From positions 1-64,000 of IMG/VR virus record IMGVR_UViG_3300024180_000002: a stretch of 64,000 nucleotides of DNA; one strand, written 5' to 3'. The position numbers and the translations under genes were made by a program. Below the pieces are notes generated by a model. It did no database searches. It saw only the letters and a program-made list of their open reading frames with translations, and had not been told where the DNA came from. The stretch is from a virus. How positions within the stretch are numbered: the first letter of the stretch is position 1; every line of letters begins with the position of its first letter. Of this stretch, positions 1 through 64,000 are shown piece by piece.

Positions 1-1551
1 TTCGATTAAAGCAGATAATTTAGAACTAATTTCAGATTTGTAAGCATCTAATGTATCTACTGTTTCAGTTTCTTCTACTGCTTCAGTTTCTTCTTCTTCA
101 GTTTCTTCTACTGCTTCAGTTTCTTCTACGAATTCTTCTGCATTTTCTTTATCTTCAGCATCAACGTCTTCAACTTTATAAGTTTCTCCGTCTACTGTAA
201 ATTCTTTTTCTCCGTCTGCGATTGCCTTTGCTCTTGCAGCACCAAATGCATTTCCTTCTTCAACGTCTTCTTCTTCAGTTTCTTCAACTGCTTCAACGTC
301 TTCTTCTTCAGAAATTTCTTCGTCACCTGCATCGTCAACTGTGTCTTCTAATTCGTCTTCTAACTCGTCAGATTTGTCTTCAACTTCTGCACCATGATCT
401 AATTCATTATCTTCAGCATCAACTGTAGGTTCAGTAACATCCGTAGAATCGTCTTCTGCTTCAATTTCTTCAACTTCTTTACCAGCTTCATCTTCTAGTA
501 ATAAGTTAGAATTAACTGTTTCTGCAACGTATTCTGCGTATTCAGTAACTTTTTCTAAATTTTCTTTTAAGTATTCAATATACTTTAATAAGCCTTCATG
601 AGTTGTTGCACCTTCATTATAAGATTCTGCTAAATAATTAGTATAGTCTTTAATTGATTCAACACCTTCAGCAACATGCTCAGTATATGCAACGCTATTA
701 TCTAATTTCTCAGATATTTCGTTATTTGTAGTTATTGTATTATCTAAGTTTTCAGCAAGGTATGCAGAATACTCGATAGTCTTTTCTAATTTCTCAGCAA
801 GATAGTTTGAATATTCTTTAACGCTTTCAACTTCAGACTTTACAGATTCATCACTATTTAAAGATTCCATTCCCTCTTTAATAGTTTTTATTTCGCTTGA
901 TAAATACTGTGAATATTTATTAAAATCATCAGTACTTACGAATTTTGATTCAGCCATTTTGTTTTCAGTTTTATTTTCGGTTGTTAAAAGTTCTTTTGTA
1001 TTTCCAATTTCATAAATTTGAATGCTAGAATCGTTATCAAATCCGAAAGATTCGTTAACTCTTTTTAATTCAGCATTTTCAAAGCCAGGATCTGCAACTA
1101 AATCATAAGTGAATAATTGCTTAATTTTAACAGTCCCGTTAGATTCAACTGTACCAGCTGCTCTAGATGAAATTTGTAAAGGAACACCAGCATCAACCAA
1201 AGCTTTAGCCTGACGACCAGCTTCAGTATCAAGTAATCTGATTTTACCTTTTACTTGTTTTGTTTCGCTATCATAGGATAATTCTTCAATAACGTGAGAT
1301 ACGTTTTTTAAAGATACATCAAATGTTTGTGGGTGATCTAATTCTCCTAAAAGTTTAGAAGAACCTATTTTAGATTGAAGAGCTTCAATTTGTGGAACAT
1401 ATTCTGACTCAGTATAGATTCTATTATTTCTATTCTTTTTGTCAATTTCTCCAAATATACCTTCAAGGACATAAGCCCCATCACCATCTTGTTTGAATTC
1501 TAATTCACTAGAAGATCTTTCTAGGATTAATAGATTGTTTTTTGTATTCAT
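1..1551 (-). CDS. 21: Prohead protease (gp21-like) fused to scaffold-like region, partial
   Basis: The reading frame is open from the ATG at 1551 to the window edge, so the C-terminus is missing. Residues 1-160 resemble the T4 gp21 prohead protease, with a LEGIFGEIDKKNRNNRIY segment, a GELDHP motif (His73) and a QISSRA motif (Ser128/129), the expected catalytic His and Ser regions of this serine protease family. A candidate self-cleavage site RVNE|S lies at residues 164-168. After that come helical repeats of the type YxxYLAExLE (about residues 215-340) and then a very acidic, Glu/Val/Thr-rich tract, as expected for a gp22-like prohead core scaffold. An in-frame ATG at 957 (Met199, MAESKFVST) could start a scaffold-only product. 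In T4 these are separate genes 21 and 22. A late-promoter-like element lies 25 nt upstream. The protease should mature the capsid and the packaged proteins encoded in this window. Confidence 0.85.
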   Translation of the reverse strand, partial: MNTKNNLLILERSSSELEFKQDGDGAYVLEGIFGEIDKKNRNNRIYTESEYVPQIEALQSKIGSSKLLGELDHPQTFDVSLKNVSHVIEELSYDSETKQVKGKIRLLDTEAGRQAKALVDAGVPLQISSRAAGTVESNGTVKIKQLFTYDLVADPGFENAELKRVNESFGFDNDSSIQIYEIGNTKELLTTENKTENKMAESKFVSTDDFNKYSQYLSSEIKTIKEGMESLNSDESVKSEVESVKEYSNYLAEKLEKTIEYSAYLAENLDNTITTNNEISEKLDNSVAYTEHVAEGVESIKDYTNYLAESYNEGATTHEGLLKYIEYLKENLEKVTEYAEYVAETVNSNLLLEDEAGKEVEEIEAEDDSTDVTEPTVDAEDNELDHGAEVEDKSDELEDELEDTVDDAGDEEISEEEDVEAVEETEEEDVEEGNAFGAARAKAIADGEKEFTVDGETYKVEDVDAEDKENAEEFVEETEAVEETEEEETEAVEETETVDTLDAYKSEISSKLSALIE

Positions 1552-1576
1552 ATATTTTAATACTATGTTTGTTGTT

Positions 1577-1584
1577 TATATATC
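1577..1584 (-). promoter_or_regulatory. Late promoter candidate for the protease/scaffold gene
   Basis: Minus strand reads AAAAGATATATAAACAAC, 25 nt before the ATG at 1551. It matches the repeated GATATATA element found before other late genes here and is the likely gp55-dependent -10 element. Confidence 0.6.
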
Positions 1585-1613
1585 TTTTGAAGAATAATGA
1601 TTTTTCATTTTTT

Positions 1614-1982
1614 CTATATTTCTAAATCTCCTAGCTCATCTTCTAAGCCTCCAGCACCTTCTTCGCCACCTTCTTCCTTCTTAGCAGCTTCTTCCTCCTC
1701 AGTTTCCTTAGCCTTTACTTCTGTTTCAACTTCTAAATAATAAGTGACTAGAGTTTGCATATCTTCTTCGGTAAATGCGTTATTACCGTATTCTTTATAA
1801 AAATATTCTTTGAATTCTTTCTCTGTTTTACTTGTATTTATTACTCCTATAATTTCAGCAGATTTAATCTTTTCACCTGAATCTAAAAGAATATCATCTA
1901 CTATTACATCTGAATCGTCTCCGACTTCTAGTGCATCTTCTGTTAAATTAGAGTAGTTTTTAAATGTTTTTAAGTGTTTCAT
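1614..1982 (-). CDS. Small acidic core-type protein with CTS-like N-terminus
   Basis: This 122-residue protein begins MKHLKTFKNYSNLTEDALE, which resembles the T4 capsid-targeting peptide (MKTYQEFIAEA type), and ends in a long Glu/Ala/Gly-rich acidic tail. It sits between portal gene 20 and the protease, where T4 carries the small prohead core genes 67 and 68. A role as a minor prohead core or internal protein is therefore likely, but no sequence match to gp67 or gp68 is claimed. The start is fixed by the CTS-like peptide, although a late-promoter-like element lies only 7 nt upstream, which would give an almost leaderless mRNA. Confidence 0.6.
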   Translation of the reverse strand: MKHLKTFKNYSNLTEDALEVGDDSDVIVDDILLDSGEKIKSAEIIGVINTSKTEKEFKEYFYKEYGNNAFTEEDMQTLVTYYLEVETEVKAKETEEEEAAKKEEGGEEGAGGLEDELGDLEI

Positions 1983-1989
1983 TGCTAAT

Positions 1990-1998
1990 TATATATTC
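1990..1998 (-). promoter_or_regulatory. Late promoter candidate, near-leaderless
   Basis: Minus strand reads AAAAGAATATATAATTAG. This is the GAATATATA variant and it ends only 7 nt before the ATG at 1982. Confidence 0.5.
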
Positions 1999-2004
1999 TT
2001 TTTT

Positions 2005-3600
2005 CTAGAATCCCATGTCCATAGGGTCCACCTCAGGTTCTTCTGCTTCTTCAGAAGCTTGTCTTTGTTTATAAGCTTCGTTTGCAGCTTTATCGTCAGG
2101 GGATAATTTTAAATATCTGTCTACTAAGAATTCCATATCAAAGTAAGGCATTTCTTCCATAGTAACTGGATCTGTTTTCATTAGAGAATCTTGCATTGTA
2201 GATATAAAGTCTAATCGTTTCTCCATGATTTCCATTTGTTTTAATTCAGCAAACATATTCTCTTCATTAAATTGAATAGCTATTTGAGTTCTAAAACCTG
2301 CATCATCTTTAAATTCAGGAAATTTAAGACACATTTGTAACCATAGGGGTTTTACTAAAATTTCTTGGAAAGAAGAACGTAATCTTTTGATAAATTTAGA
2401 AAACTTAATTTCATCTCTAATCATACCATCAGCTGCAAGGTTAAAGTCACCTCCACCGTCTTCGTACATGAATCTATTGAATGGTATTTTAGAAACCATT
2501 TTTAATTTATCATTAAAATATTTAAGTGCTTCTGTATCTGATAATTCGGGACCGTCTCCTCCTAAAGTTTCAATCTCTGGAGATTCTCCTTCTTTAGATG
2601 GTAACCAATATTCTTTGTTAAATTGGAGCATTGGTTTTCCATTAGTTGCTAATGTAGCTGAATCCCAATCAAAATCTACAACTTCTTTATAATTACCCAT
2701 TAATTGAGCAAGAGATTGTTTAGCTCTTGTTTTAGATTTACCACCAACTGGAATAATAAACTTCATTCTATATGATGAGTTTGTAACCGCCCAGATAACT
2801 CTAGTATGTTCCATTATTCTCATCAGGTTAAATGATCTTATAAGTCTTTCTAAGTAACTTACTCTCGAGGCAGTGGTTATTGAAGAATAAGAAAGATAGA
2901 TAATCTGTGAATCATACAGGACTCTCTCCTTAACAGGATCGTCCTTAAATTGAACCCATACTTTTTTACCATCATCTTTATTATAACCTGGCATTAGTGT
3001 AATAGGATCTATTTCCTTAAATCCTATAATCTGATCTTGATCTGGGCTGTAAATAATTTCAAAAGAAAGATATCCGTCAATTAAGAATTTTCTAAAGAAG
3101 TACCATGCCGATTGATCTGAATTAAATCCAAAATATTGATATAAATCTCTGTATGATTTATTTAAGTACTTTGTAACTTCTTCTGAAACATCCATTCCTA
3201 TAAGTTCTGGATTTCCAATAAAGTTCTTATTGTCATACACGATAGATTCATCACATAAGATATCTAATATATCTTCTATTTCATCATGTGTAGAAAATCT
3301 TCTTAATTCTTCTCTTTTACCTTCATAACCTTGGTCAAAGAAAGGAATATTTTTTCTCATATTGGTATCTGCCATCGATAATGCAGCAAATGCCCCATAC
3401 ATGTTATCGTCATCTAGACCCATCTGATTCATTTGGCCGTAACCAAATTCATCTTCTACAGGGCCTATTGCCTGAGATTGTCTTAAGACTAAATCATCGT
3501 AATACATTCCGAAAGACGAGAGTCTTTTTAATGTATCACTTAGTGTGAATGATCTTTTACCAGTACTTAATGGTCCGTTTCTTTCTATAAATCCTGCCAT
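2005..3600 (-). CDS. 20: Portal vertex protein (gp20-like)
   Basis: At 531 residues the protein is close to the 524 of T4 gp20, and it sits directly before the core and protease genes as in T4. The middle of the protein (about residues 95-420) has the T4-type portal pattern: a domain around DEIEDILDILCDESIVYD, then a core with YLNKSYRDLYQYFGFN and ITTASRVSYLERLIRSFNLM, and a stem segment with PFNRFMYEDGGGDFN. The C-terminus is acidic and Glu/Pro-rich. The portal is the dodecameric entry pore for DNA and the initiator of prohead assembly. A late-promoter-like element lies 33 nt upstream, overlapping the end of the preceding gene. Confidence 0.88.
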   Translation of the reverse strand: MAGFIERNGPLSTGKRSFTLSDTLKRLSSFGMYYDDLVLRQSQAIGPVEDEFGYGQMNQMGLDDDNMYGAFAALSMADTNMRKNIPFFDQGYEGKREELRRFSTHDEIEDILDILCDESIVYDNKNFIGNPELIGMDVSEEVTKYLNKSYRDLYQYFGFNSDQSAWYFFRKFLIDGYLSFEIIYSPDQDQIIGFKEIDPITLMPGYNKDDGKKVWVQFKDDPVKERVLYDSQIIYLSYSSITTASRVSYLERLIRSFNLMRIMEHTRVIWAVTNSSYRMKFIIPVGGKSKTRAKQSLAQLMGNYKEVVDFDWDSATLATNGKPMLQFNKEYWLPSKEGESPEIETLGGDGPELSDTEALKYFNDKLKMVSKIPFNRFMYEDGGGDFNLAADGMIRDEIKFSKFIKRLRSSFQEILVKPLWLQMCLKFPEFKDDAGFRTQIAIQFNEENMFAELKQMEIMEKRLDFISTMQDSLMKTDPVTMEEMPYFDMEFLVDRYLKLSPDDKAANEAYKQRQASEEAEEPEVDPMDMGF

Positions 3601-3632
3601 GTGTTAAAATTACAATTGTATTATACTTCTCT

Positions 3633-4229
3633 TTATATATTCTTTTTTCTACGATGATCTTCAAATAATCTAATAAGCTGCTGTTTATCAATTCCCTGAA
3701 GAGAATCGAAGTCACATATTGCCATCTTACACCAATCTTTATAAGCTACTACAGCTTGATTAGTTTTTTTAGAAGGCTTATATCTTCTTATTGCAAAATC
3801 ATATCCAAATGATTCAAGATATCTTTTTGCACCTTTATATGAAAATCTGGGTAAACCTTTTTGTTTTTTAGCGTCTTCCTTTTTAGAAGCGGATTTTATA
3901 GATGATTCGTATCTACCATATATCTCGTCTAAGAATTCTTCTCTAAATTTAGGAGGAAGCATTGTTATATTAATTCCTATGTCGTCTCCTTCATAAGGAT
4001 CTAAGGCTAGAACAACAGGATTATCATCATACCATTTAATATCCTCTGTTATTGGGGTATATTCAAATACATACATTTTTCCTGGAACAAATCTAGATCT
4101 AATAGAACCCACTGCCTTTTCCTTTTTATCCTTTAAACTTTTTTGAAACCACTGTTCAGCCTCGTTGGCCGCCTTGGCCCTACCCTTGCCCTTTATTAAT
4201 TTTTTTATTTCCTCTTTAATGTAGCCCAT
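3633..4229 (-). CDS. Conserved T4-type phage protein of unknown role
   Basis: This 198-residue basic protein has a central stretch with FVPGKMYVFEYTP, a YDDNP motif and GINITMLPPKFREEF. I recall this general pattern from uncharacterised proteins of T4-like marine phages, but I cannot name a function. The C-terminal third is Lys/Arg-rich and may bind nucleic acid. It overlaps gene 4 by 14 nt and lies just upstream of the portal gene, so a head or DNA-packaging role is possible by context only. Confidence 0.55.
   Translation of the reverse strand: MGYIKEEIKKLIKGKGRAKAANEAEQWFQKSLKDKKEKAVGSIRSRFVPGKMYVFEYTPITEDIKWYDDNPVVLALDPYEGDDIGINITMLPPKFREEFLDEIYGRYESSIKSASKKEDAKKQKGLPRFSYKGAKRYLESFGYDFAIRRYKPSKKTNQAVVAYKDWCKMAICDFDSLQGIDKQQLIRLFEDHRRKKNI
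3634..3642 (-). promoter_or_regulatory. Late promoter candidate for the portal gene
   Basis: Minus strand reads AAAAAGAATATATAAAGAG, 33 nt before the ATG at 3600. It is the GAATATATA variant of the repeated late element. Confidence 0.55.
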
Positions 4230-4704
4230 TTATTATAGTTTCTTCTGTTAGAACTATGAAGTTCCAATTTCTTTGAGAGCAGAATTCTTTAGCTGCATTA
4301 TATTTATCCATATTTTTAACATATTGCTCTGCTAAAAATTTATATGACTTAAGAGCCTTCTTAGAATTTACTCTAGGAGGCTCTGGTTTTATTATCTGTT
4401 GCTTTGGTTTGATTTCTACTAGATATTCTTTAGTAGTTTTATCGGGCTGAATTGCCTTAAAATAAAAATCAGGGTAATATTTCCTTTTGGTAGAATCTTG
4501 TCTAGACCAATATGGTATTTCAACTGGTTCGCTTGACCACATACTTACCTTTTCATTTTTGTCACACCACATCATAAACTTACGTTCCCAGGAACTTCTA
4601 TATATGATAGGAGTAGGTCCTGCATATTTAGAAGGATTATTAGGTTTATAATAACCTTGATTAAATCCTGAATTTTTAGTTGGTTTGACATTCTTTATTG
4701 ACAT
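4216..4704 (-). CDS. 4: Head completion protein (gp4-like)
   Basis: This 162-residue protein carries the gp4/gp50 head-completion signature, with YAGPTPIIYRSSWERKFMMW near the N-terminus followed by WSSEPVEIPYWS. It continues with a PD-(D/E)XK-like arrangement, YYPDFYF (about residues 79-85) and YLVEIKPK (about residues 96-103). In T4, gp4 acts on filled heads before tail joining, and the fold is that of a small nuclease. It overlaps the gp55 gene at 4704 by one base and the 198-residue gene by 14 nt, so these are translated as a unit. Confidence 0.85.
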   Translation of the reverse strand: MSIKNVKPTKNSGFNQGYYKPNNPSKYAGPTPIIYRSSWERKFMMWCDKNEKVSMWSSEPVEIPYWSRQDSTKRKYYPDFYFKAIQPDKTTKEYLVEIKPKQQIIKPEPPRVNSKKALKSYKFLAEQYVKNMDKYNAAKEFCSQRNWNFIVLTEETIINGLH

Positions 4705-5087
4705 TAGATGCTATAAATTCCTGTTTGATTTTCAGAGTTGCCTGATCCTTTGTCTATAGATAGAGTTCCTTTGTATTTTTGAGGGTGAATCTTATTCCAT
4801 CCTTTGGCGTATCCTCTCTTTGCTATCTCTGTGAAATAAGCAAATGCATTTGGATATTTAGGATTGAAGTTTCTCCAATATTTTAAAAGGTCTAATATAG
4901 CGAATTGTAGACAATCGTTCCTATCATCTTCACTAACATACCTCATCCTATTGATCGCCTTTTCTGCCAAGAGAATTAGCATTTTTTCAGCATCTCTTGT
5001 TAATTTATCCTGTTCTTTTGAAAGGACCATTTGATCAAAGAGGTCTCTGTTATTTAAATAGTTTTTTGATTTTCTTCTTTTAGCCAC
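4704..5087 (-). CDS. 55: Late transcription sigma factor (gp55-like)
   Basis: The protein has 127 residues, with NYLNNRDLFDQM near the N-terminus, which matches the NYVNNKELLQAI region of T4 gp55. It continues with DCLQFAILDLLKYWRNFNPK and NAFAYFTEIAKRGYAKGW, which line up with the gp55 sigma-2-like region (GIEASIKGLHNFD, then PHAYITQACFNAF). It is shorter than T4 gp55 (185 residues) and the C-terminal part, where T4 gp55 contacts the sliding clamp, is reduced to GSGNSENQTGIYSI. It should direct host RNA polymerase to late promoters, for which the repeated GATATATA elements in this window are good candidates. Confidence 0.82.
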   Translation of the reverse strand: MAKRRKSKNYLNNRDLFDQMVLSKEQDKLTRDAEKMLILLAEKAINRMRYVSEDDRNDCLQFAILDLLKYWRNFNPKYPNAFAYFTEIAKRGYAKGWNKIHPQKYKGTLSIDKGSGNSENQTGIYSI

Positions 5088-5146
5088 AATGTTGTTGGTT
5101 TATTTATAGAGATTATACTCAAAAATGTTAAAAAGTTTATTAACCT

Positions 5147-5169
5147 AAAAAAGGGACCAATGGTCCCTT
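5147..5169 (-). terminator. Rho-independent terminator
   Basis: An 8-bp perfect stem AAGGGACC/GGTCCCTT with a 3-nt loop is followed on the minus strand by a T-run (TTTTTTAGG). It lies directly after the stop of the gene at 5192 and before gene 55. Confidence 0.85.
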
Positions 5170-5191
5170 CTCTATTTTACGATGATACGTC

Positions 5192-5944
5192 TTATGCGTT
5201 TAAAGCTTCGATCTTATCTTCCCATACTTTAATCTCTGAATTAATTAAAGCATCAGCAGCTTTAATTTCTTCAATTGATTTATCAGCTTCAGCTAATAAA
5301 CCTCTTTGATCTTTTAAGAAAGAAATCATTTCTTCAAACTTTGAAATTTCTTCAGATTTCTTAGCAAGTTCTAAAGTTTCTCCTTCTAGCATTTCAATTA
5401 CTACAGCTGAAGCGTCTTCTGAAGTTTCTGCTTTAATATAAGATACTGCTTCGTTAGCGGTAGCTGAAAAGAATTTATTTAATTTGGTGTCTTTGTTGAA
5501 TCTTGAAATAAATAGATTTTCATCTAATTTAAATAAATCAACAGTGACACCTCCCTTCTTATACGTGGTAGCGAAGTCTAAATACATGAAATTTTCTACA
5601 ATAGTAGAAAGGCTTTCAAATAATTCAGCTTTATTTTTGTTGTCATATCTAACTAGTCCGCTGGCTAATACGTATGTTGAGAATGATTCAGTAATTTCAG
5701 ATGTTCCATTGTAGAACTTTCCTTCTTCAATGTTGTAAATAAATTTTGAACCTTTGTTATACCATTTGATATCGTTTCCTACTATATCGAAGTTTTCAAA
5801 AGCAGAAATTGCGTTTAAAAATTCTTTATTAGTTGGTCTTTCGATAATTTCAATGTTGTTTTCTTTTATTTCGTAAGCTCTATTATTTAAATAGAATTGA
5901 ACGTTTTCTTCAATTTTTACGAAAGGTGCTAACATGTTTGTCAT
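5192..5944 (-). CDS. Unknown protein with helical C-terminus, probable late gene
   Basis: This 250-residue protein is not recognised. The N-terminal 150 residues are mixed alpha/beta (MTNMLAPFVKIEENVQFYL), and the last 70 residues are strongly helical and Glu/Lys-rich, likely coiled coil (about residues 185-250). It has no CTS-like start, signal peptide or membrane segment. A late-promoter-like element lies 30 nt upstream and a strong terminator follows directly, so it can be made from its own late transcript, which hints at high expression and a virion role. Confidence 0.6.
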   Translation of the reverse strand: MTNMLAPFVKIEENVQFYLNNRAYEIKENNIEIIERPTNKEFLNAISAFENFDIVGNDIKWYNKGSKFIYNIEEGKFYNGTSEITESFSTYVLASGLVRYDNKNKAELFESLSTIVENFMYLDFATTYKKGGVTVDLFKLDENLFISRFNKDTKLNKFFSATANEAVSYIKAETSEDASAVVIEMLEGETLELAKKSEEISKFEEMISFLKDQRGLLAEADKSIEEIKAADALINSEIKVWEDKIEALNA

Positions 5945-5973
5945 TTTATTATTCGTTTAATTTTATTGTTTAA

Positions 5974-6867
5974 CTATATATCTGTATCGTTTTCATCAAT
6001 TATGTTAGGATTGTCAGGTTGTGCCTGTGATTGCTCATCCTTTGCCTCTCCTTTATTAGATGTAATTGATTTTTGTTTTATTTCAAACATCCTATTTCCA
6101 GCGTGAAATTCAGAAGATCCACCTGAACCATATCTATATGCTCTAGATTCTCCAGATTCTCCAGATGATCCAGAACCTGGATTTCCGTCTGGCGTGTTTG
6201 AGAAAGAAGGTATAAATGAATTTACTTCTATTGGAAATGTTATTTTATATTTGTCTTTATCGTCGAATCCAAAATCTATTGGAGCCTCCACTGTATAATC
6301 ATCCGGTAAAGAATAATACGAAGGTAATCTGTACGTTCCTTCTTCTAGATGTCCTACTTCTATGTTAAAGTAATTAGATTTATATAATTTCTTTACTATC
6401 ATTTCAGTAATCTTTAAAGAATCTAACATTGAAGATACTAAAACTTCTATGTCAAAATTTATTAAAATTGGAATCATTTCAAATTCAGAAGAATATGCTT
6501 GTAGAGCTCCTTCTTCATCAAGTCTAGAATAATTTCCCATTATTCTTTTATTGACTAGTTTAGAAGATTCTATAGATATTGAAGAAATTCTAGCGACTCC
6601 TCTTGGAATTACATCGTAATTTCCATCTGCAAACCCAGGATCAGGGTAGCAGTCATCGCCACTTGCTGTTGTAAATAGAAAATTATCTCTTAAAAATTGA
6701 TCGTCTCCTGTGATCGAATAATAAAAAGGAACGTCTATATCCTTTCTCTCATTAGCGCTTACTTGTCTTTGAAACCAAACTTTATTATTTAAGTCTGCCA
6801 ATAGACCGATAATTATATGCCTAATTACAGAATCGTCCGTGTTATATTTAAGATTATATGTAGCCAT
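5974..6867 (-). CDS. Probable virion protein, unknown role
   Basis: This 297-residue protein begins MATYNLKYNTDDSVIRHIII. It has a beta-rich central region, followed by LPDDYTVEAPIDFGFDDKDK and a predicted strand KITFPIEVNSFIPSF. The last 70 residues are a low-complexity Gly/Ser/Glu and Gln/Asn/Asp-rich tail with no membrane segment. The style resembles phage head-tail or tail proteins, but I cannot name a T4 counterpart. It starts 4 nt after the AAA+ ATPase gene and is probably co-transcribed with it. Confidence 0.55.
   Translation of the reverse strand: MATYNLKYNTDDSVIRHIIIGLLADLNNKVWFQRQVSANERKDIDVPFYYSITGDDQFLRDNFLFTTASGDDCYPDPGFADGNYDVIPRGVARISSISIESSKLVNKRIMGNYSRLDEEGALQAYSSEFEMIPILINFDIEVLVSSMLDSLKITEMIVKKLYKSNYFNIEVGHLEEGTYRLPSYYSLPDDYTVEAPIDFGFDDKDKYKITFPIEVNSFIPSFSNTPDGNPGSGSSGESGESRAYRYGSGGSSEFHAGNRMFEIKQKSITSNKGEAKDEQSQAQPDNPNIIDENDTDI
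5975..5982 (-). promoter_or_regulatory. Late promoter candidate
   Basis: Minus strand reads GATACAGATATATAGTTAAA, 30 nt before the ATG at 5944. It overlaps the end of the preceding gene. Confidence 0.55.
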
Positions 6868-6870
6868 TTA

Positions 6871-8208
6871 TTATAGGTATCTTGTCGCTGCTCTTTGCCA
6901 GTTTGGTAAACCTGACATTTTTAAACCAGCTGCTTTAACGAATGTTCTCATAGAAATATCGTTTGCGTTTTTCATAAATTCGTAGATTTCTTCCTTTTCT
7001 TTAAGTGGCATCTCGGTAGGTTCTAAATGGGGTAATAACCTTTCCATTCTTTCCATTAAGGTTGCATCATCAGGATTTACATCTACTAAAATAGATCTAG
7101 ATCTAATAGCTCCATCTGGATCTGCCTTTTCTTTTGCTAAATTCGAAATAAAAATTACTCTTCCTGCGAATTCAAATGAGTTAGGAACAATTCCATTTTC
7201 TTCTAATGTGAATGCTTCTTCAGGACTCACATCTTTAGGATCATATACTGCTTTAGTCTTTTTTAAATAAGAGATTTTTCTTACTTTCTTTGTATCTAAT
7301 GCCGCTTTCATTAAGTTTCTACCGTTTTCATCTCTAAATACTGCATCACAGTCATCAAAGATTAATGTCTTATTTCTATATTGATAGAATTTCTTATACA
7401 TCATAATAACAGATGCTGCACCTGAAACCATAACGTAATCTTCTTCGTCAACAAGACCTTCATCTTTCATTGCTCTTTCTACATTATATGTTTTACCAGT
7501 ACCTGCTCTACCTGAAATAAATAAAGAGTTAAATGCACCTGCAGCGACTCTTCTTGATATTTCGTAAATATCTTCCATTGTTTCTTCAAGATATTTAACC
7601 TTATCATTAAGTGTCATATCATTTTGTGTTTCAGCTGCGGTAGGTTTTACTACAACCTGCTGTCCTTTCTTAATATTCATGATTGAAGAATAAGGAACTT
7701 CTAATTCGTCTGCTATTTTATTAACGGCCATTCCAGCTGCTAATTTAGCCTCGATCATTTTAATTTCTTCTTTAGAGAATGCTCTTTTAGTTCTTCTTTC
7801 TAATAACATTGACTCTTGTATAGATGCAACGTATTTTTTATCCATTAATCTAACGAATTCTCCAACTAATTTAACAATTGGGAATGTTTCAGATGAAATA
7901 GAAAAATCAGATTTAGCGTCTGCTGCATCTGAGAAATAGATTATAGAACCTACAATACCAGGGTTTTTTGCAGCAGCGGGAGTTACCATAAATGCCTCTG
8001 TACCTTTACTTGAGTAAAACATTACTCCAGAACCCATATCAGTTATCATTTCAAATGGAAACTTTTTAAAGTCCTTCTTTGTTTTCTTATTTACAAATCT
8101 TGCGATTATCGTAGCTGCTTTATTTAGAGAAGGATTTACAAGTTCTATTGAACCCGTTTTCATAGCTTCATTTAAATACTGATCGTATTTTAAGATTTTA
8201 TTATTCAT
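6871..8208 (-). CDS. AAA+ ATPase with capsid-targeting-like N-terminus
   Basis: This 445-residue protein begins MNNKILKYDQYLNEAMK, which fits a T4 capsid-targeting peptide with an LNE|A cleavage site at residues 12-15. A second candidate site (LLE|R, 135-137) lies in an ESMLLER context. Residues 142-183 look like a helix-turn-helix (KIADELEVPYSSIMNIKKG). The AAA+ module follows, with Walker A GRAGTGKT at 233-240 and Walker B LIFDDCDAVF near 282-291. A late-type promoter lies 27 nt upstream, separating it from gp46/gp47. An ATPase delivered in the head, or one that works in assembly, are both possible. Its substrate cannot be told from the sequence. Confidence 0.75.
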   Translation of the reverse strand: MNNKILKYDQYLNEAMKTGSIELVNPSLNKAATIIARFVNKKTKKDFKKFPFEMITDMGSGVMFYSSKGTEAFMVTPAAAKNPGIVGSIIYFSDAADAKSDFSISSETFPIVKLVGEFVRLMDKKYVASIQESMLLERRTKRAFSKEEIKMIEAKLAAGMAVNKIADELEVPYSSIMNIKKGQQVVVKPTAAETQNDMTLNDKVKYLEETMEDIYEISRRVAAGAFNSLFISGRAGTGKTYNVERAMKDEGLVDEEDYVMVSGAASVIMMYKKFYQYRNKTLIFDDCDAVFRDENGRNLMKAALDTKKVRKISYLKKTKAVYDPKDVSPEEAFTLEENGIVPNSFEFAGRVIFISNLAKEKADPDGAIRSRSILVDVNPDDATLMERMERLLPHLEPTEMPLKEKEEIYEFMKNANDISMRTFVKAAGLKMSGLPNWQRAATRYL

Positions 8209-8235
8209 GTTTAAGTGAAATCTTTTTATTTGATT

Positions 8236-8243
8236 TATATATC
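8236..8243 (-). promoter_or_regulatory. Late promoter candidate for the AAA+ ATPase gene
   Basis: Minus strand reads AATAAAGATATATAAATCAA, 27 nt before the ATG at 8208, in the gap after gene 46. Confidence 0.6.
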
Positions 8244-8244
8244 T

Positions 8245-9918
8245 TTATTCTATAACCTCTATCTCGAGTTTAGAGAATCCATTTTCTCTATATATTTGTA
8301 TCTTTTTATCAAATAATTCATGGGGAAGAACGGTGTGATTAATTACGAAAGTATTAATCTTACTATCTTTAATAACCTGTGATAGAATTTTAAGAATATT
8401 ATGGACTCCATCTGCATCTACTGAAGATAATAACTCGTCTAAGAATAAAAGATTTAATTGTGGAAATCTTAACTTAAGTATTTTAATGATAGCAATAATT
8501 ATAATAAAGTCTGCCTTCTTTCTTTCACCTGTAGATAATGTAAGTGGATTGATCTCTTCTCCTAAATGATTAATAAGACAATTAAACTTTTCATCGAATC
8601 TTATATGGAAAGGTAAGTGCATTGTCTGACCCATTGCGGCAATATTAGCATTAAGACCTGGTAAAATAGTTTGAATTGCAAGGTTCTTAACGCCATCTTC
8701 ACCTAGAACCTCTTCTATTATTTCTAAGAAATTATAGTTACCAGAAGTTTCATCCTTTAAATTTGACTTTGATGATTCTTGTATTTCGAATTCTTCAATG
8801 ATTTGCTTTAAGTGTGAAAAATCATTATTAGAATTTAAAGAATCTTTTATCTTTACTAATTCATTCTTTAAATTTCTAATGTTAGTATTAATAGTAGACA
8901 CTTTATCGTTAATTGCCTTGTCCTTAATTCTTAAATCTGAAATATTAGATTTAATATCATTCACCTTTGTTTCTGCCTTTGAGATATCAGAAGGAAGAGA
9001 TTCTGCCTTAGACTCTATTTCTTTTTTTCTTTCTTGGTGAAAAGAAGAGGTTAGTTCGCCTTCACATGTTGGACATTTATCAGTTTCATATAACGCTAGC
9101 TTTTTCTTTAATTCTACTAACTCATATTTAAGTGAAGTATATTTAGATTGTTTTTCCTGTAAGTCAGAAGAATTAGAAGTAATCATTTTAGATACTTTGG
9201 TGCTTGCCTCTTCTAATTTAATTCTATTAGAATCATATTTTTTAAGACTAGTTTTCAAAGATTCTATTTCTTCTTTGTTTTTAGTGTCAGCTTCTGCTAG
9301 TAATTGATTTAATTTCATATTAACTGAAACTATATTTTCACTAAGCTGGCTTAATTCTTTTTCATAAGAATCTAATTCTATTTTAAGATCTCTTCTTTCA
9401 TCTTTAATCTGCTTTTGCATATCATTAAGGATGGAGAATCCAAACATTTTATCGATGATTTGTCTTTTATCATGATTTGTCATTGTTAAGAACGACTTAA
9501 AATCATTTACAGATAAAATTATAATGTTTTTAAATACATGATATGGGATTCCGAATATCTCTTCTTCTAAATAATCCTGAACTGATTTCTTACCTGCTTT
9601 ATCAAATTCAATTCCATTTAAAAGAACTTTAAATCTATTAGGCATCAAACCTCTCTCGATTTCTACTATAGTTCCTTTACATTGAAGTTCTATTCTTACC
9701 CATAATTCCTTATTAATTCTATTAGGAAGGTCCGCCATCTTAACACCTTCAACTTTACCGTATAGCGCATATACTATTGCATTGGCGATGGTAGTTTTAC
9801 CATGACCATTTTTACCAAGAGTTAATAACAACTCCGCTTTATCATCTTCGAATTCTATCCTTTGAATTGAATTTCCGTATGATGCAAAGTTTTTAAATTC
9901 TATTGATTTGATTTTCAT
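8245..9918 (-). CDS. 46: Recombination nuclease ATPase subunit gp46 (Rad50-like)
   Basis: The protein has 557 residues, close to T4 gp46 at 560. It shows the SMC/Rad50 layout: Walker A GKNGHGKT at 35-42, long coiled coils on both sides of a CPTC zinc hook at 282-285, an ABC signature LSTGERKKAD at 461-470 and Walker B LLFLDE at about 490-495. With gp47 it forms the Mre11/Rad50-type complex that resects DNA ends for recombination-dependent replication and degrades host DNA in T4. It overlaps gene 47 by 4 nt, which implies coupled translation. Confidence 0.93.
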   Translation of the reverse strand: MKIKSIEFKNFASYGNSIQRIEFEDDKAELLLTLGKNGHGKTTIANAIVYALYGKVEGVKMADLPNRINKELWVRIELQCKGTIVEIERGLMPNRFKVLLNGIEFDKAGKKSVQDYLEEEIFGIPYHVFKNIIILSVNDFKSFLTMTNHDKRQIIDKMFGFSILNDMQKQIKDERRDLKIELDSYEKELSQLSENIVSVNMKLNQLLAEADTKNKEEIESLKTSLKKYDSNRIKLEEASTKVSKMITSNSSDLQEKQSKYTSLKYELVELKKKLALYETDKCPTCEGELTSSFHQERKKEIESKAESLPSDISKAETKVNDIKSNISDLRIKDKAINDKVSTINTNIRNLKNELVKIKDSLNSNNDFSHLKQIIEEFEIQESSKSNLKDETSGNYNFLEIIEEVLGEDGVKNLAIQTILPGLNANIAAMGQTMHLPFHIRFDEKFNCLINHLGEEINPLTLSTGERKKADFIIIIAIIKILKLRFPQLNLLFLDELLSSVDADGVHNILKILSQVIKDSKINTFVINHTVLPHELFDKKIQIYRENGFSKLEIEVIE

Positions 9919-11030
9919 GCTTCGTTATCGTAATTATATGCACATTTATCATGCAAGTTTTTTAAACTAGTCTTAACTCTTTCTCTAGTTTCGTCATCAT
10001 GTGGAAGACCATCAACGAACGTATTACATAGGTGTAGAATGTTATAGTTCTTATAGAGATCTTCTATTTCATCCATATCATATAAGTCCTTATCTAAGAA
10101 AGAATCTAATTCATATATGTTTGGTTCTATTCTTCTACCTATTTTTTGTATTTTGTTTATTAATCTTGACAGTGCACTTGTTGTTGCAATATTAGAAGGA
10201 ACATATAAATCTACATAATTATTTCTAATCTTATCTTTAAATTCACCAAGAGAAACATTGTAAAGACCTGTAAGATAAAACTTTACGAACTTAGGTGATA
10301 TAGTATTTTCGTAAAAGGTTTCTTCCATGGTTCCTAGATCAACCATATCAAAGCCCTTAGTGTTACCCGAATCAGATCTTGTTAATTCGTAAGGAGTTCC
10401 TACTAATCTTAACTTTCCTTTAGTTTGTCTATAATGAATATGTCCTGAATAAACTGCATCATAGTTTTTATAAGAAATAGTATCTGTTCCATGGTGGTTT
10501 TTAACTTTAGAATTTAAAGAAACTCCTGAAACTTCAGAATGGCAAAATACAATATCTGAATTTGGAAATTGTGCAAGTGTTTCTGCTTCATGTGTGGAAT
10601 CTCTTCTCCATGGCATTAAGAGAACTTTCTTTCCTCCCCATTTAAATTCCCTAGGTTCCTTATATACTGCAACGTTAGGAATCCACTTTAAAGAATCTAT
10701 TGAACTTACATCATTGGATTTTTTAGCCCATATATCATGGTTACCGCATATAACATGAACTGGCAAAATTTCACCTAATCTTTCAAAAAGATCTACTGCA
10801 TAGTGCAGAACTCTTAAGTTTATACTTTGTCTATTATCGAATGCGTCTCCAACCTGAACTAAAATGTCGCCTTCTTTGACATCTCTTTTTAGTGTTGGAA
10901 TAAATTGGTTTTCGTAAAAATCTTTCTGTGTCTGTAACCATTCCAGAGAATTAGAACGAACTCCAAGGTGCATATCTCCGAGAATCCAGATTCTATTTAC
11001 TGGTTTCTCTAATACCTTTGGCTCTATCAT
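9915..11030 (-). CDS. 47: Recombination nuclease subunit gp47 (Mre11-like)
   Basis: This 371-residue calcineurin-like phosphoesterase has the expected metal-binding motifs in order: GDMHLG at 18-23, GDAFDNRQ near 62, GNHD near 97, CHSEVSG near 163 and SGHIHY near 196. It is somewhat longer than T4 gp47 (339). It pairs with gp46, whose gene overlaps its stop codon. The upstream neighbour (148 residues) ends 2 nt before its start, so genes 41, the 148-residue gene, 47 and 46 form a tight operon. Confidence 0.93.
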   Translation of the reverse strand: MIEPKVLEKPVNRIWILGDMHLGVRSNSLEWLQTQKDFYENQFIPTLKRDVKEGDILVQVGDAFDNRQSINLRVLHYAVDLFERLGEILPVHVICGNHDIWAKKSNDVSSIDSLKWIPNVAVYKEPREFKWGGKKVLLMPWRRDSTHEAETLAQFPNSDIVFCHSEVSGVSLNSKVKNHHGTDTISYKNYDAVYSGHIHYRQTKGKLRLVGTPYELTRSDSGNTKGFDMVDLGTMEETFYENTISPKFVKFYLTGLYNVSLGEFKDKIRNNYVDLYVPSNIATTSALSRLINKIQKIGRRIEPNIYELDSFLDKDLYDMDEIEDLYKNYNILHLCNTFVDGLPHDDETRERVKTSLKNLHDKCAYNYDNEA

Positions 11031-11032
11031 TT

Positions 11033-11479
11033 TTAGAAAAGTTTATTTATGTTCTTTCTTTTTAAGACGTTTGTTTTCTTGTCAAGTTCTTGAATAAGGG
11101 CTTCCTTATATTTGTTACTTAGTGAAGAATAAAATTTAGTTGGATTGATATTAAAGTAATCGCATAGTTCTGAAAATAAATCTATTATAGAAAACTTTGT
11201 GCTTAGTTCGTCATACATAAACCCATACACTTCATTTATGTCTAATTTTCTTAATTTAGTTATCTGCTGAAATTCATCTACCTCATTAAACTTCTTAAAT
11301 CTTGAAGCCTCTATTAATTCATGAATCTTATTTCTGATTTGTTCACTTTCTATTTTATCTTCTTCGTCTCTGTTATCCGTGTATTGTGGATTAAGGTTAA
11401 ATGAAATAGTTCCATTTAGTTCAAAGTCTCCGCCGTCTTCGAAAGTGTTGTCAAATATTTTATCTCTTTTTGTTCTCAT
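11033..11479 (-). CDS. Possible late transcription coactivator (gp33-like)
   Basis: This 148-residue charged helical protein ends NVLKRKNINKLF. The segment from about residue 85 (VYGFMYDELSTKFSIIDLF, then LCDYFNINPTKFYSSL and KYKEALIQELDKK) has the same helix pattern and a loose match to T4 gp33 (IIEKMVEEFGMSYLEATTAF, then ENSIPETQFAKFI). The hydrophobic C-terminal tip could be a clamp-binding tail as in gp33. The presence of a gp55 homologue and a clamp makes a gp33 partner expected. The match is weak, so it could also be an unrelated small protein of the 41-47-46 operon. Confidence 0.4.
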   Translation of the reverse strand: MRTKRDKIFDNTFEDGGDFELNGTISFNLNPQYTDNRDEEDKIESEQIRNKIHELIEASRFKKFNEVDEFQQITKLRKLDINEVYGFMYDELSTKFSIIDLFSELCDYFNINPTKFYSSLSNKYKEALIQELDKKTNVLKRKNINKLF

Positions 11480-11481
11480 AA

Positions 11482-12795
11482 TTATAAGCTGTGTATGTTA
11501 GAATTAGTAACTTCATCGGTCTCTGTAAGTCTCATGTAATTATAGTTAATTCCTAATTTACATTTAGATCCTCTACCTTCACCGTCTCGTATTTTCAATA
11601 TTTTAAGCCAGTATTCATAACTAGCTCTCATCATATCGTCTTGTATAATACCAAGCATAATATCTGCAGTATGTGATAGACCTGCTGATTCTGCAACATC
11701 TGTCATTGTGATATCGCTTGAATTATAACCGTTTCTTGTAATCTGTGTTGCTGTTACAATTAGCCATCCGTTTCTTACACCCATTGCTCTAAGATCTTCT
11801 GCAATCTGCTTGATCTTAAGATATGTGTTTTCAGAATTAGGATTTCTAAAATTAGAAAGAATATTAATATAGTCAATAACTACTGCACCTAGTTTTATTT
11901 TTCTTTCTTCTTCAATTTGCTTTAAGTATGCTTCAATATCTGGAACAGTCGCCTGTGATGTTGGAAATTGTTTTACAAATAATTGACCAGGGGGAGTAAA
12001 GCCGTCTCCTACTGTTTCTAATTTTCTTTTGATCAAATCAGAATTTTTAGATTTTTCTTCGTAGTCTGAAATATTTATGCTTAGTAAATTAGAACCGATT
12101 CTTTTCATAAATTTAATAGCTGACATTTCTGCAGTGATTACCGCAGTGTTTGTTCCCATCTTTACAAAATTAGCGGCATCGTTAGCAAGGTAAATTGATT
12201 TACCGATATTCTGTTCACCTACATAAACAACTAAAGAACCATCTTTATCATAACCACCATTTAAGGCTCGATCTAAAAAGTTATATCCTGTAGATACTTT
12301 AACGGCATCTTCGAAAGAGTGATCCTCTGGTTTAAAGAAGTCTAATCCTAGGTCAGAGTTAAATACGATAGAGTTTCTATCATTAATTAAAGTTTTAACC
12401 TTAGAGATGATCGAGTCTGCATTATCCGGTGTTACTTCAGTTGTTTTAATATACTCGATAGTATCTATAAGAGTATTATCAAAGTTACGCCATTTAATCC
12501 ATGCTTCGGCTGTAGAAGTTAACCATTCTTCGTCATATTGGTCAAGGTCTACATTATATACAATATCTATAATAGACTCTTCAACCTTTCCTGAAATCTT
12601 ATCATTCTTAATAAGCAGTTTCATTTGCTCGTTAGAAGGAGTTTCATGAAACTTATCATAGAACTTAGTAGCAAGGAAGTGTATTAAGTCAATATCTTCT
12701 GAGGTGTAGAATCCTCGTTTAATATTTCCTAGATACTTGGGTTTCTGTAAAGATAATTTAAAGAATATTTTTTCAAAATCAGGTCCAAATTTCAT
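11482..12795 (-). CDS. 41: Replicative DNA helicase (gp41-like, DnaB family)
   Basis: This 437-residue DnaB-type hexameric helicase has a helical N-terminal domain (1-160) and a RecA-like C-terminal domain. Walker A is GEQNIGKS at 193-200, a variant with E-Q-N where most P-loops have Gly/Ser residues. It is followed by TAEMSAIKFMKRI (the H1a-like Glu), the hydrophobic-then-Asp Walker B VVIDYINIL, and a VTATQITRNGYNSSDI segment (sensor Gln plus a DnaB-type loop). It unwinds the fork and carries the primase encoded at 43170-44252. It lies in a tight operon with the 148-residue gene, 47 and 46. Confidence 0.9.
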   Translation of the reverse strand: MKFGPDFEKIFFKLSLQKPKYLGNIKRGFYTSEDIDLIHFLATKFYDKFHETPSNEQMKLLIKNDKISGKVEESIIDIVYNVDLDQYDEEWLTSTAEAWIKWRNFDNTLIDTIEYIKTTEVTPDNADSIISKVKTLINDRNSIVFNSDLGLDFFKPEDHSFEDAVKVSTGYNFLDRALNGGYDKDGSLVVYVGEQNIGKSIYLANDAANFVKMGTNTAVITAEMSAIKFMKRIGSNLLSINISDYEEKSKNSDLIKRKLETVGDGFTPPGQLFVKQFPTSQATVPDIEAYLKQIEEERKIKLGAVVIDYINILSNFRNPNSENTYLKIKQIAEDLRAMGVRNGWLIVTATQITRNGYNSSDITMTDVAESAGLSHTADIMLGIIQDDMMRASYEYWLKILKIRDGEGRGSKCKLGINYNYMRLTETDEVTNSNIHSL

Positions 12796-12805
12796 ATTAT
12801 AGTTT

Positions 12806-13399
12806 TTATACTTGTTCTACCACTAAATCACCATTTGTTTTTGCAAAAGGTACATCTGACCATAAATTAATTGCAATTGCCTTTCTAGTTCCCTTAGTAA
12901 CCGTATCGACTGCATGGACATCATCACCTGCTCTAAATATAATTAATCTATTAGGTCGGGTTTGAATTACATCAGGCGCTTTATCCTTTCCTGCAGTATG
13001 AACTATTAATTCTCCTCCTTCAAACTCAGGCTGTGGCGGATAATATACAGTGCCTATTACAGGTCTTACTATTTCTTCTCCGTTGGTTTTCTTGAACCAA
13101 GATTCATCTTTATCAAAATGAAATCCTAAATTGTCCTTATGTCCTAATGTAGGATTAGCAGACTGAATACCTGTCCAATATTCAAATCCTGCTATATCCC
13201 ATACTTCAGATATTGGGCAATCATTTGCCCAAATAGCTGATATAAGCCTTTGTTTTACTGTAGGTTCATGGCCTGGTTCTTCGTTGAACCATCCTTTCCA
13301 CCAGTAATAAACACCTGGATCTGCAAAAAATGTGTTATCATTTGCAATATCTCTGAGGAGTTTTTCATCTTTAATAAAGTTGTCTCTAATTGTTATCAT
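12806..13399 (-). CDS. 2-oxoglutarate/Fe(II)-dependent dioxygenase
   Basis: This 197-residue protein has the facial-triad arrangement of the prolyl-4-hydroxylase-like superfamily: H94-x-D96 in LGFHFDKDE, a distal His162 in GDDVHAVDTV and Arg172 in KGTRKAIAINLW, which would hold 2-oxoglutarate. Strands and the EGGELIVHT segment match the double-stranded beta-helix core. Such oxygenases hydroxylate proteins or nucleic acids and are common in T4-like marine phages with unknown targets. It overlaps its upstream neighbour by 4 nt and lies between uvsX and gene 41. A link to the collagen-like virion proteins is speculative. Confidence 0.85.
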   Translation of the reverse strand: MITIRDNFIKDEKLLRDIANDNTFFADPGVYYWWKGWFNEEPGHEPTVKQRLISAIWANDCPISEVWDIAGFEYWTGIQSANPTLGHKDNLGFHFDKDESWFKKTNGEEIVRPVIGTVYYPPQPEFEGGELIVHTAGKDKAPDVIQTRPNRLIIFRAGDDVHAVDTVTKGTRKAIAINLWSDVPFAKTNGDLVVEQV

Positions 13400-13707
13400 A
13401 GGAATGGGTTAATTAATATTTTATAAGCTTCTTTACCTTCGTTCGAATTGGTTTGTTCTATTAGTCCCATACCAATTGCTTCATTTAATCCGGATTCTAC
13501 ATTTTCATTTTTCCCCTTTGCGAAATATTTATTGAGAGCATGTTTGGTGAAAGACGCCTTTTGTCTGTCAGGCTGTCTCACTGCTCTAGTTATAAATATA
13601 TGCATAATGTCAAATGCATCGGGAAAAGATTCTAATTCTTCTTGTATTCCTAGAATATATTTAATTGGAAGCTTATCTTCGTTTATCTTGTTTATGTTCA
13701 ACTTCAT
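13396..13707 (-). CDS. Small protein, possible winged-helix type, unknown
   Basis: This 103-residue basic protein has a helix-rich centre, KHALNKYFAKGKNENVESG followed by LNEAIGMGLIEQTNSNEGK, which could be a winged-helix-like unit. It starts at the base where uvsX stops and overlaps the oxygenase gene by 4 nt. The position between uvsX and the oxygenase suggests a role in replication or recombination. No family is recognised. Confidence 0.6.
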   Translation of the reverse strand: MKLNINKINEDKLPIKYILGIQEELESFPDAFDIMHIFITRAVRQPDRQKASFTKHALNKYFAKGKNENVESGLNEAIGMGLIEQTNSNEGKEAYKILINPFL

Positions 13708-14816
13708 TATGCTTCACTATCTTCTAACATTTCTTCTACGTCAATTTCAGAAATTTCAGTGTTGTAATTAAACAAAGGTTGAATGTGCGATTCGATTTGC
13801 TCTAGTACGGTTTGTGTAAATACCATTTCAGAAAAGAAATCTTTATTCGCAACAGTATGATCTAGGTGTTTACATATCCATGTTCTTGCTGTTGCCTTTG
13901 GAATCTTTTCTCCTTTTACAATATTTCCTCTAGTAATTCCACAAATATCCCATGTAGCATATTGTTCTAATCCAACATAAGGATTCATACCTTCTGTAAA
14001 GTTTAAGTGAAACTTAATAGGATGTGGCTTTGCAAATCTATTTTTATCAGGTTTAGCCGTAACTATAATACCTACTTTTTCAGCTCCGTCCTTTAATTGA
14101 GCCTTGTTTAACATCAGTACAATTGATGCTGCATACTGTGGTCCTGTTCCACCACCTGCGATTTGCATTGGAATAAAGGATTGAGATTGGTATGTATGGT
14201 TTGTAAATAAGAAAGGTATTTTAAGATCTGCTAATGGAGTCATTATAATTCTAAAGATAGATTTTAAAACCTTAGATCTAGTCATATCTGATTTGTCAGA
14301 ACCACTTGCTGCATCTGCTATTTCTTTCGCAGTCGCTAAGTTACCGGCTGAATCTAAAATAATCATTACTTTAGGAACTTCACCACCTGCTCTTTTAGCA
14401 TCTTGCATTTTCTTAGTAATTGTAGTTACAGAAGTTCTAAAATCTTGAACTGTATTTGTAGGTTGGTAATTTACTTTGGAAGTATCAATTCCAAACTTTT
14501 CCATTTGTTCCTTATCAACGGCTGCTTCAGAATCATAATAAATTACACTATATCCTTTATCAATAGCTTCTCTAACTGTGTTTAACATTAAGAATGTTTT
14601 ACCTGTTCCTGAAGGACCAGCGATAGATGATGATCTATTGTTTGGCCATCCTTTAAATAATGAACCTGATACACATGCGTTCAAATGATAATTTCCTGTG
14701 TGAATCCAATCTGTTACCTTTGAAAAGTTTGAAGTTTCCATGATAGATCCTAATGGATTTAAATCAGCTAATTGCTTATTTAAATCGTCGAATGTAAAGT
14801 CTTTATTTTTTGCCAT
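13707..14816 (-). CDS. uvsX: RecA-like recombinase UvsX
   Basis: At 369 residues the protein is near the 391 of T4 UvsX. Walker A is GPSGTGKT at 67-74, followed by VIYYDSEAAVDKEQM (the strand and acidic site seen in UvsX), Walker B-like VMIILDSAGNL and the DNA-binding loop region THTYQ-like segment TNHTYQSQSFIPMQIAGGG. The acidic C-terminus EEMLEDSEA fits a gp32/UvsY interaction tail. UvsX forms presynaptic filaments on ssDNA with help from UvsY and gp32, both encoded in this window. The gene overlaps the 62-residue coiled-coil gene by 14 nt. Confidence 0.92.
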   Translation of the reverse strand: MAKNKDFTFDDLNKQLADLNPLGSIMETSNFSKVTDWIHTGNYHLNACVSGSLFKGWPNNRSSSIAGPSGTGKTFLMLNTVREAIDKGYSVIYYDSEAAVDKEQMEKFGIDTSKVNYQPTNTVQDFRTSVTTITKKMQDAKRAGGEVPKVMIILDSAGNLATAKEIADAASGSDKSDMTRSKVLKSIFRIIMTPLADLKIPFLFTNHTYQSQSFIPMQIAGGGTGPQYAASIVLMLNKAQLKDGAEKVGIIVTAKPDKNRFAKPHPIKFHLNFTEGMNPYVGLEQYATWDICGITRGNIVKGEKIPKATARTWICKHLDHTVANKDFFSEMVFTQTVLEQIESHIQPLFNYNTEISEIDVEEMLEDSEA

Positions 14817-14991
14817 TTTTAAATATGTTTTTTTCTTGTTTTCTTAGTGTTTCGAGTTCTTTAATAAGAACATCGGATTCCTTTTTCATAGAATCCATTT
14901 TTTCTTGAAGAGAAACTAGCCTATTATAGAGTGTTTTGTATTTTGCAACAAATACATTCTGTTCTTCCGTAAGATTATTTGGATCAAGCAT
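14803..14991 (-). CDS. Small coiled-coil protein
   Basis: This 62-residue, highly charged helical protein contains YNRLVSLQEKMDSMKKESD and VLIKELETLRKQEKNIF, most likely a single coiled coil. It overlaps both neighbours (8 nt upstream, 14 nt downstream into uvsX), so its translation is probably coupled to uvsX. Function unknown. Confidence 0.65.
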   Translation of the reverse strand: MLDPNNLTEEQNVFVAKYKTLYNRLVSLQEKMDSMKKESDVLIKELETLRKQEKNIFKNGKK

Positions 14992-15160
14992 TGTTTTTTC
15001 TTTCTTCTATTTCGTCAAAGATACTAATTTGTTTAGGATCATTTGAAATTGTTTTTTCTTTAAAAATTAAAGGCCAAATCATTTTTCTTACCTTATCTCC
15101 TAATTCATAATTATTAGGGGTTTGTTCAACCAATTCTATTATTTTACTTTTAAAATCCAT
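14984..15160 (-). CDS. Small protein of 58 residues, unknown
   Basis: An uninterrupted frame runs from ATG at 15160 to TGA at 14984, starting MDFKSKIIELVEQTPNNYEL and ending EIEERKNNA. It fills the gap between the polymerase C-terminal gene and the coiled-coil gene, overlapping the latter by 8 nt. Its placement in the tight operon argues that it is real. No function recognised. Confidence 0.6.
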   Translation of the reverse strand: MDFKSKIIELVEQTPNNYELGDKVRKMIWPLIFKEKTISNDPKQISIFDEIEERKNNA

Positions 15161-15171
15161 TTTGTTTATTT

Positions 15172-16371
15172 TTAGAATAATGAAGATGAATATATTAGAT
15201 TTCTGTTTAGTCTCTGAAGACCTACTGAAGATAATACTCTATTGATAGGATCTATTACAGATTTTTCAAATTGTGTTTCATAATCTACCTGTGGTGCAAT
15301 TTCATAAGGATGGGCACCTGGTTGATATGCATACATTTCACATACATTATGTTTACAATGATATAATTTTAGCTTTTCGCCATTACCAATCATTTTATAC
15401 TTGTTTTTATATTTTGGATTCTGATTCATTAAGAAGTTATAGAATCCTGCTGCCTTGACGTTCGGAGGACATTTTAAACCATATTGAAATTCTATCGTAT
15501 CATCTACAATGTATTTTTCAATATTATTAGTTCTTTTATTGAAAGCTATTTCATCAACATTAGACATCTTAAACTCTTTCTTTGCCGTTTTCAAAAAAGA
15601 AACTAATCTACTTAACATCTCTGCAGTTGGCTTTTCAGATAAAATCAATTTAAGAGCTTCAGTCAAATGCTTTCTTGCTAATGTAGGAGTAGAAGATTGA
15701 ATAGTATCAAATCCAATCGTCTTAATCTTCTTAAGAGAAGGGTATCTATCGTCTACTTCGAGCTTATCTTCCCATGCAATGTCTTGTAAATATTTCTTTT
15801 TAGCTAACCATATTCCTGAATATGCAATTGTTTCTAAATCGAAATATAAAAAGTTGTCTGTGTTCGTAACTTCGGCATACTTTGCCATACATTTCGTGAT
15901 ATAGTCTTTGATTCTGAACGTATATAATTCCATAATAAACTTATCAATTGGTAGTTTATTATCTCCTAGCCATTCAATAGATTCATACATTTCTTCAAAC
16001 TGAACGTAACATGAATCTGTATCAATATAAACCACGGAAGGTCTTACTAATTTATTCTTAATAGAAATATTGAAATGTTCATGGACCACAGTATCTTTAG
16101 GCCAAAACTCTTGAAAATATTTATTAAGAATCTTTTCAGAATATAGAATTGCATTCTGTCCTTGTAGTGTAATAGATTCTGCAATGTCTATATTAAAAAA
16201 GTGAAACCACTTATTACCAAATGCACCATAGATCGAGTTAAGAGTTACTTTAACGGCCTGTTCGTATGCAGTAAACTTGGCGGACATTGTTTGATAGTGA
16301 TCCGCCAAGGTTTGCATTTCATCCCGTGTAAGGTCGTCTTCGGGCTTGTTAATTAGTGTGTTTATATCCAT
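15172..16371 (-). CDS. 43B: DNA polymerase gp43, C-terminal half (43B)
   Basis: This 399-residue protein corresponds to the second half of a family B polymerase of the T4 gp43 type. Motif B is VKVTLNSIYGAFGNKW near residues 40-55, and motif C is VVYIDTDS, holding the two catalytic Asp residues. The thumb region follows. It begins inside what would be the fingers domain (MDINTLINKPEDDLTRDEM), exactly where the N-terminal half encoded at 20291-21688 stops. The two parts together (864 residues) are near T4 gp43 (about 900). No intein residues are present, so the two halves should associate as separate subunits. The sliding clamp gene ends 3 nt upstream of its start. Confidence 0.92.
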   Translation of the reverse strand: MDINTLINKPEDDLTRDEMQTLADHYQTMSAKFTAYEQAVKVTLNSIYGAFGNKWFHFFNIDIAESITLQGQNAILYSEKILNKYFQEFWPKDTVVHEHFNISIKNKLVRPSVVYIDTDSCYVQFEEMYESIEWLGDNKLPIDKFIMELYTFRIKDYITKCMAKYAEVTNTDNFLYFDLETIAYSGIWLAKKKYLQDIAWEDKLEVDDRYPSLKKIKTIGFDTIQSSTPTLARKHLTEALKLILSEKPTAEMLSRLVSFLKTAKKEFKMSNVDEIAFNKRTNNIEKYIVDDTIEFQYGLKCPPNVKAAGFYNFLMNQNPKYKNKYKMIGNGEKLKLYHCKHNVCEMYAYQPGAHPYEIAPQVDYETQFEKSVIDPINRVLSSVGLQRLNRNLIYSSSLF

Positions 16372-16374
16372 AAA

Positions 16375-17130
16375 TTACTCTGCTGTTTGGCAAGTTGCAA
16401 TCGTTAGCAAAGTTTCTGAATCATTAGATCTAAGAACTACTCTATTGTCTAATACATGGGCAGTGTAATCTTCTTTATCTAAAAGGTTAAGATATTTTTT
16501 GAATAATGTAACGTTAGTTCCTGATTCACCGTCATAATCTGGTGTTACTAACATGTTGTAGGTTTTTCCTAAAAGCTTTACACCATTTCCGTTTGCATTT
16601 ATTGAGAACGTTTCTTCTTTATCTAAAGAGAATAGGTTTCTTACCTTTGCAAGTGAAGTGTAATCTAAATCGAATTTAAAAGTAGAAGCTTCGGTGTTAA
16701 AGATACCTTGAATCTGTGCATCAGTTAGATCTTTATAACCTAAAGATGGCTCTGAACATGCAAGTGTAATTTCTAATTCATCATTAAATATTTTGAATGT
16801 AGTTGCAACACAATCTTCTTCGTTTTCAACGAATTCGATTTCAGCTGAAATAGCATCATAGTCAAATTGTTTGAATGCATCTGTTATTTTAGAAGCGTCA
16901 AAGAATGCAATCTTTAATTCTTTGTCTGTAGAGATTTCACCATCTTCGATTTGAAAAACTTGAGAAATCGGCATTCTGTGATGCTTAACAGCATCTCTTT
17001 GTGGTAAATAAGCGGATGCCTGTACGACACCATCTTTTAATTTAAAATAGACAAAAGAATCAATTACTTTAAGTCTATTAACGAAGCCGATGAAGTTGTT
17101 TGAATCGACCTTACTGATTGAAATTTTCAT
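16375..17130 (-). CDS. 45: Sliding clamp (gp45-like)
   Basis: This 251-residue protein has alternating strand and helix patterns typical of a DNA clamp, begins MKISISKVDSNNFIGFVNRL and is slightly longer than T4 gp45 (228). It has no enzyme motifs. It lies directly upstream of the polymerase C-terminal gene and after a terminator and hairpin cluster. Identity rests on length, the beta-rich make-up and location next to the polymerase, since sequence similarity among these clamps is low. In T4 the clamp also activates late transcription through gp33 and gp55. Confidence 0.68.
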   Translation of the reverse strand: MKISISKVDSNNFIGFVNRLKVIDSFVYFKLKDGVVQASAYLPQRDAVKHHRMPISQVFQIEDGEISTDKELKIAFFDASKITDAFKQFDYDAISAEIEFVENEEDCVATTFKIFNDELEITLACSEPSLGYKDLTDAQIQGIFNTEASTFKFDLDYTSLAKVRNLFSLDKEETFSINANGNGVKLLGKTYNMLVTPDYDGESGTNVTLFKKYLNLLDKEDYTAHVLDNRVVLRSNDSETLLTIATCQTAE

Positions 17131-17187
17131 GAATGTATAATTTTTATTTGTTTATTATTCTACACAAAAATCACAAATAGTTTCAGT

Positions 17188-17226
17188 AAAAAAAGTGAGG
17201 CCAGGAAGTAGCGAACTCCTGGCCTC
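17188..17226 (-). terminator. Rho-independent terminator after nrdA
   Basis: A 10-bp perfect stem GAGGCCAGGA/TCCTGGCCTC with a 10-nt loop is followed on the minus strand by a run of seven T. It lies between nrdA and the clamp gene. Confidence 0.85.
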
Positions 17227-17229
17227 GAT

Positions 17230-17268
17230 CCGAGAACTATCTCGGTCCTAAGAAGTGGACTTAACCAC
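17230..17268 (-). other. Two small hairpins upstream of the terminator
   Basis: CCGAGA/TCTCGG (6 bp, ACTA loop, 17230-17245) and GTGG/CCAC (4 bp, 17255-17268) lie in the nrdA 3' untranslated region before the strong terminator. Together they make three consecutive hairpins in about 80 nt, perhaps stabilising the 3' end or forming a small RNA. Confidence 0.4.
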
Positions 17269-17276
17269 AACTAATC

Positions 17277-19127
17277 TTATCCATCACATGCTAAACAATC
17301 TTCCATTGCTCGCTGTGCGATGTCTCCTCTTAATACAGATTCTGTTCTCATATAATAAAGAGTTTTTATTCCCTGCTTATAAGCTTCTAAATGAACTTGA
17401 TTAATATATTTAGGTTCAGCCTGTGTAGGAAAAGCTAAATTTAATGAAACTGCTTGATCAATATATTGTTGTCTTACACCAGCTTGTTTAACTAATTCCA
17501 TTTGATTAATTTCTTTAAAGGTTCTAAATACATCTTTAACAGAAATATAAAGATCCTTTTCGTGATCTGTTAATTTGTCATAAGTGGCTTGCTTAATCGG
17601 GGCATCACTACTTCCTTCCTTTACCCAATATTCTCCTAATACATCAACGCCTTGAACTGAACCACCGTCTTCTAGTATTTTGTCCCATACTGTTTTCTTA
17701 TTTTGCTTGATCTTAGTTAACATATTTTCAAGTGCAGGGTTCTTTCTAATAAAAGTTCCTTTTGCAGTTTGTTCAGTAAATACATTTGCTGCCCATGGTT
17801 CAATGCCTGGTGAAACATTTCCTGCTAATTTAGAATTAGAAACAGTAGGAGCAATTGCTCTTAAGTGTGTGTTTCTCATTCCAGTTCCTACACACCAAAG
17901 AGGTTCTCCAAATTCTGTAGCTAAATCTCTACTTGCTCTTTCACTTTCTACTTTGATTTGAGAAAATATCTTTCTAGTTTCAAATTGAGCTGTCAAAGAA
18001 TCGAATGGAATATTTCTATCTTGTAAATAAGTATGCCATCCGAGAACTCCTAAACCTAATGCTCTACCTTTTTCAGCGGATCTTACTGCATTTTCAAAGC
18101 CTCTCATATATTTCGCTCTATGAATAAACTCCTGAAGAACTCCATCTAAAAAGTAAGTTGCAGTATAGATTAAATCAGTATCTTTCCATTCTTCATATCT
18201 TTTAAGATTCACAGAAGATAAACAACATACAAATGAATGATTTTCATCGGTGTGTAAAGTAATCTCAGAACAGATGTTAGTCATATAAACCTTTAAACCA
18301 TTTTGCTTATACGCATCCGGATTCATTCTATTGATATTACCCTTAAACATTATATAAGGTTCTCCTGTTGCTCTTCTTTTTCTAATCACAGCGGCCCATC
18401 TTTTACGAGCTTCTTTATCTCCAGCCTCGATCTTTTGCATAAACCCGTCAGATACTACGATACATTGATGTACGTTTAAACATTGTCTATTTACATCACC
18501 CTTAGGTTCTCTAACCTCTAACCATTCCCAAAAATCATCATGTTCTATATCTATATTGACTGACGCTGCACCTCTTCTTACTGAACCTTGATTAGTTGCT
18601 AAAATAGTAGAATCATAAATTTTTATAAATGGAACTACTCCGTCTGAAGTTCCGTTTCCTGTAATGGTTGCTCCTGCCGGTCTTATCTGATTTACTCCGA
18701 TACCAACACCGCCTCCATGTTTAGCAAGTAACATTAATTCTAAATTCTTTGAACCTATATCGTGAATTGAATCTGCTACATCTATACCGAAACATGAAAT
18801 TGGAAGACCTCTTTCTGAACCCGTGTTTGAAAAAACTGGAGTTGCAAGATTTAACCATCCTTTCCACATATAATCAAAGAATTTACTTGCTAATTCTGGC
18901 TTTCTTAATCTTTGTGCAACTGTTGTCGATACTCTCCAGTATGCATCCTTTGGAGTTTCTCCTTCTAGTAAATATCCCTTAGAAACAGTTTTTACATAAA
19001 CTTCAGTATTAGCCCATACTGGGAAGTCTACTCCTAATTTCCATCCTTCAGATTCTCCGAAGTTTCTTTCTTTTCCCTTTTCATTGTATTCGGGGTTTGG
19101 TGCGTCGTTGTAATTTCTTATCATCAT
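17277..19127 (-). CDS. nrdA: Ribonucleotide reductase large subunit NrdA, short form
   Basis: This 616-residue class I alpha subunit begins directly with the catalytic barrel. The N-terminal ATP-cone seen in longer NrdA proteins (about 750 residues) is absent, so dATP activity control is probably missing. Visible motifs are the active-site SCFG near residue 110, GGGVGIGVNQIRP, the NICSE (N-x-C-x-E) catalytic motif, TVSNSKLAGNVSPGIEP, and the tyrosine pair in GIKTLYYMRTES. It ends CLACDG, the redox-active Cys pair that passes electrons from thioredoxin or glutaredoxin. It makes dNDPs together with NrdB encoded just upstream. A terminator follows. Confidence 0.93.
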   Translation of the reverse strand: MMIRNYNDAPNPEYNEKGKERNFGESEGWKLGVDFPVWANTEVYVKTVSKGYLLEGETPKDAYWRVSTTVAQRLRKPELASKFFDYMWKGWLNLATPVFSNTGSERGLPISCFGIDVADSIHDIGSKNLELMLLAKHGGGVGIGVNQIRPAGATITGNGTSDGVVPFIKIYDSTILATNQGSVRRGAASVNIDIEHDDFWEWLEVREPKGDVNRQCLNVHQCIVVSDGFMQKIEAGDKEARKRWAAVIRKRRATGEPYIMFKGNINRMNPDAYKQNGLKVYMTNICSEITLHTDENHSFVCCLSSVNLKRYEEWKDTDLIYTATYFLDGVLQEFIHRAKYMRGFENAVRSAEKGRALGLGVLGWHTYLQDRNIPFDSLTAQFETRKIFSQIKVESERASRDLATEFGEPLWCVGTGMRNTHLRAIAPTVSNSKLAGNVSPGIEPWAANVFTEQTAKGTFIRKNPALENMLTKIKQNKKTVWDKILEDGGSVQGVDVLGEYWVKEGSSDAPIKQATYDKLTDHEKDLYISVKDVFRTFKEINQMELVKQAGVRQQYIDQAVSLNLAFPTQAEPKYINQVHLEAYKQGIKTLYYMRTESVLRGDIAQRAMEDCLACDG

Positions 19128-19154
19128 ATATTTTATATTAGAATTATTGATTTG

Positions 19155-20162
19155 TTATGAAAACAAATCGTCTTCATCCCAGTTTTCATCTTCGCCTGCT
19201 TTAGAATAATCAGTAGGTCTTACTGCAAAGAAATCCGTATGTGTATGTCCACCTGTTAAGTGATAGAACCAATCTAATTCTGAAGCACTTTCTTCATTGT
19301 ATTCAAAGATAGATTGATATCCTATTTCTGCTAATTTTTCATTAGCTCTTTTCTTAATAAATTCTTTAAGATCTTCTTTCTTAAGATTTTCTAAATCTCC
19401 CATTTCAAACATCTTATCAATAAACTTCATTTCCATTTCAACCATTAACTTAGCTGCTTCTTCTACTTGAGATTGAACTGAATCTCTAAGATCAGTATAT
19501 TCTTCGCACATGTGGTTAAATAATTGACAACCCATTTTTGAATGAAGAGATTCATCCCTAACTGACCACTTCATTTGTTGTCCGATTCCCTTAAGTTTAT
19601 TTCTCATTTGAAAAGAATAAAGAACGGCGAATGAAGAGTATAATGCAACTCCTTCTCCAAATGCACTGAATATTGCTAAAGATCTAGCAACATCCTTCCT
19701 AGCTGTTGGATTTTTCAAAAGGTCTTCATGAGTATATTCTGCTTCTGTATTCATTAAATAATCGAATCTTTCTGCTGTTGTTGGTTCATGTAAGAATGCT
19801 TCAAAATCTTCAAGGCCTAATGTTTCATTTAAATAAGAGTAAGCGGTTGCATGAATAGTTTCTTGAGAACCAAACAACATTGCCATGTGTTTGATTTCCC
19901 ATTTAGGAAACCAATCAGTAACCATCCCTGTCCAATAATCTGAAACTGCACATTCAGTTTGTGCAAACCCCAAAAGAATATTTCCAACTAAATTCTTTTC
20001 AGAATCTGTAAGTGTTTCATTCCAATCCTTGACATCGCCTTGCATTGAAATTTCGGTATGTAACCAAAACGCCTGTGCTTGTTTTAACCATCCTTCAGTA
20101 TAATATACTGGATATTCAAACGGTTTGTATTCTATTCTTTCTTTAAATATTGATGGTTTCAT
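19155..20162 (-). CDS. nrdB: Ribonucleotide reductase small subunit NrdB
   Basis: This 335-residue R2 protein has the diiron motifs SQETIHATAYSYL (Glu, His and the radical Tyr at the spacing of E. coli Glu115-His118-Tyr122) and VRDESLHSKMG (Glu and His). The C-terminus ENWDEDDLFS fits the tail that docks into NrdA. It starts 84 nt downstream of a late-promoter-like element, with a hairpin between them. It sits between the two polymerase halves with nrdA, which is unlike T4. Confidence 0.93.
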   Translation of the reverse strand: MKPSIFKERIEYKPFEYPVYYTEGWLKQAQAFWLHTEISMQGDVKDWNETLTDSEKNLVGNILLGFAQTECAVSDYWTGMVTDWFPKWEIKHMAMLFGSQETIHATAYSYLNETLGLEDFEAFLHEPTTAERFDYLMNTEAEYTHEDLLKNPTARKDVARSLAIFSAFGEGVALYSSFAVLYSFQMRNKLKGIGQQMKWSVRDESLHSKMGCQLFNHMCEEYTDLRDSVQSQVEEAAKLMVEMEMKFIDKMFEMGDLENLKKEDLKEFIKKRANEKLAEIGYQSIFEYNEESASELDWFYHLTGGHTHTDFFAVRPTDYSKAGEDENWDEDDLFS

Positions 20163-20206
20163 AAATTATGTTTTCTTAAATTTTTTAACTAGTTCCTAAA
20201 GTCTAC

Positions 20207-20233
20207 AAAAGACCAACTGGTAACAGATTGGTC
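20207..20233 (-). terminator. Hairpin/terminator between polymerase N-half and nrdB
   Basis: GACCAACTG pairs with CAG-A-TTGGTC (one bulge, small loop) and is followed on the minus strand by TTTTG. It may terminate the gene 43A transcript. Because a promoter-like element lies just upstream at 20246, it could also act as a leader structure for nrdB. Confidence 0.6.
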
Positions 20234-20245
20234 TCGTTAGTAGTC

Positions 20246-20254
20246 TATATATTC
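20246..20254 (-). promoter_or_regulatory. Possible late-type promoter upstream of nrdB
   Basis: Minus strand reads CTACATGAATATATAGACT. It is weaker than the others, and the hairpin at 20207-20233 lies between it and nrdB. Confidence 0.3.
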
Positions 20255-20290
20255 ATGTAGAATAATGGACTGCCTCTCGAGACAAAAAGA

Positions 20291-21688
20291 TTATCTTAAT
20301 CTTTTTTTAAGTCTGTCGGCTTTAGTGAAATATTCGTATGAGGTTTGTTTATAATCTTTACGCTGATCATATAAATCTCCTAGAATTTTCTTTAACATTG
20401 AAGTCTCTTGTTTATAGACTACTCCGTTTTCACAAACGATTACTTCTTTATCCTTTCTTCGCTCAGCGACTTCATGCTTTGCTACCTTTTCAACAAAGGC
20501 GTCAGGTGAAATATTAAATTGTCTCATTATAGAAGGATATAGTGATGCAAAGTCAAATGCACTTACACCTGCATAATATCCAGTAATGGGTTCTTTTACA
20601 TAAGCACCGGCATATTGTGCATTCTTTTCACTGTCTTCCTTCTTTTCAGATCCAATTCGTTTACCTTCTTCTGATAATTTTCGTGCAATCAGAGATTCTG
20701 TAACTGCCACTGGCGATGCTGCTTTATATAGAGGCATCTTTGTGATGTTTGCCAAGGTTAAAAGAACTTCCATCGATTTCAACTTTTGATCTATATAATA
20801 AACCAATACGGAATCGACTACATTGTAGTAAATGTATTTTACAAAATCATCCCTATATAAATCCTGTAGAGATCCTGTAAATTTAATCTTGTTAACATTA
20901 AGAACTTGACCTGAGACATAATCAAGTGCATTAGATTCTTTTACCTTTACACTTCTATCATACTTATCATATAATTGCATGTAATCTAAGATTCCAATAT
21001 GTAAGGGTCTGCTGTCATTTCTATCCAAAGATTGTGTCATAGAAACTTCAGCAATATCAATTTGTAATCTTTTACATCTGTTTACAATATATTGCCAATC
21101 ATAATTAATAAAGTTCCAGCCTGTCATCATTGGAAACTTAGGTAGGAACTTCATTAAGAACGTATAGACCATGTCATATTCTGACTCGAATTTCTGATAT
21201 TTGAATTCCCAATCCTGATCAAAGTCTTTGAAATACTTATTAGTATCGTCTTCAATTTTTTGGATGCTTTTAGAATCCATATCTTCCAATCCTAATACAA
21301 TAGCTTTATGTTCTGGTGTAATTATGGAAAATGATAGGATTCTACTTTTAGCTTCTTCAGCTTTTGGAAAGCCATCTACGATTTCAGTTTCAATATCGAC
21401 GAAGTATGTTTTAGGCATATTGTATGCAAAGATTTCTTCTTTATCCTTTGCGGGTAATGAATCTAAGAAATAAGTTAAAGAAAACTTATTATATCTTCTT
21501 GCACTTCCTAGTTTGACTGATCTGCCATCCCAGTTTTTATGATCTAGACTTCTGCCTTTATCATTATCATTACATACATACCAGTTCTGATACTGTGAAA
21601 TTGGATATTGTTTAAATGCTACTTTACCTTCGGTGTCGTAGTAAGAGATGATAACATCCCTGTCTCTCTGTTCAATATCTAATATCAT
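20291..21688 (-). CDS. 43A: DNA polymerase gp43, N-terminal half with exonuclease (43A)
   Basis: This 465-residue protein covers the N-terminal and 3'-5' exonuclease domains and the start of the palm of a T4-type family B polymerase. Exo I is FVDIETEI near residue 91, Exo II is GWNFINYDWQYI near 195, Exo III is YYNVVDSVLVYY, and palm motif A is FDFASLYPSI near 378. It stops after KILGDLYDQRKDYKQTSYEY and DRLKKRLR, inside the fingers. Motifs B and C are on a separate gene 3.9 kb further on. It overlaps gene 56 by one base. An AT-rich inverted repeat (about 20284-20306) covers its stop codon. Confidence 0.92.
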   Translation of the reverse strand: MILDIEQRDRDVIISYYDTEGKVAFKQYPISQYQNWYVCNDNDKGRSLDHKNWDGRSVKLGSARRYNKFSLTYFLDSLPAKDKEEIFAYNMPKTYFVDIETEIVDGFPKAEEAKSRILSFSIITPEHKAIVLGLEDMDSKSIQKIEDDTNKYFKDFDQDWEFKYQKFESEYDMVYTFLMKFLPKFPMMTGWNFINYDWQYIVNRCKRLQIDIAEVSMTQSLDRNDSRPLHIGILDYMQLYDKYDRSVKVKESNALDYVSGQVLNVNKIKFTGSLQDLYRDDFVKYIYYNVVDSVLVYYIDQKLKSMEVLLTLANITKMPLYKAASPVAVTESLIARKLSEEGKRIGSEKKEDSEKNAQYAGAYVKEPITGYYAGVSAFDFASLYPSIMRQFNISPDAFVEKVAKHEVAERRKDKEVIVCENGVVYKQETSMLKKILGDLYDQRKDYKQTSYEYFTKADRLKKRLR

Positions 21689-22155
21689 TAATAGTTATTT
21701 TTCTGACGGTTAACATTCTCTTCTGCTTTTGCGAAGTAGTAGTTGTATGCTGTTTTAGCATCTAGCCCAATTGAAGCGGCGTAATTAATAAAGAAGTGTA
21801 GAATGTCTACCCATTCCATATACAATTCTTTTTTGTCGCCTTCGGACATGTCAGAAATTTTTAACTTATCATACTTAGTGAAGTCTTTTTTCCAGTATTT
21901 CCATACTGCATTACCACTTCCGTCTTTAATACCGCCTAGAGCATCTGTCATTTCATGAATTTCGTCAACTACTGCATGTGTGTTACAGTGCCAGAAATCC
22001 ATAATTTCTCGGATTGTCATATTATCAAAGTTAAAACCATAAGTCTGCTCTTGCATCTTCTTTTGGTTTTCCATGATATCTGCTAAGTGTGTTGTTGATT
22101 GGTCGTAAAAATCTTTTACTTCTAGATCTTTACATTCGTTGTCAATGTTTGCCAT
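21688..22155 (-). CDS. 56: dCTPase/dUTPase (gp56-like)
   Basis: This 155-residue all-alpha NTP pyrophosphatase resembles T4 gp56 over most of its length. It has an ExxE motif in VVDEIHEMTDAL, then NAVWKYWKKDF (T4 SAVWKKWKARY), then MEWVDILHFFIN with an ExxxD metal site, and a C-terminus KAEENVNRQKNNY close to T4 KNKENFARQDRGY. In T4 this enzyme destroys dCTP and dUTP so that hydroxymethyl-dCTP is used instead. The next gene upstream encodes an alpha-glucosyltransferase, which supports the same pathway here. Confidence 0.87.
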   Translation of the reverse strand: MANIDNECKDLEVKDFYDQSTTHLADIMENQKKMQEQTYGFNFDNMTIREIMDFWHCNTHAVVDEIHEMTDALGGIKDGSGNAVWKYWKKDFTKYDKLKISDMSEGDKKELYMEWVDILHFFINYAASIGLDAKTAYNYYFAKAEENVNRQKNNY

Positions 22156-22191
22156 TTTTTCGCTACTTTTTAATGTTACTTATTATTCTAC

Positions 22192-23415
22192 TTAAAATAA
22201 TGAATCTGTTTTTAATTCTACTGGTTTTTCTACTGATCTTTTATTAACATTGTTAATAGCTTCAAAGAGATCATTGTTAACAACTTCTGGCGCGTTGTGT
22301 AATTTAGCTAATCTTAAAGAGTTTTTTCTAAACTCTTCTCTTCTTTCGTTATTGTTTGCTAATTCTAAAATCTGTGGAATAGAAGCTGCAATATCTTCTT
22401 TGTCTACGAAGATTGCAAAATCTTCAAGTTCTATGAAAGGAACTCCTTCTGTTCTGTGAATAACGTGAGTTCCCCAGTGTTTGTCAAATAGTGGTATAGT
22501 TCCCGCTGCAATAACCTCACACATTGCATATTCAATCATTGAACCATAGAGTCTTTCTGGTAAGTTAAAGAATTCTGCACCGAACATTGATTTTCCAAGT
22601 TCTGCCATTCCTTCTGCTAAATTATAAGGCCCATACATATACATTCTGTCTTCGACTTGTGGATATGTAACAGGGTTTTTGATTTCATGAACTTCAAAGA
22701 TATCTTCTCTTAGAGTTTTTCTATCTTCTTGTAAAAACATAGGAAGAGCTCCAATAGATCTTTCAACTCCTCTACATTCTGTTACGAAATTATTACCTTT
22801 CAATAGTTCCATAATATCGAACATTCTAAAAGGATCTTTAAATCCAGCAAATCTTCCAAAGTATGTAGTTCTTCTTTCTTGTTCTTCAACTGGAACCACA
22901 ATATTAGACCATGCATCATAGTCATAAGGATTAAGATTCATTTCGATTAATGGAGTATCAGGTGCATGTTCTCTTAATTTATTTGCAAAATTAGATCTTG
23001 CAGAATAGTTGAACATAGCGTCCATTGATTTCATGATTTCCCAATACTTATAATTCTTTGCTAAGTTTGCAGTGTTATGATCTAAGCAGTTTCCTATTTT
23101 AATAGGATTTTCTAAACCATAAATACAGTGCTCAATAAAATCTTCGTTGAATTCATCTCCTACTGATTTATGCGGATACGATGTGTAATATACTACATCA
23201 CTTTTTTCAAGTTCTTTAGCGATATTAGGAATATCCTTTCTTTTAAATTCAGTGCAAACAATATCTGTAGTTTTATGGCGAGGCCATTTCTTTTCTACCG
23301 CTGCATAAATCGTGGCATCATGGCCTTCTTTTATAAGCCAATTATAAAATTCGATTGTGTGTCTTGTGAGTCCACAACCTTCAACTCCTTTTGCTAATAC
23401 TAATGCTATTTTCAT
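22192..23415 (-). CDS. agt: DNA alpha-glucosyltransferase (Agt-like)
   Basis: This 407-residue protein is close in length to T4 Agt (400). The N-terminus MKIALVLAKGVEGCGLTRHT matches T4 MRICIFMARGLEGCGVTKFS, and the likeness goes on through FYNWLIKEGHDATIYAAVEK. Other shared parts are MNLNPYDYDAWSN (T4 DINMNINRWIGR region), a FGRFAGFKDPFRMFD segment, GVERSIGALPMF (T4 GLERSPAFIAI) and an EYAMCEVIAAGTIPLFDKHWG acceptor/donor region. T4 Agt adds glucose from UDP-glucose to hydroxymethylcytosine in DNA, protecting it from restriction. The sugar and base used here are inferred. Confidence 0.85.
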   Translation of the reverse strand: MKIALVLAKGVEGCGLTRHTIEFYNWLIKEGHDATIYAAVEKKWPRHKTTDIVCTEFKRKDIPNIAKELEKSDVVYYTSYPHKSVGDEFNEDFIEHCIYGLENPIKIGNCLDHNTANLAKNYKYWEIMKSMDAMFNYSARSNFANKLREHAPDTPLIEMNLNPYDYDAWSNIVVPVEEQERRTTYFGRFAGFKDPFRMFDIMELLKGNNFVTECRGVERSIGALPMFLQEDRKTLREDIFEVHEIKNPVTYPQVEDRMYMYGPYNLAEGMAELGKSMFGAEFFNLPERLYGSMIEYAMCEVIAAGTIPLFDKHWGTHVIHRTEGVPFIELEDFAIFVDKEDIAASIPQILELANNNERREEFRKNSLRLAKLHNAPEVVNNDLFEAINNVNKRSVEKPVELKTDSLF

Positions 23416-23765
23416 ATTTGTGATCCGTGTTTTATGTTAAATCCTCCATGTTTTCTGTATGATTGGTCTTCTTCTCCTATTTGTATTTCTCCTTCATATC
23501 CTTTTTCAGATGAATCAGAATATACGTCCATTTCGGAATAGACTAAATCTCCTAATGCGTTATGTGTTTCTTCGTCATTTACCCCGATATCAGTTCCTAC
23601 TAATTCGTCCATTCCTTCCAGCTCCCAATAGTTTTCTGCTAAGTATTGAACGAATTCTTCTTCGGTTGCTCCTTTATAATTAGGGAATTTTTCAGTGTCT
23701 AATGTTACGATAGGAGTTGCTTCGGCAATATATCGATACTCGGTTCTTCTTACCTGTACTTTCAT
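23412..23765 (-). CDS. Small acidic protein, unknown
   Basis: This 117-residue acidic protein begins MKVQVRRTEYRYIAEATPIV. It overlaps agt by 4 nt, so its translation is probably coupled to agt. No domain recognised. Confidence 0.6.
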   Translation of the reverse strand: MKVQVRRTEYRYIAEATPIVTLDTEKFPNYKGATEEEFVQYLAENYWELEGMDELVGTDIGVNDEETHNALGDLVYSEMDVYSDSSEKGYEGEIQIGEEDQSYRKHGGFNIKHGSQI

Positions 23766-24032
23766 TTATTTTCCGTTTTCGTAATTATCTAAACCTTGAA
23801 TGTATGCTACTGCATCTAAGAGATTATCTCTTTTATGATTGTAACTTTCTCTTGAAAACTTAAGAGCAACTAATGCTTTAAACATATCAGCGCCACTTAC
23901 ATCATGGCCTGTCATACCTTTAAATATTAGGGCAGCTCTGTCCATGCCTTCTGAAAAAGGACCGTAATTACGATCCGCTTCTTCACTCCTGTTGTTTACA
24001 ATTTCGTTTGCTTCTTCTAAGATACTTTTCAT
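23766..24032 (-). CDS. DUF6378-like small phage protein
   Basis: This 88-residue protein has the pattern of a widespread small phage family: an RNYGPFSEGMDRAALIF segment near residue 21, a middle helix, then FKALVALKFSRESYNHKRDN and LLDAVAYIQGL. I assign it to the DUF6378 type from memory of this pattern. Function is unknown. It begins one base after the 117-residue gene upstream boundary and may be led by the promoter-like element at 24058. Confidence 0.6.
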   Translation of the reverse strand: MKSILEEANEIVNNRSEEADRNYGPFSEGMDRAALIFKGMTGHDVSGADMFKALVALKFSRESYNHKRDNLLDAVAYIQGLDNYENGK

Positions 24033-24056
24033 AAGAATGTGTTTAATTATTATACT

Positions 24057-24233
24057 CTATATATGCGTTTTGTTTACGGCTAATTTTTCTAATTTTGATT
24101 CTACTAGAATTATTAGATCTTCAATTCCTTCGTTATACGCGAATTGTGTTTCGTGGTCCATGTTTGCATACTTAATTTCATCTGCTGCATTGGTTAGTAG
24201 ATTAACCAATACCTTTACGTCTTCTTTGCTCAT
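24057..24233 (-). CDS. Small protein of 58 residues, unknown
   Basis: A frame from ATG at 24233 to TAG at 24057 encodes MSKEDVKVLVNLLTNAADEI and ends VESKLEKLAVNKTHI. It is helical and charged, and it fills the only gap between the 88-residue gene and the 313-residue gene. Its stop codon overlaps the promoter-like element at 24058-24064. Confidence 0.6.
   Translation of the reverse strand: MSKEDVKVLVNLLTNAADEIKYANMDHETQFAYNEGIEDLIILVESKLEKLAVNKTHI
24058..24064 (-). promoter_or_regulatory. Possible promoter element
   Basis: Minus strand reads CGCATATATAGAGTATAAT, 25 nt before the ATG at 24032. It lacks the G of GATATATA and is followed by a TATAAT-like box, so it may be an early or middle rather than a late promoter. 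Confidence 0.3.
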
Positions 24234-24240
24234 CTTTGTT

Positions 24241-25182
24241 TTATTTTAGTAAGTTTTCTATTCCTAATTCTTCGGCGAAAGCAACTGTGATATCCTTTAG
24301 CAGCTTTACATTTTCTTCTGAGAAATCAGTGTTATCAAATTTAAATGAAATTGTTTTATCATTTGCACCTGTGCTTTCTTTTACGAATTCAAAACCTGGA
24401 ACTTTAGATTTTATACTATCAATTATCTTTCCTGTTTCATCTATGATTCTAGTAAGTCCATGATCTTTAACTAAATATCCTGATATTTTAATTCCAAGGT
24501 CATGGTTCTTTTGATTAATAACCCATTCTATACCCAATCTAGAACCAGTATAAGCCTTTCCAATATAAAGGTATCTACTGCGGTGTGGTAATTCTTTTCT
24601 ATTTTTGAATCCCATTTCAGATGAAGCGACTTTCATCCATTTTAAACCAAGCTCTTCAAGCGAAGCGAGTTTAACTGAAACCTTTTCCTTCTTTTCTTCT
24701 ATTCCATATACATCTGCAAAATAACCTTGATCATTGAACCTTAGATGTATAGCATAAGAATCTTCCATCTTAGAAAATTCATTAAGATAGGGTGCATCGA
24801 ATTCTTTAAACGCAATTGCAAATGAATATACTTGTTCGTAATCCTGTTTAAGTCTATTGGATTTAAGATAGAACTGTTCATGGTGATCATTGTCCCATTT
24901 ACCCTTTTGAGATTGACTCATCACTTCAAAATAATACATCTGTCCTTCGTCTTCAAACGTAAGATCAGCTCTTTTGGTTGCCATTCCAATTGTGATAGGT
25001 GTTTCTAATTTTCTGTCTATATCTTCAATGCTGGATAAACCACATGCTTCGATTACAGTGTTCATTTCTTCTTTGCCAAAAAAGGCTTCTACGAATTGAG
25101 TTTCTCTATTACATTCATAGGCTGAAAATACATCTGTTAATGTGTGGTCGTTGGTTTTAATTCCTTTCGAATATCTTTTCAT
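24241..25182 (-). CDS. Possible PD-(D/E)XK nuclease-type protein
   Basis: This 313-residue protein is not firmly recognised. Residues about 70-97 read KRADLTFEDEGQMYYFEVMS, followed by QSQKGKWDNDHHEQFYL. That is the D-x(n)-E-x-x arrangement of PD-(D/E)XK-like nucleases, with VMSQSQ in place of the usual E-x-K. The C-terminal half has a basic segment (ELPHRSRYLYIGKAYTGSRL). A strong terminator separates it from the upstream sugar-nucleotide genes, so it should have its own promoter. It could be a restriction-like or host-takeover nuclease, but catalytic competence is uncertain. Confidence 0.4.
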   Translation of the reverse strand: MKRYSKGIKTNDHTLTDVFSAYECNRETQFVEAFFGKEEMNTVIEACGLSSIEDIDRKLETPITIGMATKRADLTFEDEGQMYYFEVMSQSQKGKWDNDHHEQFYLKSNRLKQDYEQVYSFAIAFKEFDAPYLNEFSKMEDSYAIHLRFNDQGYFADVYGIEEKKEKVSVKLASLEELGLKWMKVASSEMGFKNRKELPHRSRYLYIGKAYTGSRLGIEWVINQKNHDLGIKISGYLVKDHGLTRIIDETGKIIDSIKSKVPGFEFVKESTGANDKTISFKFDNTDFSEENVKLLKDITVAFAEELGIENLLK

Positions 25183-25219
25183 TTATTGCTTTGTTTATTA
25201 ATTACTATACTAATATAAC

Positions 25220-25259
25220 AAAAAAACCCGAGATAAAAAAATCTCGGGCTGCTTTTTTT
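25220..25259 (-). terminator. Bidirectional rho-independent terminator
   Basis: An 8-bp stem CCCGAGAT/ATCTCGGG with an A6 loop is flanked by A/T runs on both sides, so it can work in both directions. On the minus strand it ends the unit containing genes 27565-25278. Confidence 0.88.
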
Positions 25260-25277
25260 CAAAAAAAGTGCAATGTT

Positions 25278-25493
25278 TTACAAATCTTCTGGAAAATACT
25301 TGTCAAGTGCTTCTAACTTATCATCAGCGTCAACTAACATTGATAAAGCTTCTTCTGCATTTTTATAGAAATCACCAGTTGAGTGATCTCCAATACCAGA
25401 TCCTTTATTTCCTAAAAGATCTAAAGATAAAAGTGCTTTTGATTTTTCAGCTAAGGCACTAGCTCTTAGCATTTCGATTAATTTCTTATTCAT
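25278..25493 (-). CDS. Small protein of 71 residues, unknown
   Basis: This 71-residue helical protein begins MNKKLIEMLRASALAEKSKA and ends ALDKYFPEDL. It overlaps the dehydratase gene by 4 nt and is the last gene before a strong terminator. No function recognised. Confidence 0.6.
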   Translation of the reverse strand: MNKKLIEMLRASALAEKSKALLSLDLLGNKGSGIGDHSTGDFYKNAEEALSMLVDADDKLEALDKYFPEDL

Positions 25494-26419
25494 AATTGAG
25501 TTTCTAGTAGTTTAAATGTTTCTTCTTTTAAAAATTCTTCAAAGGATAAAGGGATCATTTCTCCTAAAATAGCATTTACCTTTGAGCTATTAAGTGCGTA
25601 TCTTCTATCATGTCCTAGACGGTCTGCTACAAATTCAAATTCAGGAGTTTTGCCCATGATGTTTCCTATCATTTCAATAACTTCTAAATTAGTGTATCTT
25701 TCCTCTGAACCAATATTAAATACTTCGTTAATTCGGTCTGACATCATTAAGTTATAAATAACTAAAGTGTTGTCTGTTACGTCCATCCATTCTCTAACTT
25801 GCTTTCCATCTCCATAAACAGGAATTTTCTTTCCTTCTTTAATAGAGCGCATGATAGTTGGGATAAATTTTTCTTTATGTTGATGAGCACCATAATTGTT
25901 ACATGTTCTGGTAATAATATATGGAAGATCAAATGTTCTGTTAGCTGAAAGGACTAGCATGTCTGATGATGCTTTAGTCGCCGAATAATAAGAAGAAGCT
26001 ACTAGCGGAAATTCTTCATCCGCTACTACGTCCTTACTAATGTCGTCCATGTCGCCGTAAACTTCATCTGTAGAAATATGAATAAATTTTCTAAGATTAG
26101 GGTTTTGTCTAGCACACTCTAAAAGATTGAACGTTCCTTCAACGTTTGTTCTAACGAAAGGTCTTCCGTCTTTAATAGAATTATCTACATGACTCTCAGC
26201 TGCGAAGTGAACAAGGAAATCATATTCTCCTAGATCTTCTACTGTTACTTCGCAAATATCTTTCTGAATTAATGTTACTTTAGTTTTAATGTTATTTGGA
26301 TTTGCAGCATAAGTCATTTTATCAACTACTACAATTTCTGCTGTTGGGTTTTTTCTACCAATCGTGTTTACAAATTCAGATCCTATAAATCCAAATCCAC
26401 CAGTTACTATTATTCTCAT
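25490..26419 (-). CDS. rmlB: dTDP-glucose 4,6-dehydratase-like (RmlB/SDR family)
   Basis: This 309-residue extended SDR enzyme has the NAD-binding motif TGGFGFIG at 6-13, HFAAESHVDNSI, the STDEVYGDM substrate-binding stretch and the catalytic YYSATK (YxxxK). These are the family marks of dTDP-glucose 4,6-dehydratase, and the acidic/Thr site in STDEVYG fits. It is slightly shorter than bacterial RmlB (about 350). It overlaps a cytidylyltransferase-like gene by 4 nt. The pair suggests synthesis of a nucleotide sugar, for DNA glycosylation, for virion glycosylation or for altering host surface sugars. Confidence 0.85.
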   Translation of the reverse strand: MRIIVTGGFGFIGSEFVNTIGRKNPTAEIVVVDKMTYAANPNNIKTKVTLIQKDICEVTVEDLGEYDFLVHFAAESHVDNSIKDGRPFVRTNVEGTFNLLECARQNPNLRKFIHISTDEVYGDMDDISKDVVADEEFPLVASSYYSATKASSDMLVLSANRTFDLPYIITRTCNNYGAHQHKEKFIPTIMRSIKEGKKIPVYGDGKQVREWMDVTDNTLVIYNLMMSDRINEVFNIGSEERYTNLEVIEMIGNIMGKTPEFEFVADRLGHDRRYALNSSKVNAILGEMIPLSFEEFLKEETFKLLETQL

Positions 26420-26910
26420 TTGTTATTAATTATTTTAGCCGCTTCATCAGCTGTTAATGACTTTACGTTTTCTTCTATAATAGAAGGATTCTGTAAGATG
26501 GTTTGCTTAGTTATTAAATCTTTAATTCTTGTCGTAGACCAATTATGTGATCTAGTTGTATAAATAACCTCAATTGGCATGTGATCTCCTGTGAATCTTT
26601 TACCAATGTAATCATCTCCTAAAATTCTAACATCTGGTTTATAAAATTCCATTAAGTTAATAAGATCTTCTTCTGTTTGATATGTAACTACTTCGTCTAC
26701 GTATTTAATAGCCATTAAAGTTTTATATCTTTCGTATAATGGAATTACTGGCTTGTATTTAGTAAATCTAGTTTCCGAAGGATCTCTTTGCAGAAATACC
26801 ATAAAGTAATCACAGTGTTCTTTTGCTGTTTCGAATGTGTAAATATATCCAGGGTGAAGAAGATCGAAGTTCCCTGCTGTAAATCCTATTTTACCTTTAT
26901 TTTGATCCAT
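26416..26910 (-). CDS. Cytidylyltransferase-like nucleotidyltransferase
   Basis: This 164-residue protein has the TagD/RfaE-C type fold signature: GFTAGNFDLLHPGYIYTFE near the N-terminus and WSTTRIKDL as the second nucleotide-binding motif. The first motif is normally H-x-G-H and here reads HPGY, so the second His is a Tyr. The rest, with FYKPDVRILGDDYIGKRFTG, fits glycerol-3-phosphate or sugar-phosphate cytidylyltransferases. The gene overlaps the RmlB-like gene downstream (4 nt) and the 81-residue gene upstream (14 nt). Reduced activity or an unusual substrate are both possible. Confidence 0.75.
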   Translation of the reverse strand: MDQNKGKIGFTAGNFDLLHPGYIYTFETAKEHCDYFMVFLQRDPSETRFTKYKPVIPLYERYKTLMAIKYVDEVVTYQTEEDLINLMEFYKPDVRILGDDYIGKRFTGDHMPIEVIYTTRSHNWSTTRIKDLITKQTILQNPSIIEENVKSLTADEAAKIINNK

Positions 26911-27142
26911 TTATTTTATTTTCTTGTAACTTAATTCTGAGCCACAACTGGTGAATAATTATTTCAATAGATTTTTCATCATCTTCTTCAAGTGCAGTGA
27001 TGATAGTAAAGTTATCAACTAATTTTCTAGCTCCATCTAGATGGGAAAGACTAGAACATGAATCAATCACAGTTTCGATTTTCTCTATCGCTTGAATTGA
27101 CCATGTGTTAAAGTTTTCGGGTCTGAAGATAATGTTATCCAT
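26897..27142 (-). CDS. Small protein of 81 residues, unknown
   Basis: This 81-residue protein begins MDNIIFRPENFNTWSIQAIE and is mostly helical. It overlaps the cytidylyltransferase-like gene by 14 nt and lies 30 nt after the methylglyoxal synthase gene. No function recognised. Confidence 0.55.
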   Translation of the reverse strand: MDNIIFRPENFNTWSIQAIEKIETVIDSCSSLSHLDGARKLVDNFTIITALEEDDEKSIEIIIHQLWLRIKLQENKINGSK

Positions 27143-27172
27143 ATTGTATTATACTTAAAAAAACTAAATTGT

Positions 27173-27565
27173 TTATATTTTATATTTAGATCTATACCAC
27201 TTGATAAGAATACTTGCAGTGCTGTAGTTGGTAGCCAAGGGGATGTCATGGACATCGCAAAGTCTCATTAGCATTGATATATCTACATCATGTGGATGTT
27301 TATCTAGAGGGTCTCTCATGAATATTACGCCTGTGATTTCTCCTCTAACTACCATTGCCGCTATTTCAGCATCTCCACCTAGAGGACCACTTTGAACAGT
27401 AGAAACTCTATCAATTCCAGCATGCTCTACCTTTTTCCCCGTAGTTCCTGTGGTAACTATGTCTACTGCATCACTGTTAAAGAAATCTAATCTCTTAGAT
27501 ACAAATGCTACCATGTCTGCTTTTTTGTTATCGTGCGCAATTAATGCGAATCTCATCTTGTCCAT
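27173..27565 (-). CDS. mgsA: Methylglyoxal synthase
   Basis: This 130-residue protein is a clear MgsA-type enzyme with all key motifs: ALIAHDNKK (the His-Asp site), TTGTTG (phosphate binding), SGPLGGDAEIAA (the catalytic Asp of GPxGGD) and RDPLDKHPHDVDISMLMR (His and Asp of the active site). It ends soon after LATNYSTASILIKWY, a little shorter than the bacterial enzyme (about 150). The enzyme converts dihydroxyacetone phosphate to methylglyoxal and phosphate. It is the first gene after a terminator, so it leads the unit that continues through the cytidylyltransferase and RmlB-like genes. It is an unusual metabolic gene for a phage. Confidence 0.88.
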   Translation of the reverse strand: MDKMRFALIAHDNKKADMVAFVSKRLDFFNSDAVDIVTTGTTGKKVEHAGIDRVSTVQSGPLGGDAEIAAMVVRGEITGVIFMRDPLDKHPHDVDISMLMRLCDVHDIPLATNYSTASILIKWYRSKYKI

Positions 27566-27576
27566 ACTCTATTAAT

Positions 27577-27606
27577 AAAAAATGCTCTGTAGTTATACAG
27601 AGCATT
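27577..27606 (-). terminator. Rho-independent terminator
   Basis: A 10-bp perfect stem AATGCTCTGT/ACAGAGCATT with a 6-nt loop is followed on the minus strand by TTTTTT. It ends the packaged-protein cassette before mgsA. Confidence 0.87.
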
Positions 27607-27632
27607 CTTAAATTGTTTAAATATTTTAAAGA

Positions 27633-29504
27633 TTACCAGCTAGCAGCCCATACAAATTCAAAGTTATGTTTCTTACAAAACTTTTCAATCATATCTGAAA
27701 CCTTAGCTTGAGCAGCTTCGTACTTAGCGTAATCTCTTCCATCTATAATATTATAAGCGCTTTCTCCATATTCATCAGGATGTCTTAATTCTCTTGGCTC
27801 GTCAGTCTTATAATAAACTTTCTTTTCAGCCGTTCTAATATAAGGCATTCTTAATTCTATTCTTCTATGTGCTTTTCTTCCGCTTGCCTTTGCGATGTCA
27901 TATTGCTTTTCGATTCTTGGCTTTAATCTAGTCCATTCGGCTAATATTTTATCATTAGCTTTAAAACCTGCTAGGATAGTTTTCATGTCAAATTCTACTC
28001 CGTTTACTCTTTTGTAATCTTTGAAAACTCCAACTACATCATCCATAAATTTATCAAAGCTAGAAATAGATTGATAAGAACCATGTACAGTTCCCATACC
28101 CCAATCATCTTCTACCTTTCCAGTTGATACTTTTTTGGTTCCATTGAATAATTTTGCAAATGAATAATTAGGTTTACGCGTTGAGTTGTTAGACTGAAAC
28201 TTAAATACTTCATGTTTCCATGATTTTCCTCGAAGCTCAATGCTCAAACATAAGTTACCTCCATAATTCCATTCTGATCTATAAACTCTACATTTGAATT
28301 GAATTTTTGGAAATTCCTTTTTTAAACGTTCAGCCATTTGTAAACCATTACCGAAGTTAGATTCTCTTTTGTATGCTTCTTTACATTCTTTAGATTTTCT
28401 AGCAATAGCTAAAACCTTACTTATTGTATAGTATGTTTCTGAATCGAATATTTCATCATCTGTTTCTTTATCTAAAATAACATCTTCATTAATAGATTTT
28501 AAATGAGTCAGTTTAGTGGATGTTGATTCTGCAAATGCTTCAATATCCCATTGGATTCTTTGCATTGGATCATCACCTCTAAAGTTTTTCTCAACCCAAT
28601 CAATAAGACCTGGTTCGAATTGGGCGTTTTGTGCCATATCATAGGCATTCTTCCAACCGTCGTTTGATGCAACGTCTTCTAACCATTGGTCATATTTCCT
28701 TTGAGTCCATCTTACTTTCTTAACAGCTTTCTTATGAGGACCAGCTCCTAATGTTGACTTTACAGTATTATAATGGTCTGGACCAGCAAATACGCCTTCT
28801 GCCCATTCTTGATCTCTTTTATTACCGTCCCAATATTTAATTTCTTTTCTGAATCTTCTTAGTGAATAATTACCACCTTCAATTTGTTTACGCTTTGTTA
28901 CTTCTCCTTGTCTGTAACCTATTTCAATCTTCTTTTCTTCGGCAGTTTTAGGATCCATTTCAAAATGTAAAGATTTTACTAAATCTGCAATACCGTCAAA
29001 CTTACCTTCATTAACCGATTCTAAAATAATAGAATTTAGCTTTACTTCTTTATTAAATCTAGCGCTGCGTACATCGTCAGTTACTTCTAACTTAACACCA
29101 TACATTGCAGTTAATTTTACCTTTACTTTTTTACCATTATGTTCTGCTTCAAATTCTTTAAATGCATTTGCCTGTCGGCCATAATCCGTAATTTCATAGT
29201 TTCCATCTTCTGTATCAAATATAGTACCGATGCTAATTTTATTAAGAACTCTTGCACCCATCATAGATATTTTAGAAGAAGATATTGTTTTACCTTCATC
29301 AAGTGATCCGAAAGATTCAAATGATATAATGTTTTTCATTTCGCGTTGTTTCTTTTTATTTCTCTTCTTCTTATACTCTTCTTCGGCATCTCCTTTTCCG
29401 GCTGGAATATCCCCTGATCCAACTGATGTTTCAGATGGTAAAGAGACTTCTCCCATTCCGGCCATATCGCCAAGTGATAAGTTTTCGTTTTCGTTTAATT
29501 CCAT
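27633..29504 (-). CDS. Putative packaged polyprotein with gp21-like cleavage sites
   Basis: This 623-residue protein opens with a low-complexity leader (GMGEVSLPSETSVGSGD, then EEEYKKKRNKKKQRE). This is followed by an internal CTS-like segment MKNIISFESFGSLDEGK with an LDE|G site at 68-71. More sites of the same type are VNE|G at 164-167 in ILESVNEGKFDG and INE|D at 338-341 in HLKSINEDV. The parts between are basic, mixed alpha/beta and unrecognised. The last part (about 430-623) is rich in Lys, Arg and aromatic residues and could bind nucleic acid. It is the final gene of the cassette, 3 nt after the 105-residue gene and followed by a strong terminator. Confidence 0.6.
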   Translation of the reverse strand: MELNENENLSLGDMAGMGEVSLPSETSVGSGDIPAGKGDAEEEYKKKRNKKKQREMKNIISFESFGSLDEGKTISSSKISMMGARVLNKISIGTIFDTEDGNYEITDYGRQANAFKEFEAEHNGKKVKVKLTAMYGVKLEVTDDVRSARFNKEVKLNSIILESVNEGKFDGIADLVKSLHFEMDPKTAEEKKIEIGYRQGEVTKRKQIEGGNYSLRRFRKEIKYWDGNKRDQEWAEGVFAGPDHYNTVKSTLGAGPHKKAVKKVRWTQRKYDQWLEDVASNDGWKNAYDMAQNAQFEPGLIDWVEKNFRGDDPMQRIQWDIEAFAESTSTKLTHLKSINEDVILDKETDDEIFDSETYYTISKVLAIARKSKECKEAYKRESNFGNGLQMAERLKKEFPKIQFKCRVYRSEWNYGGNLCLSIELRGKSWKHEVFKFQSNNSTRKPNYSFAKLFNGTKKVSTGKVEDDWGMGTVHGSYQSISSFDKFMDDVVGVFKDYKRVNGVEFDMKTILAGFKANDKILAEWTRLKPRIEKQYDIAKASGRKAHRRIELRMPYIRTAEKKVYYKTDEPRELRHPDEYGESAYNIIDGRDYAKYEAAQAKVSDMIEKFCKKHNFEFVWAASW

Positions 29505-29507
29505 ATC

Positions 29508-29825
29508 TTAATATTCAAATGGTGGAGTTCCATAATCATCTTGTTCGATGCCATACCATACTCCTGATACTTGTAAATACCACCATCCATATTTAGTGTC
29601 GTCTACTACTTTAAATTTCTTAGGTAATTTAACAGATTTTTTTGGAGCTCTAGCAATATACTTTAAAACTGGAACACCATCGTCCCATGTTTTTTTAGTA
29701 GATCTTGCTTGAACTGATTGTCCATCTGAAAACGCATCAAATGCTTTTGCATCTTCTATTTCATCTGCTAATAAATCGATAGCTGATTCATTAATGTATT
29801 GTTCAAATAATTTTACTTTTTTCAT
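29508..29825 (-). CDS. Small protein with CTS-like N-terminus
   Basis: This 105-residue protein begins MKKVKLFEQYINESAIDLLA, a near-ideal capsid-targeting peptide with a candidate INE|S cleavage site at 11-14. The mature part would be a small basic beta-rich domain ending KYGWWYLQVSGVWYGIEQ. It is probably an internal head protein cut by the phage protease. Start and stop lie 1-3 nt from its neighbours, so it belongs to the late cassette operon. Confidence 0.65.
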   Translation of the reverse strand: MKKVKLFEQYINESAIDLLADEIEDAKAFDAFSDGQSVQARSTKKTWDDGVPVLKYIARAPKKSVKLPKKFKVVDDTKYGWWYLQVSGVWYGIEQDDYGTPPFEY

Positions 29826-29826
29826 T

Positions 29827-31161
29827 TTACCAAACTATGTTTTTATTATCCCATTTAGCCATTCTTTGCTTAAGCTCTAGTGCTTTACGCTTAGCATCTC
29901 TCATATACCAAGAACTTGATGAACCGAATTTTTCTTCTTCAGTTTTCATATTAACGTATGCTGAAACATATCCTTGATAATCTGACAATATATTTGCAAT
30001 ATAATTGGTTAAATCTCTAGGTCTAATTTCTCTTCCTTTAGGGTCTTTTCCTATTGTTAATTCGTTATAGTTTCCTAATTCTTTTTTAGCTAAACCAGCC
30101 ATTAAGAATTGGTGTGCATCTTCGATAATTTCTTTAACTTTCTTGTCTATTTTATCTGGGTTATCAGCTTTCTTCGCAAGAATATCGTTATACCTTGTTA
30201 AGTTATCCTCTTTGATTTTCTTAGGGTTTGTAAGTGCAGTAGCTCCAGATTTTGCCTCTGCTCTTGCAGATGTCTTATCATCGGTAGATAAAGAAGCTCT
30301 TAATGTGTCTAAATTAATAATGTAACATTCGTCAGACATTTCCGCAATTCTTTTAATGTTACCTAATCCCGTTCCACTATATTGGTTGTGTGATTTGTTA
30401 ACACCGACAGTATCTTTAGATCCAGGGTATTTACCCATGTTCTTAAGTCTTCTTGTGTTTTTCTTACCACCTATTGTGTCGCTGTTTCTATTCCATATTG
30501 AATCGTTCTGAAACATTTCATTTTTTCCATTAGAAACAGCTAATAAACAATTTCCAGGAATCATTTCAACATATCTTCCGGAAGAAGGAGCATATTCATT
30601 TTCTTTTTCATTTCTAGAAATCCAAAATACAATTACGTTTCCGAATGTTTTTGCTTTCTTATAAACTTCAACTGGGTTGCTATTAGAAATTATCATATCA
30701 TCGGTAACTTTATCTAGTGCTACTTTAGCAAGACCGTATATACCTTTAATTAATTCCTTACCACCTTTTTTGATGTCTATTAATCCTCTTAACTTGGAAG
30801 AAGCTAGAGCTTCATTAAGTTCTAAAGATTCAGTTGCTCTGTATTTTGCAAATTTACCCTTTTTAATTGTTTTAACTAATTCAGCTTCGCTATCGTCCAT
30901 GTGACCATATACATCATTATGTGTTGCTGCGTTTACTATTTCACCAGCATCACCAATAAAATAAGTTCCTCCTGCATATTCGTCTCCATCCATATCTAGA
31001 TCAAAACCACCGGAATCTAATGAATTTTTAGAAATTGTGAATTCTTTTCCGTCTGCTTTTGAAAGAGCAGCTGCTAATTTTTTTGCTATTTTAGCAGTAT
31101 CTTTCTGCTTCATAACCTTTGCTTCATTGATAAAATTATCGAAGTTAGTATATAGTTTCAT
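29827..31161 (-). CDS. Putative packaged two-domain protein with CTS
   Basis: This 444-residue protein begins MKLYTNFDNFINEAKVM, with INE|A at 11-14, and contains a second site LNE|A at 115-118 in ESLELNEALASS. Cleavage at both would give a roughly 100-residue acidic domain and a basic C-terminal part of about 327 residues. The large part has SDECYIINLDTLRASL and a C-terminal Lys/Arg-rich helix. I do not recognise its fold. A late promoter candidate lies 24 nt upstream, so this gene starts the last late transcript of the cassette. Confidence 0.62.
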   Translation of the reverse strand: MKLYTNFDNFINEAKVMKQKDTAKIAKKLAAALSKADGKEFTISKNSLDSGGFDLDMDGDEYAGGTYFIGDAGEIVNAATHNDVYGHMDDSEAELVKTIKKGKFAKYRATESLELNEALASSKLRGLIDIKKGGKELIKGIYGLAKVALDKVTDDMIISNSNPVEVYKKAKTFGNVIVFWISRNEKENEYAPSSGRYVEMIPGNCLLAVSNGKNEMFQNDSIWNRNSDTIGGKKNTRRLKNMGKYPGSKDTVGVNKSHNQYSGTGLGNIKRIAEMSDECYIINLDTLRASLSTDDKTSARAEAKSGATALTNPKKIKEDNLTRYNDILAKKADNPDKIDKKVKEIIEDAHQFLMAGLAKKELGNYNELTIGKDPKGREIRPRDLTNYIANILSDYQGYVSAYVNMKTEEEKFGSSSSWYMRDAKRKALELKQRMAKWDNKNIVW

Positions 31162-31185
31162 TTTATATTGTTTTGTTTATAATAG

Positions 31186-31193
31186 TATATATC
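31186..31193 (-). promoter_or_regulatory. Late promoter candidate for the packaged-protein genes
   Basis: Minus strand reads TTAAAAGATATATACTATTA, 24 nt before the ATG at 31161. Confidence 0.6.
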
Positions 31194-31195
31194 TT

Positions 31196-34100
31196 TTAAT
31201 GTAAGGAATCATGTGCTAATTCATTAGCTAAGTCTGGATTATCATCTGTGAAATCTGATAATTCTTCGTCAGTCATTTCTTTTCCATTAGAATATTCACC
31301 ATAACTAAAGAATGCATCTGTGAAATCTGGATAATCTTTCATATCAACATCTTCCATTTCTAATGAACTAATATCTACTTTCTTTCCTTTAAATTTAATA
31401 TAATTAGCTTCGTTAATAAAAGATTCTAATGTTAAACTAACAACTGGTTTAATTCCAGTTAATATTCTTTTTCCAAATTTAGAAAGACCAATTCCATTTT
31501 CACTTACTGTAAAGTATTTAGAATTTCTTCTCATCCATCTTTTATTATCGATTGATTTTTCTTTTAGAATATTATTGAATTCTTCTTCTGTTAATACACC
31601 ATCCGCTAATGCCTCGATCATTGCGTTTCTGACTTTAGCAGTTCTACCTGAAGTTTGTGCAGGATGATTATCGGTATATCTTCTTTTTATTTGAATTTTA
31701 GATTCTCTAAGACCCGGTTTCATTACGTTTAATTCCCACCACTGTTCTAATTGGTGATAAATATTTGCACCCATGTTTGAAATCATGAAGTCAATTACAT
31801 CATCATAATTGTCTTTTTCATCTTGATAAAAACCAGGAGTATCGATATATTCTTTACCCATTATCTTTCTAACTGCTCTTTCTGGCATAGCATCGATTTC
31901 TTTTAAAAATTCTTCGAAATCTTCATCGTTTTTAAAACCCTTAGCTTCAATAACCATTGATTCCATTAGGCCAATAGCAATCTCTCCAACTTCTCTATCG
32001 CCGCCGTCAACATATCTTTTGTTAAGTATTGCAAATTTAAAACCATCTGCTTTTATCGTATACATTGGCATCATACTATCACTATAGTCGTATTTGTATT
32101 TACCTGCTTTTAATTCTTTACCGATTGCAAAGAAATCTTTAGCTTTACCTACTAAATCTGCAAGATTATCTAAGTGGTCACCGGCGTCGTCCTTTTCATT
32201 AACTAATGATTCATAAACTCCTTTTTCAATGTTCTTGATTAAGAGTTTAGCACCCTTCTTGTCAAGTTCATTTTGAATAAAGTCCATCATTTCGTTGGGA
32301 TCTTCAGCATCTATACCAAATTCAGATGCTAAGTTTTGATATGCATCAAATTCCATATTAGAAATAGTGTCTTCTAAGTCTGCATACACATCTTCATTAA
32401 CTGCTGATTCTACCATTACTAGCCCTATATCCTTATATGCTATTTCATGCTCTCCACCGTCTTGATCTAGTGCAAATACTGATTTATCATGCCACATTGC
32501 AGCATTGTCATCGTTATTAGAATCAGGATTATAAATGATATATTCTTTTCCGTTTCCGGTTTGAATCATTGCATCATCTGCATCTCCTAATTTTTTTAAT
32601 AATGACTTTTTAGTATACCTTTCTTCAACAGCTTCACCTGACGTATATTCAAAATCATTATATAGTGCCTTTAACCATTCTAAAAACTCTGGAGTTTTCT
32701 TCATTACTTTCTTATGTCCGTATTCTTTAAAGAATTCTTTCTGAAAAGTATCAAATGATTTGTGATTACCTATCATTTGGTGAATGTCAGACATAACACC
32801 CTCACTGATAACTAATTTTACATCTTTGTTTTTACCAGCTACTGCATCATCTAGTTCATTTGTAAGAGCTTTCTTTTTTGCTGTTAAATCTATTAGCTGC
32901 TGTCTAGTTGCTGCTTTCTCATCACTTCCATCTTCCGCAGCGATGTATATCTTTACAATATCTTTCATCTTATTAACTGTTTCTCCAAATTCCTTTGAAA
33001 TCTTGTTAATAGATCTAGCTTCTAATATATTAGATTCTTCAATGTATTCTCCTAATTCAGGATCGTCCCATCCATTAGGATCGGCTAATACTGATTGTAA
33101 ATCTTCTCTTGAACCTGTCATTTCAACTTCTGGCCAATTGCCACCAGGGCCGTTCATTGTTAAAACTTTCATTTTAACATTATATTTCTTTAAAAGCTTT
33201 TTGAGTGTTTTTGATTTAGGATCTATTGCATCCATTACTACAGTAGCTTCATTTAAATTTTCGTCTAGCTTATCAAAGAATCCACCATGTTCACTTTGTA
33301 AATCTTCACCATACTTGTCGTCCCATATTTTAGCTAATTCATCTTTAGTAATTTTACCTTTATATTTTCCCATGATTTCAACATAGACACTACCATATTC
33401 ATATTCAAAATCTTCACCATAAGAAAAATCCCATGCCTTTTCAACATCTTTAATTGTAAGCTTTTTGGCTTCAGTAACCTTTGATTCATACCATCCGTTT
33501 TCGTAATCGTCATCATCTTCATAATCATCATACTCAGGTTCTTGATACCATGATTGATTTGGATCAGATTCTGCTTCTTCAGTAAAGTCATGTCTTTTCC
33601 AATTAAATCTTGGATCTTCAACTAATGCAGGGAATAATGTCTTTTTCTTTTTATCTTTGGTCTTTATTTTACCGAATGCTAAATCAATACCAAGTTGTCT
33701 TAATTCTTTAAATGAACCTTTCATTGTTTTAACATCTTCTTCAGTATATCCATTCATTGTAGCAACAAGATCATAATAATCCATTCCACCAAATTCACCA
33801 TATCCTTCATAATCCTTTTCCGTCCACTTGTTACCCATATTATCATACATAAATACTGTAATCATGTTCTGTCTTTCAGAACCTATTTGTGTGTTTGTAT
33901 CGGATGTAAGCCATGAAAATTGACCTTCAACTATCATCTGTTCATGTAACAATTGAGCACCAGTCGTTACAATGTTTAAATAGCTTTCAGGAATTCCATT
34001 TACAAAGTTATGTAATTCTGGTTCGAAATCTGGCATACCACATGCATATCTTGGATATGTTGCTCCTTCTGTATTTACAAGAATACTCATTCCATAATAC

Positions 34101-34414
34101 TCTCCAAGCTCACCTGATTCAGTGTTACAATATAATACAAATACCTGTGGCACTTGAACTTTAAAGTTAGATTGTAATGGATATTCGTTATGACATCCTA
34201 ATTCTTTAGTAGTGTATACGTCTAAGGAATGTAATTCTTTATCATATTTAGTTAATTCTCTATATGGAATAGAAGCTCTTTGGTTAAATAGATCTCCCCA
34301 ATAAGAAGGCTTTCTCAAGGAATATTTCCCAGAAACCTTTTTGTATACTTTATATAAATCAACGTTTTCGTTCATTGAATTTACAAAGCTTTCGAATGTT
34401 TTTTTAGTGCTCAT
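31196..34414 (-). CDS. Putative packaged polyprotein with eight gp21-like cleavage sites
   Basis: This 1072-residue protein begins MSTKKTFESFVNSMNENV, a CTS-like start. Along it the motif [ILV]-x-E recurs, usually as ES-x-h-x-E, with the candidate cut after residues 315 (KVTE|A), 389 (NLNE|A), 465 (NILE|A), 538 (VISE|G), 674 (AVNE|D), 740 (LVNE|K), 823 (MVIE|A) and 1002 (FINE|A). The fragments would be 315, 74, 76, 73, 136, 66, 83, 179 and 70 residues, which is the size of single small domains. Residues 323-345 and 360-382 share a WDxxYGEDxxxExG repeat. None of the domains has a recognised function. The protein is acidic overall, as are T4 internal proteins before processing. Confidence 0.68.
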   Translation of the reverse strand: MSTKKTFESFVNSMNENVDLYKVYKKVSGKYSLRKPSYWGDLFNQRASIPYRELTKYDKELHSLDVYTTKELGCHNEYPLQSNFKVQVPQVFVLYCNTESGELGEYYGMSILVNTEGATYPRYACGMPDFEPELHNFVNGIPESYLNIVTTGAQLLHEQMIVEGQFSWLTSDTNTQIGSERQNMITVFMYDNMGNKWTEKDYEGYGEFGGMDYYDLVATMNGYTEEDVKTMKGSFKELRQLGIDLAFGKIKTKDKKKKTLFPALVEDPRFNWKRHDFTEEAESDPNQSWYQEPEYDDYEDDDDYENGWYESKVTEAKKLTIKDVEKAWDFSYGEDFEYEYGSVYVEIMGKYKGKITKDELAKIWDDKYGEDLQSEHGGFFDKLDENLNEATVVMDAIDPKSKTLKKLLKKYNVKMKVLTMNGPGGNWPEVEMTGSREDLQSVLADPNGWDDPELGEYIEESNILEARSINKISKEFGETVNKMKDIVKIYIAAEDGSDEKAATRQQLIDLTAKKKALTNELDDAVAGKNKDVKLVISEGVMSDIHQMIGNHKSFDTFQKEFFKEYGHKKVMKKTPEFLEWLKALYNDFEYTSGEAVEERYTKKSLLKKLGDADDAMIQTGNGKEYIIYNPDSNNDDNAAMWHDKSVFALDQDGGEHEIAYKDIGLVMVESAVNEDVYADLEDTISNMEFDAYQNLASEFGIDAEDPNEMMDFIQNELDKKGAKLLIKNIEKGVYESLVNEKDDAGDHLDNLADLVGKAKDFFAIGKELKAGKYKYDYSDSMMPMYTIKADGFKFAILNKRYVDGGDREVGEIAIGLMESMVIEAKGFKNDEDFEEFLKEIDAMPERAVRKIMGKEYIDTPGFYQDEKDNYDDVIDFMISNMGANIYHQLEQWWELNVMKPGLRESKIQIKRRYTDNHPAQTSGRTAKVRNAMIEALADGVLTEEEFNNILKEKSIDNKRWMRRNSKYFTVSENGIGLSKFGKRILTGIKPVVSLTLESFINEANYIKFKGKKVDISSLEMEDVDMKDYPDFTDAFFSYGEYSNGKEMTDEELSDFTDDNPDLANELAHDSLH

Positions 34415-34434
34415 TTTTATTTGTATTTGTTTAT

Positions 34435-35514
34435 TTAAACTCGGTTAGGCTTTATTTTATATTTAAATTTACCTTGTGTAATAGAATATATTTGTAATTC
34501 GCTAGTTTTTCCAGGTAATTTCTTGTAATAGTGAAAAGCTACTATTTCATGATCTTTAGACTCTATAAAAAGGAATGGAGTAGGTATATCTCCTACTGCT
34601 GAAATTACATCGTCTTGTATTTCAGTAAATGTTCTAACGGAAGGCTCAGTCTCTATTATACTTTTAATTTTTTCTGCAGTTTTAGAGTCACTTAGCTTTC
34701 CTAATTCTACGTCATTAAATTTAATTACTAATGCGCCGTTATCTTTATCTCCAGGACCTATTTTAAAATCTCTTTCACTAGAAGAAAGGGCCTGAATATC
34801 TGTCTTAGTTAAATTTTGAATATGCTTAAATCTTTTTCCACCTACAGTTCCCCATTCATTTATCCAACCTCCACCGGCAGCCATATCTTTACCATCTCCG
34901 TCCGGGTTGATTTCTTCAATATTATATTTTACTGCGTCATATAATGCCGTTAACTTCGGTACATAAGTACTATTAATTCCCTGGTGTTTTGCACCTGTTC
35001 TCCAATTTTGTAACATGCCCTTTGACATTTGAGCTTCTTTTAACTCACATTTACCAAGGGGTGGTTTAATTGGTGACCACCTTTCATTATATAATTCTAA
35101 GTCAGTATCGGCCGCACCTCCACCTATTTTTATATTTTCTACAATATACGCTAGCATTATTTCTCCAGCACCAATTCCATTATCGTCTCTTCCAATATTA
35201 AACAATTCGTTTGCTTCGCTTTTATTTAACATTAAATATTGAAAAACTACTCCGAATGTATCGTCATCCATTTTAGAAAGCCATAACCTACCATCAGGTT
35301 GTTGTTTAACATCCTGTGTTGAAGTAAACTTAACACCTTGCCATGGACACTTATTCTTTTTAAATGTTCTATTAATTGAATTAAATAAATTCTGTTGGGC
35401 AGATTTACTTCCGGTCGTTGCAACTCCAATATAGGATTCTATAATTAACGCTTCATTTTCAGCGTTGGTTTTTGCAGCACTATGTAGTGCTCTTTCAAAA
35501 TCGTACCTATCCAT
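34435..35514 (-). CDS. Unknown protein of the packaged cassette
   Basis: This 359-residue protein begins MDRYDFERALHSAAKTNAEN and has a candidate gp21-type site IIE|S at residues 24-27 (EALIIESYIG). The body is mixed alpha/beta with GIGAGEIMLAYIVENIKIGG and a beta-rich C-terminus (LFIESKDHEIVAFHYYKKL). I do not recognise the fold. The start overlaps the ligase/NMNAT gene by 8 nt and the stop lies 20 nt before the 1072-residue polyprotein gene. Confidence 0.55.
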   Translation of the reverse strand: MDRYDFERALHSAAKTNAENEALIIESYIGVATTGSKSAQQNLFNSINRTFKKNKCPWQGVKFTSTQDVKQQPDGRLWLSKMDDDTFGVVFQYLMLNKSEANELFNIGRDDNGIGAGEIMLAYIVENIKIGGGAADTDLELYNERWSPIKPPLGKCELKEAQMSKGMLQNWRTGAKHQGINSTYVPKLTALYDAVKYNIEEINPDGDGKDMAAGGGWINEWGTVGGKRFKHIQNLTKTDIQALSSSERDFKIGPGDKDNGALVIKFNDVELGKLSDSKTAEKIKSIIETEPSVRTFTEIQDDVISAVGDIPTPFLFIESKDHEIVAFHYYKKLPGKTSELQIYSITQGKFKYKIKPNRV

Positions 35515-37378
35515 TGTTTTCTAAAAATTGTTTAAATGTTAATAATGATTCAGCAACTTCATTTGATTCTGAAGTACCTACTGAATCTTCTAATTTTTTC
35601 TTAAGTTCGCCATACATTTTATGTAATGCTTTGGGTGTTGTTGACTTAAATAATCCTTCATCTCCGTCTAGCATTGCGTTTCTAACCTGAGTCGCTGAAA
35701 TATTATTGTCTGTTCTTGGAATTTCAAATAATCCAAAATCACTCCTAACTCCAAGATCTTCTCTATAAGAATCTTTATTTACTTGGAATCCGTAAGTTTT
35801 CATTCTATCGCTTCCTGTTCCCCATAATACGGGTTCATAAGTTGGTCTCATTGCATTGAACATTGTATCAATACCTCCGGTTGGAATTACAAAGATTTCT
35901 TTTAAAAATGGATATTGTTTTTGAACCGCCTTAAACATATCTAATTGTGTCTTCTCATCATAAGGTCTTTTAAATGCATCTTCCTTTTTCTTATTCTTTG
36001 CTTTTACTAATAAAACAACCACAGGATATCCATTTTCTTTGTGTATAGTTTCTAATACTTTAGCATGTCCAAGTGTAAATGGTTGGAATCTACCAACAAA
36101 CATATTTACTAATTCTCCTCCTTGTTCAGGATGATCTACTTTAAGTGCTTCATTTAAATTAACACTTGTCTTTACTTTATTATGTAATATGAAATTATTA
36201 AAGTCGTATATGGAATTTTCATCGGTATTCTCTACAAATACTTTCTTATCTATAGTTTCTACTATTTGATTTAAATGCTCTAACATTTCTGCATTTATGA
36301 TATCGCTTTCCTTGCTTCTCTTTTTTCTAAAAGAACCTAAAGTTATTTTAAATAATTCTGCAAGTATTTCGTTTTCAACATAAGAAAGAGTGGTCTCGTT
36401 CTTAATGTATTTAGTATTTAGTTTAAAGGAATCTGAATCTGCAAAATCAGCTGATTCAAAGTTAACACCAATAAACTTAGCAGAGTGTTCTTTAACATAC
36501 GTATTAAACATCACTGACATTAATTCAATATATCTCCAGTCTGCTGTTTCTTCATTTAGTTGAATGTCTTTCATTTCAAATGTAGAAATAAATTCAATAA
36601 GACCAGCAATAGTAATTTGATACATGTGGCTTGATCTCTTATTTTCACTAACAGTTCTTGTAAAATCTTCTAATTTAAAAGATCTAGATTTTTTCTCATC
36701 AATAAAAGAAACTATTAATCCGTCAATTTCTACTTCAAAGTCTTCATTTAACGTAGGAGAAACTGCATTTGGATTAAATGTCTTAATCATCTTTTGAGTG
36801 AAAGGTAATCTTGCATCTGTATTTGGATCATAATCAAATGCTTCAGAAAACTCCTTATCTGACATAGATAAAACACTTATTAATTCTTCTTTTTGCATTT
36901 GAGATAGCATACCATCAAACACAATGCTAGGTCCTTGAACCTCTAATATCTTTGCCCATTTATTTAATATAATTGGATCGCTAATTGTTTTTCTAATCTT
37001 ACCTGACTCATTCATAGTTTGAATGTGCGTAAGTATTAAATTGTTTTTAGGTAGTTTAGTATATTTATATTCTGACACGTTTAATTCAGGTAAATATTCA
37101 AAACCAAATTTCCAATCATGTGGCATTTGTTCCTTTATACTAGGATCTAAACTTTGGATGTGCTTGACACCTGTTTCATATAAACCTACTATTGTTCTGT
37201 CTATCATGTTCATTCTAGAATCTCCAGATTTGTAATATTCAAATTTAGTCTGGTTTCTTCTAACGTGAAATGAAGCTCCTTGTATTTTTTCAGTTACTAG
37301 AACCCTGCTATTCAACATATCTTGAAATGCATTGATATTAGTTTCCTGAAATACTTGTCTTAGTTTTTTAAGTGCCAT
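35507..37378 (-). CDS. Ligase-type nucleotidyltransferase fused to NMNAT-like domain
   Basis: This 623-residue protein has two enzyme domains. Residues 1-300 look like an RNA/DNA ligase-family nucleotidyltransferase, with motif I TEKIQG (Lys31), a motif III-like WKFGFEYLPE near 89 and motif IV VEIDGLIVSF near 216. Residues 425-600 are a nucleotidyltransferase of the NMNAT/cytidylyltransferase fold, with GRFQPFTLGH at 429-438 and ISATQVR at 560-566. Between them lies VNLNEALKVDHPEQGG, a gp21-like LNE|A site (408-411) that would free the NMNAT part. The C-terminus ESLLTFKQFLENNG resembles a capsid-targeting peptide. Substrates (NAD, RNA ends) are inferred from folds only. Confidence 0.75.
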   Translation of the reverse strand: MALKKLRQVFQETNINAFQDMLNSRVLVTEKIQGASFHVRRNQTKFEYYKSGDSRMNMIDRTIVGLYETGVKHIQSLDPSIKEQMPHDWKFGFEYLPELNVSEYKYTKLPKNNLILTHIQTMNESGKIRKTISDPIILNKWAKILEVQGPSIVFDGMLSQMQKEELISVLSMSDKEFSEAFDYDPNTDARLPFTQKMIKTFNPNAVSPTLNEDFEVEIDGLIVSFIDEKKSRSFKLEDFTRTVSENKRSSHMYQITIAGLIEFISTFEMKDIQLNEETADWRYIELMSVMFNTYVKEHSAKFIGVNFESADFADSDSFKLNTKYIKNETTLSYVENEILAELFKITLGSFRKKRSKESDIINAEMLEHLNQIVETIDKKVFVENTDENSIYDFNNFILHNKVKTSVNLNEALKVDHPEQGGELVNMFVGRFQPFTLGHAKVLETIHKENGYPVVVLLVKAKNKKKEDAFKRPYDEKTQLDMFKAVQKQYPFLKEIFVIPTGGIDTMFNAMRPTYEPVLWGTGSDRMKTYGFQVNKDSYREDLGVRSDFGLFEIPRTDNNISATQVRNAMLDGDEGLFKSTTPKALHKMYGELKKKLEDSVGTSESNEVAESLLTFKQFLENNG

Positions 37379-37388
37379 ATTATATTAT

Positions 37389-38759
37389 TTATCTTCCGTA
37401 CTTTATGATTCCCATCAGCTGATTGATAGCAGCAAAAGTACCTGTTAGTTTCATAGTCTTTCCTTTATATACAAAAACTATTCCTTCAGTTGGTATGATA
37501 GATTCTACTCCTCCAATTCTATCTAATCTCTCTAGTTCTTTCATTACCTTTTCGATCTGAGTAACGCTTCCATCTTTTTTGATCTTTTCAGATTCTGATC
37601 TAATTTGATTATGTAGTCTTTGCATCTCTTTGTCTGGATTTGCAGCTACAAAATTAGAAGCATTCATAAGAATTATAGACCCTAGTTCTAAAAATAAATC
37701 TTCAAACGGTCTAATGTTTTCTTTATATTTCTTTTTAACATCTTCTTTGTCAAATTTCTTAACAGAAGCAGCTTCATCTTTTCCTATCTCCTTTGCAAGT
37801 GATCTCATATTTAAAGACTTTTTATCTCCATAAGCCCATCTTAATAATAAACCTTCCTTATAGTCTTGTTGTAAATCTGGGAAATTTGCATCTATTGTTT
37901 CTCTCCACCACATTTCATGATATCTAGAAACTTCGTCACCGTCTGTTAAGTTATAACGATCTCTTAATTTTTCAATCTGCTTTATAAATTTAGCTTGATT
38001 TTTATCAAAATTAATATCTTTACCTAGTTTTAAAATCTGAGGAGGAATTATTGTAAATGTCTTTTGAACATCGGCATCTACTTCCTTTAAAGCTTTGACT
38101 AATTCTCCTGCTATTTTTCTAGATCCTGTAATATTACCATTCCCATCAGTTTCTTGAATATCGTGAAATTGAAGAACATCTCTTTCGTAATAGATTACAT
38201 TTGGGTTTTTAGAATAGATTAATTCTATATTTATAAAATCTTTACCGTCATTAAATATGGACTGATCTTTAATTTTTGGAAGAGCTTCATTTAGATCTTT
38301 AGCTGCAAACACGTATGTTTCTCGCACTAAAGGTACCTCATGCTTTTCAAACATTTCTATAATACCGTCTAAATCAACGGGACTAATTAATTGACCTTTA
38401 TTTCTAGAAAACATCGTAACTCCGTTTTTTACGGTTGCTAATAGATTTTGACCGTCTGTTTTTTCAGTGGCTACCTCTTCAAAGTTTAATTCTCCTTGAA
38501 GACCGGACGTTACGATCTTTTTAAAATCTGCGAATGTTAAATCTTTTTCATCGAAAGGATGAGACATGTGACCAGCTGCACCGCCTTCTAAGATTAATTC
38601 TTCTTTAAGTGTATTGTATTTTTCAACGATATATTCGTCAAATGATAAAACTTTACTCTTATTTTCACTCATATAATGTGCAACATATTCCTCTCTGGTC
38701 ATGCCTTGTGCATCTGCGTGATGTTGAATAAAATCTACAAAGTTGTTATTTAGTTCCAT
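37389..38759 (-). CDS. KxDG-type ligase-family nucleotidyltransferase with cleavable N-terminus
   Basis: This 456-residue protein has motif I EKTDG (Lys100 as likely nucleotidylated residue), a motif III-like INIELIYSK, motif IV EGLLLRW and motif V EGIVFVYKGK near 425-434 followed by KLTG. This is the RNA/DNA ligase superfamily core. The N-terminus holds a CTS-like stretch VLSFDEYIVEKYNTLKEE and a strong gp21-like site LILE|GG at 55-60. The mature enzyme would start GGAAGHMSHPF. An in-frame Met30 could be an alternative start. It lies upstream of the ligase/NMNAT gene with a 10-nt gap, so the two ligase-type enzymes are made together. Confidence 0.75.
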   Translation of the reverse strand: MELNNNFVDFIQHHADAQGMTREEYVAHYMSENKSKVLSFDEYIVEKYNTLKEELILEGGAAGHMSHPFDEKDLTFADFKKIVTSGLQGELNFEEVATEKTDGQNLLATVKNGVTMFSRNKGQLISPVDLDGIIEMFEKHEVPLVRETYVFAAKDLNEALPKIKDQSIFNDGKDFINIELIYSKNPNVIYYERDVLQFHDIQETDGNGNITGSRKIAGELVKALKEVDADVQKTFTIIPPQILKLGKDINFDKNQAKFIKQIEKLRDRYNLTDGDEVSRYHEMWWRETIDANFPDLQQDYKEGLLLRWAYGDKKSLNMRSLAKEIGKDEAASVKKFDKEDVKKKYKENIRPFEDLFLELGSIILMNASNFVAANPDKEMQRLHNQIRSESEKIKKDGSVTQIEKVMKELERLDRIGGVESIIPTEGIVFVYKGKTMKLTGTFAAINQLMGIIKYGR

Positions 38760-38778
38760 GTATATAGCTAATATAATT

Positions 38779-38808
38779 AAAAAACTTGACCCGGAAAAAT
38801 CCAGGTCA
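38779..38808 (-). terminator. Rho-independent terminator
   Basis: An 8-bp stem (TGACCTGG with CCGGGTCA, one G-U pair) and a 6-nt loop are followed on the minus strand by a T-run (AGTTTTTTAATT). It lies after the 708-residue gene. Confidence 0.8.
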
Positions 38809-38826
38809 GTTTATTTTTATTTTTTA

Positions 38827-40953
38827 TTATAAATATCTATCGATAAATTCTTCTTTGCTACCAACAAATGATCTAGTCTTTGGGCCGAAAAGAACAATCT
38901 CAGCACCTTCTGATTTAAGCCAATCTGCAACTTTTTGAGCTTTTTTCTTATCAGCTGATAACCATACTGTGTCAAATTCAGGACCATGAGACCTTTGCAT
39001 TACAATACCTCCTTTTTCATTTGTAAATTTAAACTTATCTCCAAGAGCAACACTTACTTTAATATTTTTATCAAAATTCTTTTTATGATTCTTAAAAGAA
39101 TATGCTAAAGCACCTGAGTAACTTTTAGTGTCAGTTGTAAATTCATCTAAAGATGTAGTAGTACCTTCATAAATATTTGATTCAAATGCTGGAACTAATC
39201 CAGTTTCTCCGTAGATATCTGCCATCATCCATTTTTTAGAACCTTCATCCCATAAATAAACGAATTCTGCACCACCTTCGTAATTTGCATCTTTAATATA
39301 TTTGTTAATATTCTTAACATTACCTTTCATCAGATTAACATCTCCGCCATAGAAATTAATTTTCTTAACGTCTTTATCTAAACCTGAATTATCTCCATTT
39401 TTAAGAACAAAATCTACATTTTTACCACTTTTAAAGGTTGATTTAATAATAGGCAACATGTTTTCAGGATATGAATCATAGTGAGTATATACTGAAGTAA
39501 TATTTCCTTTCTTGTCTATTTTACCAAATTGACCTCTAGTTCCTTCATTAATTACATAATTGATTACTTCGTTAAATTTAGATTCTTTTAAAGAAATTTC
39601 TTCTTCAGTTAATTGAAACTTAACTGATTCTTCTACTGCGTTAAATCCTGCTAATAATTTTTCAGCAAGTTTAGATTCACCAATAGATTCTAAATATAGA
39701 GCAGTGCCTTCAGCAACTCCAATACCTGACCATCCGGCAGCATTTGAAATTCTAGAATAATACTCATCTAATATCTGTGATATTTTCTTTGCTCCTACTA
39801 TAATAGCTTGTTTACCAAGAGTTAAAGGATTAACAGTAACACTTCCTAATCTTCCTTTGATAATTTTTTCAGTAGCTGTTCTTTCTCTATGGAAATTAGC
39901 ATCAGTTAATGCTTCAGCGTAAATATATTTAATAGCTCCTAAGTGAGAAATTTTATCAGCTGTTAAGCTTCCTAGTTCTGCAAATATTTTATTGTATTGA
40001 GTTAATACTTTCTTTGCATCTCTTTTATATTTAATATCTAAGGCCTCATTCATTAATGATTCTCCTAATCCCCAGTAATTTGCGTGATCGTATTCAACTG
40101 GGAATATACCTAAATCACCTTCATCACCTTCTTCACTTTTAACAATTTTAGCAAGATAGTAATCTCCCTTTGCAGTATCTTCATATCCGTATGAATCTGC
40201 ATCTGATCCCATTTCTTTTTTAAATTGCTTTGATATCTTTCTCCAATTATCGATAGCGATTATTTCAACTTCGCTTCCAATTGAATTTTCAGTAGTATCT
40301 CCTACTTTAAATTTAGCTTTTTCAGTAACTAAAGATTCTGAAAATTCTTCAATATGTTCCATATCGATTTCATCTTCTCCCTTTAATTCTTTTTGTACTT
40401 CTTTAGACTTTACTAATTTTGAAAGATCTTTCATAGTGATTTCTCCATCAATGAAGTCAGCTAGTATATAGTATTGATTAGAAGAATATCCTTCACTGTC
40501 TCTAAAATCACCAATTTCTTCAATTGCTGCTTTAGTAACGGTCTTAGCTTCAGTAACTAAAGATTCGCTTAATGAATTTCTTAGACCACAGTGTACGCAT
40601 TCTACCGTTCCGTCCTTGTCAATTTGCTTATATAAATGTCCTTTTTTATTAGTACACTTTGGTTCGTCTGATTCAGTAACTTCTTCTGATGCAGTAACAT
40701 CTTCTACCTCTACTTCTATTTCAGCTATTTCTTCTTCTGAAACATCTCCAAATATTTTTGAGATAATTGATTCTTTCTGATCTTCTTCTAAACCTTCGAA
40801 AGAAGTTAATCCTAATTCATCTAGAATAGCAGCTATTTTACCAACTGATTCTTGTCTTTTTAAATTGTTTTCTTCTCTAAGTTTACTAACAGATTCCTGT
40901 TTTCTAATCTCTGTAAACGATTTAAATGAAGAAATTTTATTAACTTGTGCCAT
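38827..40953 (-). CDS. Putative packaged polyprotein with five gp21-like cleavage sites
   Basis: This 708-residue protein starts MAQVNKISSFKSFTEIRKQE, a CTS-like opening. Candidate cleavage sites lie after residues 135 (SLVTE|A), 211 (SLVTE|K), 303 (SLMNE|A), 470 (YVINE|G) and 596 (NIYE|G). The first fragment has an acidic tract and a possible zinc ribbon (Cys100, Cys119, Cys122). The fragment 304-470 is helical. The C-terminal piece includes VSVALGDKFKFTNEKGGIVM and a basic end. The ES-x-h-x-E-A context is the same as in the 1072-residue protein, so the two probably share a modular origin. A late promoter lies 34 nt upstream and a terminator 19 nt downstream. Confidence 0.65.
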   Translation of the reverse strand: MAQVNKISSFKSFTEIRKQESVSKLREENNLKRQESVGKIAAILDELGLTSFEGLEEDQKESIISKIFGDVSEEEIAEIEVEVEDVTASEEVTESDEPKCTNKKGHLYKQIDKDGTVECVHCGLRNSLSESLVTEAKTVTKAAIEEIGDFRDSEGYSSNQYYILADFIDGEITMKDLSKLVKSKEVQKELKGEDEIDMEHIEEFSESLVTEKAKFKVGDTTENSIGSEVEIIAIDNWRKISKQFKKEMGSDADSYGYEDTAKGDYYLAKIVKSEEGDEGDLGIFPVEYDHANYWGLGESLMNEALDIKYKRDAKKVLTQYNKIFAELGSLTADKISHLGAIKYIYAEALTDANFHRERTATEKIIKGRLGSVTVNPLTLGKQAIIVGAKKISQILDEYYSRISNAAGWSGIGVAEGTALYLESIGESKLAEKLLAGFNAVEESVKFQLTEEEISLKESKFNEVINYVINEGTRGQFGKIDKKGNITSVYTHYDSYPENMLPIIKSTFKSGKNVDFVLKNGDNSGLDKDVKKINFYGGDVNLMKGNVKNINKYIKDANYEGGAEFVYLWDEGSKKWMMADIYGETGLVPAFESNIYEGTTTSLDEFTTDTKSYSGALAYSFKNHKKNFDKNIKVSVALGDKFKFTNEKGGIVMQRSHGPEFDTVWLSADKKKAQKVADWLKSEGAEIVLFGPKTRSFVGSKEEFIDRYL

Positions 40954-40986
40954 TTTTTAATGTTTATTTAATTTAGTTTCGTTATT

Positions 40987-42495
40987 CTATATATCTCCGT
41001 CAAATTTGACTTTCTTAATACTATACTCAAATTTCTCTTGTTTATAAATTTTCTGCCTCGCCTTACTATGTTTATATAAATAGTTATCCCATTCGTCAGT
41101 TCTAATGTCATCCACAAAATCGACAATTAATACAGCTTCTTTAGACTCATGCTGCCTTAGACCTCTACCAATTGACTGCCTGATGATCACCTCGGACTTA
41201 AATGACTCTGTAAAGAATATATTGTGTATTTTCTTAATGGAAATTCCAGTAGAAAATGTACCATAACTCGCTACAATAACTACTTCATCTCCTGCTTCCA
41301 TTTTCTTTTTATATTCTTCTCTAATATCTTTATCTGTTCCTCCATCTACATAAAAAACTCTTTTATCTGAGTTTTGGCGGAGCTGTTCGTATATTTTTTT
41401 ACCATGTTCTATTCTATGAAACAGAACTAGAGAGTTCCTAGGGACCTTGCCAACAACATTACATATAAAATTAAGTCTACCAAAAGAATTAATAATATAA
41501 TTTTGTTCCAGTTGAAAAACATCCTTCCTATCATACTTATTAAATGCTAATTCTTCAAATGCTTTTTTGGCGGAATCAGGTGCGTAATTCATTTCAATTA
41601 CTTTTACTTTACATTTAGCGATGTGACCCTGACTCTGTAAAAATGCAGCCTTAACTTCGCTAATTACAGGACCCGTTTGACTCATTAGTGTTAACTTGTC
41701 TAAAGATCCATCTTTAGGAATTGTACCCGATAAACCATATTTATATTGTGCACTTGTACATTTTTGTAATATAGTCTTAATAGAATTAGATTTCGCTTTA
41801 TGAGTTTCATCTACAATAACAGCATCGAACTGTTGAAAATATTCTTTAGGCTTTTTAACTAAGGACTGATATGTACCTATCACTACATTCCTGTCTGACT
41901 TTATTTTCTGGCCGGCATATATCTGTTGTATCTTTAGTTTTATTCTATTCTTATTATTGTATTCGTGGAAATCTTCATGGGCCTGAACAACTAGAGAAAC
42001 ATTAGGAACTATAAATAATATCTTTTCGGCCTTTTCTTTTTCTAACATATACGCCACTGTTAAAAAACTAATAAGTGTTTTCCCAGCGGAAGTTGCTAAT
42101 TCAGCTAAACATCTCCTAAACTTTAGGATATTAAATGCTGTTTCTATTTGATAATCCCTTGGAACAAATTTACTACCCTCAAAAAATTCTAAAGCCCATG
42201 CTTCAAATGATTCTGCACCTATGTTTCTATCAAATAGTCTTTGAATTCCATTAAGTTTAAGATCAAACTTATATTCCTTGCAAATGAGCATAACGTATCT
42301 CCAAAGACCGGCGGGAATCCACTTATCGTCTTTGATGTATGAAACATATCCGTCCCATATTCCTTTCTTGACTAAAGGATTAAATCTCCAACTATCAATT
42401 CTTTTAGTTAAAGATATTTTAATCTGCTCTAGTTCAAGTTCCTCTGCTTCATCAATTCGTAAGAATTGATTATCATCTGTTAGAGTTAAAATCAA
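40987..42495 (-). CDS. uvsW: DNA helicase UvsW
   Basis: This 502-residue SF2 helicase is almost the same length as T4 UvsW (503). It has a small N-terminal domain (1-100), Walker A ATSAGKT at 134-140, DEAD-box VDETHK at 228-233, YGLSGTIPKDG (motif III) and a second RecA domain with TFSTGISIKKIHN and QSIGRGLRQ (motif VI). UvsW rewinds and migrates branched DNA, and in T4 it switches replication from origin to recombination mode. It follows uvsY directly. The next late promoter overlaps its stop codon. Confidence 0.92.
   Translation of the reverse strand: MILTLTDDNQFLRIDEAEELELEQIKISLTKRIDSWRFNPLVKKGIWDGYVSYIKDDKWIPAGLWRYVMLICKEYKFDLKLNGIQRLFDRNIGAESFEAWALEFFEGSKFVPRDYQIETAFNILKFRRCLAELATSAGKTLISFLTVAYMLEKEKAEKILFIVPNVSLVVQAHEDFHEYNNKNRIKLKIQQIYAGQKIKSDRNVVIGTYQSLVKKPKEYFQQFDAVIVDETHKAKSNSIKTILQKCTSAQYKYGLSGTIPKDGSLDKLTLMSQTGPVISEVKAAFLQSQGHIAKCKVKVIEMNYAPDSAKKAFEELAFNKYDRKDVFQLEQNYIINSFGRLNFICNVVGKVPRNSLVLFHRIEHGKKIYEQLRQNSDKRVFYVDGGTDKDIREEYKKKMEAGDEVVIVASYGTFSTGISIKKIHNIFFTESFKSEVIIRQSIGRGLRQHESKEAVLIVDFVDDIRTDEWDNYLYKHSKARQKIYKQEKFEYSIKKVKFDGDI
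40988..40995 (-). promoter_or_regulatory. Late promoter candidate
   Basis: Minus strand reads GACGGAGATATATAGAATAA, 34 nt before the ATG at 40953, overlapping the end of uvsW. Confidence 0.58.
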
Positions 42496-42512
42496 TTTTC
42501 ATTTAACTTTTT

Positions 42513-42950
42513 TTACAGTCTCGAAATATCAAGGCGATTCTTTATTGCAAAGCCCATATTGTCGAGAGTTTTTACTGAGCCTTCAATAAAGGCCTTTTGG
42601 CTTTCAAGTAAATCCAAAATCTGTTTATCATCTGAAAGATCTGCGTCGATAAAACGTTCTCTTTGTTTATCCGTTATCTTATAATCAAACTTATAATATT
42701 CAATCCATTTCTGTTTATATAACTTGTCTACTGTTCCCTTCTGTGTTCTAATTTTACCAGCGATAGTTGCTAAATTTTCAACTAATATTTGCCTATAACT
42801 TAATGTATATGCACTAACATCTTCTAGGTTAATACCTTCTTTTAAGTTTGCAGTAAGTTCTTTAATCTTTAAAGTCCATTCTGATCTTTGGTTTGCTAAA
42901 TATTCGTCTAATTGTACAATCTTAGATTTGTTAGTTGATTGTTCTGTCAT
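42513..42950 (-). CDS. uvsY: Recombination mediator UvsY
   Basis: This 145-residue protein is near T4 UvsY in length (137), and its C-terminus KTLDNMGFAIKNRLDISRL matches the T4 end (ALDAIKSRGFAIKHIQDMR). The N-terminal half is helical with GKIRTQKGTVDKLYKQKW, where UvsY has its Lys-rich DNA-binding part. UvsY helps load UvsX on gp32-covered ssDNA. The genes for gp32, primase and UvsW are neighbours. Confidence 0.82.
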   Translation of the reverse strand: MTEQSTNKSKIVQLDEYLANQRSEWTLKIKELTANLKEGINLEDVSAYTLSYRQILVENLATIAGKIRTQKGTVDKLYKQKWIEYYKFDYKITDKQRERFIDADLSDDKQILDLLESQKAFIEGSVKTLDNMGFAIKNRLDISRL

Positions 42951-42960
42951 GTGGTGTTTT

Positions 42961-43173
42961 TTAGAATAATGAGTTATTATTAGTATTCTTCTTAATATAA
43001 ACTTGACTCTTAAATTTCTTTTTGTATTTAGGAGTTATTTTAATTTCTTTTTCAGCGTGTGATAAATCGGCTGCTGCAAACCCAATAATCATTTTTAGAT
43101 TTTTGTGTCTTTTTCCATCTTCTTCGAATTGATCTAATTCGTCATTTACCATTTGTACGTAATCGTCTATCAT
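42961..43173 (-). CDS. Small protein of 70 residues, unknown
   Basis: This 70-residue protein begins MIDDYVQMVNDELDQFEEDG and has a very basic second half (KITPKYKKKFKSQVYIKK). It overlaps the primase gene by 4 nt and precedes uvsY by 10 nt. No family recognised. The acidic-then-basic layout could suit a replication accessory protein. Confidence 0.6.
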   Translation of the reverse strand: MIDDYVQMVNDELDQFEEDGKRHKNLKMIIGFAAADLSHAEKEIKITPKYKKKFKSQVYIKKNTNNNSLF

Positions 43174-44252
43174 AAGTAATAAGCATCTAGTCGTGAATTA
43201 CTAAAATACTTATCCATTGTGGATAAACATTTATTTTTTGTTTTCCAAGCAGCGATAACTAGATCGTTTAGATCTTTAATCTTGCTAGGATATTTATCCA
43301 TCTTTGATTCAGACATAAATTTGTCCCATGTAAATACTTCTTTACCTCTTTTTAATTTTTGCATCATCTTTGATTTTCCTGCTTCGTCATTATCAAACAT
43401 ATATCGTATTGTTGGAATTTCATCTAACTCTTCGGTTGATCTGGTTACAGACGCCAATGCTATAGAGTTAGGCATAAATAAGGCATCTAAAGGTCCTTCG
43501 AATACCGTACAGGGCATTTGGAAGTTTGCAGTCATGATACCAAACAAAGTTGATAACTTCTTAGAGGATATAAGCTGTTCATCCTGGAGAGGTATTTCTT
43601 TATTCATTTCCTGATATATCTTTTCTATATCGTATGTTAGATATCTTGTGTTTTTACTTTTCCTTAAAGATCTACTTTGAAATCCTATAACCTTACCTTC
43701 AGGTGCTAAGTTTAAAACTAAGATTCTTTTATCTCTGGGAGAATACAAGAAGTGATTAAGCTTCTTATGTAAAAACCTGTTCTTTAAATAGAAAAAAGCA
43801 GGATCTCCTGGTTCTATCTCTACTAGTTTAAAAACTTCTTTAAGTTCCTTTCTCGTAGGTGATAAATCATATAAGGTTTTAAATACACCATGTTGTAGAG
43901 TGTCTACTTCATTAACAGATACTTTGTGTTCTTTAATGTATTCTATAATTGTAATAGAATCTTGAGTATCTTTGAATTTTAGGTGATGATCTTTTAAAAA
44001 ACCATATAGATCTGAGTGTTGTCCACAATTAAAGCAGTGGAATTGTAACGTTGCCCAATATAGATTACCTCTTTTCTTATGAGTTTCACCATGCGAGTCA
44101 CCACAATAAGGGCATGCCAGGTTTAAACGACCTGGCATTTCCTTAATCATGTGTTTGTTAGGGTCAGTATGTTCTTTTACACAAACTTGTTTAACTAAAC
44201 TTCTGACCTTCTGCTTTAAATCTTCTGTGATTTTTTTAGATTCCGATTTCAT
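43170..44252 (-). CDS. 61: DNA primase (gp61-like)
   Basis: This 360-residue protein is close in length to T4 gp61 (342). It has an N-terminal zinc-binding domain, CPYCGDSHGE at 47-56 and HCFNCG at 72-77, and a TOPRIM-type catalytic part with FEGPLDALFMP and MFDNDEAGKSK (the conserved Glu and the Asp-x-Asp). It makes RNA primers with the gp41 helicase. Its start overlaps the end of gene 32 by 17 nt, so it is translated from the same transcript. Confidence 0.9.
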   Translation of the reverse strand: MKSESKKITEDLKQKVRSLVKQVCVKEHTDPNKHMIKEMPGRLNLACPYCGDSHGETHKKRGNLYWATLQFHCFNCGQHSDLYGFLKDHHLKFKDTQDSITIIEYIKEHKVSVNEVDTLQHGVFKTLYDLSPTRKELKEVFKLVEIEPGDPAFFYLKNRFLHKKLNHFLYSPRDKRILVLNLAPEGKVIGFQSRSLRKSKNTRYLTYDIEKIYQEMNKEIPLQDEQLISSKKLSTLFGIMTANFQMPCTVFEGPLDALFMPNSIALASVTRSTEELDEIPTIRYMFDNDEAGKSKMMQKLKRGKEVFTWDKFMSESKMDKYPSKIKDLNDLVIAAWKTKNKCLSTMDKYFSNSRLDAYYL

Positions 44253-45192
44253 CTAAGAAAGAATCTAGATCATCGCTATCTGCTGATGCAGTTGAAGATT
44301 TTGTTTCTGCTGCCGTTGGAGTCGCTGTCATTGTGTCAGGGAATTCAAAGTTAGCATCATTTCCTGTTACCGGAGCTGCTTCTTTTACTGCTGCTTTTTT
44401 AGCAGCTGGCTTCGGTGTAGAAATTACAGAATCCATTGAAGAACCAGGGTTAAGATATTGTCTTAAAATACCATTGACAAAGTCAAGAGTTTCAGCATCC
44501 CATTTCTTATATCCATAAGGATCTAAAGATGGCGCTGTATCTAATTCACCTTTAATAGATGTCATAGCTTCTTGGTTTCTTTCAGCTGGTTTTCCATCAA
44601 TTGCAATAGCTGATCTAGTTGCAGAGAATTTAGACTTATCATAGTTATTATATTCACCTTGGCGAGTAATAATAAGTTCAAAGTTCTTTCCTTCGAATAA
44701 ATCATAAATCTGAGTTGGTTCACCAAATGCAGGTTTAGTTTCTTCTTCGATCTTCTCTTTAATTTTGTAACCGAATTTAAATACTTTATAAGTACCTTCT
44801 AATTCAGGGTTCTGAGGATCTTTCACTACTTTGATAAGTGAGTAATACTGTTCTCTACGCTTAAGCTTGTCGCTCATCTTACGGTCTACTGCTGAATCAC
44901 TCTTACGAAGTTTGAAGAATGCATCTGCAATTGGACACTTATCTCCTACCGTTGAAGGTGAATCAATAAGTCTTCCATCGCCGTTAGCGTCAGTTAGCCA
45001 GTGTACATACTTTTTAACTAATGAATTTCTTGGGTTTGTTGGGTTTGGAACAAAACGAATAAGTGCTTTGTAAGTTCCGTCTTTACCATCATCTGCGGAT
45101 GGTTTGTAGATCTCATTTGTAGAGCTTGAGCTCTTTGTTTCATGAGTTTCAACGTCTGATACGCTGAGGTTAAAAATGTCAAAATCTGCCAT
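44236..45192 (-). CDS. 32: Single-stranded DNA-binding protein (gp32-like)
   Basis: This 318-residue protein is close to T4 gp32 (301) and has the same layout: a basic N-terminal region, an OB-fold core with ALIRFVPNPTNPRNSLVKKY and REQYYSLIKVVKD, and a C-terminus ending in an acidic tail DSDDLDSFLDEIGI. T4 gp32 binds zinc through one His and three Cys, whereas only one Cys is present here (GDKCPIAD), so the zinc site is lost. It coats ssDNA and recruits UvsY, UvsX, primase and polymerase. A 100-nt structured leader with TTAAAG repeats precedes it. Confidence 0.9.
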   Translation of the reverse strand: MADFDIFNLSVSDVETHETKSSSSTNEIYKPSADDGKDGTYKALIRFVPNPTNPRNSLVKKYVHWLTDANGDGRLIDSPSTVGDKCPIADAFFKLRKSDSAVDRKMSDKLKRREQYYSLIKVVKDPQNPELEGTYKVFKFGYKIKEKIEEETKPAFGEPTQIYDLFEGKNFELIITRQGEYNNYDKSKFSATRSAIAIDGKPAERNQEAMTSIKGELDTAPSLDPYGYKKWDAETLDFVNGILRQYLNPGSSMDSVISTPKPAAKKAAVKEAAPVTGNDANFEFPDTMTATPTAAETKSSTASADSDDLDSFLDEIGI

Positions 45193-45292
45193 GTCTTTAA
45201 TTGCTTTAATTTACGTTAATGTCTTTAATCTTTAAAAAACTTTCAATAGTTATACATGCAATTCCTAAAAGGTTTCACAATAATAACTATTC
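45193..45292 (-). promoter_or_regulatory. Gene 32 leader: possible autoregulatory operator
   Basis: Right after the promoter, a 9-bp inverted repeat (AATAGTTAT at 45283-45291 and ATAACTATT at 45245-45253 as read on the minus strand) can close a loop of 29 nt. Between it and the ATG the minus strand has four TTAAAG-type repeats in an otherwise unstructured A-rich stretch. T4 gene 32 is repressed by its own protein binding a 5' pseudoknot and TTAAA repeats, so a like arrangement is inferred. Confidence 0.5.
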
Positions 45293-45300
45293 TATATATC
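45293..45300 (-). promoter_or_regulatory. Late promoter candidate for gene 32
   Basis: Minus strand reads AATACGGATATATAGAATAG, 100 nt upstream of the gene 32 start, just before the inverted repeat of the leader. Confidence 0.55.
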
Positions 45301-45326
45301 CGTATTGCAGGGGGCAGGGGGAAGAA

Positions 45327-45518
45327 TTATAACTCTGAATAGGTTGATCCAGATTCGTCAATCCACTTTGAAGAAGAGTTTGGAAGACGAGCTAAACCAG
45401 CCTTTCTTAACATATCTATCATTTCATTTTCTGTTATTCTATGTTGAGTTACCATATCACTTAAAATCTCTTTAAGCTTTAATAGGTGTGCCGGTATTAT
45501 TTCTCTATCTGTTTGCAT
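45327..45518 (-). CDS. Small protein of 63 residues, unknown
   Basis: This 63-residue protein begins MQTDREIIPAHLLKLKEILS and ends SKWIDESGSTYSEL. It lies between the resolvase gene and gene 32. A late-promoter-like element ends only 4 nt before its ATG. This means either a leaderless mRNA or a true start at a downstream codon (Met22, MVTQHRITE). Confidence 0.55.
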   Translation of the reverse strand: MQTDREIIPAHLLKLKEILSDMVTQHRITENEMIDMLRKAGLARLPNSSSKWIDESGSTYSEL

Positions 45519-45522
45519 ATTT

Positions 45523-45530
45523 TATATATC
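45523..45530 (-). promoter_or_regulatory. Late promoter candidate, near-leaderless
   Basis: Minus strand reads ATAAAAAGATATATAAAATA and is followed at once by the TG of the ATG at 45518. If active it gives a leaderless transcript. Confidence 0.42.
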
Positions 45531-45598
45531 TTTTTATTTTATGAAACTTTATGGGGAAAAGACAGTATAACTTAAGACTTTAAGCCTCAGTGGTAAAT

Positions 45599-46294
45599 CT
45601 ATTCCTCAGTGGCCGACATCTTTGCTCTAACGAAGTGAGTTAAAAAGTAAGCGTCAACTAAATCGTCAAAGGGTTTTGGTATTTTTTTAGAAGGTCCAAT
45701 TTCTTTCACACAAAAATCTAAAAGAGGATGTTCTGCTAAAATTTGATCTCCTAATACATTACTTAAAAAGGCATCCCATAATTGAGACTTATTCATGTTT
45801 CCTTTTCCAGCGTGTTTCTTAATTGTAGTGGGAGCAATGGTTTGAATATCTAAGATTTCAAGTTGACTTAGCATTCTTTCTTTAAGTATCGCAGCTCCTG
45901 CAGCCATATCTATAATATTATTAGTTCCCATTTTAGAACCGAAAGAAGTTCCTTCAAAAGAAATAATATATTGCTTCTTTGTTTTTGTAATATCCGTTAT
46001 TAAATTAATAATGTCATCTGCGGTTTTAGCGTATCTCTTTATCTTTGCTAATTCAACGCTTGAATAATCTTCACCATGTTTTCCCCAGTCAGGTTGATTA
46101 ATAAGAGTAACTCCCTTTAAATGAGATATGTCTTCTTGCCAAGCTCTTTCTTTCTTGGTTCCTTGACCTTCTTTAATATAAGATATGAAATGATATTCGT
46201 TAGTTTCTTCTTGGTATATAAAAATACCTGGAGAATTTAATGAAAAGTCTACTGATACGTAATTCAAATTAGAATGATTTTCCGATAGCCGCAC
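45599..46294 (-). CDS. RuvC-like Holliday junction resolvase
   Basis: This 231-residue RNase H-fold protein has an N-terminal strand VSVDFSLNSPGI with the first catalytic Asp (Asp16), FEGTSFGSKM with the Glu, APTTIKKHAGKGNMNKSQL (a typical RuvC basic segment) and DDLVDAYFLTHF with the last Asp pair. These are the RuvC-type catalytic acids. In T4 the job of resolving junctions before packaging is done by gp49, which is of another fold, so this could be a functional replacement. It overlaps the upstream 122-residue gene by 26 nt. Confidence 0.8.
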   Translation of the reverse strand: MRLSENHSNLNYVSVDFSLNSPGIFIYQEETNEYHFISYIKEGQGTKKERAWQEDISHLKGVTLINQPDWGKHGEDYSSVELAKIKRYAKTADDIINLITDITKTKKQYIISFEGTSFGSKMGTNNIIDMAAGAAILKERMLSQLEILDIQTIAPTTIKKHAGKGNMNKSQLWDAFLSNVLGDQILAEHPLLDFCVKEIGPSKKIPKPFDDLVDAYFLTHFVRAKMSATEE

Positions 46295-46637
46295 CTAATC
46301 CAGCGCCAACTAATCTTGAGGTTAATAAATCGTAAAAAATACCTTTCTGAATTCCTAGAACTTTAGCAACTGTTTTACCAATTGTTTTACCTAGAGCAAA
46401 TCCTGTAAGGCCACCAAATATAGAACCTAAGAAACCTTCATTTGTTAATTCCTCATTAAATCTTTCAAAATCAAACGTTCCATCTTCATTTGCATACTGT
46501 CTAGTAAATTCTTCTAAAGCAGCATCTACTTTTTGCTCTAATTCATCAGTCCATTCTGACTGCAGAGATTCTTCTAAAAGGGTAATTTCCTCTTTAGTTA
46601 TATTCTCTTCGCTTAAGTATTCAAAAAATGTTTTCAT
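46269..46637 (-). CDS. CTS-type small protein with glycine-zipper C-terminus
   Basis: This 122-residue protein begins MKTFFEYLSEENITKEEITL, near the T4 capsid-targeting peptide, and has an acidic helical first half. After a possible cut at ELTNE|G (near residue 67-68) comes a hydrophobic Gly-rich part, GFLGSIFGGLTGFALGKTIG and GLGAAIGKSF, with the G-x3-G pattern of glycine zippers. It could release a membrane-active peptide from the capsid. Late promoter 25 nt upstream. Confidence 0.6.
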   Translation of the reverse strand: MKTFFEYLSEENITKEEITLLEESLQSEWTDELEQKVDAALEEFTRQYANEDGTFDFERFNEELTNEGFLGSIFGGLTGFALGKTIGKTVAKVLGIQKGIFYDLLTSRLVGAGLGAAIGKSF

Positions 46638-46662
46638 TATATTGGTCTATATTGTTATGGAT

Positions 46663-46670
46663 TATATATC
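46663..46670 (-). promoter_or_regulatory. Late promoter candidate
   Basis: Minus strand reads AAACGAGATATATAATCCAT, 25 nt before the ATG at 46637. Confidence 0.6.
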
Positions 46671-46674
46671 TCGT

Positions 46675-47232
46675 TTATTTACCGTCTATCTCTGAGATAA
46701 TATTAAACTTATTATAATAGAAGTTAAGTGTAAATGTAGAAAAATCAGCAACATTACTTGACATGTTTAACTCTAATTCAGAAATAGAATTAAGAATAGG
46801 CTTTTCAAAAACTGCACTCATTAAATGTATACCTTCTGCATCCATTATTTGAAGTTTTAGATCGTTAATAAAAGGGTCTCTAACTTGTTTTGAATAATAA
46901 TATAATAAAGTATCTTGCATTATCCAATAATTAATATACCCGTCTAATAGCTGTAACTCTATAGAGAATTGTCTTTCAACTGTATTTTGAATAGGAATAG
47001 ACCCTCTATGGTATGTGATAGTTCCGTCGTTAGGCGATTGCTGTATTGGATCAAAATTAATTCCAGGTAAACTTAAACCCTGTATTGAATAATTGACAAA
47101 ATCAATAGGTTCTTCTATTATGTTGCCTGGCATTTTACCCAAATAAGATCTATATTTGTCAGCTACTTCCTTCGGAATAAATGTCCTAGGAAATTTAAAG
47201 TTAAATAAGTTATTTCTACTATTTAATATCAT
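46675..47232 (-). CDS. Tail-tube or baseplate tube-like protein
   Basis: This 185-residue beta-rich protein has the general style of T4 gp19/gp54 tube proteins: a start KFPRTFIPKEV, a middle RQFSIELQLLDGYINYWIMQ, then DPFINDLKLQIMDAEG, AVFEKPILNSISELELNMSS and an ending FTLNFYYNKFNII. This order of strands, with the S-x-S-E-L-E-L element and final YN, is how I would expect a tail tube initiator or baseplate hub cap. It starts one base from the end of the 685-residue gene. The specific T4 counterpart is not certain. Confidence 0.45.
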   Translation of the reverse strand: MILNSRNNLFNFKFPRTFIPKEVADKYRSYLGKMPGNIIEEPIDFVNYSIQGLSLPGINFDPIQQSPNDGTITYHRGSIPIQNTVERQFSIELQLLDGYINYWIMQDTLLYYYSKQVRDPFINDLKLQIMDAEGIHLMSAVFEKPILNSISELELNMSSNVADFSTFTLNFYYNKFNIISEIDGK

Positions 47233-49289
47233 TATACTATTTCTACTTTTCCATGATACAATAAGGACTCTGTTTCTCCATTCTTTATATTAATATAGAA
47301 TTTGTCTTCGAACTTATTTGCATCTGTTTTATCAAATCTTACAGCTGTGCCTTTAGGTATTTTAAAGAATACTTCTCCTAATCCTAAATCTATATTAGGA
47401 AATGAAGGATCATGTACTATTCTCTGTTCTATAGATCCGCTTTTAATAATTAAAATTATATTTTCAGCGCTTACTAATGAAACCGCTTTTTTATCGTCAC
47501 CATCGGGCTGAGCAATATTAAATTTCACGAAGTTATCAGATACTTTAGATAATTTAATGCTAGCTTTACCTTCTTCAAAAAACTTAATGTTATCTAATTC
47601 TTCAGATTCTGTTAAATCTGTTGTAACGTTTGTAGCAGATGCTAATATACCATAAGTATCTAACGCAACTGGAACATATTTAGTTTCTCCAACGCTCGGT
47701 CTAATTGAATTAACAAATTGATTTAATTCTCTATTTACTGTAGTGTTAGGTAGTTTATTATAGATAATAGTAGGATCTACGTTTCTTAGATTAATCTTTT
47801 CCATACGAGTACCGTATTTCTTAGGATTATATGATGTCATAGTAGCAACCTTAATAATCTGTGTATTATCGGTTTCATTATACATTCTCATAGTATGTCT
47901 AATATAAAATGAACTTGCAATATCAGAATTAAATATGATAGGTCTAAATGGTATCGGAGCTTCATAATTTGCGGTTTGAGTAAATGTCATAGAAGATGTG
48001 TCTAAGAAATCTAAACCTATTTGTTCACTAACTTCTATGTCATGGAATATTATGATATCATCACTTGATGTTTGTATTCTTCCATTTATATAGTTTTCAA
48101 AACCTTGCCTAGATCCGTCCTTGGTCCCATATATTTGAAAATAATCCATATCTTCTACTTCCTCGACGTTTGCTGCAATATCTACATATTCGTCTTCCAT
48201 TGCGACTGTAACATCAATAGTGTCTTCTACATTGATGTATTCTACATCTCCTTCTTCAGTTAAAGTGTTTATTAATTTTAAACTTATTTCATAGTTAGTA
48301 GAATCTAATATTGCATCTTCGTTTTCTCCAAAGAATGCATCGTGAAAATCTTTATTCTTAGTTGAAACATCAAAATAAATTAAAGAAGGTACTTTAATTT
48401 GTATGTATTTAGAATATGAAGTATCTCCTAATACAAATGAATTAGGATTACTAATTTCAAAATTAGAATGATTTAAATACACAATAGATGTGAAATAATT
48501 ATAGACTCCTGATTCTCTTTTTGCTTTTACCTGAAACATAAAACCTTCTTTACCTCTAGCTGCAAATGAAAATCCTGTCTTTAAGTGTAATCTTATAGTG
48601 TCATACCATACATCACTTACTATACTATCATCTACGTTTGCAAGAGAAGAGTCTGTTCCATTCCATGATGAACTATCTAAATATGCTAAATCATTTTTTA
48701 GTAAAGCCCATTTGCCATCATATTCTGAAGGAACTCCATAATATCTTCCAACTTCACCTGTTGCAGTTTTAATACTATTTCCAGTTTCTTGTTCTGGTTC
48801 TGCAAATAAAGGATTAGCTCTATTTCCTACGTTTATTTCTCCACCTCTAGCACTATCTCCAGCCATATTTTCATATGAATATTCAAATCTTCCATTAGTT
48901 CCTGGAGTATATATGTATGTGTTACCAATTAATTGGGTAGTTGAACCATCTATTGTGAATCCAGCTATATTGTCTATCGTAGAATCAGATAGGTTAAATT
49001 TATAAGTTTTGCCGTTTTTAAGAACTAATTGCCTAGACGCAAAATCATTAATAAAAACATAACCATCTTGTATCTTTACACTGAAGTTAACAACATCTGC
49101 TCCTAATTCATGAATTAAGAATCTAGAGGCTGAATCGTTAGATGCCTCTGTGTTTAAAAATTTAAATTGACTTCCGTTGTCGTCGTTTTCTATCTTAGCA
49201 TCATCTACATAATCAACATTTTGATCATGATACATGAACTCCATTAGAATGTCGTCATCTAGTCTTAAGAATTTGGATGATTGTGCCAT
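47232..49289 (-). CDS. Virion protein, unknown role
   Basis: This 685-residue protein begins MAQSSKFLRLDDDILMEFMY and is made mainly of predicted beta strands with Asn/Asp/Ser-rich loops. It has no signal peptide, membrane segment or enzyme motif. The acidic, Thr/Ser-rich beta composition and position among large virion genes suggest a baseplate or tail fibre-associated part. It ends one base into the tube-like gene. Confidence 0.5.
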   Translation of the reverse strand: MAQSSKFLRLDDDILMEFMYHDQNVDYVDDAKIENDDNGSQFKFLNTEASNDSASRFLIHELGADVVNFSVKIQDGYVFINDFASRQLVLKNGKTYKFNLSDSTIDNIAGFTIDGSTTQLIGNTYIYTPGTNGRFEYSYENMAGDSARGGEINVGNRANPLFAEPEQETGNSIKTATGEVGRYYGVPSEYDGKWALLKNDLAYLDSSSWNGTDSSLANVDDSIVSDVWYDTIRLHLKTGFSFAARGKEGFMFQVKAKRESGVYNYFTSIVYLNHSNFEISNPNSFVLGDTSYSKYIQIKVPSLIYFDVSTKNKDFHDAFFGENEDAILDSTNYEISLKLINTLTEEGDVEYINVEDTIDVTVAMEDEYVDIAANVEEVEDMDYFQIYGTKDGSRQGFENYINGRIQTSSDDIIIFHDIEVSEQIGLDFLDTSSMTFTQTANYEAPIPFRPIIFNSDIASSFYIRHTMRMYNETDNTQIIKVATMTSYNPKKYGTRMEKINLRNVDPTIIYNKLPNTTVNRELNQFVNSIRPSVGETKYVPVALDTYGILASATNVTTDLTESEELDNIKFFEEGKASIKLSKVSDNFVKFNIAQPDGDDKKAVSLVSAENIILIIKSGSIEQRIVHDPSFPNIDLGLGEVFFKIPKGTAVRFDKTDANKFEDKFYINIKNGETESLLYHGKVEIV

Positions 49290-49304
49290 TGTTTATTTAT
49301 TATT

Positions 49305-50126
49305 TTAAAATCTAAGAAATTTAGGGGACCAGTATACTCCTATACCAATTGATGGACCAGTACTTATAACTTGATTGTTATTCAAGTTAAGTCCATATTG
49401 AAATCCAACACCAATAGACCACCCTGCTTTTTTCTCATATTTATTATTTAATCTATCGTTAACTAAGTTTATATTTTCTATATTAGTGAACGTTACTCCT
49501 TTATATGGAGTTGTAATTTTAAGTCTGTCAAATCCTTCTTCATTAATGATGGCAGCACTTAAACCTATTCCCTGTATAATATCAAATCTAGAAGAGAATA
49601 AATTATAATTAGTGCTATCCTTTAAAAGAGATATACTTCCTTGAAATCTTCTCCAGTTATATTTATCAAACTCCCACTTATCGTTTACGTCAACTGTTAT
49701 CGTATCTATATTATTTATAGAATCCGTATCAACGGTTACAACTCCATTTGCGTTTATTATAGAATCTTTTACGTTTAAAGTTGTTGAAAGTAAACTATTA
49801 ACATTCTCTAATTCGTTATTAATATTTAATTGATTAGCATATTTAGAAACTAGTTTCTTATTACTTTCAGTTAGGGTGTTTACATCATACTCAAAGGATC
49901 TTATACTAGAAACTAATTCTTTATTTTTATTCTTTTCAATTATAATAGTATCTTGCGTGGCTTTATAGTTATTAAGGTTTCTATCAGATACCTTCTGAAC
50001 TTGTATAATTTCTCTTTTTAAGTTTTGGTTAGAGTTACATTGTTGTAAAAGACAAAACAACAAAATCGCAAGTCCTCCGAAAAGAATTACGTTTTTGTAA
50101 AGTTTATATGTGTTTATTATATTCAT
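49305..50126 (-). CDS. Membrane protein with coiled coil and beta-barrel-like C-terminus
   Basis: This 273-residue protein has one N-terminal membrane segment (about residues 12-28, VILFGGLAILLFCLL) and then a long charged coiled coil (about 35-120). A middle domain follows, and the last 60 residues alternate as beta strands and end in GIGVYWSPKFLRF. That final aromatic is the mark of outer-membrane strands in Gram-negative bacteria. The layout is like a spanin: an inner-membrane anchor, a periplasmic rod and an outer-membrane contact. It lies inside the virion gene block. Spanin, envelope-fusion protein or adsorption-related protein are all possible. Confidence 0.5.
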   Translation of the reverse strand: MNIINTYKLYKNVILFGGLAILLFCLLQQCNSNQNLKREIIQVQKVSDRNLNNYKATQDTIIIEKNKNKELVSSIRSFEYDVNTLTESNKKLVSKYANQLNINNELENVNSLLSTTLNVKDSIINANGVVTVDTDSINNIDTITVDVNDKWEFDKYNWRRFQGSISLLKDSTNYNLFSSRFDIIQGIGLSAAIINEEGFDRLKITTPYKGVTFTNIENINLVNDRLNNKYEKKAGWSIGVGFQYGLNLNNNQVISTGPSIGIGVYWSPKFLRF

Positions 50127-50135
50127 ATCTTTATT

Positions 50136-53100
50136 TTAATCACATCTCAGCATTCCTCCTAGGGAAACCGATGCACCGGAACTTGGAGTTGTTATTATTA
50201 CACTACCGATCGCTGCACAGAATGTTTGTGAAGGTCCATTTACCAGGATCGTATCAAACTGTATAACACCGTTACAATCTTCATAAGAGTAAAGTGATGA
50301 GGAATTAGTCCCGGCTGTCACCACATGTGACTCACATAGACTAGGGCATGTAGCTGTTGTTAAAGAACCAGTATACGTAATTTGCGTAGAATTACCCGCT
50401 GAATGCTGTATTACAAGATCGTTAGTGGTATATCCCATGCCTAATTGCGAACATGCTGTCACTGATTGGATATCAATTGTTCCTATTCCAGTATTAATGT
50501 TAGGTGGATTTACGGTTGCAGTATACCTAGTTCCATTTCCAGTGTTTTGGGAAGTACCTGAAATTACAATAGGAGTTTGAGTAGCATCGTTTGTTATATA
50601 CTGTACCTGGTCGCTACCGTTTCCCGCTCCAAAGGAATAATCATCCAAATTAAAGGTAGACCCTCCTTGTATTTGAAGTGCTGAAGTAGGTGGATTATAG
50701 TTCTGTACGCACACTGATGGATCGTATCCCATTCCAGCCGGCTGTCTATTCCATGCTGAAGAACTGTAATCCGGACTTCCACCGCCATTATATATACCGT
50801 TGTCAGTGTCAGGATCTAAATAATCTTCGGTTCCATCTTGTATCTTATCACTCCACCATGCAGTTCTAAATTTAATAGTAGAACCAGGATTATTATCTAA
50901 ATAAGAATATATGTCGTTTGAAACTGAAGGTGATACTAGGATTTTAAATTCAACCCTCTGATATCTTCTAAATTCAGTATCATTCTGTCCAGTATACCAA
51001 TAATCCCAATCTTCTCCAGATAATACACCTGTCCCTGGGTTTTCCCATCCTCCGCTATACATCTTTTCTATGGTACCACCGGGACCGCTTATTGTCGGAC
51101 CAACTTGTGTACCTATTGTTGCAGCCGTATTCCAGTGATTAGTACCCTCTGTATAGTTATATGGCATTGAATATTGTGGAAAGTCAGTTGTCGGGTCTAT
51201 TGTTAAACTATCATAGAGGTCTTCTATTATACCTTTGTTCCATCTTGTAATTATAGGAACTTGAACCATCGCAACAGTTTGACCTATATCATTATAAATG
51301 TCTAAAAAGACCTCTGCTGGCCATGTCCATCTTCCCTGTTGATCATATAATTCTCCGCTTGTTAATGCGTTTGCTGTGGTAGAATTAGCCTGCTCATAAA
51401 GTGAAGGCCATACGGGCTCAAATTGACCAGGGCTTCCCGATATTGGACGTACTATTGCGCCGTCTGATGTATTAGTAGCCCAATCGCCATATCCTCCTCT
51501 ACCTCCTGTTAGTGTTAAACTAAATCTGTTGTTCGGCGGAGGAGCAGAATTAGAAGGACTGTTTGATTGATTCATAGGACTATAGTGCCAACTCTCTTCT
51601 TCAGGATCTTCTACTTTAGGCAATCTATAAAAATAACGAGGAGTACCATACCAGCTATTTCCTCCTTTTTCCCATGAGCTTCCAGTTGCAACTATATGTG
51701 CAGATGGATCTGTTATATTTAAAGCCACCGGATCTATTCCCATACTGGACTGTCCGGGAGAAACTGTATAAAAGTTGTTTTGATAACTAAAAATCTGACC
51801 TTCGTAATATGAACTAGTTGAACTTGGATTAAATTCTCCTACGTAATTCCATGCAGATGTAGTAGATGTATTTCCATTCCATCTTTCTGACCAGTCAGTA
51901 AACCATGAATAAGATTCTGCTTCTCTTTCAGTATTGCAATTAGGTGGTGATTCTGGAGAAGGATTTGATGACCATGAGGTATCTTTACCTCTAGCTGTTA
52001 ATCTTAAGTCAAATATATTAACTTGGCCGTATTCGAGTTGAACATCTGACGTACTTCCTGCTGACCATGTTCCTGTTGTAGTATTTTTAATTTCTCTACC
52101 TGCTGATTGAAGTGGCTGTCCAACGATAATCGAATTACCTTGATATCCATTAGCATCTACTAAATTTATTTCTCTCCATCTATCTGCTCCTGCTTCATCT
52201 GGTGAATTAGGAAATACTGCATCGTTATATGTTGTGCTATTGTTATCTAATAATTTAGAATACATGGCAGGGAATGTAAGAGGAGCAGGGCCTGTAACAT
52301 TATAATATAAATCAGATGCTCCTAAATATATTAATTGAGGAGTTTTAACAACCGCATACTCAGTTGTTGCATAATTAGAATTAGTTGAAGTCTCACTTAC
52401 CCATGCCTCTGTAGAATCAACAGTTATATCATATTCAATTGAATTCGCGTCTTGAGAGAAAGTAAATAGACCTCCTCCTATAAAATTAGGTCTTGATGCA
52501 CCACTTAGTGATGTTATTTGGCCTACGTTTGTTGTAAAATTAAATGAAAAGGAATTTAAATTAGGAACAGTGTAGTTTATATTACTATTTTTCCAAGTTT
52601 GACCATTACATAAATACCATCCCTCATATTGCGTACCTGCAACTCCTCTTCCAACTACAATATCTATCGTACTTGGATCACTATTTAAATTTATTGTTTG
52701 ATTCTGTGTAAAGTTACTAACATCAATATATGTGTCATAATGAAAAGATATTATTGTTCCTATGGGAACACTTGCACCTATTTCAGATGCTTCCTTAAAA
52801 CCTATCGTTCCAGTATTGTCTAATGCCACCGCAATCTTATCTACATCTGGGTTAGTGTTAGTTGTTCCACCTACGTAAGAGTTATTAATTTTAAAAATAC
52901 TACCTGTAAATATTGCATCGTTAGTAGAAAGAAATGATCCTGTAAATTTTACACCGTTAATAGCGTCCATTGACATCATCTCATTATCATTGACATCGTT
53001 GATTATGTACGTATCTGCATTCCATCTATATTCTCCTGCCGCTACACTAGATGCAAATTTAAATTCTAGAACAGACTGTTCGCCAATTGAACTTAAAGCA

Positions 53101-53618
53101 GGATAATTAGTCAATGCTATGTCTAAATACTTATCTGTTCCTTTTTCAGATATTAATCTAATGTTAGAATCATGATAATTTGAATTCTTATTAATTAATA
53201 AAACGCTATTTAGATACCCCGATATTAAATTTAAATCATTATACTCATCATCATTACTTGCATAACCTAATAATACGTTAGTTGGAGGGAAATTCACCTG
53301 TGTTGCTGGACCTGCCAGCTCATGTTCAGGTACTATAGTTTTAATATTAAGAGCTCCATTGTACCATATTGCTCCGTCTTTCCATTTTGAATTATTAGAA
53401 GCGTCAGCAGGTCCTTGAAAACCCTGAGGACCGTCAATACCCTGAGGACCATCGTCACCAGTTGCACCCTGAAATCCCGTTTCACCAATAGAACCAGTGG
53501 CTCCCATTGGTCCACCGCCATTAGCAACTAACTGATCAAAGTTATAATTAACTTTATCCAGTTTTTCCTGTTGTGTATCAGATTGTAGAATCTGCTTTAA
53601 ATTAATAGGTATTGGCAT
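50136..53618 (-). CDS. Collagen-like tail collar protein (copy A)
   Basis: This 1160-residue protein has three parts. A short N-terminal helix (KLDKVNYNFDQLVANGG) resembles the start of the next upstream gene product. A collagen-like Gly-X-Y run follows at residues 34-70 (GPMGATGSIGETG type). A phage tail collar domain lies at about 284-357, with VPIGTIISF and EGWYLCNGQTWKNSNINYTVPNLN. The rest is long, beta-rich and Ser/Thr/Asn-rich, ending SVSLGGMLRCD with several Cys residues. It is likely a trimeric tail fibre or spike protein. Unlike its upstream paralogue it has no Hint domain. Confidence 0.8.
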   Translation of the reverse strand: MPIPINLKQILQSDTQQEKLDKVNYNFDQLVANGGGPMGATGSIGETGFQGATGDDGPQGIDGPQGFQGPADASNNSKWKDGAIWYNGALNIKTIVPEHELAGPATQVNFPPTNVLLGYASNDDEYNDLNLISGYLNSVLLINKNSNYHDSNIRLISEKGTDKYLDIALTNYPALSSIGEQSVLEFKFASSVAAGEYRWNADTYIINDVNDNEMMSMDAINGVKFTGSFLSTNDAIFTGSIFKINNSYVGGTTNTNPDVDKIAVALDNTGTIGFKEASEIGASVPIGTIISFHYDTYIDVSNFTQNQTINLNSDPSTIDIVVGRGVAGTQYEGWYLCNGQTWKNSNINYTVPNLNSFSFNFTTNVGQITSLSGASRPNFIGGGLFTFSQDANSIEYDITVDSTEAWVSETSTNSNYATTEYAVVKTPQLIYLGASDLYYNVTGPAPLTFPAMYSKLLDNNSTTYNDAVFPNSPDEAGADRWREINLVDANGYQGNSIIVGQPLQSAGREIKNTTTGTWSAGSTSDVQLEYGQVNIFDLRLTARGKDTSWSSNPSPESPPNCNTEREAESYSWFTDWSERWNGNTSTTSAWNYVGEFNPSSTSSYYEGQIFSYQNNFYTVSPGQSSMGIDPVALNITDPSAHIVATGSSWEKGGNSWYGTPRYFYRLPKVEDPEEESWHYSPMNQSNSPSNSAPPPNNRFSLTLTGGRGGYGDWATNTSDGAIVRPISGSPGQFEPVWPSLYEQANSTTANALTSGELYDQQGRWTWPAEVFLDIYNDIGQTVAMVQVPIITRWNKGIIEDLYDSLTIDPTTDFPQYSMPYNYTEGTNHWNTAATIGTQVGPTISGPGGTIEKMYSGGWENPGTGVLSGEDWDYWYTGQNDTEFRRYQRVEFKILVSPSVSNDIYSYLDNNPGSTIKFRTAWWSDKIQDGTEDYLDPDTDNGIYNGGGSPDYSSSAWNRQPAGMGYDPSVCVQNYNPPTSALQIQGGSTFNLDDYSFGAGNGSDQVQYITNDATQTPIVISGTSQNTGNGTRYTATVNPPNINTGIGTIDIQSVTACSQLGMGYTTNDLVIQHSAGNSTQITYTGSLTTATCPSLCESHVVTAGTNSSSLYSYEDCNGVIQFDTILVNGPSQTFCAAIGSVIITTPSSGASVSLGGMLRCD

Positions 53619-53641
53619 TACTTAAATCTTTATTTATTTAG

Positions 53642-53649
53642 TATATATC
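53642..53649 (-). promoter_or_regulatory. Late promoter candidate for collar protein copy A
   Basis: Minus strand reads AATTAAAGATATATACTAAA, 23 nt before the ATG at 53618. Confidence 0.6.
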
Positions 53650-53670
53650 TTTAATTTCTAGAACTAATTA

Positions 53671-56600
53671 TTACTGGACCTTTTCCTCTAGCTCTTCAAC
53701 ATTATGGCATAAAATACCGTCTGCAATATAAACATCTTCATTTTCAACATCAATAGAATATGTGTTAACCGTTTTGTGAATAGTTTCATTAGAGTTAACT
53801 CTTGTCCATTTTTCATTAACATATATCATGTCGGTCGTATCAATATAAAGAGCCTGTTTAAAGAATATTTCTCCATCTGGTCTTTTTATTAATATAGGGT
53901 GTTCGTTTGTTATTTTAGTTAATCCGTTATTAATATCTTGATAGTTCTTATAAGTTCCTTTTATTATTCTGACTATTTTAGCAGATGACTTAGGAGCCCT
54001 GAATTCCATCGCATTAGTTTTAAAATTTCTCCATTCACCACTATCGCTTAATCCTTTTATATCAAACGAATCTAATACATCTCCTACTTTTAAGTTTTCA
54101 ACTAATTTAGTAGTTCCATTTGCCATACTAATTACAGTACCTTCAACGTGACATGGATCAATGGAAATTCCTATAGTAGTATCGCTAGCGAGTTCATTCA
54201 ATGTACCACTATAATCAAAATCTAAGTCCAATATTTCACTAGGCTCTTCTATTGGCGTCATGATACTTAGTGATACATAATTGTCACCTGGGTTGAAACT
54301 TACACTAGCCCAATTCATGCTGTTGCTAGGATCCTCTATAGTAAAATTAGAAGAACTAAGCTGGGATGGAGATATGCCACTAAGCGTAAAATAAACATTT
54401 CCATTACCTCCTCCACCGAAATAATTAAGTGTATTATTGGTATTTCCGTCATCCCAGTCAAATATAACACCGGATGGACTTCCTCCCGAGCATTCTGTCG
54501 GATTAGTGGCAGTTGCTTGACTATTTGAATCAATAGCTTTATAATGTTCACCTGTATATCCTGATGTACCAGAGTCTCCAGTCCAGTCGGCTATTTTTAT
54601 CGAGATGTTTGTTCCTGGAATAAAGGTATCTGATTTTAATAATGTAAGTGGATATTTTCCAAGATTAGCGATTGAACTATAAAGAACTGTGTTAGAACTC
54701 TGGTCTTGTCTTACGTATATTTGGTTTGACAACCATGACGAAACTCTACCTTCATTCTCGGCATTTGAATTAGATGCACCTAAATTCGTTACGCGCCATG
54801 ATCCAGGGTTTTCTCCTAATTCAAACATATCAGAAGAATAAAATATATCATTACCTGAAGTTGCATCACATGCCGTAGTAGCACCTATTCCAAGAGAAAG
54901 GTCTCCACTCGACCATTGTACAAATCTAGATTTTATAACATCTCCTTTAAATTCATTATCATTTGCTGACCAATATTTTCTCCATGCCATATATAATCCA
55001 GAATCTATTGTTAACATACCACCGAAGCCAAAATTAACCAGATACGTATCCGTATTTGGTACACTCCTATACCAACCATCAGTTAATTGATCTATGGTAT
55101 TATTTCCATCATTACGTTTCCATATATGTGAAGTATTTTCATAATCTTTAAAATCACTAGAAGATCCCACGACATCTGGATGATTGTCTATTTTATTAGA
55201 AATAAATACTTTTTCCAAAGAAGTGCCGGCTGGCCATCCAGTAAACCCGGTTACATCTGCCTCTGTCATTGTTACAGGAGGGAGCAGTCCGTTATTAGAA
55301 ATACCAATGCTAGAATACGTACCGTCAACTCCATTTACACTTTCAGAATACATCATCCAGCATTCTTTAGGCTCTGTTTCTAAAGCGTCATCTGAAGATA
55401 TCCCAACACCATTAATATATTTTCTTGCATAGCCCCATCCATTCTGTCCACCAGATTCTCTAGCTAACCATCCGTCTGCTAATTCCTGTCCGTTTGAATA
55501 GCATCTTACATTACCATTTGCAAAATTATTATCGTTATTCCAATAAGCATCTAATTGAGCTCCATCACTTGGAGCACCGTCTGCCGTCCATTGTATTGTT
55601 TCTGGGTTTAATGTAGTTGCATATTGCATTGCAATATCTATGTTAGTGCTGTACGTGCCTGGTGCGATAGTATTTGAATCCATAGATCCTGTCATCGCGT
55701 GATATTGTAATTGTATATTAGAAGAGCTGGTAGAGGCGGCGGCCGTACTCCACTTATAATCATATTCTTTCAAATAAATTATACTAATTTGTTCTCCCAT
55801 TATGATATGCTCAGAAGGCGCAAACTGTATATTTTCATTGTCATATATTCTTACATCTTCTGTACTATTATCAAAAGAATGTGATATGACATTAGGGTTT
55901 AATCCAGAACCATCGAGACCCAATGCACTAACTCCTCCTGAAAAAAGTATATTACCATTATATGTGGCTAAGCTACCTCCACTTGTACTGCCTGATAAAT
56001 CTCCCGTTAAACCTGCTATATTAGTAATAGCCCAGTCAAACCCGTTTAAGTTAGGTGTATCGTATGCTACGATTCCTCCATCACCCCATGTTTCTCCATT
56101 ACATAAGTACCATCCTGCATAAAGCCCGGTTGGTTTACCTGATCCGAAGTTTGTTTTAATTACTTCATCTCCGTCTACAATTAACATAGGCCCTGTCTCG
56201 GCATCCGATAGATTAAAGTTCTCTTCACCAAAGAAGGTATCACTGGGTATTCTTATTATAGATCCCACGGGGAATACTTGAAACATGTTAAAAACATCTT
56301 CCCATTCAACTCTTCCCTGTGTGTCGTGTGATTTTAGTAATTTATTTAAACTTGGAGAGTGATTAGAATACTTTATCTCCCCTACTTTAAATTCTATTAC
56401 ACTACCCGGCGAGGTTGCATCTACATTAAGTTCATACGGAATTACGGATTCGGCACCTAATACGTTTTGAATGGTTCCATTAAAATAAAACCTATTGTCT
56501 CTATCAAATTTTATAGCAAATTTATTATTTACGTGATCAGCATTGATATCCGGAGTAAATGTTAAAACAGGAAATTCAATATTATTACTATCTTCTTCTA

Positions 56601-57165
56601 TTTTTAATCCAATATTATATGACTTATCGAGATGTTTATCTTCTGCAAATATGATAGAATTCTGAGGAGATGGAGTGGGGTTATTGGGGCTTGAACCGGT
56701 TGAAGCTTCTGTTATAATATTTAATGTTCCGCTCTTCGAAGCACTGACAGGCTCTGTTGATAATTCACCATAATAAGGACTTATTAATTCCCCATTGCTA
56801 TCTAAATGAGCCGATGCACCAATTGCTAATGTAACCGTTCCACTCTGATTAACAGCAACGGAAGGATATATTACCCTTTGTGTTGGATTATTATCATCTG
56901 TTATCTCTTGTGATTTCCAAGTTCCACTTGACTCTGGTCCTATCATACCCTGTGTTCCACGTGGTCCCTCAGTTCCTTGTAGACCGTCTTCACCCTTATC
57001 ACCATCTTCACCATTTGGTCCTTCAATTCCTACAGGGCCACTTGGCCCTCCGTTTTTCATTAGTCTAAAATTAAAATTAATTTTATCAATTTTATCCTTT
57101 GACCACCATTCACTACTGTTAGGATCTAGATCACTCTTAAAAAGTTCTTTGATTCTTATGTTCAT
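53671..57165 (-). CDS. Collagen-like tail collar protein with C-terminal Hint domain (copy B)
   Basis: This 1164-residue paralogue of copy A has the same N-terminal helix (KIDKINFNFRLMKNGG), a collagen-like run at 38-77 and a tail collar domain at about 298-375 (FPVGSIIRI, GWYLCNGETWGDGGIVAYDT). Residues 1005-1155 form a Hint (hedgehog/intein) domain: Cys1005 in CHVEGTVISM, LKVGDVLDSF, a TNEHP block with the His, and a C-terminal ILCHN ending at Asn1155. It is followed by only nine residues (VEELEEKVQ). With no Cys/Ser/Thr after the Asn it resembles a bacterial intein-like domain that cleaves itself rather than a splicing intein. No homing endonuclease is visible. Confidence 0.82.
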   Translation of the reverse strand: MNIRIKELFKSDLDPNSSEWWSKDKIDKINFNFRLMKNGGPSGPVGIEGPNGEDGDKGEDGLQGTEGPRGTQGMIGPESSGTWKSQEITDDNNPTQRVIYPSVAVNQSGTVTLAIGASAHLDSNGELISPYYGELSTEPVSASKSGTLNIITEASTGSSPNNPTPSPQNSIIFAEDKHLDKSYNIGLKIEEDSNNIEFPVLTFTPDINADHVNNKFAIKFDRDNRFYFNGTIQNVLGAESVIPYELNVDATSPGSVIEFKVGEIKYSNHSPSLNKLLKSHDTQGRVEWEDVFNMFQVFPVGSIIRIPSDTFFGEENFNLSDAETGPMLIVDGDEVIKTNFGSGKPTGLYAGWYLCNGETWGDGGIVAYDTPNLNGFDWAITNIAGLTGDLSGSTSGGSLATYNGNILFSGGVSALGLDGSGLNPNVISHSFDNSTEDVRIYDNENIQFAPSEHIIMGEQISIIYLKEYDYKWSTAAASTSSSNIQLQYHAMTGSMDSNTIAPGTYSTNIDIAMQYATTLNPETIQWTADGAPSDGAQLDAYWNNDNNFANGNVRCYSNGQELADGWLARESGGQNGWGYARKYINGVGISSDDALETEPKECWMMYSESVNGVDGTYSSIGISNNGLLPPVTMTEADVTGFTGWPAGTSLEKVFISNKIDNHPDVVGSSSDFKDYENTSHIWKRNDGNNTIDQLTDGWYRSVPNTDTYLVNFGFGGMLTIDSGLYMAWRKYWSANDNEFKGDVIKSRFVQWSSGDLSLGIGATTACDATSGNDIFYSSDMFELGENPGSWRVTNLGASNSNAENEGRVSSWLSNQIYVRQDQSSNTVLYSSIANLGKYPLTLLKSDTFIPGTNISIKIADWTGDSGTSGYTGEHYKAIDSNSQATATNPTECSGGSPSGVIFDWDDGNTNNTLNYFGGGGNGNVYFTLSGISPSQLSSSNFTIEDPSNSMNWASVSFNPGDNYVSLSIMTPIEEPSEILDLDFDYSGTLNELASDTTIGISIDPCHVEGTVISMANGTTKLVENLKVGDVLDSFDIKGLSDSGEWRNFKTNAMEFRAPKSSAKIVRIIKGTYKNYQDINNGLTKITNEHPILIKRPDGEIFFKQALYIDTTDMIYVNEKWTRVNSNETIHKTVNTYSIDVENEDVYIADGILCHNVEELEEKVQ

Positions 57166-57167
57166 TT

Positions 57168-60100
57168 TTATGCAATTATTTTAGAATGGACCCTCAAATT
57201 ATATCGATACCCTGGTTTTTTATTATATATTAATCTGAAATTTAAAGGCTTTTCAGCGAAACTTCTGATTTCAAAATTAGTAAGTTCAAAAAACCCATCA
57301 GATGTAATATCTTCTATATTAGTTACGCTTTCCAATTCACTATATTTAGATTGATTTATATCATCACTTGGAAGATACCCTGCTATTTCAGTTCCATATA
57401 CCTTTATTTGATCTATTATAAATCTAGGTATAATGTTTTCTTCAATGTATATTGTTGAATCATCTTCCAATGTTGTTTTATCTCCATACGAATATTCAGA
57501 AGTAGCGTACCTTGAATAATACGCAGTTATATTTTCTTCTTTTAATTTTCTTACAATAGAATTAGCGATGTAGAAGTCAATGTGAATTTTTTGAGAATCT
57601 TCAAAAATATAAGCACCATCATCTTCTCTTTCATCATATCTAATTACATCTAACGCTTGAAGAGATCTTACTCTTTTTAAATTGTATGAAGTTATATCAT
57701 ATTCATTTTTAACTTTCATTATTGTAGATGCAAAGAAAGATCTTTCTTCTATAGGGCTTAATGTTCCATGGACTTCCTTTGATCTATTTGTTCCACCAAA
57801 GGACCTTGTATAATAGTCTTTAGCATATTTACTCTTAAATAGGTTTAAATCTTTTTTATCTATTGCTATTTCTCCAATTAATGGATATAGGGGTAGTTTA
57901 TCTGATTCTTGACTTAGTTTAATAACCTTCGGCTGTAATTCATTTACTTTATGAAAGAAAAAGTTATTGATAATTCCGTAATTTTCATCAACTCCTAAAT
58001 TAGAATTAAACATACAATTTACTCCTATCAGTCTGTTGTATTTTTTCAACCTGTTCTCTTGCTCTTCATTAAAAGAATCTAAGGTATTTCTAAATTTATA
58101 ATTGCCATAGGGAGATGAAAAAGTTACAACATCTTTAAATAAAGGATCATAGCTACCGTTCATTCTTTTAAGAGTAGTGTAATATCCACCATCTTCTCTT
58201 GCAACCAGATTATAACCTATATTATCATTATTTAATTTAAATGCCTTAGGTTTATCATCATCTATTTCTATGTCTAAAATTGAGGTTTTTACAAACTCAA
58301 CACCGCTTTGTATTTCTAAACAAAACTGACCTGACTCTATATCTCCATTCTCTAGAATAGTAGTATACGTTATATCTCTATGTGTATTAATTCTATCTGC
58401 AAATCCAAATGAAGAAACGTCTTGTAATGCATTATCCCATGCCTTTTTACCACCGTTATAATATTTAAGAGGTATAATGTTAGGAATCGTAGTTGGATCG
58501 TCATAGGGTACATCTAAATCCTGATAATATTCTCCAGTCTGCTGATTTAATACCCATAGGTAAGGAAGACCTTTAACTATTATTTGTGAATCGTCTATCA
58601 CCGAAACAACCTGTAAAGAATAAGTTTCATTTCCACTTTCAAATAATATATATGAATATTGCTCATCTATTTTAAAAATGTCTTGTGTAAATTTAGGTGT
58701 ATTTTCGCCAACTGATTGCACCGAAGCTTCCACTATCGTTGTAATTTCAGGATCTTCAGTATTCCATACTGTTACTGAGCTACCTCCAAACTCTAAGAAA
58801 CCTCTAATATTACTATCAAGTATTTCTCCTTCATTTAAAAGGTCATTTAAATTATATAACAAATATCTGTCTAATTGTGATATATCATTTGTAGGAACTT
58901 GTAAATTTATAAGAATGCTAATAGTTTTAAATTTATTATTTCTTACAACCTCTATATCTACTCCCGTGTTGTTTATTTCGTCGTTAGAAGTATAGTTAAG
59001 TATTGTTGCAACTTTAAAATCATTTACATCAGACGAAGATTTAAAAGATATCGGGCTAGTCGATAAAAATTCAGTTCTATCTTTATAAATATATCTTAAT
59101 CCTTTAAAAACTGTAGATGAAAAATTAACAGAATCTCCACCTTGCATTTTAGTGTACATTTTAAGTGGGGTTGAATTAACCCATTCACCGGGTTCAATTG
59201 TCGCTAGACCTGAGCTATCATTTTGATGAGCACCTGTATAGTTTAATATAGTTGAAAAATAATCAAAGTCAGTGCTTTTTAAATTTGCGACTAATTCTGA
59301 ATAAGGCTTTTCGTACCCTTCATAGACATAATCCATAAGTAATGGAATACTGCTAGGTTCTAATAAATATGTAGGAATATTATGTATATAGAAGTGTTCC
59401 ATATTTAGTTTTTCAGCTGATCTTTCTGAAAGTTTAGTAATATCAGCTGATAAATTATTTACACCGAATGCTTCATTGGTGTTTAGGATGTATGATAAAT
59501 TTCTAGAGTTAGTAGAATCTTTTAAATTAAATTTACATATAGTAGGTACGACTCTTGAATTAACACTCGTCTCCTTTAATGAGTTCTCCTTTAACCTATC
59601 ATATTCATTAATGATTTCTGTATCTATAAAATCACTTTCAACTATATCATCTCTAATAATACTAGATAAAGATTTAAACTTAAATAATTGACTATTACCA
59701 GGACCCGGTTTAAATATAAAATCTTCATAGATATCAGCAACGTTAGACTGGTTGAAAAAATAATTAGCAGATGCTAAATCCTTCGTGATTATTTTAGTAA
59801 AGAACATCGTACCCATTGATGTATAGATTACATCTTTTACCTCTGTCCATTCCTGTTCACCAGGATTACCTACCGTATCGACCTTTACAAAGTCTCCTTT
59901 TTTAATAAATTCACTAACGTCTATATCATGTATTAATATATAAGGATCTGCTCCAGGAAAAGGTTGGTCATTGGCTTCGAGGACGTAAATGGAAGAAACA
60001 TTTGCTACTCCAAACGAAGCTTCATCATTCTTATATTGCATGCTCTCTAAAACTAAAAAGTCTATTTTAGAATTTGAAGTATCGTAGAAATCAAAATTAA

Positions 60101-61997
60101 AATCCTTGAAATCATACGCTGAAAACTTTCCAAAGGGAGTATCATAGGTTTCATAACTTGTAATCACATTGTCCATTGAAAAAACCACCGGTTTTTGAAA
60201 AATAACTCTAAAGTTTTCTGAATAAGGATCTTTTATTATTTCTATAATCCTAACATAGTTATCCTTATTAAGTTCTTTAATAAAATACCCTACCTGTAGG
60301 TTTCCTATTTCGTTAGGGGATATTAATACACCCTGATTAACAGAACATCCACCAATCATAGTGTAAATTTCATAGTCTCCTAATTGCAATCCACCCGTAA
60401 CAGTTCCACCTTCACTTATAAAGTCGTTATACTTATTTGAAAATGCAAGATTTGCGTCGGTTGAACTTTGCATATCGATAAAGGGGTTCGGATTAGATGA
60501 ACTAATACCAAATACAGTTGTATTCTTATTCCTTCCCTGTGAGTAGTCATCTATGATCACCCTGTTCTTTATAGAGCTAGCATTATACGGTATAACTTCT
60601 GCATTTCTAATCGCCGCTGCAAGTGCTGCTGCTATTTGAGAAGTATTACCTATTGCAGAATATCTATTTTCTTGAAATGTTCCAATTGGAAGAGAAGTGT
60701 CTGCGATTAAAACAAAATCACCCAAATTAAAGTTTTCAATACTTATCTCGAGCAAGTCTCCTAAAAATACTTTATCATTATCAGAAGGCTGGTCTATTAT
60801 ATTTAATTCTATAAAACCATTAAATGGTGTTTTGTTTATTACGGGGGTGTTAAACTCTGTTTGTTTTTTATTTACAAAAATAGAAGAGTCTCCATTATAT
60901 GATGTTAGTATTTGGTTTTTTTCTATTCTAGTCTTTCTAAATCTATTTAAAACGTTATGATATTTATTATTAATATCTTTTACCCATCCAAGAATCGGCT
61001 GGGTGTAATCCTTTATAGATGGTAATTTATCTAATTCGTCAGACGATGAATTGCTTATATCTAAATTTAAGTGTCCTATTGAATTTACAGAATTGACAAC
61101 TACAGTTCCTTCTTGATGTTCATCTACGAAAATTCCAAAATATCTATAAACATTATAGTCGTCGGCTTCATTATCGTCAAATAAAAATTCTAAATTAATT
61201 ATATTGTGAGAAACAATTCCGTTTCTTTCAAAGCTAGTTGTTAATGTATTATTAGCTAAAATTTCGGGAAGGTCTTCTTTAACGTAATCATCATCTATAT
61301 AATCTGACTTTTCAACAAAGCCACCTAACATTACGTCTATTCCGTTAAAGGAAGTAGGATCATCCAGTTCAAAATTAAAATCAATATGCGACTTAGGAAT
61401 TAAGGGATTAGATACGTGACTATTTAGATATCTCCCTAGCTTAGAGTTATTAGTCATATCATACGATTTTATTAAAGTCGCATTAGATAACATTTCTTGA
61501 ATTCTAGAATTTTGACTAGGATCATCTTCTAAAGATTTTTCTTTAAAATCTACATCTTTAATTCTATAAATTATAAATTTTTCAGGAACACTTTCTTCTA
61601 ACCATATTGGAGCAAATATTCTATATTGCTCGTCATAGGCCTTTGTATAATTGAATGAAGCTCCGTAATTATATAGGTTTTCATATTGTGTAGAATAGTC
61701 TTTAGAAACACTTAGATCTGTAAATTCCCTACCGACCTGATATCTTTCATCTTTACTTAATCTTCCGTAAAACTGAGCAACGTCCCTACAATATTCACCT
61801 GAACTAGAAATAGGATATTTCTGATATTCATACTGCGATAGAGTTCTATTTGCCTTGATTGAGCTTAAATAGATATCTCCCTCTTCGTCAGTAATTAATT
61901 TGACATTAGAAGTTAACTTGGGGTTAGTTCTTAATAGGGCAAAGGACTTATCCTTATACGAAATACCTTCTGCTTGTGTGTTAATCGTTATCGCCAT
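57168..61997 (-). CDS. Large virion protein, 1609 residues
   Basis: This long beta-rich protein begins MAITINTQAEGISYKDKSFA. It has many Asn/Asp/Ser-rich segments, no membrane segment and no enzyme motif that I can see. The C-terminal end FAEKPLNFRLIYNKKPGYRY is typical of a structural end domain. Late promoter 28 nt upstream. Its stop is 2 nt from the start of the Hint-bearing collar gene, so they share a transcript. A baseplate or adsorption-apparatus role is likely by context. I recognise no T4 counterpart. Confidence 0.55.
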   Translation of the reverse strand: MAITINTQAEGISYKDKSFALLRTNPKLTSNVKLITDEEGDIYLSSIKANRTLSQYEYQKYPISSSGEYCRDVAQFYGRLSKDERYQVGREFTDLSVSKDYSTQYENLYNYGASFNYTKAYDEQYRIFAPIWLEESVPEKFIIYRIKDVDFKEKSLEDDPSQNSRIQEMLSNATLIKSYDMTNNSKLGRYLNSHVSNPLIPKSHIDFNFELDDPTSFNGIDVMLGGFVEKSDYIDDDYVKEDLPEILANNTLTTSFERNGIVSHNIINLEFLFDDNEADDYNVYRYFGIFVDEHQEGTVVVNSVNSIGHLNLDISNSSSDELDKLPSIKDYTQPILGWVKDINNKYHNVLNRFRKTRIEKNQILTSYNGDSSIFVNKKQTEFNTPVINKTPFNGFIELNIIDQPSDNDKVFLGDLLEISIENFNLGDFVLIADTSLPIGTFQENRYSAIGNTSQIAAALAAAIRNAEVIPYNASSIKNRVIIDDYSQGRNKNTTVFGISSSNPNPFIDMQSSTDANLAFSNKYNDFISEGGTVTGGLQLGDYEIYTMIGGCSVNQGVLISPNEIGNLQVGYFIKELNKDNYVRIIEIIKDPYSENFRVIFQKPVVFSMDNVITSYETYDTPFGKFSAYDFKDFNFDFYDTSNSKIDFLVLESMQYKNDEASFGVANVSSIYVLEANDQPFPGADPYILIHDIDVSEFIKKGDFVKVDTVGNPGEQEWTEVKDVIYTSMGTMFFTKIITKDLASANYFFNQSNVADIYEDFIFKPGPGNSQLFKFKSLSSIIRDDIVESDFIDTEIINEYDRLKENSLKETSVNSRVVPTICKFNLKDSTNSRNLSYILNTNEAFGVNNLSADITKLSERSAEKLNMEHFYIHNIPTYLLEPSSIPLLMDYVYEGYEKPYSELVANLKSTDFDYFSTILNYTGAHQNDSSGLATIEPGEWVNSTPLKMYTKMQGGDSVNFSSTVFKGLRYIYKDRTEFLSTSPISFKSSSDVNDFKVATILNYTSNDEINNTGVDIEVVRNNKFKTISILINLQVPTNDISQLDRYLLYNLNDLLNEGEILDSNIRGFLEFGGSSVTVWNTEDPEITTIVEASVQSVGENTPKFTQDIFKIDEQYSYILFESGNETYSLQVVSVIDDSQIIVKGLPYLWVLNQQTGEYYQDLDVPYDDPTTIPNIIPLKYYNGGKKAWDNALQDVSSFGFADRINTHRDITYTTILENGDIESGQFCLEIQSGVEFVKTSILDIEIDDDKPKAFKLNNDNIGYNLVAREDGGYYTTLKRMNGSYDPLFKDVVTFSSPYGNYKFRNTLDSFNEEQENRLKKYNRLIGVNCMFNSNLGVDENYGIINNFFFHKVNELQPKVIKLSQESDKLPLYPLIGEIAIDKKDLNLFKSKYAKDYYTRSFGGTNRSKEVHGTLSPIEERSFFASTIMKVKNEYDITSYNLKRVRSLQALDVIRYDEREDDGAYIFEDSQKIHIDFYIANSIVRKLKEENITAYYSRYATSEYSYGDKTTLEDDSTIYIEENIIPRFIIDQIKVYGTEIAGYLPSDDINQSKYSELESVTNIEDITSDGFFELTNFEIRSFAEKPLNFRLIYNKKPGYRYNLRVHSKIIA

Positions 61998-62025
61998 TTA
62001 TAAATAGACTCTATTTTTGTTAGAG

Positions 62026-62033
62026 TATATATC
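62026..62033 (-). promoter_or_regulatory. Late promoter candidate for the 1609-residue gene
   Basis: Minus strand reads TAAGCAAGATATATACTCTA, 28 nt before the ATG at 61997. Confidence 0.6.
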
Positions 62034-62054
62034 TTGCTTAGTTACAGCGAGATA

Positions 62055-64000
62055 TTACCTATATGGACGAGCATCGAAATCGTATAATCTAGATGAACTA
62101 AAATCATTATATCCACTGAAGAATCTTCTTCTATTCCACCACCAGTTTCCGGAACCAAGGGAGTTTCTATAATTACTCAGCATCACTTTGTTGATACTAT
62201 TTTTATTTGTTCCAACTGCTCTATATTTAGCGTAAACTTCTACATCGAAGCTAAATTCAGTTTTATAAGAATCTATGATGTCTAGCCCTATTTTCTTTGA
62301 ATATGTTAAATTGGTAAATGCATTTCCATATATTCCAGCAACTCTACCTTTACCGGTTTCACTCTCTCCAAAATAATCTGTCATTCTATATTGGAATACC
62401 ATATCAACTGACACTGCATTTTGACTTCCACCTTCAATTAATTTTTTACCATACTTGTTAGGTCCATCTACCGATAGACTAGTTTGGTTTATAGGTGAAA
62501 GGTATAAGAAAGAACCACATGAAAGACCACCTAATAAAAATTGATCATCTTCCGTAAATGAGTTTTTTAAAGACTTTTTACCAATTACATTACCTTGTTC
62601 ATCTATTGGTCCAGATTCACCGTCACTTCTAAATGTAATTGTCAGCGGTTGATATGCTGTTTGAATTTTTCCATTCTTATCGTTAGATCTTTTAATAGCA
62701 TATTTCGGCATCGATACAATTCCCGTTGAAACTATATCCTTTGTATTTAAACCTATGTCAGACTGAAGTAGCGGGTGTGATTTATGAAGAAAAAGACCTG
62801 AATCATACTTAGCAGCCGTTATTTGAGAAACAGAAACTGTATCAGCTGAGTTCGGAAGAATAGCTTCAGGAACGTTCGGATCAGATTGGAATCCGTTTTC
62901 ATCTTCATTCTGCACACCCTGTCCATTATTATTCCATGTTCCATTCCATATAAAATCACCAGCTCCGTTTAAATTACTAGGTAAATCTTGATGTGGTTGT
63001 ATTTTAAAGTCTGTAAAATCTCTTAAATGAGTTCTATCAGAAATTGATCCAATTCCAGAATTCGTGACTGTTGCAAATGTTAATCCATATTCTGCGCTAC
63101 TTACTCCTGTTAAGTTTGAATCCCTAGACAAGTCAGTATCAGGATCTATAATCGAATAAAGATCAGCGTTATTAGCTATATTTCTAAATCTAGAATAAAT
63201 AAACTGTCCATTTAATTGAGATGATTGGTCTGGCGCAACAGAAAAATGATTGTATGAATTTCCATCACCTGTAAGATTTTGATAAACAACAGGGACTAAA
63301 TCATACTGAGCCTCTGTCATATAATATGTATCATTTGCTATTTTAACATCAGGTGTTGTAGTTCCAGTTGGTTGTTTATTACCAGTTTCTAAATTAATAA
63401 TACCTAGGCCATATTCTTGTTGTGATGAAGAAACATAAGCAGGTTGTTTAAGATTTCCATTAATTCTTGCACATAATTCTAGATCAGATGCCTTAGTATT
63501 ATGAAGTTCTACTCTATAATTTTTAGTAACAATATATCCTTTAGTTTCATCATCTGGTTTTTCATCTACATAATATCCTGCGAATATTTTAGCAGTTGAA
63601 TTATTTTTAACTAGCGTTACTTCACCTTCTTCGTCAATAATTTTAATTTGTAATTCTCCAACGGCACCTTCAACCTTAGCTTGTAGTCTTTCTAATTGAT
63701 TCTGTAATTCCAATAATTTATCATATACGCTAATAGGATTCTGTTCTCCTGTTAAAAAACCAGATGCTAGTGATTCTGCGGCATGGGCATAATAAGTATC
63801 TCCTGCCGTAAATCCACTATCAAGGTGTGTAAATAATCCTTGTGATTCTAAATCATCATTTATTTCAACCTTAACATTATCTAAATCATTTTGGTTTACT
63901 AGGCTATTTGCTCCGTCTGTAGATATTTCTCCTTCAGGAAAAGGAATAGTAATAATATCTGACCATTCTGACTCTACTGGGGTTTGTGGGAAACCTGCTT
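62055..64000 (-). CDS. Large structural protein, partial at the window edge
   Basis: The frame stays open past base 64000, so the N-terminus lies outside the window. A TTG at 63713 is not the real start, because the upstream codons continue without a stop and encode sensible sequence such as EGEISTDGANSLVNQNDLDN and a helix YDKLLELQNQLERLQAKVEG. A beta-rich part follows (GELQIKIIDEEGEVTLVKNN) with RVELHNTKASDLELCARING. The C-terminus is Arg/Tyr-rich (NWWWNRRRFFSGYND). A short helix before a beta domain suits a baseplate or fibre protein. Function unknown. Confidence 0.55.
   Translation of the reverse strand, partial: AGFPQTPVESEWSDIITIPFPEGEISTDGANSLVNQNDLDNVKVEINDDLESQGLFTHLDSGFTAGDTYYAHAAESLASGFLTGEQNPISVYDKLLELQNQLERLQAKVEGAVGELQIKIIDEEGEVTLVKNNSTAKIFAGYYVDEKPDDETKGYIVTKNYRVELHNTKASDLELCARINGNLKQPAYVSSSQQEYGLGIINLETGNKQPTGTTTPDVKIANDTYYMTEAQYDLVPVVYQNLTGDGNSYNHFSVAPDQSSQLNGQFIYSRFRNIANNADLYSIIDPDTDLSRDSNLTGVSSAEYGLTFATVTNSGIGSISDRTHLRDFTDFKIQPHQDLPSNLNGAGDFIWNGTWNNNGQGVQNEDENGFQSDPNVPEAILPNSADTVSVSQITAAKYDSGLFLHKSHPLLQSDIGLNTKDIVSTGIVSMPKYAIKRSNDKNGKIQTAYQPLTITFRSDGESGPIDEQGNVIGKKSLKNSFTEDDQFLLGGLSCGSFLYLSPINQTSLSVDGPNKYGKKLIEGGSQNAVSVDMVFQYRMTDYFGESETGKGRVAGIYGNAFTNLTYSKKIGLDIIDSYKTEFSFDVEVYAKYRAVGTNKNSINKVMLSNYRNSLGSGNWWWNRRRFFSGYNDFSSSRLYDFDARPYR

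Follow-up and report, generated by a model that had tools for sequence, protein, structure and literature searches.

The presence of a methylglyoxal synthase (MGS) gene in a viral genome raises the question of whether the product is a working enzyme and, if so, what a phage would gain from it. The DNA analyzed here, referred to as the window, comprises 64,000 nucleotides (positions 1 to 64,000) of the IMG/VR record IMGVR_UViG_3300024180_000002, and the whole viral record contains 133,305 bases. The MGS gene was located at 27173..27565 on the minus strand, with an ATG start codon and 130 encoded residues. A first-pass annotation had given exactly these coordinates with the strand unstated; the plus-strand frame across 27173-27565 contained stops throughout.

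The window protein matched the Pfam MGS family with an E-value of 5.5e-13 and the NCBIfam MGS model NF003559 with 149.9 bits (cut-off 84). Its score against TIGR00160 was 140.1 bits, which is 6.8 below the cut-off of 146.9, and the three other main-clade viral proteins scanned (L070, L057 and L063) also fell below this value. A scaffold protein in which an alanine replaces the catalytic D71 (L084) passed both NCBIfam cut-offs; these cut-offs therefore do not track catalysis, and at the sequence level the catalytic residues are better evidence than family scores. A sequence search of the PDB returned 11 matches at an E-value of 0.1 or better, all of which were methylglyoxal synthases (best E-value 4e-33), and no match to the window MGS was found in PHROGs. 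The protein shares its fold and its catalytic and phosphate-binding residues with bacterial MgsA (EC 4.2.3.3) from E. coli, B. subtilis and Thermus, and its single-domain size is close to that of the short Thermus and Bacillus chains. It is 36% identical to E. coli MgsA but lacks the C-terminal tail of that protein, and some letters of the viral clade differ from the E. coli sequence, such as A66 in place of Q72.

In the available text of two papers on E. coli MgsA (PMC7843640, PMC1877815), H19, D71 and H98 are assigned to catalysis, K23, T45-G49 and S65 to phosphate contacts, and G66, D91 and D101 to substrate contacts. Upon alignment with the residues listed in this text, E. coli H19, K23, T45, T48 and S65 corresponded to window H11, K15, T39, T42 and S59, and G66, D71, D91, H98 and D101 corresponded to G60, D65, D85, H92 and D95. 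All ten named residues matched letter for letter, as expected from the first-pass statement that every catalytic motif is present. That annotation had also called for a survey of other phages. Viral contigs were scanned three times, with the best 80 of 172, the best 80 of 216 and the best 80 of 90 candidates retained, and this yielded 90 distinct viral proteins, behind which stand 211 viral locus identifiers with some contigs represented more than once. The active site was intact in all 90; in particular, H11, D12, K15, T39, T42, S59, G60, D65, F82, D85, H92 and D95 were invariant (90/90), and within the TGTTG motif G40 varied in one sequence and T41 in two. Pairwise dN/dS values had a median of 0.161 and a maximum of 0.386 (586 pairs with dS of 0.1-1.5), and the MGS protein is therefore under purifying selection.

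The MGS fold also occurs in domains of carbamoyl-phosphate synthetase and PurH, which belong to the same superfamily, and the first-pass annotation had named a nucleotide-binding role as the result that would overturn its reading. A non-catalytic, regulatory or nucleotide-binding protein is conceivable since the fold family includes such domains, and the passage of L084 through both family cut-offs points the same way. However, catalytic residues were kept in every viral protein, and the fold itself lay far nearer to true MGS enzymes. A structure model built from 40 aligned sequences had a mean pLDDT of 94.3, and its 26 best matches in the PDB were all MGS entries (E-value 2e-15, TM-scores 0.89/0.93), whereas the MGS domains of carbamoyl-phosphate synthetase and PurH/ATIC gave weaker E-values of 4e-6 and 7e-4 at 15-17% identity. 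Additionally, those domains belong to larger proteins, either a synthetase or a bifunctional enzyme, in contrast to the free-standing 130-residue window protein. We consider the non-catalytic reading very unlikely and catalytic activity of the window MGS highly probable; the enzyme named by the first-pass annotation is supported by both sequence and predicted-fold matches.

The surroundings of the gene are those of a T4-like phage. T4-type genes recognized by eye in the window include those for the portal, 46/47, 41, UvsX, a split polymerase, the clamp and NrdA/B, as well as UvsW, the primase and the ssDNA-binding protein. By tblastn, the portal matched 2407 phage records, in every case at less than 60% identity, and the named relatives among the 15 matches listed were phage PAU and the Prevotella Lak phages. 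In a search of 36 MGS-phage records, the major capsid protein Gp23 was matched in 24 (23 over the cut-off), including the six records (G001-G006) whose MGS is identical to that of the window, and it was not found in the window's own 133-kb record, which is probably a fragment. The T4-type portal in the window and Gp23 in the six identical-MGS records place the virus among T4-like phages. PhoH was present in 21 of the 36 records, including the window's own, where it lies outside the window; PhoH is common in T4-like phages and thus says little about phosphate. The 36 records are not independent because they were picked mostly by length and six carry the window-identical MGS. An assembly artefact or host contamination is hardly credible: the same gene in the same context recurs in many contigs, MGS occurs in records with Gp23, and the viral clade described below contains no cellular members. 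The point in favor of contamination comes from a search of a phage collection, in which all 22 MGS matches were unannotated scaffolds of uncertain purity; the four that were read were marked unverified and grouped with Bacillota rows in the first tree, and the collection matches were set aside as evidence for isolates with MGS. Carriage by a phage, as first annotated, is borne out by the T4-like context and by related viruses with the same gene.

The MGS gene appears to lie in a putative transcription unit on the minus strand, the features of which are as follows, in the direction of transcription:

27578..27609, minus strand, terminator-like hairpin between the upstream gene and MGS (inverted repeat with 14-bp arms and a 4-nt loop, then a T run)
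27173..27565, minus strand, methylglyoxal synthase, 130 aa (Pfam, NCBIfam, PDB sequence, fold model)
26897..27142, minus strand, 81-aa ORF immediately after MGS, without a family match
26416..26910, minus strand, nucleotidyltransferase (nearest solved relative glycerol-3-phosphate cytidylyltransferase; substrate a candidate only)
25490..26419, minus strand, dTDP-glucose 4,6-dehydratase-like sugar-nucleotide enzyme (319 bits, TIGR01181 cut-off 365)
25278..25493, minus strand, 71-aa ORF, the last before the terminator-like site (PHROG 1811, function not annotated)
25225..25250, minus strand, terminator-like hairpin closing the putative unit (consensus match only)

The hairpin at 27578..27609 is separated from the MGS start codon by approximately 12 nt and has a fold energy of -17.2. 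It is retained in two other loci (L020 and L028) and occurs with a swapped base pair in two more (L022 and L049); we infer that it is a putative terminator. The 81-aa ORF also adjoins MGS in near relatives, and the dehydratase-like gene overlaps the nucleotidyltransferase gene by 4 bases. Elsewhere the neighbors differ among loci, and MGS is retained across many different neighborhoods; in one lineage, a tRNA gene ends 13-14 nt before the start of MGS at five loci (L052, L053, L055, L058 and L065). A conserved partner gene was rejected, as even the most frequent neighbor cluster lay close to MGS in at most 15 of the 86 loci with a recognized MGS ORF (four of the 90 viral representatives had none; an earlier count covered 81 loci, one without a recognized MGS ORF). 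A glycerol-3-phosphate cytidylyltransferase-like gene was nearby in 12/86 loci, a thymidylate synthase cluster (an example was read by eye) in 9/86, an IMP dehydrogenase/GMP reductase-like cluster in 8/86 and a 5'-nucleotidase-like cluster in 7/86; T4-like genomes are rich in nucleotide genes anyway. The motif TAnnTTTG, which we take to be the Bacteroidota-type promoter motif, was absent from the 60 bases before the window MGS gene. Across 85 distinct upstream stretches such a promoter was seen in 7, compared with 3.4 (sd 1.8) in shuffles, which was unconvincing. In one lineage, MGS is immediately followed by a gene resembling flavodoxin-fold NAD(P)H oxidoreductases (a weak KefF-type match; L078 8420-9010). 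The cluster of a thioesterase-superfamily gene (L234 2611-3012) was nearby in eight loci, and in five of these the gene came immediately downstream of MGS.

In a first tree of 51 viral and 84 other rows, from which L088 dropped out, the viral proteins formed one clade with support of 100/99 and a stem of 0.98 changes per column. The clade lay within mostly Bacteroidota rows and one Acidimicrobiales MAG, with support for the enclosing group of only 89/76; the resolution of the tree is limited by the few alignment columns. A second tree of 141 rows (90 viral and 51 cellular, omitting the four phage-collection scaffolds and with the other cellular rows thinned) held 87 viral proteins together with an SH-aLRT of 99 and set L229, L231 and L232 apart. 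Two viral origins are not assumed, since constraining all 90 proteins into one clade gave a better tree (p-AU 0.83). We claim only the 87-member clade because the quick tree sets three apart, although a single clade of all 90 is not rejected. The 87-member clade contained no cellular members in the trees, and the cellular relatives were at most 58% identical to the window MGS (the best 80 of at least 595 candidates). The position of the clade among mostly Bacteroidota enzymes, together with the T4-like context, marks the gene as a phage auxiliary metabolic gene, apparently derived from a cell and fixed in the phage genome.

Translation signals and secretion signals point to the same host group. 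Shine-Dalgarno words preceded 2 of 38 window ORFs (1.25 in shuffles) and 42 of 793 MGS-locus ORFs (38.9 in shuffles), compared with 6 of 78 in Flavobacteriia stretches (3.9), 18 of 37 in T4 (7.0), 93 of 178 in a mostly Bacillota set (50) and 5 of 49 in phage PAU (0.9). The excess in the window and the MGS loci is small, like that in Flavobacteriia and unlike that in T4 or the Bacillota set. A type IX secretion type B sorting domain scored over the cut-off in 8 of the 36 MGS-phage records (L013, L018, L051, L061, L064, L078, L079 and L237; an example protein is L078 5926-7530), two of which carry an MGS identical to that of the window, compared with 0 of 14 control genomes. These domains suggest that phage proteins are sent to the host surface. 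The available text of two papers (PMC6949934, PMC7468147) confines type IX secretion to Bacteroidetes or their superphylum and already reports its sorting domains in phages. From the translation signals, the type IX domains of sister phages and the tree, Bacteroidota are the likely hosts. Within a host-type family, that of a Flavobacterium genome, MGS scored over the cut-off in only 65 of 299 genomes, a sample of a larger group with completeness unconfirmed; the phage may thus often supply a missing step.

Taken as a whole, the reading that we favor, and consider fairly likely, is of a working MGS that was derived from Bacteroidota and kept by T4-like phages for freeing phosphate and draining dihydroxyacetone phosphate (DHAP). 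In the distant past, a lineage of large T4-like Bacteroidota phages would have acquired MGS from a Bacteroidota host, and it would have maintained the gene under purifying selection since then. During infection, the enzyme would convert host DHAP to methylglyoxal and inorganic phosphate, so that phosphate would be freed from the triose pool and DHAP drained while host glycolysis feeds nucleotide synthesis, and methylglyoxal would be left for host detoxification. Searches of the 36 MGS-phage records for the glyoxalase, DJ-1 and aldo-keto reductase families gave no match in any record (36/36), and neither did a search for the triose isomerase family; the same searches were positive in control genomes (12/14, 14/14, 13/14 and 14/14, respectively). 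With no detoxifying family in these records, methylglyoxal must be dealt with by the host or cause harm, and with no triose isomerase match either, the phage apparently contributes a single enzyme, the product of which is left to the host.

The first-pass annotation had offered three uses, namely the freeing of phosphate for DNA synthesis, the redirection of glycolysis and the killing of competitors. Phosphate release is inherent in the MGS reaction and follows if the enzyme is active; a benefit to the phage through phosphate would be the likeliest single one, though taken alone it is slightly less likely than not. Redirection of glycolysis is about equally possible as a use. In its full form, which we consider somewhat unlikely, an active MGS would act as a carbon valve that drains DHAP against sugar-phosphate stress or speeds uncoupled glycolysis, with phosphate release incidental. 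It would proceed by the same DHAP reaction, and it is consistent with the frequent absence of MGS from host-type genomes and with the lack of a triose isomerase match in the 36 records, which leaves DHAP without another phage-borne outlet by that route; however, no glycolytic partner gene lies beside MGS across contexts. Phosphate is an inhibitor of bacterial MGS, which works when phosphate is scarce; this behavior fits phosphate recycling, and it fits a carbon valve as well.

Use of methylglyoxal for chemical attack or takeover, through modification of macromolecules of the host or of competitors, is improbable. The missing detoxifying families would agree with it, but the phage's own host and DNA would be harmed too, and no protective gene was found among the detoxifying families searched in the 36 records. 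It is without specific support, as is the killing of competitors, which is a guess. A benefit through phosphate, triose flux or both, rather than through toxicity, is on balance probable. A bolder version of the favored reading, which we regard as unlikely, would have the Bacteroidota T4-like lineage install a methylglyoxal bypass in hosts mostly without one, using the triose pool as a phosphate store for viral DNA and exposing the cell to a flood of reactive aldehyde, for the removal of which the phage makes no enzyme.

Viral MGS genes as such are already known. In the available text of two surveys, mgsA is placed on a 120-kb viral scaffold of the virotype Caulobacter phage Cr30 from Lake Baikal (PMC8066274) and named among the viral genes of a brine pool (PMC11252502); there, the gene is only listed, as an auxiliary metabolic gene, and its likeness to the window MGS is one of description. 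The papers listed by full-text literature searches included no study of a viral MGS enzyme or its clade. What is new here is the viral clade, its intact active site, the selection on it and its likely host group. The clade is easily overlooked in annotation because it is absent from PHROGs and had no match in a viral structure library at an E-value of 0.001 or better. If the favored reading is true, phosphate recycling from sugar phosphates would become a viral strategy open to testing in one of the major bacterial groups. Phosphate uptake genes are known from cyanophages, and the viral phosphate strategy would then extend beyond them. The enzyme is small, and its assay is simple.

Other genes of the window were also observed. 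An alpha-glucosyltransferase-like gene (22192-23415) suggests that the DNA of this phage of probable Bacteroidota may be glucosylated. An 88-aa protein (23766-24032) matched PHROGs labeled phosphofructokinase and, in Pfam, DUF6378, and the phosphofructokinase label looks doubtful. Two adjacent large proteins (35507-38759) both carry what we take by eye to be nucleotidyl-ligase-like motifs, and the C-terminal part of one of them contains a cytidylyltransferase-like domain. Several large uncharacterized proteins close to MGS (27633-40953) share a similar short N-terminal motif by eye (for example KLFEQYINE, FESFVN and NFDNFINE). The motif is absent from MGS itself and is presumably similar to the signals that target T4 internal head proteins to the capsid.

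Follow-up and report, generated by a model that had tools for sequence, protein, structure and literature searches.

Predicted head-targeted, cleavable polyproteins with exchangeable modules in an uncultured T4-like phage

In phage T4, the internal proteins IPI-III and Alt carry a short N-terminal leader that ends in a Glu cleavage site and is processed by gp21 (PMC9026906, PMC3012670). The locus described here raises the question of whether a T4-like phage may use such leaders and sites to load polyproteins into its head. The window analysed comprises 64,000 nucleotides, positions 1 to 64,000 of the IMG/VR record IMGVR_UViG_3300024180_000002. The record is 133 kb long and comes from an uncultured T4-like phage, for which there is also a near-identical contig of 179 kb.

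The cassette and its leader

Positions 27633-40953 are filled by eight minus-strand genes encoding proteins of 105-1072 aa, which confirms the preliminary description of an eight-gene, 13.3-kb cassette. The same phage encodes a gp21 homologue (Peptidase_S77, 7.8e-10), adjoined by the gene for a gp67-position core protein, and a gp23 capsid protein (Gp23, 6.2e-45). The cassette had also been called late, a label that we could not support because the T4-type late promoter TATAAATA, a promoter type that may not apply to this phage, lies upstream of few genes and of none at the cassette. Searches of Pfam and PHROG for recognised effector domains (ART, peptidase, primase, ParB-like and others) gave no match in the cassette, and among isolates the 708-aa and 1072-aa proteins (P708 and P1072) have no homologue except for one weak match to a single module. 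A SAR324 MAG contig with a portal gene was considered as a clue to the host; it has neither a capsid gene nor a match to P1072, its following genes are bacterial, and it looks like an assembly chimera, so it is uninformative on this point.

The leader has the general pattern M-K-x(2-4)-[FY]-x-x-[FY]-[IVL]-[NT]-E, as in MKKVKLFEQYINES, and in its sequence form it corresponds to the capsid targeting sequence of T4. Its clear form, MK..xF..[FY].NE, stands at the annotated N-terminus of three of the eight proteins (1072, 444 and 105 aa). The 708-aa protein has a degenerate copy; the 456-aa protein and the last 623-aa protein carry the leader internally, the 623-aa protein with an NMNAT-like domain carries it at the C-terminus, and the 359-aa protein shows none. 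The statement that most of the genes carry it at the N-terminus thus holds only if displaced copies are counted. A loose regular expression for the leader matched 23 proteins genome-wide, compared with 10.4±2.9 (maximum 21) after shuffling; its concentration in the cassette was not significant (3/8 genes, p=0.05), the expression being too permissive. Leader proteins are dispersed across the genome, and some adjoin non-head genes. Across relatives, the same kind of leader is found on the gp67-position core protein and on a 461-aa protein beside the capsid gene, and module copies that are encoded alone start directly behind a leader. Four members of the cassette are as follows, a slash marking the predicted cut here and below.

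34435-35514, minus strand: 359-aa protein without a clear leader or site
29827-31161, minus strand: 444-aa protein, leader MKLYTNFDNFINE/A at 31123-31161
30811-30831, minus strand: candidate site ESLELNE/A in the 444-aa protein, where the relative L123 has additional modules inserted
29508-29825, minus strand: 105-aa single-module protein, leader MKKVKLFEQYINE/S at 29787-29825; its module belongs to family F43, which is last in the polyproteins of relatives
27633-29504, minus strand: last 623-aa protein, containing in order the next three elements and module F46
29409-29459, minus strand: capsid-protein-like element GMGEVSLPSETSVGSGD
29295-29339, minus strand: internal leader MKNIISFESFGSLDE
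29007-29036, minus strand: candidate site ILESVNE/G, ahead of module F46

Predicted cleavage sites and module exchange

The sites predicted in the two largest proteins are listed below. Those in P1072 are each based on the motif, on relatives and on AF2 models, and P708 was compared with its AF2 model and with relatives in which the modules are re-ordered.

38827-40953, minus strand: P708, degenerate leader MAQVNKISSFKSFTE at 40909-40953
40549-40566, minus strand: predicted site ESLVTE/A (aa 130-135), low pLDDT around it
40321-40338, minus strand: predicted site ESLVTE/K (aa 206-211), at an alignment edge in relatives
40045-40062, minus strand: predicted site ESLMNE/A (aa 298-303), a confident domain beginning directly after it
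39568-39585, minus strand: predicted site ESKFNE/V (aa 457-462), in a low-confidence gap separating two confident domains
39166-39183, minus strand: predicted site ESNIYE/G (aa 591-596), where pLDDT drops
31196-34414, minus strand: P1072, leader MSTKKTFESFVNSMNE at 34367-34414, compared with relatives and its AF2 model
33470-33487, minus strand: predicted site ESKVTE/A in P1072
33020-33037, minus strand: predicted site ESNILE/A in P1072
32393-32410, minus strand: predicted site ESAVNE/D in P1072
32195-32212, minus strand: predicted site ESLVNE/K in P1072
31946-31963, minus strand: predicted site ESMVIE/A in P1072
31409-31426, minus strand: predicted site ESFINE/A in P1072

In the AF2 models of P708 and P1072, which are partly of low confidence (mean pLDDT 64 and 59), most sites lie in, or edge, low-confidence linkers between confident domains. 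A further match in P708, ESKLAE (aa 426-431; 39661-39678, minus strand), was rejected as probably due to chance because it lies inside a confident helical domain. A fold search of both models against the PDB returned nothing at E≤0.001. The P708 fold is partly like that of a small uncharacterised phage protein in BFVD (9.4e-5), one P708 module resembles PHROG 1987, and modules of P1072 show, by E-value, a weak resemblance to YgdR-like and KH-like small folds.

The preliminary description had proposed that the site motif would exceed chance in the cassette, and it does. The pattern [ILVM]xE[AGSDK] occurs 54 times, compared with 31.7±5.0 after shuffling, and 327 times in the rest of the proteome, compared with 288±17. 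The narrower pattern ES.[VILM].E occurs 11 times in the cassette, where 0.5±0.7 remain after shuffling, whereas the 5 occurrences elsewhere show no enrichment over 4.5; the densities are 2.51 and 0.10 per 1000 aa, a difference of about 25-fold. Among the spacings between ES and the final E, only that of three residues is enriched. The further claim of polyproteins with many sites holds mainly for the 708-aa and 1072-aa proteins.

The sites of relatives give the consensus ESVV[NT]E/A. Among 184 sites in 49 non-redundant relatives, N or T (150/184) and A (109/184) predominate at positions that the search had left free, and V or I (167/184) at one that it had fixed only partly. An exact scan for the 21-nt linker, which is independent of homology, found it in at least 120 stretches, and all of the matches (160/160) fell in the ESVV[NT]EA frame. 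The linker fits the T4 cleavage consensus L/I-x-E (PMC9026906), although this consensus is borrowed from T4 and may differ from the specificity of the S77 protease of this phage. Conservation of the linker at the DNA level exceeds what codon usage accounts for. A dyad in the linker DNA, TCAGTA-GT-TACTGA, was treated as incidental because the N variants break it without compensation.

The modules between sites have a median length of 95 aa, many are acidic, and they are shuffled across genes and phages with alignment breakpoints that coincide with the sites. In the 49 non-redundant relatives, 116 of 590 breakpoints fall within 6 aa of a site (39.5±5.4 expected), and a breakpoint lies no more than 10 aa from 141 of the 184 sites. 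Family F5 alone is found in seven left and seven right neighbour contexts, and recent swaps are seen as modules with 91-93% nucleotide identity between different genes whose flanks are at aligner background. Module families were clustered at 70% reciprocal coverage; single-linkage clustering, which merged most modules because unrecognised sites leave multi-module pieces, was replaced. Since the same short linker bounds every module, modules can be gained, lost and swapped in frame.

Enzyme-like proteins

Two further members of the cassette have features of enzymes.

37389-38759, minus strand: 456-aa protein with an invariant KxDG...EG...K, nucleotidyltransferase-like by motif only
38622-38654, minus strand: internal leader KVLSFDEYIVE of the 456-aa protein, N-terminal in most relatives
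38580-38597, minus strand: predicted site LILE/GG in the 456-aa protein
35507-37378, minus strand: two-domain 623-aa protein, ligase-like N part and NMNAT-like C part
36146-36157, minus strand: junction LNE/A between the two parts
36065-36094, minus strand: NMNAT-like motif GRFQPFTLGH
35510-35545, minus strand: C-terminal leader-like tail LLTFKQFLENNG, T-[FY]-x-x-[FY] being kept in relatives

In 21 homologues of the 456-aa protein, down to about 31-33% identity, E/GG is invariant, and so, across these homologues, are K100, D102, G103, E425, G426 and K437, the residues compared with motifs I (KxDG/KxNG), IV (EG) and V (K) of the RNA/DNA ligase superfamily. In the N part of the two-domain protein, ligase motif I is degenerate (consensus EKI.AS). 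Neither the 456-aa family nor this N part matched a ligase profile in Pfam or the PDB, and the two ligase-type nucleotidyltransferases proposed earlier, recognisable by short motifs, are putative. The NMNAT-like domain, on the other hand, was borne out at the sequence level: it matches Pfam CTP_transf_like over the cut-off (8.8e-9), carries the GRFQP..xGH and ISxTxxR motifs, and has NMNAT/Nudix as its best PDB match (0.0023). At the junction, 18 non-redundant relatives keep [LIVM]-x-E/[AG] (E in 17/18, A or G in 17/18) while the upstream flank diverges. The NMNAT-like domain is preceded by SPITE/A within a fusion and by FINE/A of a leader when it is encoded alone.

Cleaved cargo, rival readings and known systems

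Taken together, the S77 protease, the gp23 capsid protein, the shared leader and the site-bounded, shuffled modules favour the earlier proposal of head targeting, gp21-type cleavage and polyprotein character. It is quite probable, on these sequence features, that the cassette encodes head-targeted cargo polyproteins that the prohead protease cuts into many small proteins. The leader would take each polypeptide into the prohead core. There the phage's gp21-type (S77) protease would cut behind the final Glu of the leader and of each internal ES-V-V-[NT]-E/A linker, so that one polypeptide may yield a number of small folded proteins, separate from one another, within the head. Like T4 IPs and Alt, these would presumably be injected together with the DNA and could act on the host; delivery may serve to counter host defence or to repair NAD or RNA, as had been suggested. 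The linkers may also act as, or remain from, short DNA homologies at recombination junctions. We regard as evenly balanced the extended proposal that these are combinatorial cargo polyproteins, a leader followed by up to ~15 exchangeable effector modules, in which the 21-nt joint is both protease site and recombination joint and the injected set is reshuffled at the pace that a defence arms race demands.

Points that count against the cleaved-cargo reading are the genes that lack a clear N-terminal leader, one of them showing no leader at all, the near absence of isolate homologues of P708 and P1072, the partly low-confidence models and the many acidic modules. Domain shuffling as such can be explained without cleavage. 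Intact multidomain polyvalent proteins could be packaged and injected with ESVV[NT]EA as an uncut flexible linker or recombination joint; packaged multidomain effectors with shuffled domains are already known (PMC5512222), and linker DNA conserved beyond codon usage requires no protease. We nevertheless consider this unlikely, because the linker matches the T4 L/I-x-E consensus (PMC9026906), because leader end and linker are interchangeable before the NMNAT-like domain, and because the two-domain junction retains only [LIVM]xE[AG] upstream, which would be needless in a plain linker. Another reading takes the polyproteins as scaffold or core building blocks and not as cargo, to be cut up and lost from the head as T4 gp22, gp67 and gp68 are. 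It is improbable: modules of 60-200 aa, several of them predicted to be well folded, and an NMNAT-like enzyme domain speak against it, and a fast turnover of content between related phages is ill-suited to a structural core, even though the gp67-position protein shares the leader, proteolysis of the T4 core proteins yields many fragments, most of which do not stay in the head, and acidic modules are numerous. The dispersal of leader proteins over the genome, some beside non-head genes, would suit routing by leader and linker to another destination, such as the baseplate or a compartment inside the cell, and a different protease. Since the gp67-position core protein and the capsid-adjacent protein have the leader too, and the cleavage consensus fits the S77 family, this is a very remote prospect.

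The proposed head-targeted cargo is best described as a variant of the T4 internal proteins that overlaps with polyvalent proteins. As in T4 IPs and Alt, a conserved short leader with a terminal Glu site fronts diverse small payloads in a genome that also encodes a gp21-family protease and a gp23 capsid protein. In T4, however, each polypeptide carries one payload and is trimmed at the N-terminus (Alt also at the C-terminus), whereas one polypeptide of the present type appears to yield up to ~15 products, with modules exchanged at the sites, and many modules are acidic, unlike the basic T4 IPs. Polyvalent proteins are likewise large, fast-evolving and multidomain, with a mosaic order, and are thought to be delivered with the DNA; they were defined by known enzymatic and DNA-binding domains and, in the part of PMC5512222 used here, are not split by prohead-protease sites, whereas the present modules are small and mostly without an assigned function, joined by a uniform predicted-cleavable linker and preceded by a head-entry leader. 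In phiKZ and SPN3US, head and ejection proteins are also substrates of gp21-like proteases, cut after Glu, and a single propeptide may hold several sites (PMC10052503). In SPN3US, however, all sites found, except for the protease's own, remove N-terminal propeptides, and no precursor is reported to release several separate mature cargo modules (PMC10052503). Phage NadM/NadR share an NMNAT-like HIGH-superfamily adenylyltransferase domain, which here is fused via a predicted cleavage site to a ligase-like domain rather than to Nudix or a kinase (PMC9503650).

If confirmed, the cassette would represent a modular route for loading many proteins into a virus head, and, if true, it would extend the repertoire of dsDNA phages by a polyprotein strategy, with which many small proteins can be delivered by means of few head-entry signals. 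The modules would form a list of candidates for host takeover or anti-defence, and further cases could be found with the linker as an exact signature. The head contents of T4-like phages would become a testable question in uncultured lineages. The arrangement may also offer a natural design for packing several proteins into phage heads.

Phage setting and position of the cassette

The phage is T4-like by its gene content. The parent virus record of the window comprises 133,305 bases. A contig nearly identical to it (G001; 178,737 bases) was also read over its full extent; genes in this contig and in the loci of relatives are simple longest-ORF calls. It encodes a portal, a DNA end protector, an SbcCD-like nuclease, DnaB-like and UvsW-like helicases, a UvsX-like recombinase, a UvsY-like mediator, a single-strand DNA binding protein, a split DNA polymerase and ribonucleotide reductase. 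The portal, whose nearest annotated relatives are in huge uncultured phages, Sphingomonas phage PAU and Lak phages, is followed on its 3' side by a protein in the gp67 position, a Peptidase_S77 (gp21-family) protease and the Gp23 capsid protein. The protease and an extended acidic region make up a single chain of 686 aa. At locus L011 (12050-14110) one reading frame joins it to a long, acidic and repeat-rich stretch that looks like a scaffold, a gp21-gp22-like fusion. Locus L236 (CAJJCY010000001.1, a SAR324 MAG) was set aside: its portal-to-protease stretch (97%) lies at a contig end and is followed by bacterial-looking genes, so that it looks like an assembly chimera.

27633-40953, minus strand: the eight genes of the cassette
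L011 14266-15705: gene of the gp23-like capsid protein

The cassette is located in the recombination region, away from the head genes, and the order gp32, primase-like, UvsY, UvsW, cassette is kept in about 20 relatives. The preliminary description had proposed that the cassette is enriched for a cleavage-type motif, which was confirmed: the cassette has 11 instances of ES.[VILM].E versus 0.5±0.7 in shuffled sequence, and the remaining proteome has 5 versus 4.5. No enrichment was found at other ES-to-E spacings. The NMNAT-like domain proposed there is likewise supported. The ligase-type assignment is not: ligase motif residues are invariant throughout the family of the 456-aa protein, yet no profile match was found for this family or for the ligase-like part of the 623-aa protein. 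Among the isolates of the phage collection, we found no relatives of the two polyproteins (708 and 1072 aa), save one weak single-module match.

Sites, modules and linker DNA

The predicted sites have the consensus ESVV[NT]E/A (184 sites, 49 non-redundant relatives; slash, predicted cut), in which the N/T and A preferences are at positions left free by the search pattern; the predicted cleavage specificity is carried over from T4. The pieces between sites (modules; median 95 aa) form 47 families with at least two members by reciprocal-coverage clustering, in varying order and in different genes. Local-alignment ends lie within 6 aa of a site in 116 of 590 cases versus 39.5±5.4 for shifted sites; the breakpoints are in part from related sequences and thus not wholly independent of one another. 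Two AF2 models place most sites within or beside low-confidence linkers that separate confident domains. For some modules, copies in different gene types share 91-93% DNA identity (e.g. F21 in L188 and L190, F5 in L209 and L123), while their flanks are at about 0.70-0.75, the level that the gapped aligner seems to yield for unrelated sequence; this difference points to recent exchange of modules between genes.

The linker DNA is kept beyond codon usage, with a modal-codon fraction of 0.818 versus 0.647±0.015 (n=80, one site per left-module family). The second Val is GTT in 54 of 55, and DNA identity falls to background immediately outside the linker. A scan of IMG/VR for the exact 21-nt pattern, made without use of protein homology, returned at least 120 stretches. 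Among the matches listed, all 160 examined are in the ESVV[NT]EA frame and represent 115 distinct proteins, of which 83 have at least two sites and one, of 1315 aa, has the maximum of 14. Shared recent origin through recombination, or selection on DNA, would explain this conservation. In relatives the linker DNA reads GAATC(A/T)GTAGTTA(C/A)(T/C)GAAGC; the T variant holds the dyad TCAGTA-GT-TACTGA, which is broken in other variants.

In open-licence PMC papers we found no description of a prohead protease that cuts a cargo polyprotein; an earlier one elsewhere is possible. T4 core proteins cleaved into multiple fragments, phiKZ/SPN3US propeptides with multiple sites, and polyvalent proteins are known from the literature.

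Leader sequences and their relation to the linker

The leader that the preliminary description attributed to cassette genes was borne out in part: it is clearly N-terminal in three, whereas it is degenerate in one, internal in two, C-terminal in one and not seen in one. Further leader-bearing proteins are scattered elsewhere in the genome. The gp67-position protein, placed between portal and protease as is T4 gene 67, begins MKHLKTFKNY, MKHVKLFEEFLSEEA or the like in relatives, and a 461-aa protein adjoining the capsid gene begins MKTFEQWY. In T4, the leader sends proteins to the core, and gp21 cleaves after L/I-x-E (PMC9026906). Because these two proteins start with such a leader, it is probably a head-entry signal, and may act here as in T4.

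Similar elements were seen in other contexts. A leader-like tail, T-[FY]-x-x-[FY], forms the C-terminus of the ligase-like/NMNAT-like protein (35510-35545) and of its relatives. Leader-like starts are present in the phage's ATP-dependent DNA ligase (L093 14421-15713; 430 aa, DNA_ligase_A_M; MKELKLTQEFVNES) and in a 317-aa protein that matches ATP-grasp weakly (L086 12205-13158; MKQIQSFNQFINES). A GMGxVxLP...GSGD element (29409-29459) lies near the beginning of the 623-aa protein encoded at 27633-29504 in the cassette. It recurs in about 30 proteins of relatives and, in the N-terminal region, in the gp23-like capsid protein of this phage; it is possibly a second capsid-association signal, through mimicry of the capsid protein.

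Leader and linker appear to be the same kind of element, since polyprotein modules also stand alone behind a leader. The 105-aa gene of the window belongs to family F43, and for F22, F42, F45 and F46 there are copies, stand-alone or short, that carry a leader. Most relatives link the ligase-like domain to the NMNAT-like one via ...[LIVM]xE/[AG]; at locus L204 the two are separate genes, of which that for the NMNAT-like domain starts MKHIKLFEQFINE/A and that for the ligase-like part keeps the leader-like tail at its C-terminus. Homologues of the 456-aa protein vary in the leader region, but all 21 keep E/GG where the mature protein is predicted to begin; the set extends to a 462-kb phage and, at 33% identity, a Microcystis phage. 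At its matching locus beside UvsW, the 462-kb phage has shorter, single-leader proteins, which suggests that the polyproteins arose through fusion.
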